A stretch of DNA of 64,000 bases, from contig CM069456.1 in assembly GCA_035610835.1 (NCBI GenBank), positions 33,463,359 through 33,527,358 on the forward strand, given 5' to 3'. Shown here one piece after another: positions 1 to 64,000 of the stretch (position 1 is the first letter of the stretch; every line of letters starts with the position of its first letter). Position numbers and translations under genes: made by a program. The notes beneath the pieces are model-generated. The model searched no databases and was not told the origin of the DNA. It worked only from the letters and a program-made list of their open reading frames with translations. The stretch is from Ophiura sarsii. Its lineage: Eukaryota > Echinodermata > Ophiuroidea > Amphilepidida > Ophiuridae.

Positions 1-286
1 GTAAAGATCAAACCAAATTTCACTTAACTCCTTCTTCCTCACCAGGGGGGTCCCACTTAGGACCCCCCTCAAATATCTTGATGTTTTATGTAAAAATGGG
101 GCTATCTTCAATCGCTTGCAGGAATTTATCCCAGCAGTGAATTAAAATAACCTGATTGTAGTCTCATAGCATGACACATTGGCTATCAAAAACTATTCAA
201 ACTTAGCTGGGGAAATGTGTCTGGATACTAAAAAACATAGTGTTTCTATAAAGTAATTTTTAATATTTTCTAAAACAAGAACACAT

Positions 287-1781
287 ATTAGTCGGGTATA
301 TACAGGGGTTACCGTACACCCCCTTCTCCCCAGGACTCCCCCAAACCAACTTTTTTTAACTTACTTTCATGGTTCTAAAACATATTCAGAATGTTACCAA
401 AATAATTTTGCTATGCTAAAGGAATATTCAAGATGGCGTCCAAAATGGCCGCCAGAACTGGTCAGATCTCATAAAATGACATATAGCAATCAAAATGTAT
501 GGTGAAAGTATAGTTTTAATAGTGGGATGTATGCATTAGACCACTACACTCTCATATCCAGAACGTTTGCTTTGTTGACACACCTAAATCCAAGATGGCC
601 GCCAAAATGGCCGCCAAAAATGATAAAATTTCATAAATTGGCATAATATGAACCAACATGTATGACCAGAGTATAGTTTTAACGATGGAGTGTATGTGTT
701 AGACCACTAGTAACTCATGTCCAGTATTTTGCTTTGTTATCATAGTTAAAAATCCAAAATGGCGCCCAAAATGGGTCCCAAAATGACTGAACCAATTTTG
801 AATTCAGTAAAATGGGATAATATTAACCAAAATGTATCATGAAAATATAGTTTTAATGATGGGATGTATGTATTAGTAACTAGTATGTACTAGTAACTCA
901 TAATATCCAATATTTTTTTGATTTGTTAACATACTTAATAATCCAAAATGGCCACCAAAATAGGTCCCATAATGACTGAACTAATTGTCGGAAATCCATA
1001 AAATGGGATAACATAACCAACATGTATGATGAAATTATAGTTTTAACATTGGGATGTATGTATTAGACCACTAGTAACTCCTATCCAGTATATTTGCATT
1101 GTAACAATGTACTTTAAATCCAAGATGGCCACCAAAATGGCCGCTGTAAATGTAAATATAGTCTACATGAATGTATGGTAATCCAAAATAGATTGTGAGT
1201 GTATATTACATCAAATTCACCAACTAGTATGTTCTAAACTGATAAGGCCCAGCTCTGTGACAATTCTGATTCTGTATCACTTTCCAAAATGGCTGCCAAA
1301 ATGATTAATTTGATATTAAATGACCCAAAACAATTGTTTTGTAAAACTATGTAGGCCTAATACCAATACCCCCAAATCTCATGGGACAGCATTACTATAT
1401 GTCTACGATAAAGCCTAGTGGCTGTAGATCTGATCATACATGTTGGTTCATATGCCAATTTATAGAATGTTAACATTTTTGGCAGCCATTTTAGCGGCCA
1501 TCTTGGATTTAGGTGTGTTAACAAAGCAAAAGTTCTGGATATGAGTGTCTAGTGGTCTAAATACATACATTCCACTTTTAAAACTATACTTTTACCATAC
1601 ATGTTGATTGCCATAATATGGCGGCCATTTTGGACGCCATCTTGAATAACCCCTAAACGTACCAAAATATATTTGGTAACATCCTGAATATGTTTTAGGA
1701 CCATGAAAGTAAGTCAAAAAGTTGGTTTGGGGGAGTCCTGTGGGGTGGGTGGGGTGCACGGTAACCACATACCCGACTAAT
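287..1781. mobile_element. 1.5 kb non-autonomous element with long imperfect terminal inverted repeats
   Basis: The left end ATTAGTCGGGTAT (287-299) is mirrored by ATACCCGACTAAT at the right end (to 1781). The arms continue inward for about 170 bp: CCCCAAACCAACTTT near 340 pairs with AAAGTTGGTTTGGGG near 1720, and AAGATGGCGTCCAAAATGG near 431 pairs with its complement near 1620. There is no long open frame, so this is a foldback or MITE-like element. The target-site duplication is not clear and the superfamily cannot be assigned. Confidence 0.65.
420..1160 (+). repeat. Tandem repeat of about 160-190 bp with ATGGCCGCC motifs
   Basis: Four to five diverged units share the order CAAGATGGCCGCC (or CAAAATGGC), CATAAAATGGGATAA, ACCAACATGTATGA, TATAGTTTTAA, GGGATGTATG, TTAGACCACTAGTAACTC. 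Motif positions are near 430, 591, 755, 944 and 1119. An inverted unit lies at about 1480-1640. The array forms the body of the element at 287-1781. Confidence 0.7.
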
Positions 1782-1961
1782 TGTCTTATTCATAATATCC
1801 AATAACTGGTGAACATGAGTCATGTAGATGATGATGCCTAACACACCATTATAGTCCAATTGTTATAGTCCCTATAGTAGATTATATACGTCATTCATAT
1901 ATTCTTGTTCATTGATTGGTTAAAAGTGGGTCACATGATCAAAAATAAACACGCTATTTTG

Positions 1962-2024
1962 CCAAAAGTACTATTTACGGCTCCCAAAAGTACTATTTAC
2001 GGCTCTCAAGAAGACTATTTACGG
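1962..2024 (+). repeat. Three short tandem copies, unit about 20 bp
   Basis: The core TACTATTTACGG (third copy GACTATTTACGG) occurs three times at about 20 bp spacing, just before a short G+C-rich patch (2020-2110). No gene is recognised here. Confidence 0.6.
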
Positions 2025-2238
2025 CGCACTGTGCGCCGGTAGTTTTTACGCGGCGTTGTACTCCGCGTGACGCGAGAGGGCGCATGATTGCATCCCCGGG
2101 CGCAGCGGGACGATCGTTCGATGCACTGCCTTTGAATTGAACTTTTAAAGCTTTTTAACTGATGAAGATTGGAACTTACCGGATGATTTTTGAATTTGAA
2201 CTTTATGGAACTAGAAATATATGAATGACGTATATAAA

Positions 2239-2405
2239 ACAAATATATACTGCCTTTATTCGAGTCTCTGGATTAAAACTATGGTCCCTCGGTGACTGCA
2301 ATAGGCTATTTAGCTTCGGGGCTGCGCCCCTCAGCAAAATAGCACTATTGCAGTCACCTCGGGCCCATAGTTTTAACCAGAGTCACTCATGGCTATATAT
2401 ATTTG
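2239..2405. mobile_element. Foldback miniature element (MITE)
   Basis: Two arms of about 70 bp are inverted copies. The left arm contains TTAAAACTATGG and GGTGACTGCAATAG, and the right arm CTATTGCAGTCACC and CCATAGTTTTAA. They meet at a small G+C-rich hairpin (CGGGGCTGCGCCCCT, 2316-2332). The outer ends are AT-rich (ACAAATATATA and its complement). It would fold into one long hairpin. No open frame is meaningful here. Confidence 0.75.
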
Positions 2406-3510
2406 TATAATATCTATTATAGCACACACCACCCATGGATCAGTCATCCTCCCGTTTGGAAAAAAATACTATAAAATAGAAACACTTTTTTTACCCTTAG
2501 GCAATTCCACATTTCCAGTATGATTGACACTAGGATCAATGTATTTAAAACTAATGATGTAAAAAACTGATTGACGTAGGCTATTTGTATTTGAACCTGA
2601 CCTATTCTAAGCAAACTATTGTGTCTAATTTATATTATTATACAATCTAGAAACACTGATTGCTTCAAAAGACCATTACCTTTGATTACACAAACCTTTG
2701 CTTCAATTCTCTGATGTGAGAGACTTTGGAATAAAGCTATCGCTGCTCAGAAGCAGCAATGTATGGTTTAAGTAACCTTTTAAAATCAAAACAACAATCT
2801 TATTTCAAAACACTTCAAAAATATTTTCTGTCTAGAAACAATCATTTAGATACAAATATAAATATATTCTTAAAGTCTGTGACCTATTTGATTGAATTAC
2901 ATTCCTGTATTACAACAATATCTCAAATAAATCATATATCTTCAATTGTTTAAAATGTCTAAAATGCCTTATAGAAACACTGCATTGGGTGTATCTAGAA
3001 ACCATTTTCCCCAGAACAGATTTACGTTTTCTGAAGAGACAAGTGATTTAGCTATTCGGCTATGAAAGAAATTTTTCAATTCACTGCTGGGATAAAATCC
3101 TATTCACATTTAAAGATTGCCCCTTTTTCGTCACAAAAATCAATGCCTCGTCGGGGCACTTTTTTTCTGTGACCCCCCTCGTAATTCAGAATGAGGTGGG
3201 TGATTTTTGGTTGAATCTACACAATACCAATGATATATGGACTGGATTCAAAATCAGTCGATGCAAAGAATCCCATTTTGTGCCTTTAGAAACAGAGACA
3301 ATTTAAACGATTTTATATGATTTTATGGCTCAAAATGGGGCTAAAATGCCATGGGGGCAGAAAATCCAAGTCAGGGGGGTCAGAATTTTCAAACTTTGTC
3401 AACCTGAATCTTTCATCAACTGTACCCAGCAAACTATATATGAGCAATATTGGACAACCTTCATGTTCCTAGATTTTGTCATATCATCCTATTCTCTCAG
3501 GCATAGACTC
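2406..3510. other. Intergenic DNA without a recognisable gene
   Basis: AT-rich sequence. Apart from the inverted flank near 3073-3175, I see no exon, RNA gene or repeat that I can name. Short open frames here look fortuitous. Confidence 0.5.
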
Positions 3511-4571
3511 TTAAGCAATATATTGAATATCACGGCATCATACAATCATTGTATAATAAAGGAATCATACAATATCACAGGAACAACGCATTTAAGATAT
3601 TCTTTTTTACGTACATTGCCGATCACATCGAATTATGACACCTTTATTACTACGCTAGACAATTATCAGTATCGAAGCATTAAAATCATTAAAATAACTT
3701 CAGTTACATTTCTTGGTGCTGTAAATCGGAGTTACCTGTGTAAAATTTATCAACTGATAGCACTATTTCATTTATATGTCAATTGATCTATTTCAAACAA
3801 ATTTAAGATATATATTATACTTGCGACAGGTAAACCGTCGTTTGATAATAGGGAAAACATTTCCCCTTGTGTTTTGAAAACATCAACATATCAAGTTCTG
3901 TCAATTTTTTGTTGCTTTCAAATTAATCGCAAATAACTCGCAACTGTGATTTTGAATCGTTTGACACCACTATGATAATAATATTATCATTTATCAACTC
4001 GAATTAAATACATCGAACTGCTTTATCGCCATGTTTGTAAAATTATGTTTTCCTTCCATTCGGTAACAATGAAGATACGGGTTATCGTCAATTTAAAGTA
4101 CATTTTGTGTAATATATATTTTTGAATTTGCAATGGTAAGCCCTTACCTTATATAATGGGTTTCATAATATTCATCATTTTAATCGTCCACAACTGCCAG
4201 AGTTATATATACCCGGAAAAAAAGTCTTATGCGTTTTATGTGCTGGGAGTCTAGACATTAAGCATGCTGCTTACACTCTTTTAAATTCAGACATGACTAA
4301 TGTGCGGTTTACTATTTCACGAAAACTATGCATCGGCGAGTTTGAAACCTTGACCATCTAGGCAATATGATAGAGTTGCGGGTATATCAATGCAGAACAA
4401 GTTAATCTATAAAGTGTTTTCATATATAACTGCTTCAACCATGACTTCGTAGAATAAGCTATAAAAGTGCAATATTTAGCCATTATATATCTTCAAATGG
4501 GATATCGGCAAAATGTATGTCGATGAGTTTTTGGAAACAAGTGTAATTTAGGTCCCAGATAATAGAATGTA

Positions 4572-4770
4572 CTAGTATCGTCCAATACTGGAACACCCAG
4601 TGTCGTTCGATACTGAAACAAAGTCAGTGTTCCAGTATCGCTCGCTACTGGCATGTGTAAAATGTTGCATTGCCTGATACTTGAACAAAATTATATACCA
4701 GTATCGACCGATATTGGTACATTTCGATGCTACAGTATCGGTTGATACTGGTACTAGTGTACCAGTTTCC
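4572..4770. repeat. Palindromic CCAGTATCG repeat cluster, unit A left
   Basis: Diverged copies of a palindromic unit, CCAGTATCG followed by two or three bases and CGATACTGG, at intervals of about 25-60 bp. The same cluster lies at 18030-18236 and 35975-36190 in units B and C. Confidence 0.8.
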
Positions 4771-5069
4771 CACCAGTTGGACACCAAAATACATATTTGA
4801 AAAAGGTCAGCTTTCACCCGATTTATGAATAATTGAACAAATCCGCATTTTTATGAGGCACATTTATATGACGTATTTCACTTTTTCAGAGACCGTGGCT
4901 TGTTTTCATGAGCCAGATTCCGTCAAATTTTGTTGTGCAGCCTAAATTAAAATATCCTCAGGTCCTAACCACACCATACCTTCAGAAAGCAAATCGTAAA
5001 CATAGTGAATATTTAACTTTCATAGATTTTCTAAAATATGTATTAAATTAAGAAATCTTTGTCGTCTTA

Positions 5070-5198
5070 AGGTGCGTTCATACTCGCGTCGTTGCGTATC
5101 GGTCGACGTCGACGGACAAAAGTTGACATTGCTTCAACTCGCGCACCGATATCCGTCGACGTCGGCCGATGCGCAACGACGTGAGTATGAACGCACCT
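5070..5198. mobile_element. 129 bp MITE with 33 bp terminal inverted repeats, TTA target duplication
   Basis: The left end AGGTGCGTTCATACTCGCGT is mirrored by ACGTGAGTATGAACGCACCT at the right end. TTA flanks both sides (5067-5069 and 5199-5201). Units B and C have the empty site CGTCTTACTATC. A 3 bp TTA duplication suits the PIF/Harbinger or ISL2EU group, which is an inference from the duplication length only. Confidence 0.75.
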
Positions 5199-5201
5199 TT
5201 A

Positions 5202-5655
5202 GGGATCACGTCAAAACTCGACCGCCCGTTGACCGCCGGTTATGGCCGGTTCCGGCCGGTTCTCACAAAACGTGTCGTCTGATATAATATACACACATAA
5301 TGAGGTCAAATAGTTACACTCTGGTGAACACGACGGGTTGATAGTGCCTCGTCACACGCGTGAGCAATAAAATCTTGAAGTAATGGGCTCTCAAGTCACA
5401 GTTGACAACCAATACAATGCAGTTATTGATTTTCGCTGGGGTTGGCTTTTTCAATCTGTTTATAGCTCAACTAACTTTTTAAAATCAATACCGAAAGTCT
5501 ATGAATGGTTTTTTTAATAGAACGATTATAGAGAGCGGTTGTTCAGTGTTGCATGCGTGAATATTCATATACCAGTAAAACATTTGACCTGAAAGAACCG
5601 GGCGGAACCGTACGTAACTGACGGTCAACGGGCGGTCGAGTTTTGACGTCTTCCC
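5202..5655. mobile_element. 454 bp MITE abutting the previous one, TTA target duplication
   Basis: The ends GGGATCACGTCAAAACTCGA and TCGAGTTTTGACGTCTTCCC are inverted repeats. They continue inward as CCGCCCGTTGACCG and CGGTCAACGGGCGG. TTA stands on both sides (5199-5201 and 5656-5658). It shares one TTA with the neighbouring element, so one inserted at the flank of the other. The interior is G+C-rich at both ends and AT-rich in the middle, with no coding frame. Confidence 0.75.
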
Positions 5656-5854
5656 TTACTATCAATCATTTTTCCAACCAGAGGGTTGTTATAATTGTCT
5701 AGTTCTCCCGTCATATATTTTTCTTTCGTGCTAAAACGCTCAGATAGAACGTCAAATAACTGTAGGGTATTGCACTACCACCGATTGTGATTGATATTAG
5801 CGCTATCAATTTTGACAGTTATGTTATTAATAATGTCTCCAATGTCGAGCAAAA

Positions 5855-5990
5855 CTGGAACAAAGCGCTCCAGTATCGAGACGAAACTGGAACACCATTC
5901 AGTATTGGGCAATTTTGGGACAAAAACGTTCCAGTATCTGAACCCATTAAAACGTCCGGGTATCGAGCCATACTGGAGCACATATAATGT
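5855..5990. repeat. Palindromic CCAGTATCG cluster, unit A right
   Basis: Second cluster of the same motif (CTCCAGTATCGAGACGAAAC, TTCCAGTATCTGAAC, GTATCGAGCCATACTGGA). Matching clusters lie at 18715-18845 (B) and 36865-37050 (C). Confidence 0.75.
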
Positions 5991-6970
5991 TCCAATCAAA
6001 CGCTATCAACAATTCGAGCCAATGTTTGACCGTGACGTGTTGCTTTGTTTAGACAACACTAAAACATGACACTACCACAACGTCACTGCGTAATAGAATA
6101 TCAAAATCTGTAAGGATTGTCCTTATACATGTTATATGCTTATGAATAATTCATATTTGTTTTCTAGCTGAAAGTACGACAAATGAGATACACAGCCTAC
6201 AAATAATATGATTCGGTTCATGATAGCTCTAGACAGTTTTGCCTTGTTATTGACGAAACTTTATGATTAAAACCACTTTTTGAAAATTGGCCCTTAGTCA
6301 GTTAGCCACATTTTGAACCATCGCAAAGTTATGCCATTAGAACATAAACACCAATCAACCAATTTTGGCTGATTGTTAAATTTATCATTCCATTGTTTAA
6401 AGATAATCTGAAAACAATCTAAATTATCGTTTAAATCAATGCTAAATACTGAACAGAGAGTAATGATGTGGAACAGGTGCACACTTCTGATTGACACCTC
6501 GTCATTAACATATTTTCAGTATATCAACCTGTCACTTTCCATGTATTCATTACTATACTTTGGTGGCCTCAATTTTGCTTGGTAACGCCACACTCTGGCT
6601 TAAATATATAACGATGGCTTAGCAGGAATAACACTAGTTTCTTATTATTTAATTGTTGACCACAACGTGCTATGTCTAGACATATAATAGCAACATGACA
6701 CTTCGATTTCACAAATAATGAGTAATTGTTATACTTTAACATTTGAGTCAATAGAGTTCAATTGAAGTAATAGGAAAATTAAGTATAAGTCTTGCCTGTC
6801 TTATCTCCCAGGACGTGTCCTAAATTGATTTGAACGAGATGGAAATCAGTCGTCCCATCGCATCCTGAGGGTTTAGGTTCTTGGCCAAAATTAAAACCAA
6901 CATATTAAGTAACACCGAGTGCTCAAACACAGTTGAAAGAATTTAGAAAGACTACATTTATGGCAAACTC

Positions 6971-7290
6971 AATGCACACAAAATATAGAAAAACTTAGTT
7001 TATCGCGGATAAAACAAAGTTGTTCAAGTGATCTGTGAAAAACATAGTTTTTAATTACCACTTTGAAAAACACAGTTTTACAAGTTGACAAAACTCAGCT
7101 GTTCAGTTTTTCTTAGAAATTTCACATTTAACCGTTTATCAGAACACAAAGATCTCTGTTTTATTTTCATAAACCTTGTTTTCACTTGATAAAAAGATAA
7201 ACTCAGTTTATCATTTTAAAAACTATAAGTTTTTCTCAGAAAGACTTAGTTTATCGGTGATAAACTAAATGTTTCTATATTTTGAGCATG
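6971..7290. mobile_element. Foldback element in unit A with GTTTATC ends
   Basis: The ends CAAAATATAGAAAAACTTAG and GTTTCTATATTTTG, with GTTTATCGGTGATAAAC inside the right arm, are inverted repeats of about 45 bp. Interior pieces repeat AACTCAGTTTATC-like words. Orthologous copies at 20749-20996 (internally deleted) and 38095-38406 show that it predates the unit duplications. Confidence 0.6.
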
Positions 7291-10200
7291 TCATTTACAT
7301 TAAAGCAGAACTGTCCACTAGTCCTTGAAGTCGAAATAGGCCTTAACGGATTTAATAGAATAAATGACATACATTGTATGTTTAAAATTAGTTTGAAGAT
7401 AAGATACACATATCAGGGCAAAAATAGTAACTTCAGAGGGGTGGTGAATTGGAAAATGGGTGAAGCTAGGTGTTAGAATATCATCATATGTGAAAATTTT
7501 GTATTTAATAGAACATTGTCATATCTGGAGGAAAATCACGATAATTTTAAACAAAAGGTATGAAGAAAATAAAATATCTATTTAAATACGTCTTTTTTAA
7601 GTCTATTATATTTATCAACGTTTTACACCTGTCGTTCTAGTCTCTAGACGTTGTGTCTACAACAGAATGTCAGATGGATATCTGTGGTCAGAGAGAATTA
7701 AATTTGACAATTTACACTTTGATCTAAAACTGTCACTGTCTAGACGGTTTTTCTTTATTGGGATTCTTTCAACGGAGCCAGTAATAGTGTAAGGACAGCC
7801 CTCTTTTCTTAAGGATCGCATGTATGTCGCTTTCAATCATACGTTGTATGCTGATCTAAATAATCTCAATTCAATTGTTCTTTGGTGTTTATCAATGAAA
7901 ATATATTTCAATGTAAATGCTGAAAACTAAATATATTTTCGTAGACGAATTGACGATAAGTTTAATCTTGGTATGTACATATATATATAATATTGAAATG
8001 CAGTATCATGTTTATTTGAGGATATTGTAAACAGTTAATGGAACAAGGCTCATTGTAAAGTATACACACTGTATAACAAAAACTAGATCAGGCTGAACAT
8101 TTGCCAATGACTTGTCACAGTTTATTACATTTATTTTATTCAGAAACTACCTGAAAGGATCCATGTGGGAACATTGACATTGTTTTAATTACATTTAAAA
8201 TGCACTTATTGAGATGACTGCTGATGTGATTGCCTCGGATATACATCCACATTATTCATGGTTTTAATTAAGACAGCATCCTCAGTCACTTGTTATATAT
8301 AGACGAGTGCCGTTATTTGTCTATAGTTTTGAAGTAAATTAAGAAAAAATAAATCAAGAACTTTGTAGATTGGACCCTACTAAATGTACCTAAAGTTCGA
8401 TGTCTTCCATTCTACCTCTGAGTGAAGACTTGTGAATAAAACAGTGTGGTCTTTGATGCGTTCATGGTGCTGTTCAAGAGTGTGTTATTATGTCCATTAC
8501 CTTGTTTTAAAGTCTTATGTAAGATATTATATCACTTACAATTAGAAAAAAGGGCCATTTAGTATTGAAGTGCATTGAAATAATTTGAAACGTTAAAGTG
8601 GTTTCCGAAATCTTCAATCATACTGTTTCTTATACACTCAGGTAAACATATTAAAATTCTAAACACTGTATTGTGTGCAATAGACCTCGCCTATCTTACC
8701 TAAAATGAGATGTGTCATTAAAGCACCGACAATCCAGTCTTTGCATGAACCTTGAATGATATATTTCCTTTTTAGTTTGTACAGTATATTATTTTAGCTT
8801 GTCTAGTACACACTCGACAAATTGTAAGGCAAGCCCTGAGGTTAATGGAATTGATCTATAACAAGAAGCGATCATAAAGGGTAAATTTCGCAATCATTTT
8901 CTACAATTATAAACCACACGTTATGTGACATTATACAACTTGTTAATCTCATGCTGTAACTCATCGAGCAACGGTAAACAGGATTTCAATTTCCCTTTTC
9001 ATGTTATTATGATTTATTATTTTAGATACAAGTCAGATTTGTCTAACGAGGGCAAGACAATACCAAATGAAATATAATTTTCATTCCGTTTACGAAAAAA
9101 GCCCCCAATAAACCTTTTTGGTACAGCATTGTTAGACATTTTCCAAATTATTTGAGAGACTTTCAATTTTATTTTGTTTAATAAACAGCGGCAAGTGATT
9201 CTAACTACATGTATTGCAGTAAGCAATTTTAAATTGCAGAAAAGAAGCATATGCTCATTACTATGTTCACGTTATTTGTATTCCGAGCAACACACGATAT
9301 GATTCTCTTTGTGTACGGAGCTATGATATGTTGTATGATATGTTTCTCTGAAAGGATCCATCCAAGACATATCAGTCTGTCTTTCATTTGCAATATATCA
9401 TCATGAATTGCTTCGCATAGAAAAACATAATTATGTTTCGGGGGACCATTGCCAAATATAAACGGTAAAGACCGCTGATTATTATTACCATTCTACCCGC
9501 TCTTCGTTCTTCTACATGTATATATAATTCCAATTACCAACAACATAAATGTTTAAGGACTACTCGCTTTAGATAAACATGCACAATGCAATTTAGTTAA
9601 CAACACGGCTGAATATTTTATATCCAGGCTCTAGAAGGTTAAGTGTACAGTCCTATATTCGAGGCTTTGGCATACGTACAATGTTCCTCAACGATGTTTT
9701 GTTCCATATTGTTTTATTGTAAGCATCCACTATGGGCTGTACAACGTGTTCATACAATACTTAAAATACATGAAGTGCCAAGTCGGTGCATGGCTTGAAA
9801 ACTTGTTTAAGAGCAATGAAAAGTATTCTGTAATGAGCAGATTGTACGGTTAAATTTTGAAAACTCGATTTCTTACAAATATGCTGATAATTCACAATTT
9901 ATTCAATTCTTTGAATAGACGAGCAAGGCATGTGTAAACTATTCATGATATATTATGTCAACCTTATTTAGATACATCAAATGTTGATTTAAAACCAACC
10001 CACCAGATCAACACAGAATTTGAACCGTTTTTAGATTCATTAATTCTGATCCTTATCATTTTGAGAGAAATACGCAAGTAATCACGTTCATCTATTTTAG
10101 CTCCCAAACAAAACATTGGAATATTTATTCATCATATGCATACGGGGAACGAATACTGGACATTTGATTGTCCTTTCTTCCCTTGCTATCCGAAACACAT

Positions 10201-12959
10201 ACGCTTAAATTCCATACGGTTGTTCTTTTGAAGTTAATTTTGTCGAGATTGTTGATTGAAATCCAATTATCAAACCAAGAAAGGATAATAGTAGAACTAC
10301 ATATTTTCACCAAACTTTCTCGATCAAATGAAGACGAAATGCATCGAAAAGGTAACACAATATGGAAAGTCCACAATGAAGAAGATATGCACGTGTTTTT
10401 CTTACTATTTTCTCATCAGAATATTTTCTGAAATATTACATCTGACTGATTTGTACATAGGTTACCTAGTTCTGGAAAAAGAGCGTATATTAAGATGGGT
10501 TCAACTTTGATAACCTACTTCTTGAATTCAAAATTCAAAAGATGAAATGTGATATTTGGATCTTACCAGTTATTTTTATTAACCTGAAAGCAATTGAAGA
10601 ATAGTTTACGTTAACATAGAATAAGTTCCAGCCCACGAACTAAACAAACATTTTTGAAGCATGGTAGATAGATTATGCCAGACTAGAAAATAGAACAATT
10701 TTGCTTGAAACTGTAAAACCGAAGACCATCACACCTGTATGTCAAGGTATGCTGATAATCTTGCACCAATGTTGTCTTCATTTGAAGAATAATGCCATTT
10801 CTACATTAACATACAGGTATTTCCTGAAGAGGGTTACTGATGATCATATAATTAGAAACATCAGGAACACTATTATATGATTCGAAGTCAACGTTGTCAC
10901 TTGAACATTTATCTCAGACTTTCCATACTCAATTAAGATATAAACGTCAACATATTGAAGGTACCCGCAGCTGTCTCAATGCGCATGTAGGCTACAATTT
11001 ATTAATGACAACCTCATTTGGTTTTTGCATCTGTCTTTCGTTAATGCCATCAGGGATTGTGACCAGGTTAACGAACGAATTTGATAATGTTGATCTGATG
11101 ATTGACTATTAATATGAGATGGCCATTTTATAATTTCCTGTACAATATGGATTTATTCGATCAGTATATTCGAGCAGAAAACAAGGTTTAATGCTCTGTA
11201 CTAAGATGAGTTTGACCATGCGTCTTTGTTGCTCATGTTTTGCTGTCATAAATTACACAGATACATTCGGCCATATTGATTCCGGGATATTTATATCTAG
11301 ACCGCACTGCAAAACTAGTACGTATGGCTCATTCGTATAAGTGACTTGTACGTAATACCTTTGCGATAGGCGCTTAAGTAATGTTTTGCACCAAAACTTA
11401 TCTTAGAAAAACGCAAATATTTCTATATTATTATGTGAATATATTATTTGGTCTTAGTATAATTTTCATGGATGTTTTCGGAAATAACGGGCACTTTTTT
11501 CGTTGAATCGCTGATAAAATGTCATGACTGCATATTCCAAACTAATGGTAGTGCTACAGAGAATTTATTTTTGAATTTGACCATTCCGTCTTTTTGTTAC
11601 ATCCATTTTAGTAGGGCCTGGCATTTTGAGGCCAATCCACAGGATGGCAATAATGCATAGTTTTGTTATGGCTGTGGCTGATTCAGAGACGAAAATAATG
11701 ACTTAAAATAAATAGAAATGTTGAATTTTGAGTAATCAGACGGCCTGAACTCAAGAAAAAAAGCAAACACACACAATAAACAAACATTTAAGCTGATTAA
11801 ATAAAGTTTGTTTCATTCTTATACATTGACGAATGGTGTGATTACGGTATTCGATCATTCCGTGGATTGGCTTTAAAAAAGAGGGTTTTTACTAAGATTA
11901 ACGCACTATGAACGATTTTTGAATGAAAGCCAATTTATTGGTCTTTTTAGCAATACCAATGGTTTTGACAATGCCTGTCTAAAGTTTTCATGACGCCTTT
12001 GAGAAAAAAATCTGACTCGCCCTGTATAGTATAAAACATTTAGTCTTACGTAAAAATGCAGCCTATTATGTCATTAAAAAAAAAGCAAATACAATATCTC
12101 AATTGAATTTGTACTTGCGGTACCTAAGCAGACCTCATTAAACGATGTTTCTTATTTGTTGACTTATTTTGACTCACAATATGTACCAGAGAATGATTAC
12201 AATGTGATTTTTGCGATCCAAATACTTAATGATTACGAGGGTCAGCCAAGGCCCGGATAAATACCTGGTCATCGGAGTGAGAAAATAGAGTCGGCCGTGA
12301 TTACACAAATTGGTCACTATGGATTTCCTAAGTATTAGGCTGTGTTATTGTTAAGCAAGCTTTCATCTTATATATCTTAGACATACTTATATTGAACCGC
12401 ATATCAATTTAAAACAGTCTTAAGCATGTTAAAATGTTCAATAACACAACATTCTTGTGACGGTTTAAACAATAACTACATGTAGATCGTTGACATTTAT
12501 CGTCATCGATATATGGTTATCTTGAACTGATACATGTTTATGCTAGGCACTTTTTCAAGTTTGTAAGTGCGCTATTACCGACGAACGACATGAAGTTACC
12601 TTTGAAATGTCACATTTCAATTTAAGTAGAGGGTGAATCGGGCAAAGACGATCATATTTTCCTACCTAAACACATTCAGATAATACCGAGATATACAGTA
12701 TAAAACGCTGTGATCCGGCTCTCGAAAGATCAGCATTCAATATAAATGATACGCTTGCTTCTTTCTTAAATTTTGACTGATAATGATAATCGGAGAAAGA
12801 CTTTTCATTCCTACCTAAAGATCAAGCAGCTGCTTTTCTCATACCACATAAGGCAAGTAACAATACGTGTTAACGACAGCTAAGATGTGGTCACATTACC
12901 ACGATACCGGACACACTTATAACAAAAGAAGATACACCTTATAACGCGATAGCTCGCGT

Positions 12960-14085
12960 TGGCACCATAGGATTTGTACAAAGTCTTTATATTAATAATT
13001 CATAAAAATCTTGCAACAAATAAGCCTTGAACAAGTAACACTAACATTTATTTAGATTTATATTTCTAGCAATTATAGTGTTATTCAGTGAAATTAGAAG
13101 TTAGTAAGGGTGATTAGCCCCATTTTTTACCATGGATACTGATAGGAAGACAAACAGGAAAAAGGACAGGAACATTTTGTGGAGTTACAAGCAGTGTTTC
13201 CAGACGCTCTTATAGCATAAAAATATAGTTTATGATAAAACGACATATTTCCCCCATTTAAGTTGTTGAATATAGTGGAAAATTAACGAATTCATATATT
13301 TTGACTTTTAAGTGCAACATAAAGTTATGTTTTATGCAGTAACATTGATATTTTACTTTGGTTCATGTTTTAGAAACACCATAATGGGTGGACTTACATA
13401 CTACTTGCACTTACATTGCTGACAGTGCTAAATTAGACCCCTGAAAAACTTGTTTAAAAGTCTCAAATTTAAAAATCAGTAATATATTCCCATGTTGTTT
13501 ACCCCTAAAGCCGCCCAAAACCATGTATAACTCAATTTGGCCAAAATGGACTGACTGACTTCTAGCACACTTCTTCATTTGAGGTATGATATGAAAGTTA
13601 ACCTAAAAATGCAATTTGAAGTGTTAAGGCTGGTACTACAAAGTGTTAAACCCATCATTCTTAAGCCGATTTAAGCGAAGGGAAAAACATGGTAAATGAT
13701 AAGGTATTGTTTTGCTTTCTTTTCCCTGGCTTAACATGTTGATGGGGTTATATTATAGTTCCTTCAGGACGTAACAGGACCAAGTTTAGATTACTTCAAC
13801 TTACCTTAAATGTAAACGTATAGAAGGCACCCTAAAAACCGTATCATATATAACGGGCCACATATGGCAGATGCACAAATGTTGCAGGTACTGCTTGTAA
13901 AACTATTTTGGAGATCAATTCATCATTCTGTATACTTATATCTGGATAAGTAATCTTTTAAATATTAATACAAGCATTTACTTTACCCGTATTTATTTGG
14001 TATTGAATGGTTTTGATTTACAGGGAAGGATGAAAGTACTAAGCCCTAACGTCCTTAACAAATACTGAATATGAATAATTCCTAT
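12960..14085. other. Unit A private segment
   Basis: B and C share a different sequence at this position (B 31210-31440, C 44225-44395), so A has undergone a replacement or insertion plus deletion here. No gene, inverted termini or known repeat is recognisable. Confidence 0.5.
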
Positions 14086-15154
14086 GCGAGGAGTTTTCGA
14101 TAAACTTGGAACATTTATGCCCTTCTGAAATAGCTAGCCGAACCTTTACTGTCATTTTGATGTGTTTTTGACCATAATATGAACGAAAAGTAAAGAAATG
14201 AAATGTTGAAATATTAAAGGTGATATTAGTCTGGGTTAAGAATACCCGTTGGACAAGTTTAAAACTGTCAAGCTTTCGTCAGCAATGGCTCTGACTTCAT
14301 CAGGACCAAATTATAATAATATTATATTAAGCAAAACAGAGATTGCCACTTCTCAATTAAAATCATCATTTGGGATGCCCCTTCCTGATGATTTGAGAGT
14401 GCATGTAGGAGCCGCATCCCTACTTGTGAACGATTGGTGGGTCTGAAAAGAGCAGTTCAGATGGACTGCCATTGTTCACTGAACAAAGATAGTGGCTATG
14501 AAAAGAGCTCTAAACGTAGGTTGCCGCTAGCCTACTATAATTTTGGCTCTAATATAACCTATTCCAAAGGATCGCCCCTGACCAATAGAAATAACATGTT
14601 ATAAGTCATCTATCGATACTTTGTAATGAAATGTCATGGCTTAGGACGCTTATATAATTCAGTATATTGATATAAAATCTTTTACCTATTACCTGCAACA
14701 TTTGAAGTATACACAAAGTAAATATACATTAAGAATGCGCTGTTTGTCAATTAATTCCTGATGTGATCCTTGTTGTAGGGAACATCTTAAATTATCTATC
14801 GATATTTTTAAATAACCTTTACTTAGTGTAATATAATTTGTTGGCCAATTGGGCATGCTGAGGCAACTGCTGGGAGCAATCAATCGCAATAAACCCGATG
14901 GTGTTGATTGCATTACGAGACAACCTGTTTCACCAATTTAGTACGTTTGTTATATCGAAATCGAAACTACATGTCACGCAGTTGTGCAGTTAAATGGTGT
15001 TGACAAGACAATGTCATTCTGGGCAGTATAACATCATAACACGCTTCAATTTAAAATGTGCATTTTTCATAACGGTTCGTTGGTAGCAAACAGGGAAATC
15101 AGAAAGTAGCTATAGTTAGTAACATAATTCCCAACTGGTAAACATCATTAACTA

Positions 15155-15525
15155 GAGAACTCCACTGCTGCCCATAAGGGAACGGATTCGATTTAAACAA
15201 TTTGAAACAATTATAACGCACCTGCTTATTTATCAAAATTTTTGTCGCCATATGTCCCTCAAAGAACTCTTCGTTCTGCTCATGACATAACCCGCCTGAA
15301 TGTTTCTAGAACAAACAAAGTCTTGGGTCAGAAATCATTAAGTGTAGCTGGTCCGCAGTCATGAAACAATCACCCTCGTATTATGAGAGAAACTGACAAC
15401 ATCTCTCAGTTCCGTTGTAATCTTAAGACTCACCTTTTCCCATGCTAATTTGAGTTCTGTGTCGCATGCGCTATGATCTAGATGAAATAACGTCGTATAA
15501 ATATTAATTGTTATGTTATGTTGTA
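15155..15525 (+). pseudogene. 3' relic of an L2/CR1/Rex-type LINE, unit A
   Basis: The 3' end of a non-LTR retrotransposon reverse-transcriptase gene, decayed by frameshifts and stops. A fragment reading LH-CPIRERIRFK (one base missing) lies near 15161. It is followed by residues resembling the usual C-terminal block, ending SLSVAGPQS near 15340-15360, and by NLKTHLFPC near 15420-15443. These match the LHWLPIR..RI.FK, then VAGP, then LKTHLF order common at LINE C-termini. The tail has TTATGTTATGTTG repeats. It is shared with B and absent from C. Confidence 0.65.
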
Positions 15526-16510
15526 TGTCATTCGATTTTGTATTCAACTAATCCAACCTGAAAACCATATCATGTGTTAGACGATGATGAGATTTTATTT
15601 ATTGATTCGTAACCGCTGTCAATTTGATTTAGTCTCACACCTATCACATGCAATATGCAAGAGTGACGCTTCAACATTGATAAGTGGATCAGCGGATCAC
15701 TGTGTCTTATGTTGCAAACATGCTGTTAAACACCTGCTGATGTGTAATATAAATCACTTGGCGATTTAGGCGGAGGGTGTATCCAAGGTATAAATACCCT
15801 ATTTATATCTTCGAAACAATAATTATTTTTTGATTATGAAGTATAATGGCTACTAGAGATATTTTCATAGTGATATTTATTGCACCGATTATAAAACGTG
15901 TAACTTGTTATCGTATTTGCTAACATTTTTCAATGTTAGCTTCTTAGTGACGAATTTCGGTATACGATTTTGAATGGCAGTTATCTACTGCTTATAAATA
16001 ACAAAGCAAGTATTCCCTAACTTGGAAATGACACTTTTATGACGCGTTGTGCGCATAAAACATTAATATATGAAGCATTTGGCAGATTTTAAATAGTATA
16101 GGAGCAGATATTGCACTATTGGAAGAAAAATATCAACATATTGTATCGATTTAGACGAAACTGCTCTTGATTGTTTTCCATAGACTGAGAGAAAGTGTAG
16201 GAGAATACGCCTTTAATCAAATGAATATAATAAATATTGATTCTATCCGATCATCAAATAATCATATCACAATCCCATGAGCGATATATTGAATATCACT
16301 GCATCATAAAATCATTGTATAATAAAAAAATCATATACCGTATACAATATTACAGGAACAACGCATTTAAGATATTGATTTTTCAAGTACATTGCCGATC
16401 TCATCGAATTATGACACTTTTATCACAACGCTAGACAATTATCAGTATCGAAGCATTAAAATCATTAAAATAACTTCAGTTACATTTCTTGGTGCTGTAA
16501 ACCGGAGTTA

Positions 16511-16856
16511 CAGTGGCGTAGCTCAGGGGGGGGGGGGGGGGGGGGAATGCCCCCCTGACGAAAAAAAACCATTTGTGCCCCCACCCCCCACCCCCTAAAA
16601 AAAAAAAGTGAGAAAAAAAGGAAATAGGAAAAAATTGAGAAAAAAGACCGAGGTTATTTATAGCCAAATAGAAGGCAAAATTGTAAATGGAGTAAATTTA
16701 CTGTGCGATTTTTTTTTACTGTGCGATTTTTTTTGGACTGTGCGAAATTTTTCGACATTACTCGTGACTAAGTGACTAGAATTTTTTTGGGGGCAACCTT
16801 TTACGAAAATTTTAGAAATCTTGCCCCCCCTGAAAAATATCCTAGCTACGCCACTG
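16511..16856. mobile_element. hAT-like MITE with poly-G, 8 bp target duplication
   Basis: The terminal inverted repeats are CAGTGGCGTAGCT and AGCTACGCCACTG. The 8 bp CGGAGTTA is duplicated on both sides (16503-16510 and 16857-16864), and units A and C hold the uninterrupted site. An 8 bp duplication and the CAGTGGCG start fit the hAT superfamily. Inside are a long G run (16526-16545), C-rich tracts and three GTGCGATTTTTTTT-like words. It encodes nothing. Confidence 0.9.
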
Positions 16857-16955
16857 CGGAGTTACCTGTGTAAAATTTATCAACTGATAGCACTATTTCA
16901 TCTATATGTCTATTGATCTATTTCAAACAATATTATACTTGCGACAGGTAAACCG

Positions 16956-17308
16956 TAGAGACCTAATTTGTTTAAACTTTACTCAATCCCTTTTAAAATC
17001 AAGTGAGTTCCGTGGTTGGTTACCAAGATCTAGAAGTGCATATGACTCTCCGTAGTGCTCATAAATTAACTGTTCCTAAAACATGTGTTACGCACGAACC
17101 TCAATTCCATACATGGTCAAACTCTTAAATCAAACATTATAGTTCTGTTTCGAGTAGGGGGTGGGTCGTTGTGTTATGCATGCTTAGTTATATCTATTAA
17201 TATAATGTTTCTATTGTTCTATATATTAAATATTGTAAACATTGTTGTAATTCAGCATTTTGCTGCGATAATGATATGTTTATTAAACCTTGAATTGAAA
17301 TTGAATTG
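16956..17308 (+). pseudogene. LINE 3' end in unit B, 5'-truncated
   Basis: Starts directly after GACAGGTAAACCG and ends with the LINE-like tail TTGAATTGAAATTGAATTG. The reading frame is degraded, but its sister copy in C is open and gives a typical LINE C-terminus. Unit A retains the empty site (GGTAAACCG next to TTTGATAATAG at 3828-3850). The insertion therefore occurred in the ancestor of B-left and C. Confidence 0.75.
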
Positions 17309-18029
17309 TTTGATAATAAGCAAACATTTCCCCTTGTGTTTTGAAAACATCCAACATTTCAAGTTCTGTCCATGTTTTCAAAATTAATCGCAAATGTGAT
17401 TGCTAAACGTTTGACACCACGATGTTAATAATATTTTCATTTATCAACTCAAATTAGTTACAAGTCAAATTAATTACAAGTAACTGCTTTATCGCCATGT
17501 TTGTAAAATTATGTTTTCCTTTCATTCGGTAACAATCAAGATACGGTTTATCGTCAATTTAAAGTACATGTGTGTATATTTTTGAATTTGCAATGGTAAG
17601 CCCGTACCTTATATAATGGGTTTCATAACATTCATCATTTTAATCGTCCACGACTGCCAGAGCTACCTCGAATAATCGTCTAATGTGCTTTATGTGCTGG
17701 GAGTCTAGACATTAAGCATGCTGCTTACACTCTTTTAAATTCAGACTTGACTAATGTAAGGTTTCCTATTTCACGAAAACTATGCATCGGCGAGTTTGAA
17801 ACCTTGACCATCTAGGCAATTTGATAGAGTTGCGGGTATATCAATGCAGAACAAGTTAATCTATAAAGTGTTTTCATATATAACTGCTTCAACCATGACT
17901 TCGTAGAATAAGCTATAAAAGTGCAATATTTAGCCATTATATATCATCAAATGGGATATCGGCAAAATGTATGTCGATGAGTTTTTGGAAAAAAGTGTAA
18001 TTTAGGTCCCAGATAATAGAATGTACTAG

Positions 18030-18236
18030 TATCGTCCAATACTGGAACACCCAGTGTCGTTCGATACTGGAACAAAGTCAGTGTTCGAGTATCGCTCGCT
18101 ACTGGCATGTGTAAAATGTTGCATTGCCTGATACTTGAACAAAATTATAAACCAGTATCGACCGATATTGGTACATTTCGATGTTACAGTATCAGTTGAT
18201 ACTGGTAATATGTGTACCAGTATCGCACCAGTATTG
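18030..18236. repeat. Palindromic CCAGTATCG cluster, unit B left
   Basis: Counterpart of 4572-4770. Contains CCAGTATCGACCGATATTGG and ACCAGTATCGCACCAGTATT. Confidence 0.8.
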
Positions 18237-18714
18237 GACACCAAAATACATCTTTTAACGTATAAAGCTTTCACCCGATTTATGAATGATTTAACAAATC
18301 CGCCTTTTTATGAGGCACATTTATATGACGTATTTCACTTTTTCAGAGATCGTGGCTTTTTTCATGAGCCAGATTCCGTCAAATTTTGTTGTACAGCCTA
18401 AATTAAAAACCACACCATACCTTCAGAAAGCAAATCGTAAAGGTAGTGAAGATTCAACTTTCATAGATTTTCTAAAATATGTATTAAATTTATAAATCTT
18501 TGTCGTCTTACTATCAATCATTTTTCCAACCAGAGGGTTGTTATAATTGTCTAGTTCTCCCGTCATATATTTTTCTTTCGTGCTAAAACGCTCAGATAGA
18601 ACGTCAAATGACTGTAGGGTATTGCACTACCACCGATTGTGATTGATATTAGCGCTATCAATCTTGACAGTTATGTTATTAATAATGTCTCCAATGTCGA
18701 GCAAAACTGGAACT

Positions 18715-18845
18715 AAGGGCTCCAGTATCGAGACGAAACTGGAACACCAGTCAGTATTGGGCAATTTTGGGACAAAAACGTTCCAGTATCTGAACCCATT
18801 AAAACATCCGGGTATCGAGCCATACTGGAACACATATAATGTTCC
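18715..18845. repeat. Palindromic CCAGTATCG cluster, unit B right
   Basis: Counterpart of 5855-5990, closer to A than to C in this short interval. Confidence 0.7.
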
Positions 18846-19451
18846 ATTCAAACGCTATCAACAATTCGAGCCATTGTTTGACCGTGACGTGTTGCTATGT
18901 CTAGACAACTCTAAAACATGACACTACTATAACGTCACTGCGTAATAGATTATCAATGCAAAAATCTATAAGGGTTGTCCTTATACATGTTATATGCTTA
19001 TTAATAATTCATATTTGTTTTCTAGCTGAAAGTACAACACATGAGATACAAAGCCTACAAATAGTATGATTCGGTTCATGATAGCTCTAGACAGTTTTGC
19101 TTTGTTATTGACGAAACCTTATGCTTAAACCACTTTTTGAAAATTAGCCCTTAGTCAGTTAGCCACATTTTGAACCATATCGCAAAGCTATGCCATTTAG
19201 AACATAGAAACCAACCAACCAATTTTGGGTGAATGCTGGTTGCTGATGGTTAAATATATCATTCCATTGTTTAAAGATTATCTGAAAACAATCTAAATTG
19301 TCTTATAAATGAATACCAATTATTGAACAGAGAATAATGATGTGGAACAGGTGCACACTTCTTATTGACACCTCGTCACGCCATACATTAACATATTTTC
19401 AGTATATCAACCTGTCACTTCAACTTCTGAGATTCCATGTATTCATTACTA

Positions 19452-19902
19452 TTCAATTCAATTCAATTTATTATAAAATAACATCGTGGCCAAAGGCCAA
19501 ATTGCGCATTTTTTACAATATAAAAACATATAATATTATCATCAAAAATACATATAAATACATGATAAAACAGCGATAACATATACAATACATAATTATG
19601 ATTGCAAATCCTCACACAATTTTTTTTAAAGAATCCAAACACACACATTTACAAGCAAATGAAAACAAACATCCTCACACCACAAGTGTACACCCACACT
19701 CACCCCTCCACACAAAAAAACCCAATACCACACAATTCGACAACACATGTATCCACTAAGCATGCACTCATACACAAACTCAGAAGCCCACCTACCAAAC
19801 AACATTGCACATGGAAAGTACTATTAGCCCGACCGCCCCCCTCATAAAGACCTAAAATTGCACATTATCAAAAAATCACAACATGTAAATGTTAACACTT
19901 AA
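19452..19902 (-). mobile_element. CR1-like LINE 3' end, minus strand, 5'-truncated
   Basis: Read on the minus strand, the 3' terminus is ATAAATTGAATTGAATTGAA preceded by TTTGGCCTTTGGCCAC, the arrangement common at CR1-type 3' ends. The site in unit A (TTCATTACTATACTTTGG) is uninterrupted. The rest of the insert is AC-rich on the plus strand and has no intact frame. No target-site duplication is evident. Confidence 0.65.
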
Positions 19903-20221
19903 TATACTTTGGTGGCCTCAATTTTGCTTGGTAACGCCACACTCTGGCTTAAATATTATAACGATGGCTTAGCAGGAATAACACTAGCTTTTTATTATTT
20001 AATTGTTGACCACAACGTGCTATGTCTAGACATATAATAGCAGCATGACACTTCGACTTCACAAAGAATGAGTAATTGTTATACTTTAACATTTGAGTCA
20101 ATGGAGTTCAATTGAAGTAATAGGAACATTAAGTAAAAGTCTTGCCTGTCTTATTATGTCTGGGATTAGGTTCTTGGCCAAAATTAAAACCAACATATTA
20201 AGTGACACCGAGTGCTCAAAT

Positions 20222-20700
20222 TAGGCGCGTACCGCGGCATGTGAGCCGGGGGGGGGGGGGGGGGGGGGTATTTGGGACTTCCACGGCTACGTTACAAACA
20301 AATAGCCCAGGTGGCATGTGGTGGTTATCGACAGTGGCGTAAATTTTCGTAAAAGGTTGCCCCAATTTTTTTTCCCAGTTAGTCACCTCGTTAATTTCAC
20401 GTAAGTGTGGGGGGGGGGGGGGGGGGGGGGAGTAGGGTCAAAATATTTCGCACGGTCACAAAATTTCGCACGGTCACAAAATTTCGCACAGTCACAAAAG
20501 GTTGCACGGTCACAAAATTTCGCAAGGTCACAACATTTCGCAATCCAAATAGCACAACAGTCAACAAATAATGCCAAATCCTCAATATTTTCTGGCCTAG
20601 GCCTTATTTTTTTTCATATGAAAATTTAGCGTCACAGTATTGCGAATTTAGCGTCCCGGTATTTGGAGCCCCCCCCCTGCCCCCGGTCGGTACGCCACTG
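20222..20700. mobile_element. hAT-like MITE, 479 bp, with nested poly-G and internal minisatellite
   Basis: GCTCAAAT is duplicated on both sides (20214-20221 and 20701-20708), and A and C show the empty site. The right end CGGTACGCCACTG is the inverse of CAGTGGCGTACCG. The left end TAGGCGCGTACCG is a partial match. At 20333-20345 an internal CAGTGGCGTAAAT suggests that a second member is nested inside. Two long G runs (near 20250 and 20410) and the short tandem array at 20446-20545 lie within. Confidence 0.85.
20446..20545 (+). repeat. Minisatellite, unit about 18 bp
   Basis: About six copies of TTTCGCACGGTCACAAAA with small changes, inside the hAT-like element. Confidence 0.8.
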
Positions 20701-20748
20701 GCTCAAATACAGTTGAACGACTTGAGAAAGACTACATTTATGGCAAAC

Positions 20749-20996
20749 TCAATGCACAAAAAATATAGAAAAACTTAGTTTACCACAGATAAAACAAAGT
20801 TGTTCAAGTGATCTATGAAAAATATAGTTTTTAATTACCACTTTGAAAAACACAGTTTTACAAGTTGACAAACTCAGCTGTTCAGTTTTGCTTTGAAATT
20901 TCACATGTAATCGTTTATCAGAACACAAAAATCTGTTTTTCTCAGAAAGACTCAGTTTATCGGTGATAAACTAAATGTTTCTATATTTTGAGCATG
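20749..20996. mobile_element. Foldback element, unit B copy, internally deleted
   Basis: Ortholog of 6971-7290, with the same ends. It lacks the interior TTTCATAAACCTTG region. Confidence 0.55.
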
Positions 20997-21071
20997 CCAT
21001 ATACATTAAAGCAGAACTGTCCACTAATCCTTGAAGTCGAAATAAGCCTTTAATGGATTTAATAGAATAAA

Positions 21072-24000
21072 CTAGAGCGGTTCTCGGGTTTCGCGGTTTT
21101 CGAGTTTCGCGGTTGATGGGGTTTAGCAGTGTCAGATTTAGTGGTTATCAATAGGGCGGTTATTGACATTGTATTGGTTTTAACATGATATGTTAGGATC
21201 TGACCAGAACCATGGAGGACGGGCGGAGAGTGATGGTATGAAAATGAAATGATTATGAAGTGGTTTGGATTTATTGTGTGGGATATAATATTTGAAACCC
21301 GTTTGTTTGTTCTAAAGGGTTTGCTTTGTATTTGATTCAACCATAAGAATGAATTGCTGACAGAGCTGCCGTTGGTGTTTGATGTGGCCTGTAGAGTGTA
21401 TTCAGGTGTGAAGGTAAAAAGTTTGATTTGATTAATGTACTTTCCGGTTGCAACCTTGGCCCTGTGGGACCTATGACTTAGCGGGGACCATGCGGGCAAG
21501 AAAAATGTTGCCTTTCTACGCAGGGACAAGGGTCAGTACTCATAAGTGGTATATCATTACGTTTTGTCACCAATACAATTGTAGCATGTAATTTATATAG
21601 ACATGCTTGTCTATTAATTAGCAAGAGTTGAAATGCAAATTCCATTTAAATGGAATGGGGCTGGTGAAAGTTTGAGTGAAGTGAACATTTGTACACAAAA
21701 TGCACAATATACAAAGAAGAATAGACAGAAACAGTAATGTAATAATCTTTACATAAACAGTTTATTAAGATGAACATGGGTCCTTCCACGAAGTTGCGTA
21801 CACAAAGTGTGACATGATAGTCAAATTTGAAAGTTGCCTGATTGAATTCCAAAACATCATTTTGAACTTCCTAATGTATGCATAATGTTAAAACAAAATA
21901 AACAAACTCAATCCTCACAAACACGAGGGGCTATCTTATTCGTTACGCCATCACCGACGAGAGATGAACGAAACTGATTAGAGCATGCGTATTGTGTTCT
22001 CTCAACATCGATCAGCTGATCGCCCGGCGGCATATGATATTATTGTTTTCATCGTAAAACAAGGCATTACACACATGCGCTTTTTGAACGGAATAGCCGC
22101 GATCGATTAAAGTTAATAATTTTGTAAATTCGTCTTTATATACCGACAGTCCAGGCAAACGCTAATTGAAAACTTGGCTTAAAATTTTTTTAAACTGAAT
22201 AAAGAGGCAATTTAAAAAGCTTTGCGGTAAAATGGATTTTGCTTTCGATTGACAGCGAATACGCATAATGCGGCAGTCTTGCGATGTATTGAATGACTGA
22301 GATTAGTCGATTGAAAACAGATATTTCGCCCGTAATTTAATCAGCATGGATATCAACATAATGTAATCTTAACTCTAGTGTGATTATTTATTTTTGTCAA
22401 AGATTCGATCATTCATCTTATTTACTTGTTTTGTTACTGCCATTCACTTGCACTTTACAGTTTCATTCATTGTTGCATTTTTTTGTTTTATCACCTTTTT
22501 AGTTACCTATGAGATCAATTTGACGACAACAATTATATATAATATTATATTCGCATAGAAATCATAAGGTTTATTTTAATTTGCCTGACCGCCAAATGTC
22601 GAGGAAATTTGGAAAATGGACCCAAATATCATTATATGATTATTATTTTTAATTTTTAAATACGTATGAGATCCATGATACAAAAAAGTCAAGCCGCAAT
22701 AATTTGGCGACAAAAATGTCATTCTCATAGAATTTTTTATATTTTTTATAAATTCTAAAATATCAAAATTTGAAAAATTAGCCCAAATACCATTATTTGG
22801 TTAAATAATTCAATTTTGTCTGGGTACGTATGAGATCAATGATGCAAAAAAGTCAAGCCACAATCAATTTGGTGACAAAAAAAGTCATTCGCATAGAAAT
22901 CATAGTTATTTTTTTAAATTCTAGGCTTGACCGACAAATATCAAAATTTGACAAATTAGCCAAAATACCATTATTTGGTTAAATAATTCAATTTTGTTTG
23001 GGTACGTATGAGATCAATGATACAAAAAAGTTAAGCTGCAATCAATTTGACGACAAAAAAGTAATTCGCATAGAAATCATAACATTTTTTTAAAAAATTC
23101 TAGGCTTGACCGACAAATATCAAAATTTGAAAAATTAGCCCAAATCCATTATTTGGTTAAGTAATTCAATTTTTGTTAGTACATATGAGATCGATGATAC
23201 AAAAAGTCAAGCCGCAATCAATTTGGCGACAAAAAAGTAATTCGCATAGAAATCATAATGATTTTTTTTTAAATTCTAGGCTTGACCGACAAATATCAAA
23301 ATTTGACAAATTAGCCAAAATACCATTATTTGGTTAAATAATTCAATTTCGTTTGGGTACGTATGAGATCAATGATACAAAAAGTTAAGCTGCAATCAAT
23401 TTGACGACAAAAAAGTAATTCGCATAGAAATCATAACATTTCTTTTTTAAATTCTAGGCTTGACCGACAAATATCAAAATTTGAAAAATTAGCCCAAATA
23501 CCATTATTTGGTTAAGTAATTCAATTTTTGTTGGTACATATGAGATCGATGATACAAAAAACTCAAACCGCAATCAATTTGGCGACAAACAAGTAATTCG
23601 CATAGAAATCATAACATTTTTTTTAAATTCTAGGCTTGACCGACAAATATCAAAATTTGAAAAATTAGCCCAAATACCATTATTTGGTTAAGTAATTCAA
23701 TTTTTGTTGGTACATATGAGATCGATGATACAAAAAACTCAAGCCGCAATCAATTTGGCGACAAAAAAGTAATTCGCATAGAAATCATAATGATTTTTTT
23801 AAAAATTCTAGGCTTGACCGACAAATATCAAAATTTGAAAAATTAGCCCAAATACCATTATTTGGTTAAATAATTCAATTTTGTTTGGGTACGTATGAGA
23901 TCGATGATACAAAAAGTCAAGTCGCAATCAATTTGACGAAAAAAAAGTTGTTCGCATAGAAATCATAACAATTTTTTTAAATTCTAGACTCGACTGACAA

Positions 24001-26673
24001 ATATCAAAATTTGAAAAATTAGCCCAAATACCATTATTTGGTTAAATAATTCAAACATTTTTTGGTATGTATGAGATCGATGATACAAAAAAGTCCAAGC
24101 CGCAATCAATTTGACCACAAAAAAGTAATTCGCATAGAAATCATAACATTTTTTTTTTAATTCTAGGCTTGACCGACAAATATCAAAATTTGAAAAAATT
24201 AGCCCAAATACCATTATTTGGTTAAATAATTCAAATTTTTTTTTGGTACATATGAGATCGATGATGCAAAAAAGTCAAGCCGCAATCAATTCGGCAACAA
24301 AAAAGTCATTCGCATAGAAATCATAATTATTATTTTTTAAATTCTAGGCTTGACCGACAAATATCAAAATGTGAAAAATTAGCCTAAATACCATTATTTG
24401 GTTAAGTAATTCAATTTTTTGGGGTACATATGAGATCGATGATACAAAAAACTCAAGCCACAATCAATTTGACGACAAAAAAGTTGTTTGCATAGAAATC
24501 ATAGGCTTAATGATTTTTTTTTAAATTCTAGGCTTGACCGACAAATATCAAAATTTGAAAAAAATAGCCCAAATACCATTATTTGGTTAAATAATTCAAT
24601 TTTTGTTGGTACGTATGAGATCAATATAACAAAAAAGTCAAGCCGCAATCAATTTGACGACAAAAAAGTAATTCGCATAGAAATCATAACATTTTTTAAA
24701 AAAAATTTCGGCTTGACCGACAAATATCAAAATTTGACAAATTAGCCCAAATACCATTATTTGGTTAAATAATTCATTTTTGGGGGTACATATGAGATCG
24801 ATGATACAAAAAAGTCAAGTCGCAATCAATTTCATGACAAAAATGTCTTTCGTGTAGAAATCATGAGCATTTAAAAAAAAAAATTAAGTAGGCCTGAGTC
24901 TGACCGACAAATGTCAAAATTTGGAAAATGGACGCAAATATCATTATTAATGTTTGGATAAATAATTCATTTTTTTAAAAGAACCAATCGTTTCTATGTG
25001 CGAGTCGATATAATATAGATATTTTTTTCAATTAAAAGGTATAGCCTATGCTAGGGTAGGGATGTTCATATCATTGACTACAGAGGGCGACATTTTTTTG
25101 AAAATTAGTTGACCAAAATATGTAGAAAACGCCATGTTTACCTAGATGAATACACCGATGTAGTAGGATGTGGCTAGGATGTATTCACTGATGTCTATAT
25201 AACCCCGCACAAGCAACTAGACATCATGAAAGTAAACCTTTTCTTACCTAAAATGGTTTAAAATGTGCATGATTTGCCCAGTTTTCAGCAATATGAGGCA
25301 AACTACTTTTGGTTATAACTTGTTTATTATTCAGCCTGCAGACATGGTTGAACCATCATTTTTTCGACATTCATGAACATGATCGCGCGACTCTGTTTGT
25401 TATGTAAACATAAAACAAAAAAATGCACGCGCGCATCGATTAGCTCATCACTATCGCCACATCCATGTCGAAGTCATGTATGATACGTGATCACTATTGT
25501 TATGTAAATGTCCACGCTCTTTCCATGTAATGGGCCCAGGCGTGATTCAGTGAAAAGGCATCCAATTGTTACGTAAACATCAAACAATTGATTATACAGC
25601 AAAGATGCGCCCTCATACATCAAGTATGGTGACGTAGCAAATATTACAATGGTATAACTAAAACCGCGACAAGTTGGCGACTCTGTTTGTTATGTAAACA
25701 TCAAACAAAAATAGCAACGCTCATGCATCCACAGGAGGGGGGGGGGGGGGGGGGGGGGTACTCAAATTTGGTTTGGTCGGGGGCGTGCCGCTGGAGATTC
25801 AAAGCCTACCCATTTCTAAGGGTGATTTTGGATAGACCCATGTCTAAGGATTTTTCAGTTGAAAAGCCTACCCATGGCTAAGGATGTCTCATGAAAAAAC
25901 GACCACTGAAGCGGCACGTCCCCGTATGGCATGCCTTACATACGTGAGTACCACCCCGAGCATGAATCGTTGTATTTTACTAAGAAAAATATGCTTCTCA
26001 AGGCAAAAAAATATTTTTACTCCTATGAGGCAGATTAACCCCAACTTTGAACTCGTCCAAGTTATTTGCGATTTGTACATGCTCACAAAATCTGGAATCC
26101 ATTGATGGATTAATAAAGACGAAATCGCAAACACAATTTTTTTCTGAGGCAATATCTAGGGGTGGTACCTAGCCTAGCGGTGAACAAATGGGAAATTACG
26201 TAGACGTTGAGGTCGTTACAAAACGAGCTCGTTAGTTTAGGTACCATACCATACAACGCTCACAACTCTTTCCGCTCACACACATGGGTAGTAAAATACG
26301 GCGCAACAAAATGACGTAGACTACATCCCCCATTTTTTTACGCCCCTATCTGAAATACGGTGATCAACGCTTGCGCTCAGCGACTGAGCGTTACGGACCA
26401 TATAAACAATTACGGGTGTTATACGGGGGTACACGAACTAGAATCACCGCCATTTTCTATGATGTGACGATATCGGATACTGGGAATAAATATCCCTATC
26501 GTGGGAACATTTTCCATCATGATTGTCCAAATAACCTTTCCCTCGAACTCAGCCGAGGTAAATACTGTACCAATATCGTATCCAAAAATCTTACTCATTC
26601 AAGCTGTATTTTTCGAGATATTTCACACACAAACTTTGATTTCAAAATCTTAGGATGCCGGTACCCGTCCTCC
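21072..26673. mobile_element. 5.6 kb insertion private to unit B
   Basis: Units A and C read straight through (AATAGAATAAATGACATACATTG), while B is interrupted between AATAGAATAAA and AATGACATACATTG. The insert contains a CGGTTTTCGAGTTTCGCGG-type start, AT-rich unassigned DNA, the 178 bp satellite (22552-24975), and repeated TGTTTGTTATGTAAACAT words near 25393 and 25684. It also holds a poly-G tract at 25736-25758 and unassigned DNA to the end. No intact gene or clear terminal repeats were found. A 156-codon minus frame at 21059-21529 crosses the insertion boundary and looks fortuitous. Confidence 0.7.
22552..24975 (+). repeat. Satellite array, about 14 copies of a 178 bp unit
   Basis: The unit order is AATTCTAGGCTTGACCGACA, AATATCAAAATTTGAAAAAT, TAGCCCAAATACCATTATTT, GGTACGTATGAGATCGATGA, CAAAAAAGTCAAGCCGCAAT, then CATAGAAATCATAA. 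The word GACCGACAAATATC recurs near 22929, 23107, 23284, 23461, 23638, 23816, 24170, 24351, 24537 and 24716. The outermost copies (22552-22900 and 24860-24975) are the most diverged, as expected at array edges. Confidence 0.9.
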
Positions 26674-29600
26674 AATGACATACATTGTATGTTTAAAACT
26701 AGTTTGAAGATAAGATACAAATATCAGGGCAAATATAGTAGCTTCAGAGGGGTGGTGAATTGGAGCTAGGTGTCAGAATATCATCATATGTTATATTTTT
26801 GTACTTAATAGAACATTGTCATATCTGGAGGTAAATCACGCTAATCATTAACACAAGTTATGAACAAACGATATATCTAAGTATTTGAATACGTATTTTT
26901 TAAGTCTATTATATTTATCAACGTTTTACACCTGTCGTTCTAGTCTCCAGGCGTTGTGTTTGAAACAGAATGTCAGATGGATATCTGTGGTCAGAGAGAA
27001 TTAAATTTGACAATATACACTTTGATCTAAAACTGTCACTGTCTAGACGGTTTTTCTTTATTTGGAGTCTTGCAACTGTGCCAGTAATAGTATAAGGACA
27101 GCCCTCTTTTCTTAAGGATTTTAAAAGAAAGTATTATTCAAATATGTATGATCGCATGTATGTCGCTTTCAATTATACGTATGCTGATATTAAAAATCTC
27201 AATTCAATTGTTCTTTGGTGTTTATCAATGAAAATATATTTTAATGTAAAAGCTGAATACAAAATATATTTTCGTAGACGAATGGACGATAAGTGTCATC
27301 TTGGTATGTACATAATAATATTGAATGCAGTATCATGTTTATTTGAGGATATTGTAAACAGTAAATGGAACAAGGCTCATTGTAAAGAATACACACCGTA
27401 TAGCAAAAACTAGATCAGGCTGAACATTTGCCAATGACTTGTCACATTTTATTACATTTATTCAGAAACTACCTGAAAGGATCCATGTGGGAACATTGAC
27501 ATTATTTTGATTACATTTAAAATGCACGTATTGAGATGACTGTTGATGTGATTGCCTCGGATATGCATCCACATTATTCATGGTTTTAATTAAGACAGCA
27601 TCCCCAGTCACTTGGTATAGACGAGGCCGACGAGTGCTGTTATTTGTCTGTAGTTTTGAAGTAAATTAAGAAAAAATAAATCAAGAACTTAATAGATTGG
27701 ACCCCACTAAATGTACCTAAAGTTCGATGCCTTCCATTTTACCTCTGAGTGAAGACTTGTGAATAAGACAGTGTGGTCTTTGATGTGTTCATGATGCTGT
27801 TCAAGTGTGTGTTATTAATGTCCATTACCTTCTTTTGCAACCGCAATGTAAATATGAATGACCAGCCAACTGTAATGTTATATTAAACCTATCACAATGT
27901 TTATTTTTGATCCCATACATTTTAAAGTCTTATGTAAGATATTATATATCACTTACAATTAGAAAAAAGGGCCATTTAGTATTGAAGTGCATTGCAATAA
28001 TTTGAAACGTTAAAGTCGTTTCCGAAATCTTCAATCATACTGTTTCTTATACACAAGCAAACATAATTAAAATGCCAAACACCGGAATGTGTACAAGAGA
28101 CCTTGCCTATTCCTTATCTCACCTAAAATGAGACGTGTCTCTAAAACACTGAAAGTTCTGTCTATGCATGAACCTTGAATGATTTCATTTTGTAAGTGTA
28201 TTATTTAAGCTTGTCTAGTACACACTTGACTAATAAGAAGGCGAGCCTTGTGGGTAATGGCATTAATCTATAACAAGAAGCGATCATAAAGGTTAATTTT
28301 CGCAATCATTTTTACAATTATAGATCGCACGTTATGTGACATTATACAACTTGTTAATCTCATGGTGTAATTCGTGTAAATTGGATTTCTATTTCCCTTG
28401 TGACATATTTTTATGATTTATTATTTCGGATATATCAGATTTGTCTAACTAGGGTAACACAATAACAAATAAAATATAATTTTCATTCCGTTTACGAAAA
28501 AATCCTTCAATAAACCTTTTAGGTACAGCATTGTTAGACATTTTCCAAAATATTTGGGAGACTTTAAATTCCACTTATTCTTTTACTTTGACAACATCAC
28601 AAATAGAGATAAATAATTTAAAAAAAAGGTTTTCACATGAGTAAAATTCAATCATGTGTCACTTTGTGAGGGAATATATTTATCATACTAAACTCCTCGA
28701 AATTAGTTAGTATGTTTCTCTGACAAGATCCATCCAAGACATACCAGTCTGTCTTTCATTTGAAATATATCATTATGGATTGCTTCGCATAGAAAAACAA
28801 AATTCTGTTTCGGGGGATCATTGCCAAATATATACAGTATAGCCCGCTGATAATCATTACCATTCTACCCGTTCTTCTATATATAATTCAAAATTACCAA
28901 CAATATCAATGTTTAAGGACTACTCGCTTTAGATAAACATGGACAATACAATATCGTTACTAACATTGCTGAATATTTTGTATCCAGGCTGAAGAAGGTT
29001 AAGTGTACAGTCCTTTATTCGAGGCTTTGGCATACGTGCAATGTTCGTCAACGATGTTTTGTTCCATATTGTTTTATTGTAAGCATCCACTATGGGCTGT
29101 ACAGCGTGTTCATACAATATTAGTAATACATGAAGAATGTGTTACATTCAATACGCCAAGTCGGTCTATGGCTTGAAAACTTGTTTAAGAGCAATAAAAA
29201 GTATTCTGTAATGAGCTGATTTTAGTACAGATGTACGGTGTAATTTTGAAAACAACGAGTCCAAACTCGATTTCTTACAAAAATGCTGATAATTCACAAT
29301 TGATTCAATTCTTTGAATAGACGAGCAAGGCACGTGTAAACTATTCATGATATATAATGTCAACCTTATCAGATACATCAAATGTTGATTTAAAACCAAC
29401 ACACCAGATCAATACAGAATTTGAACCGTTTTTAGATTCATTAATCTTATCCTTATCATTTTGAAAGAAATACGCAAGTAATCATCACGTACATCTATTT
29501 TAGCTCCAACATAATTAATGGAATATGTATTCATCATTTGCATACGGGGAACGAATACTGGACAATAAATCCCCCTTTCTTCCCGTGCCATCCGAAACAC

Positions 29601-31437
29601 GTACGTTTAAATTCCATATGGTTGTACTTGTAAAATTAATTCTTCGAGATTGTTGATTGAAACCCTATTCATCATACCAAGAAGGAATAATTAGTAAAGC
29701 TACATATTTTTTACCAAACTTTCTCAATCAAATGAAAACGAAATGCATCGAAAAGGTAACATAATATGGTAAGTCCACAATGAAGAAGATGTGCACGTGT
29801 TTTTCTTACTATTTTTTAATCAGAATATTTTCTGAAATATTACATCTGACAGATTTATACATGTACAAATACTGTCGGGTACCTAGTTCTGGAAAAAGAA
29901 CGCATATTAAGATGGGTTCAACTTTGATAACCTACTTATTGAATTTAAAATTCAAAAGATGAAATGTGATTTTTGGATTTTACCAGTTATTTTGATTAAC
30001 CTGAAAGCAATTGAAGAATAGTATACGTTAACATAGAATAAGTTCCAGCCCACGAACTAAACAAACATTTTTGAAGCATGGTAGATATATGCCATAGATT
30101 ATGCTAGAATAGAAAATAGAATAATTTTCCTTGAAACTGTAAAACCGAAGACCATGCACCAATGTCGTCTTCATTCGAAGCATAATGCCATTTCTACATG
30201 CTGAAGAGGGTTACTGATGATCATATAACTAGAAACACCAGGAACACTGTTATATGATCCGAAGTCAACGTTGTCACTTGAACAATTATCTCAGAGTTTC
30301 CATACTCAAGTCAGGTATAAACGTCAACATATTGAAGGTACCCGCAGCAGCTGTCTCAATGTACATGTAGGCTACAATTTATTAATGACAACCTCATTTG
30401 GTTTTGCATCTGTCGTGTACCAGAGAATGATTACAATGGTTTTTGTGATCCAAATACTTAATGATTACGAGGGTCAGCCGAGGCCAGGATAACTACCTGG
30501 TCATCGGAGTGAGACAATAGAGTCGGCCGTGAATGCACAAAATTGGTCACTATGGAATTCCTGAGTATTAGGCTGTGTTACTGTTAACCAAGCTTTTCAT
30601 CTTAGATATCTTAGACATACTTATATTGAACCGCATATCAATTTAAAACAGTCTTATGCATGTTAAAACGTTCAATAACACAAACTTCTTGTGAAGACGT
30701 AAACAATAATGAGATCATTGACATTTATCGTCATCGATATATGGCTATCTTGAACTGACACATGTTTGTGCTAGGCACTTTGTCAAGTTTGTAAGTGCGC
30801 TATTACTTCCGACGAACGACATGAAGTTGCCTTTGAAACGACACATTAATATATAGGGTTTTCTATTTAAGTAGAGGGTGAATCGGGCAAAGACGATCAC
30901 ATTTTCCTACCTAAACACATTAAGATAATACCAAGATTTACAGTATAAAACGCTGTGATCCGGCTCTCGAAAAATCAGCATTCAATATAAATGATACGCT
31001 TGCTTCTTTCTTAAATTTTGACTGATAGTGATAATCGGGGAAAGACATTTTTCATTCATACCTAACGATCAAGCAGCTGCTTTTCTAATACCACGTAAGG
31101 CAAGTAACAACACTTGTTAACGGCAGCTAAGATATGGTCACATTACCACGATACCGGACACACACTTAACAGTGTTTAACAAAACAAGATAAAACCTTAT
31201 GACGTGATAGCGCTGCAAAAAGGCAAATGATTCCAAAGAAAAAGGCTTAAATCAAGGTACATATGCGAAAGTTAAGGTTGATGCAAAGTACTCACACATG
31301 TATGAAATAAATAATGCATTAATTTAAATCAAAGGAAAACAAGATCCATCAGGTATAAAAAAGCTTTTTCCTGTAAAATCACAAACATAGGGGTACGAGC
31401 ATTCTGCACCCAAACAATTATATTTTATTTAAGATAT

Positions 31438-31557
31438 ACGAGGGGGTATCAAAAAGTTCTTGACATCACCCAGAAGTGAAGGAGCTATATTGATGAAATT
31501 TTGTCTGAGTAATCACTGGTCCTTAAAAACATTATGGTGCAAAAATGGTCTCATAAG
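31438..31557 (+). mobile_element. Solo end of a mariner-like element, unit B
   Basis: Begins ACGAGGGGGTATCAAAAAGT and continues for 120 bp through CTTGACATCACCCAGAAGTG to CATTATGGTGCAAAAATGG. The same segment occurs inverted at 42296-42416. The start resembles mariner terminal repeats. No second end is present here, so it is a remnant. Confidence 0.55.
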
Positions 31558-31679
31558 TATTTTCGATAGACTCGGTACATTTATGCCCTTCTGAAATAGC
31601 TAGCCGAACCCTTACTGTCATTTTGATGTGTTTTTGACCATAATATGAACGAAAAGTAAAGAAATGAAATGTTGAAATA

Positions 31680-32513
31680 TACACATGCAAAAAAGTATCG
31701 CACCACTGCTTTTTCGTTGTTGAAAAGTGCAAATGTGGACTCGAATTTTGCCATCATGGTGTGATATTAAGGATCATTTGTTTGCGTAAGCTGTCCAACA
31801 AAATGCTATGCAATAAAAGGGCCACATTTTAGTTTGAGACGTAATCGGTGTAATGTTTTTCAAGGCCAAGAGGAAAATGCATGTTTGTCCAAAAGCATGC
31901 ATGAAACAAGTTTGGGTATAACGCGATATTGAATAGACTTTAAAAACTTAAAATAGTCATTATACTAGTTCTGTATTTGGCGCAAGATATGTTCCATTTA
32001 GACGTTTGTTGCTCATAAATTCAGCATATACGAAGAGGTCACTGTTGATATTTTTTTTGTTTATTTGACCTAGGTCAACACTTCCGCAATATTGCTTTTG
32101 TCATTTGAACTTATTTAAAATTTGACCTATGACCTTTGACCCCATAACCGTTGGGTGTACGAAAAAGGGAGTTTTTTCATGTTTGAGGACAATCGGGCAA
32201 CTTTTGAAATTTAACCCAGATGACTTTGACCTTGGAAGACTTGAATTTGTTACCAAGGATTACAACTATAGAGATTAATCATCGGGCCTCTCAATATCGC
32301 GTTATACCCAAACTTGTTCCATGCATTTTCCCCTTGGCCTTGAAAAACATTAAATCGATTACGTCACAAACACAAATGGGGCCCTTTTATTGCATAACAT
32401 TTTGCTCGACAGCTTACGCAAACAAACGATCCTTAATATCACACCATGGTGGCAAAATTCGAGGCCACATTTGCACTTTTCAACAAGTGGTGCGATACAT
32501 TTTTCCAAGTGTA
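31680..32513. mobile_element. 834 bp foldback element with TA target duplication
   Basis: Arms of about 250 bp are inverted copies. The left end TACACATGCAAAAAAGTATC is mirrored by GATACATTTTTCCAAGTGTA, and GCACCAC, AAAAGTGCAAATGTGG and TTTGTTTGCGTAAGCTGTC are found in both. TA flanks each side (31678-31679 and 32514-32515), and unit A has the empty site (GAAATATTAAAGGTGATATT). The TA duplication suggests a Tc1/mariner-class non-autonomous element. The centre is unrelated AT-rich DNA. Confidence 0.85.
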
Positions 32514-33454
32514 TATTAAACGTGATATTAGTCTGGGTTAAGAGTTTAACGGGTATGCCGTTGGACAAGTTTAAAACTGTCAAGTTTTCGTCAACATTAG
32601 CTCTGACTTCATCAGGACCAAATTATTATAATATTAAGCAAAACAGAGATTGCCACTTCGTAATTAAAATCATCATTTGGGATGCCCCTTTCCTGATGAA
32701 TTGAGAGTGCATGTATGTGCCGCATCCCTACTTGTATACGATTGGTGGGTCTGAAAAGAGCAGTTCAGATGGAATGCCCCTTGTCCACTGAACAAAGATG
32801 GTGGCTCTGTAAAGAGCTCTAAACGTAGGTTACCGCTAGCCTACTATAACTTTGGCTCTAATATAACCTATTCCAAAGGACGCCCCAGACCAATGGAAAT
32901 AACAAGTTATTAGTCATCTATCGATACTTTGTAATGAAATGTCATGTTTTAGGACGCTTATGTATTTCAGTATATTGATATAAAATCTTTTACCTATTAC
33001 CTGCAACATTTCAAGTATACACAAAGTAAATATACATTAAGAATGCACTGTTTGTCAATTCATTCCTGATGTGATCCTTGTTATATGTAGGGAACATCTT
33101 AAATTATCTATCGATATTTTTAAATAACCTTCACTTAGTGTAATATAATTTGTAGGTCAATTGGGCTGCTGAGGCAACCGCTGGGAGCAATCAATCGCAA
33201 TAAACCGATGGTGTTGATTGCATTACGAGACAACCTGTTTCATCAATTTAGTACGTTTGTTATATCGAAATTGAAACTACATGTCACACAGTTAAATGGT
33301 GTTGACAAGACAATGTCATTCTGGGCAGTATAACATCATAACACGCTTCAATTTAAGATGTGCATTTTTCATAACGGTTCTTTGGTAGCAAACAGGGAAA
33401 TCAGAAAGTAGCTATAGTTAGCAATATAATTCCCAACTGGTAAACATCATGAAC

Positions 33455-33836
33455 TAGAGAACTCCACTGCTGCCCATAAGGGAACGGATTCGATTTAAAC
33501 AATTTGGAACAATAACGCACCTGCTTATTCAGTATCAAAACCTTTGTCGCCATATGTCCCTCAAAGAACTCTTCGTTCTGCTCATGACATAACCCGCCTG
33601 AATGTTCCTAGAACAAACAAAGTCTTGGGTCAGAAATCATTTAGTGTAGCTGGTCCGCAGTCATGAAACAATTACCCTCGTATTATATAAGAGAAACTGA
33701 CTACATCTCTCTGTTCCGTTGTAATCTTAAGACTCACCTTTTTCCATGCTAATTTGAGTTCTGTGTCGCATGCGCTATGATCTTGATGAAATAGCGCCTT
33801 ATAAATATTAATTGTTATGTTATGTTATGTTATGCT
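33455..33836 (+). pseudogene. 3' relic of an L2/CR1/Rex-type LINE, unit B
   Basis: Ortholog of 15155-15525 with the same one-base loss at the LH-CP position. The insertion and this lesion therefore precede the duplication that separated A-right from B-right. The tail has four TTATG repeats. Nothing is translatable. Confidence 0.65.
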
Positions 33837-34909
33837 ACCTGTCATTCGCGATTTTGTATCAATCTAATCCAACCTGAAAACCATATCATGTGTCAGACGA
33901 TGATGAGATTTTATTTATTGATTCGTAACCGCTGCCAATTTGATTTAGTCTCACACCTGTCACATGCAACATGCAAGAGTGACGATCTAACATTTGTAAA
34001 TGGATCAGCGGATAACTGTGTCTTATGTTGCAAACATGCTGTCAAACACCTGCTGATGTGTAATATAAATCACTTGGCGATTTAGGGCGGACGGTGTATC
34101 CAAGGTATCAATATCCTGTTTATATCTTCGATAGAACAATTAGTTTTTGATTATGGAGTATAATGGCTACTAGAGATATTTCATAATGATATTTATTGCA
34201 CCGATTAATACGTGTAACTTGTTATCGTATTTGCCAAAATTTTTCAATTTTAGCTTCTTAGTAAAGAATTTCTGTATACGATTTTGAATGGGAGTTATCT
34301 ACTGCTTATAAATAACAAAGCAAGTATTCCCTAACTTGGAAATGACACTTTTATAACGCGTTGTGCTTATAAAACATTAATATATGAAACAATTGGCAGA
34401 TTCCTAATAGTATAGGAGCAGATATTGCACTATTGGAAGAAAAATATCAACATATTGTATCGATTTAGACGAAACTGATCTAGATTGTAATCCACAGACT
34501 GAGAGAAAGTGTAGGAGAATACGCCTTTAATCAAATTAATATAATAAATATTGATTCTATCCGGTCATCAAATAATCATATCATAAACCCTTGAGCGATA
34601 TATTGAATATCACTGGATCATAAAATCATTGTATAATAAAGGAATCATAAATACAATATTACAGGAACAACGCATTTAAGATATTGCTTTTTCACGTACA
34701 TTGCCGATCACATCGAATTATGACACCTTTATCACAACGCTAGACAATTATCAGTATCGAAGCATTAAAATCATTAAAATAACTTCAGTTACATTTCTTG
34801 GTGCTGTAAATCGGAGTTACCTGTGTAAAATTTATCAACTGATAGCATTATTTCATTTATATGTCTATTGATCTATTTCAAACAAATTATACTTGCGACA
34901 GGTAAACCG

Positions 34910-35295
34910 TAGAGACCTAATTTGTTTAAACTTTGCTCAATCCCTTTTAAAATCAAGTGAGTTCCGTGGTTGGTTACCAAGATCTAGAAGTGAACAAGTG
35001 CATATGACTCTCCGTAGTGCTCATACATTAACTGTTCCTAAAACACGTACCATGTGTTACGCACGAACCTCAATTCCATACATGGTCAAACTCTTAAATC
35101 AAACATTATAGTTCTGTTTCGAGTAGGGGTGGGTCGTAGTGTTATGCATGCTTAGTTATATCTATTAATATATTGTTTCTATTGTTCTATATATTACATA
35201 TTGTTCTATATATTACATATTGTAAATATTGTTGTAATTCAGCATTTTGCTGCGATAATGATATGTTTATTAAACCTTGAATTGAAATTGAATTG
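34910..35295 (+). pseudogene. LINE 3' end in unit C, open C-terminal fragment
   Basis: The frame from 34893 to 35111 stays open and carries SEFRGWLPRSRS, TLTVPKTRT and SIPYMVKLLNQ before the stop. This is the pattern seen at the C-terminus of many LINE reverse transcriptases. A non-coding tail ends TTGAATTGAAATTGAATTG. It is a 5'-truncated copy of about 386 bp, shared with B (16956-17308) and absent from A. Confidence 0.7.
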
Positions 35296-35974
35296 TTTGA
35301 TAATAAGCAAACATTTTCCCTTGTGTTTTGAAAACATCAACATTTCAAGTTCTGTCCATTTTTTGTTGTTTTCAAAATTAATCACAAATGTGATTGCTAA
35401 ACGTTTGACACCACGATGTTAATAATATTTTCATTTATCAGCTCAAATTGGTTACAAGTCAAATTGATTACAAGGAACTGCTTTATCGCCATGTTTGTAA
35501 AATTATGTTTTCCTTCCACTCGGTAACAATCAATATACGGTTTATCGTCAATTTAAAGTACATTTGTGTAATATATATTTTTGATTTGAATTTGCAACGG
35601 TAAGCCCTTACTTTATATAATGGGTTTCATAATATTCATCATTTTAATCGTCCTCAAATGCCAGAGCTACCTCGAATAAACGTCTAATGCGTGTTATGTG
35701 CTGGGAGTCTAGACATTAAGCATGCTGCTTACACTCTTTTAAATTCAGACATGACTAATGTACGGTTTACTATTTCACGAAAACTATGCATCGGCGAGTT
35801 TGAAACCTTGAACATCTAGCAATTTGATAGAGTTGCGGGTATATCAATGCAGAATAAGTTAATCTATAAAGTGTTTTCATATATAACTGCTTCAACCATG
35901 ACTTCGTAGAATAAGCTATAAAAGTGCAATATTGTAGTTGAAAAAAGGGTAATTTAGGTCCCAGATACAAGAAT

Positions 35975-36190
35975 GTACTAGTATAGGCCAATACTGGAAC
36001 ACCCAGTGTCGTTCGATACTGGAACAAAGTCAGTGTTTCAGTATCGCTTGCTACTGGCATATGTAAAATGTTGCATTGCCTGATACTGGAACAACATTAT
36101 TTACCAGTATCGACCGATATTGGTACATTTCGATGTTACAGTATCGGTTTACACTGGTAATATGTATACCAGTATCGCACCAGTATTGGA
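35975..36190. repeat. Palindromic CCAGTATCG cluster, unit C left
   Basis: Counterpart of 4572-4770, including ACCAGTATCGACCGATATTG. Confidence 0.8.
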
Positions 36191-36600
36191 CACCAAAATA
36201 CATCGTTGAACCTATAAAGATAAAGGTCAGCTTTCAACCGGTTTATGAATGATTGAACAAATCCGCCTTTGTATGAGGCACATTTACATGACGTATTTCA
36301 CTCTTTCAGAGATCGTGGCTTTCGTCATGAGCCAGATTCCGTCACATTTCCTTGTACAGCCTAAATTAAAATATCCTCAGCTCTATCTACACTATCCTTC
36401 AGAAAGCATATCGAAAAGGTAGTGAAGATTCAACTTTCATAGATTTTCTAAAATATGTATCAAATTTAGAAATAACTTTTAAGTGATCTTTGTCGTCTTA
36501 CTATCAATCATTTTCAAACCAGAGGGTTGTTATAATTGTCTAGTTTTTTCGTGCTAAAACGCTCAGATAGAACGTCAAATGACTGTGGGGTATTGCACTA

Positions 36601-36763
36601 GCGCACCAGGTCGACCGCGCTCTTCATACCTTACATATGTAAGACAATTACTCGGGGACAAAGAAGGTGCAATCCAAGAAAAACAGATTGCCGCACTTGC
36701 CACTGATCGTCGTGCATGGAGAAATCTTGTAGTCGCCTGCTCTGCAGCCGACAGATGATGATG
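36601..36763 (+). pseudogene. 5'-truncated LINE insertion (reverse-transcriptase C-terminus) with 9 bp target duplication
   Basis: The frame starting at 36602 encodes a fragment that begins APGRPRSSYLTYVRQLLG, continues through LATDRRAWRNLV and VACSAADR, and then stops. This is the familiar C-terminal block of many LINE reverse transcriptases (GRPR..., DR..WR.LV). ATTGCACTA is duplicated on both sides (36592-36600 and 36764-36772), and the site in A and B is uninterrupted. The 3' end is a short TGATGATGATG tail. The frame shows no lesion, so the insertion is young. Confidence 0.85.
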
Positions 36764-36864
36764 ATTGCACTATCACCGATTGTGAATGATATTAGCTCTA
36801 TCAATCTTGACAGTTATGTTATTAATAAAGTCTCCAATGTCAAGGAAATCTGGAACAAAGCGCT

Positions 36865-37050
36865 CCGGTATCGAAACGATACTGGAAAATTAGTATCGAA
36901 ACGATGCTGGAATACCAGTATCGAATCGATATTGGAACACCAGTATCGAAACGGTATTGGAACATTTTACATGTTCCAGTCAGTATTGGACGATTCTGGC
37001 ACAAAAATGTTCCAGTATCGAGCGATACTAGAACCCATATTATGTTCCAG
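36865..37050. repeat. Palindromic CCAGTATCG cluster, unit C right
   Basis: More copies than in A or B, with alternating CCAGTATCGAAACG and CGATACTGGAA words. Confidence 0.8.
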
Positions 37051-38094
37051 TAAAACGCTATCAACAATACGAGCCAATGTTTGACCGTGACGTGTGGCTA
37101 TGTCTAGAGACAACTCTAAAACATGACACTACTACAACGTCACTGCGTAATAGAATATCAATGCAAACATCTATAAGGGTTGTCCTTATACATGTTATAT
37201 GCTTATTAATAATTCATATTTGTTTTCTAGCTGAAAGTACGACAAATAAGATACAAAGCCTACAAATAATATGATTCGGTTCATGATAGCTCTATACAGT
37301 TTTGCTTTGTTATTGACGAAACCGTATGATTAAACCGCTTTTGAAAATTGGCCCTTAGTCAGTTAGCCACATTTTGAACCATATTCGCAAAGTTATATCA
37401 TTAGAACATGAAAACCAACCAACAGATTTAGGATGATTGCTGGTTGCCGATGGTTAAATTTATCATTCCTTTGTTAAGAGAATATCTGAAAACAATCTAA
37501 AATATCTTTAAGGTCATATATTTATGAATGCCAAATACTGAACAGAGAGTAATGATGTGGAAAAGGTGCACTCTTCTTATTGACACCTCGTCACGCCACA
37601 TATTAACATCAGTATCTCAACCTGTCACTTCAACTTCTAAGATTTCATGTATTCATTACTATACACTTTGGTGGCCTCAACCTTGCTTGATAACGCCACA
37701 CTCTGGCTTAAATATCTAACGATGGCTTAGCAGGAATAACATCATTATTTATTTATCTTAATATTTAATTGTTGACCACAACGTGCTATGTCTAGACATA
37801 TAATAGCAACATAACACTTCGACTTCACAACGAATGAGTAATTGTTATACTTTAACATTTGAGTCAATAGAGTTCAATTTAAGTAATAGGAAAATAAATG
37901 AAAAGTAATAGGAAAATGAAGTAAGTCTTGCCTGTCTTATATCCCAGGACGTGTCCTAAATTTATTTGAATGAGACGGTAATCAGTCGTCCCATCGGATC
38001 CTGAGGGATTAGGTTCTTGGCCAAAATGAAAACTAACACCGAGTGCTCAAATACAGTTGAAAGAATTGAGAAAGACTACTGTTATGGTAATTTA

Positions 38095-38406
38095 AACTCA
38101 ATGTTCAAATTATAGAAAAAGCTTTTCAAATGATCTGTGAAAAACTTATTTTGTCGCAAAATCGTGCTTTTCAACAGAAACTCAGTTTTTTAATTACCAC
38201 ATACAGTTGATACACTCATTTTTTCATTTTTTCATGAACATTTCACATTTACATGTTTATCAGAACATGAAAATCTCTGTTTTATTTCTATAAACCTTGT
38301 TTTTCACTTGATAAAAAGATATAAACTCAGTTTATCATTTGAAAGTTTTTTCTCAGAAAGACTCAGTTTATCGGTGACAAACTAAATGTTTCTATATTTT
38401 GAGCAT
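38095..38406. mobile_element. Foldback element, unit C copy
   Basis: Ortholog of 6971-7290, with more substitutions in the left arm. Confidence 0.5.
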
Positions 38407-40576
38407 GCCATATACATTAAAGCAGAACTGTCCTTGAAATCGAAATAAGCCTTAACGGGTATAATAGAATAAATGACATACATTGTATATTTAAAACTAT
38501 TATGAAGATAAGAAGATACAAATATCAGGGCAAAAAATAGTAGCTTCAGAGGGGTGGTGATTTGGAAAATAGGTGAGTCTAGGTGTCAGAATATCATCAT
38601 ATGTGATATTTTTGTATTTATAGAACATTGTCATATCTGGAGGAAAATCACGCTAATCATAAACACAAGTTATGAAGAAACGAAATATCTAAGTATTTGC
38701 ATACATCTTATTTAAGTCTATTATATTTATCAACGTTTTACACCTGTCGTTCTAGTCTCCAGGCGTTGTGTTTGAAACAGAATGTCAGATGGATATCTGT
38801 GGTCAGAGAAAATTAAATTTGACAATACACTTTGATCTAAAACTATCACTGTCTAGACGGTTTTTCTTTATTTGGGATTCTTACAACGGAGCCAGTTATA
38901 GTGTAAGGACAGCTCTATTTTCTTAAGGATTTAAACAGAAAGTTTTATTCAAATATGTATGATCGCATGTATGTCGCTTTCAATCATACGTTTTATGATG
39001 ATGTAAATGATCTCAATTCAATTGTTCTTTGGTGTTTATCAATGAAAATATATGTAAAAGCTGAAAACAAAAAATATTTTTGTAGACGAATGGACGATAA
39101 GTTTCATCTTGGTATGTACATATATATAATATTGAAATGCAGTATCATGTTAATTTGAGGATATTGTAAGCAGTAAATGGAACAAGGCTCATTGTAAAGT
39201 ATACACACTGTATAGCAAAAACTAGATCAGGCTGAACATTTGCCAATGACTTGTCACAGTTTATTACATTTATTCAGAAACTACCTGAAAGGATCCGTGT
39301 AGGAACATTGACATTATTTTGATTACATTTAAAATGCACTTATTGAGTTGACTGCTGATGTGATTGCCTCGGATATACATCCACATTAGTCATGGTTTTA
39401 ATTAAGACAGCATCCTCAGTCACTTGGTATAGACGAGGCTGACGAGTACAGTGCCGTTATTTGTCTATAGTTTTGAAGTAAATTAAGAAAAAATTAATCA
39501 AGAACTTTGTAGATTGGACCCCACTAAATGTACCTAAAGTTCGATGCCTTCCATTTTACCTCTGAGTAAAGACTTGTGAATAAGACAGTGTGGTCTTTGA
39601 TGCGTCCATGATGCTGTTTAAGTGTGTGTTATTATGTCCAGTACCTTGTTTTGCAACCGCAATGTAAATATGAATGACCAGCCAACTGTAATGTTATATT
39701 AAACTTATCACAATGTTTAATTTTCCTGAATTTAAATCAAAGGCTTATGTAAGATATTATATCACCTACAGTTAGAAAAAGGGCCATTTAGTATTGAAGT
39801 CCATTGCAATAATTTGAACCGTTAAAGTGGTTTCCGAAATATTCAATCATACTGTTTCTTATACACACAAGCAAACACATTAAAATTCTAAACACTGTAT
39901 TGTGTACAAGAGACCTCGCCCATTCTCTATCTGACCTAAAATGAGACATGTCACCAAAGCACTGACAATCCAGTCTTTGCATGAACCTTGAATGATCTAT
40001 TTCCTTTTTAGTTTATAAGTGTATTATTTTAGATTGTCTAGTACACACTAGACAAATTGTAAGGCAAGCCCTGAGGGTAATGGAATTGATCTATAAGAAG
40101 AGGCGATCAAGAAAGATACATTTCGCAATCATTTTCTATAATCATGAATCACACGTTATGTGATATTATACAGCTTGTTATTTAATCTCTTGGTGTAACT
40201 CATCGTGCAACGGTAAATTGGATTTTAATTTCCCTTGTGACATGTTTTCAATCATTATTACTCTAGATATACATTACAGGTCAGATTTAAATATATTTTT
40301 CTAAACTAAGGCAACACAATACCAAACAAAATAATCTTCATTCGGTTCACCAAAAAAGCAAAAAATAAAACCTTCTAGGTACAGTCAAAGCATAGTAAAA
40401 AGCTCATTTTTTGGAAGAAATGTTGCCAAAAATATTTGGAGGACTTCAATTCTACTTTATCTTTTACTTTGACAAAATCACAAATTGAGATTAATAATTT
40501 AAACAAAAAGTTTTCACACGAATAAAATTCAATCATGTGTCAATTATTGGGGGAATATATTTGTTATACTAATCTA

Positions 40577-41245
40577 CAGGGTGAGTCAAAAAGAAGTTGT
40601 ACGGGAATGAATATTTGTTTAAAAAAAGACCCAACAAATTTGACAAAGCAATGAGGCACGTATTCAAAGAGCAACTTATTCCGCTCGTATTACAAAAGGA
40701 ATCATTGAAATCGATTATTTATATCAGGAGCTATGTCTGTTTTAAATAAAAGAATAAAATAACCCCTTTTTTAGCTGTCCACGGAACGCTTTTAAATTCT
40801 CTTGAAATCTTTCCACTCTAAGTGGGCAGCAAAATGGTTGCTGATGTTTGTCCTCTAAGGTGTCTTAATTGTTTTAAGTGGGCCTTCAATGCTTAATCAT
40901 TTTCTTATTGTTGTCACTGATTTTTTATTTTATGCACACCATTCCCACTTGTGTTGAAACTCCCGGGCTTTAATCTCATTTGAATATGAATGCCCGTGTG
41001 TACATTTTTCTGCCCACTTAGAGTGGATAGATTTCAAGAAGATTAAGCGTTCTGTGGACAGCTAAAAAAGGGTATCTTTTATTAAAACAGGCATAGCTCC
41101 TGATATAATTGACCGATTTCAATGATTCCTTTTGTCATATAAGCGGAGTAAGTTGCTCTTTGAAAACGTGCCTCATTGGTTTGTCAAATTCGTTTGGTAT
41201 ATTTTTAAACAAATATTCATTCTCGTACAACTTCTTTTTGACTCG
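40577..41245. mobile_element. 669 bp foldback element, Tc1/mariner-like, TA target site
   Basis: The left end CAGGGTGAGTCAAAAAGAAG is mirrored by CTTCTTTTTGACTCG at the right. The arms of about 250 bp also share AAACAAATATTCATTC, GCCTCATTG and CCACTCTAAGTGGGCAG. TA stands on both sides (40575-40576 and 41246-41247). The right tip is a few bases short. There is no coding frame. Confidence 0.75.
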
Positions 41246-41335
41246 TAATTAGTTAGTTTAAGGGGGTGTGTACCCTCAGCATAGGCTCCGTAAAACTGCT
41301 GTTACTCCTTCATTATTTATTTAATCTATATAAAT

Positions 41336-41439
41336 TATAAGTTAAACCATTTGGAAAGGTAGTTGCTACTCTGAGTTTCACGCTCGTGCGATCATCAGGC
41401 AAGAGCTAGCAACTACTGTTCCAAATGGTTTAACTTATA
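41336..41439. repeat. Hairpin-forming inverted repeat
   Basis: ATAAGTTAAACCATTTGG and AGTAGTTGCTA-type arms face their complements (TAGCAACTACTG and CCAAATGGTTTAACTTAT) across a spacer of about 40 bp. Confidence 0.75.
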
Positions 41440-42295
41440 TTTCGCTCTGCATCGCATTGAGCACACTTCAAAAAGATTGCTTCTTTACCAGTAATCTATA
41501 TAAAAGTATACATTTTCTTGAAGAAAAGGGTTCAATGAATCCAATCATGAACATGAAATTGACCATTTTGAACCCCCCCCCCAAAAAAAAAACCCACAAC
41601 AACTTGGTTTTTGAAACAATTTAGGTTTCGTCAAGATAACAGCAAATATATTTTGTCAAATTTTGTCATTCTAGATTATTATAATCCTAATCAAATTCTC
41701 TAGGAAGGTTTTGTTTGTTTTAAATATCTGATTTATTTTTGAATTATTGACCAAAAAGGGCCAAGAATGTGATTTTATTGATATGCGAGGTAAAAAAAAA
41801 ATCACATTTTTTAGACAATTTTATTAAGATTATAATAAATCTAGAACGACCAAAATTGGCAAAATATAATTTTTTAACCAAAAAATAGAATTTTTCAAAA
41901 TAAAAATGGCTATAAAAATTCAAAGAAGAAACAAATTGCAAAAAGGCTATGCTATCACCTGTAGAATTATTTAGTCTAGCTCCATTCTAAATTTCAACTT
42001 ACAACATGTTTCCGTTTTTAAGAAAAGATCCCGGGATTGATCAATTTGACCATTTTGCGAAAACCGCTTTTGAAGTCTAGAAACACTTTTCTTATTTATT
42101 ATGCAAATTAGGTACAACATTTACATTTTTAATACCATACTAAAGTTTGCTGTTTCAATTATCACAATTGTTGGTGGTATTTTCATGGCAATAGCTTCTT
42201 TATATTATAATTTACCATGTACACATCACCGTTGGAAGACGTCATTGATTTACATGGCCTTGGCATCTAGCGCCACCTGTATTAAAAGTAAACCT

Positions 42296-42416
42296 ACTTA
42301 TGAGACAATTTTTGCACCATAATGTTTTTAAGGACCAGTGATTACACTGACGAAATTTCATCGATATAGCTCCTTCACTTCTGGGTGATGTCAAGAACTT
42401 TTTGCTACCCCCTCGT
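42296..42416 (-). mobile_element. Solo end of a mariner-like element, unit C, inverted
   Basis: Reverse complement of 31438-31557 with a few changes, ending CTACCCCCTCGT. It sits at a different place in the unit than in B, so these are independent insertions or parts of different elements. Confidence 0.55.
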
Positions 42417-43021
42417 ATGTTATACCACCATTTGCGAGAATTGTCTAAGAGTTTCGACTTTGCCGTAACTTTAGAACCGCAGCTCCGATTTGTGTGAAAT
42501 AAAAAGCAGAAGAAAGAAAAATATTAGATGCTTCCTATGAGCATAATTTTCAAGCTACTACATGGTGTACCATTACCTAAACCTGAAAGCAATTGAAGAA
42601 TAATATACGTTAACATAGAATAAGTTCCATGACTCACCAACTAAACAAGCATAGTAGAAAAAATGGCACAGTTTATCATGGTCTATGCCCCCGAAACTGC
42701 TAAACCAAAGACCATCAGCACACCTTTATGTCATGGTATGTGGATAATTTTAAACAAATGTCGTCTTCATTTGAAGAACTTCAGGTTCTATCTGAAGAGG
42801 GTTACTGATGGTCATAAAAACACACACAGGAGCACCGTTATATGATCCGAACTCAACGTTGTCACTTGAAAAATGAACTCAGATTTTCCATACACAGCTA
42901 TAAACGTCAACAGCTATAGAGATTCCTCGTTGTCTGAGTGTAGGCCTACAGTTTATTAGGGACACCCTCATTTGGATTTGGATCCCATCGTTAATGCCAT
43001 CAGGGATTATTACCAAGTTAA

Positions 43022-43259
43022 CACTTTCCACGCGGCTATTAGTTTTACCATATAAAAACAGATTTTTCAGAAACCTTTCCCAATTTTCAAAGTCTATTTC
43101 AAGGATTACTGAACCAATACTAGACATGTTTGTACTTATTTCAATGCATTTCTCATTGTGACTCTAAATATGATAATGTAATTCAATAATGTTGACATTT
43201 TTTAAACATTTTGTGAACTTTTGGAATGTCGTCTGCAGCTGCCTGCCGCGTGGAAAGTG
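43022..43259. mobile_element. 238 bp MITE with TTAA target duplication (piggyBac-like)
   Basis: The perfect 15 bp inverted ends CACTTTCCACGCGGC and GCCGCGTGGAAAGTG are flanked by TTAA on both sides (43018-43021 and 43260-43263). Unit A retains one TTAA at the empty site (CAGGTTAACGAACG). TTAA duplication is typical of piggyBac and a few other groups. The superfamily is inferred from that alone. Confidence 0.85.
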
Positions 43260-44397
43260 TTAACGAACGAGCTTGACAAGGTTAATCTGATGATTGACTA
43301 TGCATTTTATAATTTCCTGTACAATATGGATTATTAAATTAGTCTGTTCGAACAGAAAATAAGGTTTAATCACAGATGGTGGCTGTGGTTTAATGAACTG
43401 TGCTGAAATGAGTTTGACCATGCGTCTTTGCTGCTCATGTCTTGTTGTCATAAACTAAACAAACACATCGATTATACTTGATTGATTGTTGAATATTGAA
43501 GGCCACACTGCATAACTTGTACATACGGCTCATGATACATATAAGTGACTTTAACGTAATACTTTTACCATAGGCGATAAAGTAATGTGTTGCAATACTA
43601 CAAGTAAACTAAGACAATGCAAACCTAAATCATGGGGACATTTTATTTTGTCTAAGTACAATTTTCATGGATGTTATGGTAAAATATTATTACATTGGCG
43701 CCTATCGCAACAGTCTTACGTAAGAGTCACTTACGTATAAGCCATACATACTGGTTTTAAATTGAAATTCTATTTGCGGTACCTAAGCAGACCTCAATCG
43801 GTGACTTAATGAGACTCGCAATATGTGTAAAAGACTGATTGAATGAACAATATTAGGGACCATCCCAGACCTTGATTGAAACCGGGTCATTGGGCTAATT
43901 AATCGGGTTTTTTGTTGTTGTTGCTACACAAAGTCTGCCATAATTGCACAACGAGTTGCTTTATAATTCCTGGGTATTATCATCGATATTAAATGGTTAT
44001 CTTGAACGGACACCTGCTTTATACTTTACCATGTTTGTAAGGACGCGTTTGCTTCCGACGAACGTCATGAAGATGCTGTGAGAATGACACTTAAAATGGG
44101 CAATATCCGGCTTTCTGTTTAAGTAGAGGTAGAATCAGGCAACGACCATTACCGTAACCATTACGACAATAACGAGATATATAATACATGATACCGGAAA
44201 ACATGATAGAAAACACAATGGGGCAATAATGATATTGCGAAAGGCAAACGATTCCAAAGGTAAGGATGGGCAGTTTAAGGTATGGATTCAAAGTACTCAC
44301 ACTTTTATGAAATAAATAAATAAAAAGAGAAAACAAGATACATTTGATAACAAAAGGCTTCTCTTGCAAAATCACAAAAATGCAATGCCAAAGTGTA

Positions 44398-44818
44398 CTA
44401 AGAGTATCGGTCAATACTGGAACATAACAATTGCCAGTATCGCTCGATACTGGTACGAGTATTGGTCGATACTGTAACATCAACTTTTGTTCCAGTATCG
44501 AGTGACACTGGAACGTTTTTATATTGCGATACTGGCACACATGCTACAGGAAGTGATTTGTTCCAGTATTGGACGATACTGGTTCATAATTGTGTTCCAG
44601 TATCGCCCGATATTGTTACATTTTATATGTCCTAGTATCGTCCGATACTGGAACACTGACGTTGTACCAGTATCGAACGATACCGGGTGTCATGTATCGG
44701 GCGATACTAGGTGTTCCAGTATCGGACGATACTAGGTGTTCCAGTATCGGACGATACTAAGTGTTCCAGTATCGGACGATATTGGGTGTTCCTGTATCGG
44801 AAGATACTTTAGTTTGAT
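44398..44818. repeat. Regular palindromic minisatellite, CCAGTATCG type
   Basis: The longest and most regular array of this motif. Its right half repeats GTTCCAGTATCGGACGATAC with ACTAGGT-type spacers at about 25 bp period (44690-44800). Each unit is a near-perfect palindrome. It is absent from units A and B at the equivalent place. Confidence 0.85.
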
Positions 44819-45063
44819 CAGTTTCAAATTAGCGAAACCTCCTTACATCAGCGTGTGAATACAGAAGGACAAAAGGACGCATGAGGGCAACAAGCCGAAC
44901 TGTGCAGCATGCGTGACGTGTGCGTGCGGCTAAAAATGCGTGCGTGTGGCCTTAATCGCGCGCGTATTCTTGGATTACTTTTGTGCGCGGAGAGATAAAA
45001 TCGAATATTTCTCCCCAATTTGGAGCTGATTAAACTATAGTACAGTCCAGAATCTGGGACCTA

Positions 45064-45746
45064 AGGGAGCGTTCATAAATACTTTGGTGGGGGGGGGGGG
45101 CTGGATAATTATAGGGGGGGGGGCCCAAACAGTTTTGATACTCTGCAAAGGGGGGGGGGGGGGGTCAAACAAGTTTTTGATAACCACAACAGAGGGGGGG
45201 GGGGGGGGGCGGGTTAAAAAGATTAAACACTTATTAGTTTCCAAAATTGTCTTCGACCCCAAACCCCTGCTTTACCTGTATGCACATTATTTACGGAACG
45301 TTCATAAATCAACGTAAAAATAGCTATTTGTTTTGGTCCACGGACCTACGTTCAAGTACTATCCTCCAGCAAAAAAAATGAAGGGCAAATTCATATCAAT
45401 AGCAAACAACAATTGTAAGCACATAGTATTCAAAGCCAGGATAATTGGAGGGAGCATCCTAATTGGTTTCATGAACAGAGAGAGATCCGTGCATAAGTAT
45501 GTGAAATTATTCAGGGGATTAAAGACCATGGCCAAAGATACCTGCAGTGGGAGTTCTGATTCACTCTAGATTCTACAACCTGCCCTCCTAGATGCGATGC
45601 GTCCATCAAAATAGAATATGATACATGGGGGGGGGGGGGGGGGGGGTCAAAACAGTTTGTGGCATGGCGAGAGGGGGTCAAAACAGTTTTGATATACCAA
45701 AAATGAAATTATCCAGCCCCCACCAAAGTATTTATGAACGGTCCCT
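45064..45746. mobile_element. 683 bp element with inverted ends and poly-G tracts
   Basis: The left end AGGGAGCGTTCATAAATACT and the right end AGTATTTATGAACGGTCCCT are inverted repeats, and the match continues with TTGGTGG and CCACCAA. The interior has five G runs of 10-18 bases, and words like GGTCAAACAAGTTTTTGATA recur. The family is not assigned and the target duplication is unclear. Interior open frames run through G tracts and are not convincing. Confidence 0.75.
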
Positions 45747-45779
45747 AAAGTACACTTTTCCAAATGCAGATACGACCTT

Positions 45780-46260
45780 TCTGCACCCAAACAACTCAAT
45801 TTAATCTGATGTCAAATTGAAGGACGGAGATCGACGGATATATGACAAGAGGTGATCAAGGAAACGAAGTGATTCTGCGAAAACACAGAGCAAATGAACT
45901 AATAATACCGCTGTGCTATACCGCGGTGGTAATACAATGTTTTCTTTTGTCCAGAGGACGAAATGTACTCATATTATATGAGGAATTCTCATTATTAGGG
46001 AAGTGCAGTGAGCTTTTGAGTCCATGCTCAAGATATCCTGAACACCTGGTGCAGATGGCGCATATATTATTCGACGTTGCTTTGAAATTATTCTGGTTTA
46101 AGTGGCGTTTTAATGGTTGTGCTAATGGCCTTTAAAGTATTGTACCTAAACTTCGAGCTTTTTCAAAAGAAATTTAATGACAACTTAAAAAAAAAAAAAA
46201 GATAAAAAAGGATCGGTCGGGCCTGTAGAACAGTTTCCTCCATTGCCTAGCCGTCATTTG
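45780..46260. other. Unit C private stretch, no recognised gene
   Basis: Lies between short homology to B 31395-31435 and resumed homology at 46270 (GTAGGTCAATTG). A 97-codon frame at 45842-46135 has no recognisable motif and no support from the sister units. Confidence 0.4.
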
Positions 46261-47348
46261 CTGCAGTATAATATGTAGGTCAATTGATCATGCTGCGGCA
46301 ACCACTGGGAGCACTGATCGCAATAAACTGATGTTGTTGATTGCATCACGAGACAACTTGTTTCATCAATCTAGTACGTTTGTTTGATCGAAACCGAAAC
46401 TACGTGTATTTTAATTCTCGCAGTTGTGCAGTTATGTTGACAGAACAATCTCATTCTGGGCAGTATAACATTATACCACGCTTCCATTTTTCATACCGGA
46501 TCTTTGGTAGCGAACAGGGAAATCAGAAAGTACTTAGTTAGTAACATAATTCCTAACTGGTAGGCCTATGCATCATTAACTAGATGGAATGGTATGATAT
46601 ACCGACGCAAATCACCTACCTGTCATTTTGTATTCATCTTATCCAACCTGGAAACCATATCATGTGTCAGAGGAGGATGAAAGATTTTATTTATTGATGC
46701 ATAACCGCTGCCAATTTGATATAGTGTCACATCTATCACATATATGCAACAAGTAAGAGTGACGCTTCAACATTGGTACATGTATCAGTGGATCACTGGG
46801 TCTTACGATACAAACATGATGTCAAACACATGTTGCTGTGCAATATGAATCAGTCGGTAATTTAGGGCGAAGGGTTTATTAAAGGTATAAATACCCAGTT
46901 TATATCTTCGAAACAATTTATAAAGATAATTTCTATTTGATTACAGATTGTAATTGCTGCTAGATATATCTTATAATGTTTTATTGCACTGATTTATACA
47001 TTTAACTTGTTGACCTGTTTGTCAATTTCTGTAAACGATTCTGAATTGCAGTTATCTCACTGTTAGAAAAACGACAGTTAAGGGAGTAAACTTGTGGGGA
47101 GTAACGGACAGGAGTAAGAAAAAAGAGTATTTTTTTACTCCACGAAGAGTAAAATCTCTGATTTCCCTTCATCTTTCGCGAAGTAAAATGACCACGTGCA
47201 GCGACGTGCAGTCATTAATCAACAAAAGAGTAACATTTACTCCCACAGAGAGCTGTATACCTGTTTTGGCTCATTCCGGTGCAATTTTAAATCCGCATTC
47301 GTGTAAATTTTACTCCGATGATCATGATGATAGGGAGCTAAACTGGTC

Positions 47349-47418
47349 ATGGCGGACGAAGTGGTGAAGCAAAGGCTTGTCAGCTGGGGATTGGAATCAA
47401 TTATTCCACAGTTTTCTG
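47349..47418 (+). CDS. Candidate first coding exon, possible SAM-domain N-terminus
   Basis: ATG at 47349 stands in a good initiation context (GTCATGG). It opens 23 codons plus one base, reading MADEVVKQRLVSWGLESIIP then QFS, and reaches a strong splice donor, G/GTAAGT, at 47419. The pattern VxxRLxxWGLexIIpqF resembles the start of a SAM (sterile alpha motif) domain, a protein-interaction fold. That is a family resemblance only. The exon sits immediately right of tandem unit C. No following exon is recognisable before the composite retroelement, so the next exon would lie beyond the window or the gene is dead. A short chance ORF with a donor-like site remains possible. Confidence 0.35.
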
Positions 47419-47539
47419 GTAAGTATTATACAAAATTATTATTATTATTTAGTAATCGATCAAAAGGCGGACGGACATAATACCTGCCAATCTTGCACAT
47501 GCTGAACGTATGTATCATGATATAATATAGCTCAATGGA

Positions 47540-48081
47540 GCGGATTTGTGAAAAAGATGTTCACTTTTGGAAGGAAGCATGAAAATTGGCACATAGGGGT
47601 ATTTTGATGCGCTGATTTCAAAAAATCACGGAACCACATTTTTTGAGCAATGGTGCGGCGGCCATCTTGAATTTCAAAATGGCCGCCATAAAAATATAGG
47701 AGATTTAGTAAAATTGCTCTAAATCAAATACTTTTGAGATTCATACCCCCAGATTTCACCAATATGTTCTCTATAACATGGTGCACAATTTCAGATGGAT
47801 TTGCTGTGCCGGTTGTACTTTGGTTATTACTTGTTACCATGGAAACCATCAAAAATAGACATTTTTGGGCAAAAATGTCTCTAAAATCACTCTTATTTGG
47901 AGATTTTTGATATCTATTCATCATGATATTGCTTTTAGTATCATCTGCAATTATACATAATATGGATGAAAAATTTGGAGTGGTATCCATGGAAACTTTT
48001 TAAATGGCGGTTTGACGAAATATATGTCAAAATCACTTCTTTTTCAACCATTTTCACCAATCAATTGCTGGTAAAACACTA
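47540..48081 (+). repeat. Repeat flanking the composite element, left side
   Basis: From 47692 (ATAAAAATATAGGAGATTTA) the sequence matches 62618-62790 almost exactly, including ACTTGTTACCATGGAAACCA. Preceding it are ATGGCCGCC and GCGGCCATCTTGAA words. The composite retroelement begins at 48082 inside this repeat family. Confidence 0.75.
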
Positions 48082-48478
48082 GTTATAGAAAATGTGGTGG
48101 GGTTAAGACGCAACCTGAAATCTAAATCTAGGAATTCTAAGGATGATAATAATAATCTGATAATTTTGGTCCGATATATTTCGGCCCGTGGGGTTATAAT
48201 GGGAATGTAATACGAGAATTACGTTGTTGGAAGGATATCGGAAGTGTTATATTATTTGGAGTTACGGTGGCTCTGAAAATTTTGTATGTGATGGTATTGC
48301 GGACGTGAGAGAGAAATTCTCATTAGGTGAGATTTTATCGTAATTTTGAAGGGGGAAATATGATGTTTTTGTGGTAGAATGGTAATAATGGCGGGTTTAT
48401 GGCGGGAATTTGTAAGGTGAAATTTTAGCGTAATTTTGTTGGGAGGATATTGGGAGTGTTTTATATTTGGAGTTTGGT

Positions 48479-48493
48479 GGCTCTGAAAGAGCC
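48479..48493 (-). terminator. Histone-type stem-loop, short-loop variant
   Basis: Minus-strand GGCTCTTTCAGAGCC followed by ACC. It has a 6 bp stem with one T fewer in the loop than the canonical 16-mer. Confidence 0.6.
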
Positions 48494-48734
48494 GTTGGGA
48501 ATGTGTTGGATTATTAGGAGTGTTTTATTTTTAAAGATGGTTTGTCGTTTTGGTGGCAAATATATTGCCGAGGATAAATATTTTTGGATGGATGTGAGTG
48601 GGTTATAAGTGTATTATATCCATTTTAAGAATATAATTTGGAGTTTTAAATAGGGCGGATATGTAGGTATTAGTTAAGAGGGAGAATATAAAGTTTTGTG
48701 TACCAGGCATATTACTCTTTTTGGAAGGTAGGGT

Positions 48735-48750
48735 GGCTCTGAAAAGAGCC
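48735..48750 (-). terminator. Canonical histone mRNA 3' stem-loop after ORF2 (left arm)
   Basis: Minus-strand GGCTCTTTTCAGAGCC preceded by CCAAC and followed by ACCCTACC. It starts 31 nt after the ORF2 stop (48782-48784). AAAAAGAG lies about 11-18 nt downstream, where histone pre-mRNAs carry the U7-binding element. Confidence 0.85.
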
Positions 48751-48781
48751 GTTGGTGCTGCAATAGCGGGTTTATGTTGAA

Positions 48782-49952
48782 TCAATTTCGTCGAACCTCG
48801 TTGCGGTCTTGTCTACTACGTTGATACCTTGAAGACTGGAGAGATGGGCCCGGATAGTGTCGCATGAGTGGTGGTGGACGCCGGTCATCTCTGGGAGCTG
48901 GATAGCTTTCTGCTGTCTTCCTTTTCCTACTAGTAGTCTTGTTCCTCCAGAGTTGGTTTCTTGTTGACGCCTTGAGCTTGATTTCTTTTTCCAATGTAGA
49001 TTTGGCCATAGTCAGTTCCTTGGGTGGGCACTCAGCTTCTAATCTTCTCCTGGCTTTCTTTTCCGCTTCGTGGCAGTCTGCTTGGCATGCGGGGATGGTT
49101 TTAGTGATTAAATCATCTCTGAGGCGAGTGATGATTTGTCTATCCATGCTTTTGTCCATGTTGCCTATCTCGACTTGGGCAACTATGGAGAAGTGGTAAT
49201 CACCGGATAGGACGGGAAGCTTACGGTTTGTCCGTAGCTCTGTGGGGATTTCTGTTTTGCCGTCCAGCATGTTTTGGAAGTTCGTTTGCCTGGACTCTAA
49301 ACTGGCAAGATTTGTGTAATTTCTTTCCACCATTCTCAAAAGGCCTAAAATAAAATCTGAAGTGACTGTTGATAAAATCGGAGTTGGTGGTTTGACATCG
49401 GCGCTCGATTGACCGGGTTGAATAATTTGGGAGTCAGATACGGGGCTGTCAGCATAAGGGTGATCAGAATCTGAATCATATCTCGACTTGGGCAACTATG
49501 GAGAAGTGGTAATCACCGGATAGGACGGGAAGCTTACGGTTTGTCCGTAGCTCTGTGGGGATTTCTGTTTTGCCGTCCAGCATGTTTTGGAAGTTCGTTT
49601 GCCTGGACTCTAAACTGGCAAGATTTGTGTAATTTCTTTCCACCATTCTCAAAAGGCCTAAAATAAAATCTGAAGTGACTGTTGATAAAATCGGAGTTGG
49701 TGGTTTGACATCGGCGCTCGATTGACCGGGTTGAATAATTTGGGAGTCAGATACGGGGCTGTCAGCATAAGGGTGATCAGAATCTGAATCATGACCTTTG
49801 CCGGGGGATGGGATGGGTGATGATGGTACCGGGCTCGACGGCGGTGTAGACGTGTAGGAACTGGTTGGTGAATTCGGGCGTGTGTCTGGAGCTGGATGTT
49901 GCTTGCGGCTTTTGATGCTGAGTTTGTTGAGCTGCTTGGTTAGTTGAGGCAT
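48782..49952 (-). pseudogene. Second ORF, left arm, broken by a 313 bp tandem duplication
   Basis: Same gene as 59754-60611, but the segment 49168-49480 is repeated at 49481-49793. As 313 is not a multiple of three, the frame breaks. The N-terminal part is open to about 49476, and a second frame resumes to the normal C-terminus at 48782. The duplication junction is exact (GAATCAT joined to ATCTCGACTT). The product could not be full length, so this arm depends on the other copy for this protein, if it is needed. Confidence 0.85.
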
Positions 49953-50004
49953 GATGCGTGTGGTGTCGTTGGAAGTTACACTAATAGTGATTTACTTCGG
50001 TGGG

Positions 50005-50165
50005 TTTACGGGGTATTTATGATGTTTGTGAGTAATATGCCTGGGTGGGATATCTACGTGTGTAGACTTGCGGTTTATTGTGATTGGTCAGTGAAGTAGA
50101 GGTGTTCATTGGCTGGGGGCTCGGTCCAATGATATGCTAGGCTTTCATAGCCAATCAGGAGGTAG
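50005..50165 (-). promoter_or_regulatory. Histone-like promoter of the left second ORF
   Basis: Mirror of 59544-59700. Four CCAAT boxes appear as ATTGG/CCAAT near 50083, 50108, 50126 and 50151, and the TATA-like ATAAATA reads on the minus strand at 50014-50020. It lies just upstream of the start codon at 49952. Confidence 0.6.
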
Positions 50166-50329
50166 TCTGGTTTTGGTGTAGCGGGTGTGATAGAAATTCA
50201 CATTAGGTGAAATTTTATCGTAATTTTGAAAGGGAAATATAATGTTTTTGTGGTGGATTGGTAATAATGGTGGGTTTATGGCGGGAATTTGTAAGGTGAA
50301 ATTTTAGCGTAATTTTGTTGGGAGGATAT

Positions 50330-50700
50330 TGGGAGTGCTTTTTGTTTGGAGTTTGGTGGCTCTGAAAGAGCCGTTGTTGGAATTTTGTTTAATTATTGGA
50401 AGTGCTTTATTTTTAAAGCTGGGAGGATATTGGGAGTGCTTTTTGTTTGGAGTTTGGTGGCTCTGAAAGAGCCGTTGTTGGAATTTTGTTTAATTATTGG
50501 AAGTGCTTTATTTTTAAAGCCGGGAGGATATTGGAAGTGTTTTGTATTTGGAGTTATGGTGGTATTGAATAGAGCCGTTGTTGGAATTTTGTTTAATTAT
50601 TGGGAGTGCTTTATTTTTAACAAAGCCGGGAGGATATTGGGGTGTTTTATTGTTTGGAGTTTTGGTGGCACTGAAAAGAGCCGTTGGAATTGTGTAAAAA
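50330..50700 (-). repeat. Tandem stem-loop modules, left arm
   Basis: Mirror of 59010-59380. Stem-loop cores lie at 50358-50372, 50459-50473, 50561-50576 (degenerate) and 50667-50682 (minus strand), at about 100 bp spacing. Confidence 0.8.
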
Positions 50701-51292
50701 TAATAGGAGTGTAATATTTTAAGTGGTCCGAGTATTTTTGTGGCAAATATAGTGCCGGGGATAGGTATTTGGGATGGATGTAAATAGGTTGTAGTTTAGG
50801 ATGTACTTCACGGGGTTGTGTCTGTTATAGGGTGGATATAAACCTACTAAATAAGATCCGGGATAGTAGAATAGTATTAAATAAAGCGGGGAACGGGAAA
50901 ATAGATGGGAATATATGAACAGTTTGCAAATGGTGAGAATATATGAACAGTTTGCAAGTGGTGAGATAAAAGTATATTGTGGGGCACGTGCTCGTGTGAT
51001 AAGAACATGAAAAGGGGGGTTTGTATTTGTGGGAGGTTTTAGAGAAACCTAGTATTAAGGTTATGGTAAGGTGAGCAGTGAGCTGGCGAGACCATAGTTT
51101 CTGGGTCGCTCAAACCCTTCTTTCAGCCGCCTCAGGATATTTTCAGTTTATTCAACTTTAGTGCTCGGGGTGGGGTGGAAAGGTTAACTTTCCTATACAT
51201 AGTACTTCTGATATTAGTTGTACTATGGTCTTAAAAATAAGACAAAGAGAGATTGTCGTTCTTTAACAAATGGCATTATTAGAAGTTAGGGT

Positions 51293-51308
51293 GGCTCTGA
51301 AAAATGCC
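51293..51308 (-). terminator. Degenerate histone-type stem-loop after the left reverse transcriptase
   Basis: Minus-strand GGCATTTTTCAGAGCC followed by ACCC, 114 nt after the stop codon. One stem pair is lost compared with the canonical 16-mer. Confidence 0.6.
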
Positions 51309-51421
51309 GCGTGGAAACATACATTTAGTTGTCTATTTGTAGAAGTTAAAATATATGTTTTGTAGTATGTTTATAGAAAAAAGATGATGATGTCGGGTAC
51401 TAATTCAATTGTTTTAGTATA

Positions 51422-53530
51422 TTAGTTATCCGCATCATTATTTTCTATATTTTGGGATAGGGGTTCGGGGGAGTTGTTGTTATACTGTTCATAACTGAGG
51501 GTATAGAAGTCATTGAAACCTCTGCTCTCTGTTTCTAAGTCTTGTAGCATTAGAAGTGTGGGAGAGCCAGAGCGTGGGTTATTTGGTACCGTTTCAATGT
51601 CGGAATCTTCCACGTGGGCTAGTTTAGCTCTGACTAAGGAGTCATTAAGATTCTTAGCTCGGCTGTATGCTATGATAGGGATTTCTGGGAAGATTTTCTT
51701 GAGGGTGGGGTCTTCTGAGACGATATCCCAGTGTTTGGTTAGGGCATTTTTAATGTGTTTGCTGGAGATATGAGGATAATACTGGGTTTTAAATACTAGC
51801 GGGATTGTATTGCTATGTATTTTTTCTGTGATATAGTCGGGTCTATTCTTGAAATCAACGCCTTTTACGGCTGAATCGATTTCACGGTGGGTGTAACCTC
51901 TTTCTAAGAGTTTACTGATGAATACGCTCTTTTTATCTTCGTAGGTTTCGGGGTTATTAGAATTTCTGATGTATCTAATGAGTTCACCTCGAATGAAACC
52001 TTGGAAGACGTTCGGGCTGTGGCAAGACGATCTCTCTAAGTAACAAAATGTTTCTGTGGGTTTTGTGAAACATTTTATATCTAGGATATTCGATTGTTCA
52101 AATCTTTCTCCTTTGTAGATAATAAGGTCAAGGAATTGGATTTCTTGGTGGGATGCTGTATATGTGAATTTGATGGTGTCGTGTATTTCATTAATCTCAT
52201 TAATGAATTGTTTCAACTCATCCATGGTGCCTTCCCATGCTAGGAAACTATCATCCATGTATAAGTAGAGGGATTTGATGCGGGGTTCTATTTCATGAAT
52301 ATGTTCCATGAGTTTATTTACTACGAGGCAACTGATACTTGGGCTTGATCTCAAACCCATAGGAGTACCGGATATTTGGAGGAAGTGTCTACCGTTGAAA
52401 TCGAATGCATTGCGGTAGAGTACTAGCTTGAGTAATTGACTCATATAGCTTAGTTTCGGGAGGGGCGGGATACATGATTGTCTTTCGAGGCTAGCCAAAA
52501 CTTCCATGGCTGCCACATATGCTTCATGTTGTGGGACTGAGGTGAACATGCTTATAATGTCTATACTTGCTAAGATGATATGGCGGGGGAGTTTAAGTTT
52601 TTCGATTTTTCTAATCGTGTCAGCGGTGTCTTTAAGGTAGAGCGGAGATTTCTTTACAAAAGGAAGGAGATATTTGTCTAAGAATTCTGAAATTCTATTT
52701 AATGGGCTGCTGACTGATGATACTACGGGTCGGCCTACAAATGTGGTACCTTGTGGCGGTGTTTTATGTACCTTTGGGAGCATGAAGAATACGGGTGTAT
52801 CCTTTTCTAGATTGATATAAGGGTTTAGGTAGTTGGAGAGGGCTTTATCTATATCTTTAGACAAGTACATTGCATGTATTACCTCGTGGATCATTGCTGT
52901 AGTGTCGGGGGTCATGTCATAATCTAATTCTAGATATGATTTGGGATTGTTCAGTTGCCTGTAGCCTTCCGATATATAGTCGGTAGTGGACATAATACAT
53001 ATGCCTCTCCCTTTATCATATCTTTTGAGAACGATGTCGGGATTGTTTTTGAGGGATTTTATGGCTTTTAATTCTGCTTTGGACATATTTGGTTGGGCAC
53101 GGGATTTAATAGGAACTTTGTCAAGTTCTATTTTGATGGCTTCGAGATAGTCTTCCAGAGCGTTGTTGATAGTGGGGCCGGGGTTCCATGTTGATGGATT
53201 TCTAAAACTATGTCTAGATTTCCAGTTTTTAGTGGATGCGTAGTATCTTATCCTCATACTTCTTGCAAGGGTGTTAGCTGCGAAGATAAGGGATCGTTTA
53301 GTAGGTTTATAGGGGGTCGGGATGAAGTTTAGACCTTTGCCTAGTGCCAGGATTTCGTTGTCGGATAGTTTGTAGTTGGAGAGGTTCATGAGGAATTTGC
53401 TAGCTTTGGAGACTAGATCTAGTTTAATATTAGATCTATTGGTGGTTCTTTGTTTAAGTTTGGACTTTCTGTGCCATTTTTTAATGTGTTTATTTTTCGG
53501 GTGGTTGGGTTGTCTATATGTTCTTGCCAT
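51422..53530 (-). CDS. Penelope-like reverse transcriptase, endonuclease-less (left copy)
   Basis: 702 residues, identical in translation to 56176-58284. It copies RNA into DNA for retrotransposition. Visible blocks: basic N-terminus (residues 1-30, several K/R), LGKGLNFIPTP (about 63-73, typical of Penelope-like proteins), PKVHK (about 252), GRPVVSSVSSPLNR (about 266), motif A IDIISMFTSVP (about 323), motif B GTPMGLRSSPS (about 388), and motif C YMDDSF (about 424) with the catalytic aspartates. The C-terminus ends in an acidic, Asn-rich tail with no GIY-YIG endonuclease or Cys-rich linker. The start is the first ATG of the frame. The leader of this copy is cut at 53814, so the CCAAT/TATA region is missing and expression is doubtful. 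Confidence 0.9.
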   Translation of the reverse strand: MARTYRQPNHPKNKHIKKWHRKSKLKQRTTNRSNIKLDLVSKASKFLMNLSNYKLSDNEILALGKGLNFIPTPYKPTKRSLIFAANTLARSMRIRYYASTKNWKSRHSFRNPSTWNPGPTINNALEDYLEAIKIELDKVPIKSRAQPNMSKAELKAIKSLKNNPDIVLKRYDKGRGICIMSTTDYISEGYRQLNNPKSYLELDYDMTPDTTAMIHEVIHAMYLSKDIDKALSNYLNPYINLEKDTPVFFMLPKVHKTPPQGTTFVGRPVVSSVSSPLNRISEFLDKYLLPFVKKSPLYLKDTADTIRKIEKLKLPRHIILASIDIISMFTSVPQHEAYVAAMEVLASLERQSCIPPLPKLSYMSQLLKLVLYRNAFDFNGRHFLQISGTPMGLRSSPSISCLVVNKLMEHIHEIEPRIKSLYLYMDDSFLAWEGTMDELKQFINEINEIHDTIKFTYTASHQEIQFLDLIIYKGERFEQSNILDIKCFTKPTETFCYLERSSCHSPNVFQGFIRGELIRYIRNSNNPETYEDKKSVFISKLLERGYTHREIDSAVKGVDFKNRPDYITEKIHSNTIPLVFKTQYYPHISSKHIKNALTKHWDIVSEDPTLKKIFPEIPIIAYSRAKNLNDSLVRAKLAHVEDSDIETVPNNPRSGSPTLLMLQDLETESRGFNDFYTLSYEQYNNNSPEPLSQNIENNDADN

Positions 53531-53674
53531 GCTTATAGTAATATAGTTGATGTATTATCACTCTAATATACTAATTTGTTTAGGCATTAAGGTGGGATGG
53601 CCACTGTATTCGTGGTATGGGTGTATATGGGAGTATGGGAGAAATTAAAAAATGTGTCACAGATCTCTTGTGGT

Positions 53675-53690
53675 GGCTCTGAAAAGAGCC
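53675..53690 (-). terminator. Canonical histone-type stem-loop in the leader of the left reverse transcriptase
   Basis: Minus-strand GGCTCTTTTCAGAGCC followed by ACCACAAGAGATC. It lies 144 nt upstream of the reverse-transcriptase start codon, so processing here would separate a leader from the coding sequence. Confidence 0.8.
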
Positions 53691-53814
53691 GTTGAAAATG
53701 TGTGCTAAAAAATACGCCGGTATTTCTTATGTGTTGCTGGAATAACTGGACTGGGTGATTCTGCTGGAAGCTAGCTGTTGGGCAGGGTCCTTGTGTATGC
53801 GTGTGGATGCTGGA

Positions 53815-54525
53815 GTTATAGAAAATGTGGTGGGGTTAAGACGCAACCTGAAATCTAAATCTAGGAATTCTAAGGATGATAATAATAATCTGATAATTTT
53901 GGTCCGATATATTTCGGCCCGTGGGGTTATAATGGGAATGTAATACGAGAATTACGTTGTTGGAAGGATATCGGAAGTGTTATATTATTTGGAGTTACGG
54001 TGGCTCTGAAAATTTTGTATGTGATGGTATTGCGGACGTGAGAGAGAAATTCTCATTAGGTGAGATTTTATCGTAATTTTGAAGGGGGAAATATGATGTT
54101 TTTGTGGTAGAATGGTAATAATGGCGGGTTTATGGCGGGAATTTGTAAGGTGAAATTTTAGCGTAATTTTGTTGGGAGGATATTGGGAGTGTTTTATATT
54201 TGGAGTTTGGTGGCTCTGAAAGAGCCGTTGGGAATGTGTTGGATTATTAGGAGTGTTTTATTTTTAAAGATGGTTTGTCGTTTTGGTGGCAAATATATTG
54301 CCGAGGATAAATATTTTTGGATGGATGTGAGTGGGTTATAAGTGTATTATATCCATTTTAAGAATATAATTTGGAGTTTTAAATAGGGCGGATATGTAGG
54401 TATTAGTTAAGAGGGAGAATATAAAGTTTTGTGTACCAGGCATATTACTCTTTTTGGAAGGTAGGGTGGCTCTGAAAAGAGCCGTTGGTGCTGCAATAGC
54501 GGGTTTATGTTGAATCAATTTCGTC
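53815..54525 (-). repeat. Terminal segment T, copy 2
   Basis: Same 711 bp as copy 1, same orientation. It joins the truncated leader at GCTGGAG/TTATAG and contains stem-loops at 54212-54226 and 54468-54483 (minus strand). Confidence 0.8.
54468..54483 (-). terminator. Canonical histone-type stem-loop in T copy 2
   Basis: Minus-strand GGCTCTTTTCAGAGCC plus ACCC, identical to the loop after ORF2. Confidence 0.75.
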
Positions 54526-54569
54526 TATGGCCAAATCTACATTGGACTATGGCCAAATCTACATTGGAA
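54526..54569. repeat. Symmetry centre of the inverted repeat with a 22 bp direct duplication
   Basis: TATGGCCAAATCTACATTGG plus AC (54526-54547) is immediately repeated from 54548, where it runs on into the ORF2 fragment. To the left, T copy 2 ends abruptly at GTC. The duplication marks the junction between the two opposed elements. Confidence 0.75.
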
Positions 54570-54776
54570 AAAGAAATCAAGCTCAAGGCGTCAACAAGAA
54601 ACCAACTCTGGAGGAACAAGACTACTAGTAGGAAAAGGAAGACAGCAGAAAGCTATCCAGCTCCCAGAGATGACCGGCGTCCACCACCACTCATGCGACA
54701 CTATCCGGGCCCATCTCTCCAGTCTTCAAGGTATCAACGTAGTAGACAAGACCGCAACGAGGTTCGACGAAATTGA
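54548..54776 (+). pseudogene. C-terminal fragment of the second ORF at the centre
   Basis: Encodes only the last 74 or so residues of the 285-residue protein, beginning MAKSTLEKEIKLKAS and ending NEVRRN plus stop. It is a 5'-truncated copy retaining its T segment, the expected product of incomplete reverse transcription. Confidence 0.85.
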
Positions 54777-55476
54777 TTCAACATAAACCCGCTATTGCAG
54801 CACCAACGGCTCTTTTCAGAGCCACCCTACCTTCCAAAAAGAGTAATATGCCTGGTACACAAAACTTTATATTCTCCCTCTTAACTAATACCTACATATC
54901 CGCCCTATTTAAAACTCCAAATTATATTCTTAAAATGGATATAATACACTTATAACCCACTCACATCCATCCAAAAATATTTATCCTCGGCAATATATTT
55001 GCCACCAAAACGACAAACCATCTTTAAAAATAAAACACTCCTAATAATCCAACACATTCCCAACGGCTCTTTCAGAGCCACCAAACTCCAAATATAAAAC
55101 ACTCCCAATATCCTCCCAACAAAATTACGCTAAAATTTCACCTTACAAATTCCCGCCATAAACCCGCCATTATTACCATTCTACCACAAAAACATCATAT
55201 TTCCCCCTTCAAAATTACGATAAAATCTCACCTAATGAGAATTTCTCTCTCACGTCCGCAATACCATCACATACAAAATTTTCAGAGCCACCGTAACTCC
55301 AAATAATATAACACTTCCGATATCCTTCCAACAACGTAATTCTCGTATTACATTCCCATTATAACCCCACGGGCCGAAATATATCGGACCAAAATTATCA
55401 GATTATTATTATCATCCTTAGAATTCCTAGATTTAGATTTCAGGTTGCGTCTTAACCCCACCACATTTTCTATAAC
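54777..55476 (+). repeat. Terminal segment T, copy 3
   Basis: Follows the central ORF2 fragment and runs into the leader of the right reverse transcriptase (CTATAAC/TTTGAC). Stem-loops lie at 54808-54823 (canonical) and 55065-55079 (short loop), with a half-site at 55278-55292. Confidence 0.8.
54808..54823 (+). terminator. Canonical histone-type stem-loop in T copy 3
   Basis: GGCTCTTTTCAGAGCC, then ACCCTACC and CCAAAAAGAG downstream. Confidence 0.8.
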
Positions 55477-55712
55477 TTTGACTTTTTTTACTCTGCCTTG
55501 TAGCGGTATCTCTCAGAGATATGCAGCCATCGTTTGAGTAGGTGGCCGGCTGACGTGTAGCGTTCGTATATAGATCTGCAAAGACCTTTATGATGAATCC
55601 CTCGTTATCTATATCTTAGGTTTTCTTTCTCACCATATCAACAACCCCCTCAATACAGTTATGTATTACCAAAATAAATTCCCACAACCCCTCAAGCATC
55701 CAGAATGCACTT

Positions 55713-55860
55713 CCTCCTGATTGGTCCTTAAAGCCGAGCACGTCATTGGCTAATAATATTTCGGCAGGTTATTACCTACCATGAGAAAACCCACCAATGA
55801 AAACTCCTACTTCACTAACCAATCACAACAGACCGCACTCCAACACGACAGCATAAAAGC
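55713..55860 (+). promoter_or_regulatory. Histone-like promoter upstream of the right reverse transcriptase
   Basis: Four CCAAT boxes (ATTGG at 55720-55724 and 55745-55749; CCAAT at 55794-55798 and 55819-55823) precede the TATA-like CATAAAAG at 55852-55859. The block CTACTTCACT.ACCAATCACA is shared with the ORF2 promoter at 59544-59700, so the two derive from one ancestor. Multiple CCAAT boxes before a TATA box are usual for replication-dependent histone genes. Use here is inferred. Confidence 0.6.
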
Positions 55861-56015
55861 CGTCACTTCCACACCTAGTGCCTCACTTGTCTCCAGCATC
55901 CACACGCATACACAAGGACCCTGCCCAACAGCTAGCTTCCAGCAGAATCACCCAGTCCAGTTATTCCAGCAACACATAAGAAATACCGGCGTATTTTTTA
56001 GCACACATTTTCAAC

Positions 56016-56031
56016 GGCTCTTTTCAGAGCC
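56016..56031 (+). terminator. Canonical histone-type stem-loop between promoter and reverse-transcriptase start
   Basis: GGCTCTTTTCAGAGCC preceded by TTTTCAAC and followed by ACCACAAGAGATC. A CAAGAGA U7-site-like word lies directly after it. It lies about 160 nt after the TATA-like box and 144 nt before the ATG at 56176. The short promoter-to-loop interval has no open frame, as if a former coding sequence had been lost. Confidence 0.8.
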
Positions 56032-56175
56032 ACCACAAGAGATCTGTGACACATTTTTTAATTTCTCCCATACTCCCATATACACCCATACCACGAATAC
56101 AGTGGCCATCCCACCTTAATGCCTAAACAAATTAGTATATTAGAGTGATAATACATCAACTATATTACTATAAGC

Positions 56176-58284
56176 ATGGCAAGAACATATAGACAACCCA
56201 ACCACCCGAAAAATAAACACATTAAAAAATGGCACAGAAAGTCCAAACTTAAACAAAGAACCACCAATAGATCTAATATTAAACTAGATCTAGTCTCCAA
56301 AGCTAGCAAATTCCTCATGAACCTCTCCAACTACAAACTATCCGACAACGAAATCCTGGCACTAGGCAAAGGTCTAAACTTCATCCCGACCCCCTATAAA
56401 CCTACTAAACGATCCCTTATCTTCGCAGCTAACACCCTTGCAAGAAGTATGAGGATAAGATACTACGCATCCACTAAAAACTGGAAATCTAGACATAGTT
56501 TTAGAAATCCATCAACATGGAACCCCGGCCCCACTATCAACAACGCTCTGGAAGACTATCTCGAAGCCATCAAAATAGAACTTGACAAAGTTCCTATTAA
56601 ATCCCGTGCCCAACCAAATATGTCCAAAGCAGAATTAAAAGCCATAAAATCCCTCAAAAACAATCCCGACATCGTTCTCAAAAGATATGATAAAGGGAGA
56701 GGCATATGTATTATGTCCACTACCGACTATATATCGGAAGGCTACAGGCAACTGAACAATCCCAAATCATATCTAGAATTAGATTATGACATGACCCCCG
56801 ACACTACAGCAATGATCCACGAGGTAATACATGCAATGTACTTGTCTAAAGATATAGATAAAGCCCTCTCCAACTACCTAAACCCTTATATCAATCTAGA
56901 AAAGGATACACCCGTATTCTTCATGCTCCCAAAGGTACATAAAACACCGCCACAAGGTACCACATTTGTAGGCCGACCCGTAGTATCATCAGTCAGCAGC
57001 CCATTAAATAGAATTTCAGAATTCTTAGACAAATATCTCCTTCCTTTTGTAAAGAAATCTCCGCTCTACCTTAAAGACACCGCTGACACGATTAGAAAAA
57101 TCGAAAAACTTAAACTCCCCCGCCATATCATCTTAGCAAGTATAGACATTATAAGCATGTTCACCTCAGTCCCACAACATGAAGCATATGTGGCAGCCAT
57201 GGAAGTTTTGGCTAGCCTCGAAAGACAATCATGTATCCCGCCCCTCCCGAAACTAAGCTATATGAGTCAATTACTCAAGCTAGTACTCTACCGCAATGCA
57301 TTCGATTTCAACGGTAGACACTTCCTCCAAATATCCGGTACTCCTATGGGTTTGAGATCAAGCCCAAGTATCAGTTGCCTCGTAGTAAATAAACTCATGG
57401 AACATATTCATGAAATAGAACCCCGCATCAAATCCCTCTACTTATACATGGATGATAGTTTCCTAGCATGGGAAGGCACCATGGATGAGTTGAAACAATT
57501 CATTAATGAGATTAATGAAATACACGACACCATCAAATTCACATATACAGCATCCCACCAAGAAATCCAATTCCTTGACCTTATTATCTACAAAGGAGAA
57601 AGATTTGAACAATCGAATATCCTAGATATAAAATGTTTCACAAAACCCACAGAAACATTTTGTTACTTAGAGAGATCGTCTTGCCACAGCCCGAACGTCT
57701 TCCAAGGTTTCATTCGAGGTGAACTCATTAGATACATCAGAAATTCTAATAACCCCGAAACCTACGAAGATAAAAAGAGCGTATTCATCAGTAAACTCTT
57801 AGAAAGAGGTTACACCCACCGTGAAATCGATTCAGCCGTAAAAGGCGTTGATTTCAAGAATAGACCCGACTATATCACAGAAAAAATACATAGCAATACA
57901 ATCCCGCTAGTATTTAAAACCCAGTATTATCCTCATATCTCCAGCAAACACATTAAAAATGCCCTAACCAAACACTGGGATATCGTCTCAGAAGACCCCA
58001 CCCTCAAGAAAATCTTCCCAGAAATCCCTATCATAGCATACAGCCGAGCTAAGAATCTTAATGACTCCTTAGTCAGAGCTAAACTAGCCCACGTGGAAGA
58101 TTCCGACATTGAAACGGTACCAAATAACCCACGCTCTGGCTCTCCCACACTTCTAATGCTACAAGACTTAGAAACAGAGAGCAGAGGTTTCAATGACTTC
58201 TATACCCTCAGTTATGAACAGTATAACAACAACTCCCCCGAACCCCTATCCCAAAATATAGAAAATAATGATGCGGATAACTAA
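56176..58284 (+). CDS. Penelope-like reverse transcriptase, endonuclease-less (right copy)
   Basis: 702 residues, no stops or frameshifts. It should act with target-DNA 3' ends to reverse-transcribe the element RNA. The order matches Penelope-like enzymes: N-terminal LxxGLNFIPTP, then MLPKVHK, RPVVSS.S.PLNR, motif A D-II-SMFTSVP, motif B GTPMGLRSSPS, motif C YMDD, and a thumb-like region to PIIAYSRAKNLNDSLVRA. Usual Penelope proteins continue into a Cys-rich linker and GIY-YIG nuclease. Here about 60 polar residues follow instead. Endonuclease-lacking members (Athena, Coprina) are known and tend to use chromosome ends. This copy has the full leader and CCAAT/TATA region, so it is the better candidate for an active master. 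The ATG is the first in frame, in context AGCATGG. Confidence 0.92.
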   Translation: MARTYRQPNHPKNKHIKKWHRKSKLKQRTTNRSNIKLDLVSKASKFLMNLSNYKLSDNEILALGKGLNFIPTPYKPTKRSLIFAANTLARSMRIRYYASTKNWKSRHSFRNPSTWNPGPTINNALEDYLEAIKIELDKVPIKSRAQPNMSKAELKAIKSLKNNPDIVLKRYDKGRGICIMSTTDYISEGYRQLNNPKSYLELDYDMTPDTTAMIHEVIHAMYLSKDIDKALSNYLNPYINLEKDTPVFFMLPKVHKTPPQGTTFVGRPVVSSVSSPLNRISEFLDKYLLPFVKKSPLYLKDTADTIRKIEKLKLPRHIILASIDIISMFTSVPQHEAYVAAMEVLASLERQSCIPPLPKLSYMSQLLKLVLYRNAFDFNGRHFLQISGTPMGLRSSPSISCLVVNKLMEHIHEIEPRIKSLYLYMDDSFLAWEGTMDELKQFINEINEIHDTIKFTYTASHQEIQFLDLIIYKGERFEQSNILDIKCFTKPTETFCYLERSSCHSPNVFQGFIRGELIRYIRNSNNPETYEDKKSVFISKLLERGYTHREIDSAVKGVDFKNRPDYITEKIHSNTIPLVFKTQYYPHISSKHIKNALTKHWDIVSEDPTLKKIFPEIPIIAYSRAKNLNDSLVRAKLAHVEDSDIETVPNNPRSGSPTLLMLQDLETESRGFNDFYTLSYEQYNNNSPEPLSQNIENNDADN

Positions 58285-58397
58285 TATACTAAAACAATTG
58301 AATTAGTACCCGACATCATCATCTTTTTTCTATAAACATACTACAAAACATATATTTTAACTTCTACAAATAGACAACTAAATGTATGTTTCCACGC

Positions 58398-58413
58398 GGC
58401 ATTTTTCAGAGCC
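58398..58413 (+). terminator. Degenerate histone-type stem-loop after the right reverse transcriptase
   Basis: GGCATTTTTCAGAGCC followed by ACCCTAAC, 114 nt after the stop. The loop and 3' half are canonical, and the 5' stem has two changes giving an A-A mismatch and a U-G pair. Confidence 0.6.
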
Positions 58414-59009
58414 ACCCTAACTTCTAATAATGCCATTTGTTAAAGAACGACAATCTCTCTTTGTCTTATTTTTAAGACCATAGTACAACTAATATCAGAA
58501 GTACTATGTATAGGAAAGTTAACCTTTCCACCCCACCCCGAGCACTAAAGTTGAATAAACTGAAAATATCCTGAGGCGGCTGAAAGAAGGGTTTGAGCGA
58601 CCCAGAAACTATGGTCTCGCCAGCTCACTGCTCACCTTACCATAACCTTAATACTAGGTTTCTCTAAAACCTCCCACAAATACAAACCCCCCTTTTCATG
58701 TTCTTATCACACGAGCACGTGCCCCACAATATACTTTTATCTCACCACTTGCAAACTGTTCATATATTCTCACCATTTGCAAACTGTTCATATATTCCCA
58801 TCTATTTTCCCGTTCCCCGCTTTATTTAATACTATTCTACTATCCCGGATCTTATTTAGTAGGTTTATATCCACCCTATAACAGACACAACCCCGTGAAG
58901 TACATCCTAAACTACAACCTATTTACATCCATCCCAAATACCTATCCCCGGCACTATATTTGCCACAAAAATACTTGGACCACTTAAAATATTACACTCC
59001 TATTATTTT

Positions 59010-59380
59010 TACACAATTCCAACGGCTCTTTTCAGTGCCACCAAAACTCCAAACAATAAAACACCCCAATATCCTCCCGGCTTTGTTAAAAATAAAGCAC
59101 TCCCAATAATTAAACAAAATTCCAACAACGGCTCTATTCAATACCACCATAACTCCAAATACAAAACACTTCCAATATCCTCCCGGCTTTAAAAATAAAG
59201 CACTTCCAATAATTAAACAAAATTCCAACAACGGCTCTTTCAGAGCCACCAAACTCCAAACAAAAAGCACTCCCAATATCCTCCCAGCTTTAAAAATAAA
59301 GCACTTCCAATAATTAAACAAAATTCTAACAACGGCTCTTTCAGAGCCACCAAACTCCAAACAAAAAGCACTCCCAATAT
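59010..59380 (+). repeat. Four tandem stem-loop modules of about 100 bp
   Basis: Each module holds a histone-type stem-loop plus ACC, then AAACTCCAAACAAAAAGCAC, CCAATATCCTCCC, and TTTAAAAATAAAGCAC. Cores: 59024-59039 (GGCTCTTTTCAGTGCC), 59130-59145 (GGCTCTATTCAATACC, degenerate), 59233-59247 and 59334-59348 (GGCTCTTTCAGAGCC). The modules fill the spacer between the two genes and resemble the T segment, as if 3' ends had been added repeatedly. Confidence 0.85.
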
Positions 59381-59543
59381 CCTCCCAACAAAATTACGCT
59401 AAAATTTCACCTTACAAATTCCCGCCATAAACCCACCATTATTACCAATCCACCACAAAAACATTATATTTCCCTTTCAAAATTACGATAAAATTTCACC
59501 TAATGTGAATTTCTATCACACCCGCTACACCAAAACCAGACTA

Positions 59544-59700
59544 CCTCCTGATTGGCTATGAAAGCCTAGCATATCATTGGACCGAGCCCCCAGCCAATGA
59601 ACACCTCTACTTCACTGACCAATCACAATAAACCGCAAGTCTACACACGTAGATATCCCACCCAGGCATATTACTCACAAACATCATAAATACCCCGTAA
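59544..59700 (+). promoter_or_regulatory. Histone-like promoter of the second ORF
   Basis: CCAAT boxes at 59550-59554 and 59576-59580 (as ATTGG) and at 59594-59598 and 59619-59623 (as CCAAT), then TATA-like ATAAATA at 59686-59692. The ATG is 62 nt after this box, leaving a leader of only about 30-40 nt, the compact layout of histone genes. Confidence 0.6.
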
Positions 59701-59753
59701 ACCCACCGAAGTAAATCACTATTAGTGTAACTTCCAACGACACCACACGCATC

Positions 59754-60611
59754 ATGCCTCAACTAACCAAGCAGCTCAACAAACTCAGCATCAAAAGCCG
59801 CAAGCAACATCCAGCTCCAGACACACGCCCGAATTCACCAACCAGTTCCTACACGTCTACACCGCCGTCGAGCCCGGTACCATCATCACCCATCCCATCC
59901 CCCGGCAAAGGTCATGATTCAGATTCTGATCACCCTTATGCTGACAGCCCCGTATCTGACTCCCAAATTATTCAACCCGGTCAATCGAGCGCCGATGTCA
60001 AACCACCAACTCCGATTTTATCAACAGTCACTTCAGATTTTATTTTAGGCCTTTTGAGAATGGTGGAAAGAAATTACACAAATCTTGCCAGTTTAGAGTC
60101 CAGGCAAACGAACTTCCAAAACATGCTGGACGGCAAAACAGAAATCCCCACAGAGCTACGGACAAACCGTAAGCTTCCCGTCCTATCCGGTGATTACCAC
60201 TTCTCCATAGTTGCCCAAGTCGAGATAGGCAACATGGACAAAAGCATGGATAGACAAATCATCACTCGCCTCAGAGATGATTTAATCACTAAAACCATCC
60301 CCGCATGCCAAGCAGACTGCCACGAAGCGGAAAAGAAAGCCAGGAGAAGATTAGAAGCTGAGTGCCCACCCAAGGAACTGACTATGGCCAAATCTACATT
60401 GGAAAAAGAAATCAAGCTCAAGGCGTCAACAAGAAACCAACTCTGGAGGAACAAGACTACTAGTAGGAAAAGGAAGACAGCAGAAAGCTATCCAGCTCCC
60501 AGAGATGACCGGCGTCCACCACCACTCATGCGACACTATCCGGGCCCATCTCTCCAGTCTTCAAGGTATCAACGTAGTAGACAAGACCGCAACGAGGTTC
60601 GACGAAATTGA
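59754..60611 (+). CDS. Second ORF of the retroelement, 285 residues, function unknown
   Basis: I do not recognise a domain. Residues 20-85 are rich in Pro, Ser and Thr with an acidic patch (DSDSDHPYADSPVSDSQ). The middle (about 85-180) is predicted mostly helical, with LLRMVERNYTNLASLESRQ and DKSMDRQIITRLRDDLI. A charged helical stretch EAEKKARRRLEAE follows (about 193-205). The last 60 residues are strongly basic (RNKTTSRKRK, SRYQRSRQDRNEVRRN), suggesting nucleic-acid binding. A Gag/ORF1-like RNA-binding role is therefore an inference. The gene has its own CCAAT/TATA promoter and a canonical stem-loop 31 nt after the stop (60643-60658), so it looks like a self-contained histone-style transcription unit. 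It is the only intact copy in the window. The start is the first ATG after the TATA-like box. Confidence 0.75.
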   Translation: MPQLTKQLNKLSIKSRKQHPAPDTRPNSPTSSYTSTPPSSPVPSSPIPSPGKGHDSDSDHPYADSPVSDSQIIQPGQSSADVKPPTPILSTVTSDFILGLLRMVERNYTNLASLESRQTNFQNMLDGKTEIPTELRTNRKLPVLSGDYHFSIVAQVEIGNMDKSMDRQIITRLRDDLITKTIPACQADCHEAEKKARRRLEAECPPKELTMAKSTLEKEIKLKASTRNQLWRNKTTSRKRKTAESYPAPRDDRRPPPLMRHYPGPSLQSSRYQRSRQDRNEVRRN

Positions 60612-60642
60612 TTCAACATAAACCCGCTATTGCAGCACCAAC

Positions 60643-60658
60643 GGCTCTTTTCAGAGCC
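60643..60658 (+). terminator. Canonical histone mRNA 3' stem-loop after intact ORF2
   Basis: GGCTCTTTTCAGAGCC has a 6 bp stem and 4 nt loop identical to the animal histone consensus, with A/C-rich CCAAC before and ACCCTACC after. CCAAAAAGAG (60669-60678) matches the purine-rich histone downstream element and can pair with the CUCUUUU core of U7 snRNA. It starts 31 nt after the stop. Confidence 0.88.
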
Positions 60659-60899
60659 ACCCTACCTTCCAAAAAGAGTAATATGCCTGGTACACAAAAC
60701 TTTATATTCTCCCTCTTAACTAATACCTACATATCCGCCCTATTTAAAACTCCAAATTATATTCTTAAAATGGATATAATACACTTATAACCCACTCACA
60801 TCCATCCAAAAATATTTATCCTCGGCAATATATTTGCCACCAAAACGACAAACCATCTTTAAAAATAAAACACTCCTAATAATCCAACACATTCCCAAC

Positions 60900-60914
60900 G
60901 GCTCTTTCAGAGCC
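60900..60914 (+). terminator. Histone-type stem-loop, short-loop variant, in T copy 4
   Basis: GGCTCTTTCAGAGCC followed by ACC. The loop is one base shorter. Confidence 0.6.
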
Positions 60915-61311
60915 ACCAAACTCCAAATATAAAACACTCCCAATATCCTCCCAACAAAATTACGCTAAAATTTCACCTTACAAATTCCCGCCATAAACCC
61001 GCCATTATTACCATTCTACCACAAAAACATCATATTTCCCCCTTCAAAATTACGATAAAATCTCACCTAATGAGAATTTCTCTCTCACGTCCGCAATACC
61101 ATCACATACAAAATTTTCAGAGCCACCGTAACTCCAAATAATATAACACTTCCGATATCCTTCCAACAACGTAATTCTCGTATTACATTCCCATTATAAC
61201 CCCACGGGCCGAAATATATCGGACCAAAATTATCAGATTATTATTATCATCCTTAGAATTCCTAGATTTAGATTTCAGGTTGCGTCTTAACCCCACCACA
61301 TTTTCTATAAC

Positions 61312-61918
61312 ACCAACTCCGATTTTATCAACAGTCACTTCAGATTTTATTTTAGGCCTTTTGAGAATGGTGGAAAGAAATTACACAAATCTTGCCAGTT
61401 TAGAGTCCAGGCAAACGAACTTCCAAAACATGCTGGACGGCAAAACAGAAATCCCCACAGAGCTACGGACAAACCGTAAGCTTCCCGTCCTATCCGGTGA
61501 TTACCACTTCTCCATAGTTGCCCAAGTCGAGATAGGCAACATGGACAAAAGCATGGATAGACAAATCATCACTCGCCTCAGAGATGATTTAATCACTAAA
61601 ACCATCCCCGCATGCCAAGCAGACTGCCACGAAGCGGAAAAGAAAGCCAGGAGAAGATTAGAAGCTGAGTGCCCACCCAAGGAACTGACTATGGCCAAAT
61701 CTACATTGGAAAAAGAAATCAAGCTCAAGGCGTCAACAAGAAACCAACTCTGGAGGAACAAGACTACTAGTAGGAAAAGGAAGACAGCAGAAAGCTATCC
61801 AGCTCCCAGAGATGACCGGCGTCCACCACCACTCATGCGACACTATCCGGGCCCATCTCTCCAGTCTTCAAGGTATCAACGTAGTAGACAAGACCGCAAC
61901 GAGGTTCGACGAAATTGA
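61312..61918 (+). pseudogene. 5'-truncated second ORF in an extra tandem copy
   Basis: Begins abruptly at the codons for TPILSTVTSDF (residue about 85 of the full protein) and is then identical to the C-terminus of the intact copy. Together with T copy 5 it is a 1307 bp tandem duplication of 60004-61310. Any in-frame ATG upstream lies in T and gives only a chance N-terminus. Confidence 0.9.
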
Positions 61919-62617
61919 TTCAACATAAACCCGCTATTGCAGCACCAACGGCTCTTTTCAGAGCCACCCTACCTTCCAAAAAGAGTAATATGCCTGGTAC
62001 ACAAAACTTTATATTCTCCCTCTTAACTAATACCTACATATCCGCCCTATTTAAAACTCCAAATTATATTCTTAAAATGGATATAATACACTTATAACCC
62101 ACTCACATCCATCCAAAAATATTTATCCTCGGCAATATATTTGCCACCAAAACGACAAACCATCTTTAAAAATAAAACACTCCTAATAATCCAACACATT
62201 CCCAACGGCTCTTTCAGAGCCACCAAACTCCAAATATAAAACACTCCCAATATCCTCCCAACAAAATTACGCTAAAATTTCACCTTACAAATTCCCGCCA
62301 TAAACCCGCCATTATTACCATTCTACCACAAAAACATCATATTTCCCCCTTCAAAATTACGATAAAATCTCACCTAATGAGAATTTCTCTCTCACGTCCG
62401 CAATACCATCACATACAAAATTTTCAGAGCCACCGTAACTCCAAATAATATAACACTTCCGATATCCTTCCAACAACGTAATTCTCGTATTACATTCCCA
62501 TTATAACCCCACGGGCCGAAATATATCGGACCAAAATTATCAGATTATTATTATCATCCTTAGAATTCCTAGATTTAGATTTCAGGTTGCGTCTTAACCC
62601 CACCACATTTTCTATAA
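61919..62617 (+). repeat. Terminal segment T, copy 5, right end of the composite
   Basis: Ends TTTTCTATAA at 62617, where the flanking repeat (TAAAAATATAGGAG) begins. Stem-loops at 61950-61965 and 62207-62221. Confidence 0.85.
61950..61965 (+). terminator. Canonical histone-type stem-loop in T copy 5
   Basis: GGCTCTTTTCAGAGCC plus ACCC, the outermost perfect copy on the right. Confidence 0.8.
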
Positions 62618-62982
62618 TAAAAATATAGGAGATTTAGTAAAATTGCTCTAAATCAAATACTTTTGAGATTCATACCCCCAGATTTCACCAATATGTTCTC
62701 TATAACATGGTGCACAATTTCAGATGGATTGGTTGTGCCATTTGTACTTTGGTTATTACTTGTTACCATGGAAACCATCAAAATAGACATTTTCAAGGGA
62801 AAATACCTCTAAAATTGCTCTAAATTAACTATCTTTGAGATTTATACCCCGATATTTCATCAATATGGTCTCTATAACATGGTGCATAATTTTAGATGGG
62901 TTGGTTGTGCCAGCTGTACTTTGTTTATTACTTGTTACCATGGAAACCATCAAAAATAGACATTTTTGGGTAAAAGTATCTC
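62618..62982 (+). repeat. Two tandem copies of the flanking repeat, unit about 190 bp
   Basis: The first unit, from 62618, matches 47692-47860. The second, from about 62808, is diverged. Both contain ATGGTCTCTATAACATGGTG-like and TTATTACTTGTTACCATGGA words. A more decayed copy lies near 63700-63800. Confidence 0.7.
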
Positions 62983-63264
62983 TTAACCCTAACCCCCCTG
63001 AGTGCTAAAAAATGCTAATCCAAAGTCCCTCTTCAAACGCATGCGCCGTCGGTTTTCGATGACGTAGTCAACCGAGCCTATATAATGAGTGCAGTATACT
63101 GCACGAATGTGTAGCTGAGGGCCGTGGCTTAGTGTTAGGAAGGTGGGGCTCGAGAACGGAGGGTCCCCGGATCGAATCCCGGCAGGTTCCCGGAGATTTA
63201 GTTGATGTTTTTTCCTCGAAAATTGTGATCCCGGTCAAAAATCCTAAACCGGGGTTAAGGGTTA
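62983..63264 (+). mobile_element. tRNA-like short element with telomere-like inverted ends, copy 1
   Basis: Starts TTAACCCTAACCCCCC and ends CCGGGGTTAAGGGTTAT, an imperfect inverted repeat of the telomere-type sequence. Inside are a TATATAAT box, the palindrome GTGCAGTATACTGCAC, a pol III A box (TGGCTTAGTGTT, 63125) and a B box (GGATCGAATCC, 63169-63179). Poly-A and poly-T runs follow the end (63270-63291). Confidence 0.75.
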
Positions 63265-63300
63265 TGGTAATAAAAAAAAAAGTTTTTTTTTCGTGTTCTA

Positions 63301-63582
63301 TTAACCCTAACCCCCCTGAGTGCTAAAACATGCTAATCCAAAGTCCCTCTCCAAACGCATGCGCCGTCGGTTTTCGATGACGTAGTCAACCGAGCCTATA
63401 TAATGAGTGCAGTATACTGCACGAATGTGTAGCTGAGGGCCGTGGCTTAGTGTTAGGAAGGTGGGGCTCGAGAACGGAGGGTCCCCGGATCGAATCCCGG
63501 CAGGTTCCCGGAGATTTAGTTGTTGTTTTTTCCTCGAAAATTGTGATCCCGGTCAAAAATCCTAAACCGGGGTTAGGGTTAT
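63301..63582 (+). mobile_element. tRNA-like short element with telomere-like inverted ends, copy 2
   Basis: Almost identical to copy 1, with ends TTAACCCTAACCCC and GGGGTTAGGGTTA that are perfect inverses. The A box is at 63443-63453. The B box at 63487-63497 differs from the consensus GGTTCGANTCC at one base. CCGG-ATCGAATC-CCGG gives a T-arm-like hairpin. The whole does not fold as a convincing tRNA, so it is a tRNA-derived SINE head or a MITE that captured one. Confidence 0.8.
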
Positions 63583-64000
63583 GTCACTCTTTTAAATGGC
63601 GGCTTGGTGAACAAAAAGTCAAAATCACTCCTTTTTTCAACAATATCAAAATTTAACCACTATATTAATTTCTAAACACAACAGTTCAATATTATATTTC
63701 AGTATGGTACAAAATGCATGAAGTTGTATACAGAGCTAGTAACGGATTAATTGTGTCCGTTGTATTTACCATACTTGTTGTCATAGTAACCATCAAAATT
63801 CGATTTAAAAACAAAATTCGTTGGTTGGATGGTTCCTGTCATGACTAACAGCTCGTGACGCGCAGATAATACACCAAAGTCATCAAAAGTGTAACAATCA
63901 CGGAGAGGGAGTCCAGTAATCAATCTAAGTTGGTCAATTTATCAGGACCGAGGTCTGCTTTTTTTTCTCTTCTCTTCAATCATGCATTGCATAATAACCT
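63583..64000. other. AT-rich flank, no gene recognised
   Basis: Contains TTTTAAATGGCGGC and TCAAAATCACTCC words shared with 47998-48040, and a decayed copy of the 190 bp repeat. Nothing else was identified. Confidence 0.5.

Follow-up and report, generated by a model that had tools for sequence, protein, structure and literature searches.

Does a retroelement of Ophiura sarsii end one of its messages in the way a histone gene does? In replication-dependent histone mRNAs, a 16-mer followed by ACC is the 3′ stem-loop bound by SLBP, and a purine tract recruits the U7 snRNP. The stretch of DNA that we analysed, referred to as the window (64 kb at C16:33.46-33.53 Mb of the genome), contains seven exact copies of this 16-mer, GGCTCTTTTCAGAGCC, compared to none expected from 100 shuffles. 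The earlier note had claimed at least seven perfect copies on the sense strand, each followed by ACC, and count, strand and trinucleotide hold for all seven, every one lying in the sense strand of its own element copy. The seven are not independent, being five copies of one site (site A) and two copies of another (site B). The histone-type stem-loop, with its 6-bp stem, 4-nt loop and conserved letters, folds at -9.3 kcal/mol, and none of 200 shuffles was as good. A covariance search with the Rfam model RF00032, as proposed in the earlier note, gives five matches over the cut-off in the window (41.4 bits each); at E ≤ 1 there are 18 matches inside 48000-62700 and none in 1-48000.

Architecture of the Penelope-related element

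The insertion, bounded at 48082 and 62617 according to its copy ends and the junctions in the window, has a Penelope-type layout of partial tandem and inverted copies with a common 3′ end and varied 5′ ends (Table 1). The terminus ...CCACATTTTCTATAA is common to all five copy ends read. Its two long arms are nearly identical, as might be expected if the inverted arrangement with its many hairpins were an artefact of assembly. We hold this to be extremely unlikely, since the arms do differ (at 2 of 4337 positions), copies at 95-99% identity lie on other contigs, and several other element families are arranged in evenly spaced rows. Furthermore, head-to-head and tandem copies are typical of Penelope elements according to an excerpt of PMC3846280, which describes the endonuclease-deficient elements of protists and fungi as being without the tandem or inverted organisation that is present here.

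Table 1. Positions of the element, its genes and its stem-loops in the window.
Feature	Position	Strand	Remarks
Whole insertion	48082..62617	.	copies of a single Penelope-related unit, arranged head-to-head and partly in tandem
Element unit	55478..61311	+	5,834 nt
Promoter-like module, upstream side of RT gene	55709..55837	+	two ATTGG and two CCAAT, pair spacing 25 nt
Site B, perfect stem-loop in leader upstream of RT gene	56016..56031	+	RF00032, 33.9 bits
Site B, copy 2	53675..53690	-	
Reverse transcriptase (RT) gene	56176..58284	+	702 aa, without GIY-YIG domain
RT gene, second copy	51422..53530	-	
Degenerate stem-loop, 113 nt past RT stop	58398..58413	+	A.A mismatch and U.G pair; no AAGAG
Array of ~101-nt repeats	58986..59387	+	bears decayed or 3-nt-loop stem-loop versions
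Paralogous promoter-like module, upstream side of ORF2	59540..59637	+	matching ATTGG and CCAAT pairs
ORF2, gag-like gene	59754..60611	+	285 aa; disordered ends around helical core, basic C-terminus
Site A, perfect stem-loop, then ACCC	60643..60658	+	31 nt past ORF2 stop; RF00032, 41.4 bits
Purine element AAAAAGAG	60671..60678	+	resembles histone downstream element; its AAAGAG begins 14 nt past stem
Site A, copy 2	54808..54823	+	
Site A, copy 3	61950..61965	+	
Site A, copy 4	54468..54483	-	
Site A, copy 5	48735..48750	-	
Stem-loop version with 3-nt loop, downstream of site A	60900..60914	+	
Common 3′ terminus of copies, ...CCACATTTTCTATAA	61297..61311	+	end 653 nt beyond site A

The reverse transcriptase (RT) of the element is related to proteins in which an RT is fused to a GIY-YIG nuclease (P0039, P0040, P0047 and others bear PF01541, with control E-values down to 7e-72), and its similarity to these relatives ends in the thumb. 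Within the window, nothing matches the nuclease part significantly, and no GIY-YIG domain is annotated in the 31-row clade containing the element RT. RT matches were weak (E 0.04-0.11) and alike to group II/retron-type reverse transcriptases and to telomerase. Endonuclease-deficient Penelope-like elements include Athena and Coprina, and our element resembles this group in having an RT protein without an endonuclease. Members of the group are associated with telomeres; at the insertion junctions read, no telomeric repeat was seen.

With canonical Penelope-like elements (Penelope/Poseidon type) the element shares a homologous RT as well as the tandem and head-to-head copies with common 3′ and varied 5′ ends. 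On the other hand, it has neither a GIY-YIG domain nor a hammerhead ribozyme by Rfam (no match at E ≤ 10 in 55400-61400, with the core pattern also unmatched in the unit), and it carries a separate gag-like gene that bears the histone-type 3′ end. Many Penelope-like elements carry such a ribozyme in their pLTR. A hammerhead-like core seen by eye in an abundant 350-bp repeat was rejected, with no Rfam hammerhead at copy L015 (E ≤ 5) and none over the cut-off in 15 loci. In the product of ORF2, Pfam revealed no SLBP-like or histone-like domain, and no relative with a solved structure was found. There are no tRNA genes within the 64 kb, and collections of genome contigs and viral contigs yielded no DNA of relatives. 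Judged by its genes and the layout of its copies, the element is a Penelope-related retroelement with a nuclease-less RT and a separate gag-like gene.

The ORF2 ending compared to host histone genes

The earlier note placed one hairpin 31 nt past the ORF2 stop with a purine tract downstream, and this is where site A (60643) and AAAAAGAG (60671) are found. How closely does this arrangement follow the histone genes of the same genome? A composite pattern of stem-loop-ACC-N4-14-AAAAGAG, searched genome-wide, occurs 1,627 times, a figure that includes the histone genes, compared to 0 for the reversed pattern. Seven pieces lying upstream of composites at other places in the genome were read, and six of them encode a histone (two each of H3, H2A and H2B). 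The stem-loop lies 25-35 nt past the stop in these six host sequences (28 nt in the H2A piece L056) compared to 31 nt in the element, ACC follows in both, and AAAGAG is located 12-14 nt past the stem compared to 14 nt in the element. The seventh piece (L062) is another gag-like gene, with its stem-loop 24 nt past the stop. The same 16-mer is present in a mouse H2a processing substrate, together with a purine core, AAAGAG, at a spacing of 16 nt (PMC7026596, excerpt).

Finding the 16-mer by itself has no diagnostic value in this genome, because only 1 of 55 such 16-mers in 40 other loci belongs to a composite; ACC comes next in 43 of the 55. A search for a host U7 snRNA able to pair with the purine element gave no match in the genome of the element, nor in any of 14 control genomes. 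Replication-dependent histone genes differ from the element in that its protein is gag-like and no histone, and in that its other hairpins are decayed or without a purine element. In its layout, the ending of the ORF2 gene is nevertheless that of a replication-dependent histone gene of its own genome, with stem-loop, ACC and a purine element at histone spacing.

Conservation across element families

Four element families were chosen by RT similarity alone (73, 60, 40 and 36% identity to the window RT). In all four, a gag-like frame is followed by hairpin, ACC and AAGAG, with the first stem-loop 17-58 nt past the stop; the frame of the 40% family (F40) is called gag-like by its place and basic composition only, and this family has AATAAGAG in place of AAAGAG. 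A 41-nt block at site A is identical to the 60% family at 40/41 positions, while the flanks agree at only 13/60 and 22/60. The same block matches the 73% family at 39/41 positions and the 40% and 36% families at only 29/41; the corresponding values for the host are 39/41 (H2A piece L056), 38/41 (H2B piece L057) and 36/41 (H3).

The compensatory change in homologous elements that the earlier note suggested looking for is seen at three of the six stem pairs, where two-sided changes represent approximately four independent events. The stem alignment contains no one-sided change, 98.7% of its cells are paired, and its covariation score was reached by none of 500 shuffles. As read from these alignments, selection maintains the histone-type ending across divergent element families.

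A histone gene end that was captured by chance and carried passively would account for the 39/41 identity with the host H2A piece and for the many other hairpins of the unit that are decaying. It would not account for a gag 3′ signal that persists between near-random flanks in all four RT-sampled families, and the compensatory stem changes largely refute it; we regard passive carriage as very improbable. Alternatively, the endings could be functional and repeatedly taken from host histone genes, their similarity reflecting repeated capture and not descent. The window block is about equally close to the host (30-39/41) and to other element families (29-40/41), as repeated capture would have it. 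However, ...CTTCC before the purine run is common to the window, 73% and 60% families, compared to CTTCT, CTTCA, TTCCT or TATA in the host sequences read, and the 40% and 36% families have compensated stems of their own. Repeated capture therefore appears unlikely.

The other hairpins and the template RNA

Eight hairpin-related sites were aligned from one unit, with A and B as the sole perfect ones. The remaining aligned sites include one repeat copy with a mismatch, one broken site and three with a 3-nt loop, and a ninth remnant near the unit end is non-folding. At site B, ACC comes after the stem-loop and a purine run (AAGAGA) lies just 5 nt past the stem. Behind the RT gene, the stem-loops read in the window unit and in those of the 73% and 60% families all lack AAGAG, and a stem-loop was not found in the post-RT piece of the 40% family (L053) or in the leader of the 60% family (L052). 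In the window unit, the hairpins of the 101-nt repeats show decay and no compensation, and we make no claim of selection on them (13 of 93 windows were conserved at least equally). A role for every hairpin was rejected because many are decayed. On this evidence the other hairpins of the unit are mostly decayed or without a downstream element, and the histone-type ending that the earlier note had claimed for the element stands for the ORF2 gene, with its hairpin, ACC and purine element at histone spacing, and not for every hairpin.

The five copy ends with their common terminus mean that the reverse-transcribed RNA continues past site A for 653 nt or more. Because inserted copies run this far past the hairpin, the reverse-transcribed RNA cannot be the cleaved mRNA, and a template RNA ending at site A was rejected. 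AATAAA occurs ten times in the element unit, so that polyadenylation is possible.

Could the hairpin serve the element itself as a signal for packaging or priming, to which the gag-like protein or the RT binds, and have no more than an outward likeness to the histone hairpin? One unit has about nine hairpin-related sites dispersed along its sense strand, and a stem-loop within its own RNA is where an anole Penelope enzyme begins reverse transcription (PMC11167929). Such a signal, however, would explain neither why purine element and spacing have been conserved together with the hairpin and match host H2A, H2B and H3, nor the histone-like distance of site A from the stop codon, nor copies that do not end at the hairpin. 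We therefore consider it quite improbable.

A probable histone-type mRNA end in a retroelement

The RF00032 search, the compensatory change and the match to host histone sequences, complete in layout and for the most part also in sequence, support the histone-type 3′-end reading of the earlier note. We conclude that the gag-like gene would make its mRNA end via the histone pathway, with an S-phase timing that we infer. The loop would be bound by SLBP and the purine element paired with the U7 snRNP, the pre-mRNA would be cut a few nucleotides past the loop, and the product would be a non-polyadenylated mRNA translated mainly in S phase. The template would be a longer RNA that escapes the cut at the hairpin. 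Since the ending is intact while the remaining element diverges, the protein is probably made in step with DNA replication. For an element unable to nick DNA and dependent on 3′ ends at forks or breaks, having its RNA-binding protein supplied at replication would be fitting. Taken together, a Penelope-related element with a selected histone-type gag ending, putative SLBP/U7 cleavage, an S-phase mRNA and a longer template RNA seems to us very likely.

It is possible, although somewhat doubtful, that this nuclease-less Penelope-related lineage runs its gag-like gene like a histone gene altogether, with a CCAAT-rich promoter and an SLBP/U7 end, that RNA-protein particles are loaded in S phase, and that 3′ ends at breaks or replication forks prime the new copies, substituting for the lost endonuclease. 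No title or abstract describing a transposon gene with a histone-type ending was among the matches listed in our literature search, which covered full texts with few subscription papers among them. If our reading is true, a conserved transposon gene with a histone-type ending would constitute a second class, and retrotransposons would gain a direct link to S phase; the histone-type transposon ending would be testable in animals already studied.

The stem-loops of the insertion

The perfect histone-type stem-loop sequence GGCTCTTTTCAGAGCC (the 16-mer) occurs exactly seven times in the window, where chance predicts none; an earlier note had counted at least seven, and its statement that all lie on the element's sense strand followed by ACC holds for 7/7, each on the sense strand of its own copy with ACC directly 3′. 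In the covariance search that it had proposed, using the Rfam histone 3′ stem-loop model (cut-off 34 bits), five of the seven scored 41.4 bits. At E ≤ 1 the stretch 48000-62700 gave 18 histone stem-loop matches and no other family, and positions 1-48000 gave no histone stem-loop match.

The insertion is a mosaic of tandem and head-to-head copies of one 5,834-nt unit, and therefore the seven 16-mers represent site A, 3′ of the gag-like ORF2, five times and site B, in the RT leader, twice. The two long arms differ at 2/4337 positions and are hence no mirror image produced by assembly. The terminus CCACATTTTCTATAA is common to all five copy ends read, while copy starts vary. The same organisation has been described for Penelope elements (PMC3846280; PMC11167929). 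The insertion is embedded in a host repeat of ~172 nt. Its two flanks seem to belong to different copies of that repeat, and hence no clean target-site duplication is readable.

Features of the window and their positions
Feature	Position	Strand	Remarks
Long hairpin	5084-5183		100 nt; matches a miRNA precursor family below threshold; likely an inverted-repeat element
~350 bp repeat, diverged copies	14439-14511; 32747-32820	-	
Satellite	22549-24872		~178 nt, 12 copies
Host repeat (~172 nt)	47688-47854; 62617-62955		
Insertion	48082-62617		
Unit	55478-61311		
Promoter-like module, upstream of RT gene	55709-55837		two ATTGG and two CCAAT; pair spacing 25 nt
Site B	56016-56031	+	
Promoter-like module, upstream of ORF2	59540-59637		two ATTGG and two CCAAT; pair spacing 25 nt
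Site A	60643-60658	+	
Ninth stem-loop remnant	61104-61128		no fold
Direct duplication	62979-63583		318 nt; tRNA-like stretch and CCCTAACCC, by eye; no tRNA gene by ARAGORN

Site A begins 31 nt past the ORF2 stop with a purine tract downstream, as noted earlier. It is followed directly by ACCC, and AAAGAG, found only three times in the unit's sense strand, begins 14 nt past the stem; none of 200 shuffles equalled its fold of -9.3 kcal/mol. Judged by its sequence, site A is a complete set of histone 3′ end parts. A mouse H2a processing substrate printed in PMC7026596 carries the identical 16-mer, ACCC and, 16 nt past the stem as counted from that printed sequence, an AAAGAG core.

The earlier claim of a histone-type signal thus stands for site A, and the other hairpins of the unit are weaker. 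Site B is a perfect stem-loop, but its purine run AAGAGA begins only 5 nt past the stem. The window hairpin past the RT stop and one repeat-copy hairpin each contain a mismatch, one further hairpin is broken and three others have 3-nt loops; post-RT hairpins were without AAGAG in all three units read there.

Genes of the unit

The RT gene product (702 aa, RVT_1) has 87 homologues at 23-72% identity. In a quick tree of 72 rows, 10 of them labelled GIY-YIG-bearing, its clade (31 rows, SH-aLRT 99) has no member annotated with GIY-YIG. Its similarity to GIY-YIG-bearing relatives ends in the thumb, and their nuclease part has no significant match anywhere in the window. ORF2 (285 aa) matched no Pfam family and has homologues P0088, P0089 and P0090 at 46-58% identity; its predicted structure is a helical core flanked by disordered ends (mean pLDDT 68.5). 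The two promoter-like modules are paralogous. Their dual CCAAT arrangement would fit cell-cycle promoters but proves nothing.

Conservation among element families

An RT search of the whole genome (1,573,662,873 bases, 748 contigs) gave at least 64 matches, in classes of ~95-100, 71-78, 60-61, 58-59, 55-56, 40-41 and 36% identity. Seven pieces were picked without knowledge of hairpins from four classes (73, 60, 40 and 36%), the 58-59 and 55-56% classes lying outside the sample. In 4/4 families a gag-like frame is followed, 17-58 nt past its stop (23, 58, 17 and 35 nt, respectively), by a stem-loop with ACC, and AAGAG lies 13-15 nt past the stem; the 36% family has two tandem stem-loops with AAGAG after the second, and the 40% family has AATAAGAG in place of AAAGAG. 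Loci L048 and L062 are arranged in this way too but, having been found via the hairpin, are not independent tests. No hairpin was found 3′ of the RT in L053 (40% family) or in the leader in L052 (60% family).

By BLASTP the gag-like frames form two groups, one of the window, 73% and 60% families and one of the 36% family, L048 and L062; the frame of the 40% family matches neither, and its location and basic tail are the grounds for labelling it gag-like. Between the window and the 60% family, the 41-nt block around stem-loop, ACC and purine element is identical at 40/41 positions, the flanks at 13/60 and 22/60, and the gag proteins are 26% identical. The window block matches the 73% family at 39/41 and the 40% and 36% families at 29/41.

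Compensatory change in homologous elements, another check that the earlier note had suggested, was seen in an alignment of 13 stem-loops: 98.7% of its 78 cells are paired (one unpaired), and two-sided changes occur at 3/6 pairs and one-sided standard changes at none; 0/500 shuffles reach the covariation score. Two row pairs are tandem duplicates, so about four independent double changes should be counted. The alignment excludes the window's degenerate hairpins (3′ of the RT, in the repeats and with 3-nt loops), a duplicate in the 60% family and a weak match in L055; unpaired changes occur among these.

Comparison with host histone genes

Genome-wide, the 16-mer has 4,714 copies and the composite (stem-loop, ACC, N4-14, AAAAGAG) 1,627, against 0 for either reversed control; both counts pool histone genes, elements and other repeats. 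Among seven pieces read upstream of composites, six are histone-coding (two each of H3, H2A and H2B), with the stem-loop 25-35 nt past the stop and AAAGAG 12-14 nt past the stem. The remaining piece, L062, is a gag-like gene whose stem-loop lies 24 nt past its stop. Both H3 pieces (136 aa) are 98.5% identical to the yardstick. Some of the six histone genes are incomplete over the sequence read: long open frames are present in H3 L058 and L059 and in H2A L061, the H2B matches begin at residues 40-44, and L056 covers no more than the last ~41 residues of H2A. The window block is identical to H2A L056 at 39/41 positions, to H2B at 38/41 (L057) and 34/41 (L060), to H3 at 36/41 and to H2A L061 at 30/41.

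Host histone arrays lie at C5:37.4-37.6 Mb, C3:28.48 Mb and C5:24.8 Mb; composites recur at 6,375 bp in the C3 array, and the C5 clusters hold H2A, H2B and H3 sequences, some H2A and H2B copies appearing truncated in the stretch read.

The 40 loci sampled around 16-mers of contig C1 contain 55 of them; ACC follows 43/55 and the composite is present at 1/55. A simple context rule assigns 34/55 to an abundant ~350 bp repeat (L009-L048) with the 16-mer in the context GGCAATCCATCTGAAC-SL-ACCAATTCTTTCACAAGTAGGAAAGG, without AAAAGAG. L022 and L023 hold another tandem repeat, of ~325 nt; each locus has four perfect histone stem-loops, of which three point one way and one the other; L022 has Rfam histone stem-loop matches, and blastn of the window unit against this repeat gave no match.

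Possible function of the signal

Taken as sequence, the histone-type signal on the gag-like gene is maintained by selection and matches host histone sequences. By analogy with the histone pathway, SLBP would bind the stem-loop of the gag-like mRNA, U7-guided cleavage would leave this mRNA non-polyadenylated, and the gene would be expressed in S phase. A U7 search gave no match in this genome and equally none in 14 control genomes. The shared 3′ end of the copies lies 653 nt beyond site A, and therefore the template RNA must escape cleavage there. More speculatively, particle production in S phase might help a nuclease-less element to exploit the 3′ ends present at forks or breaks.
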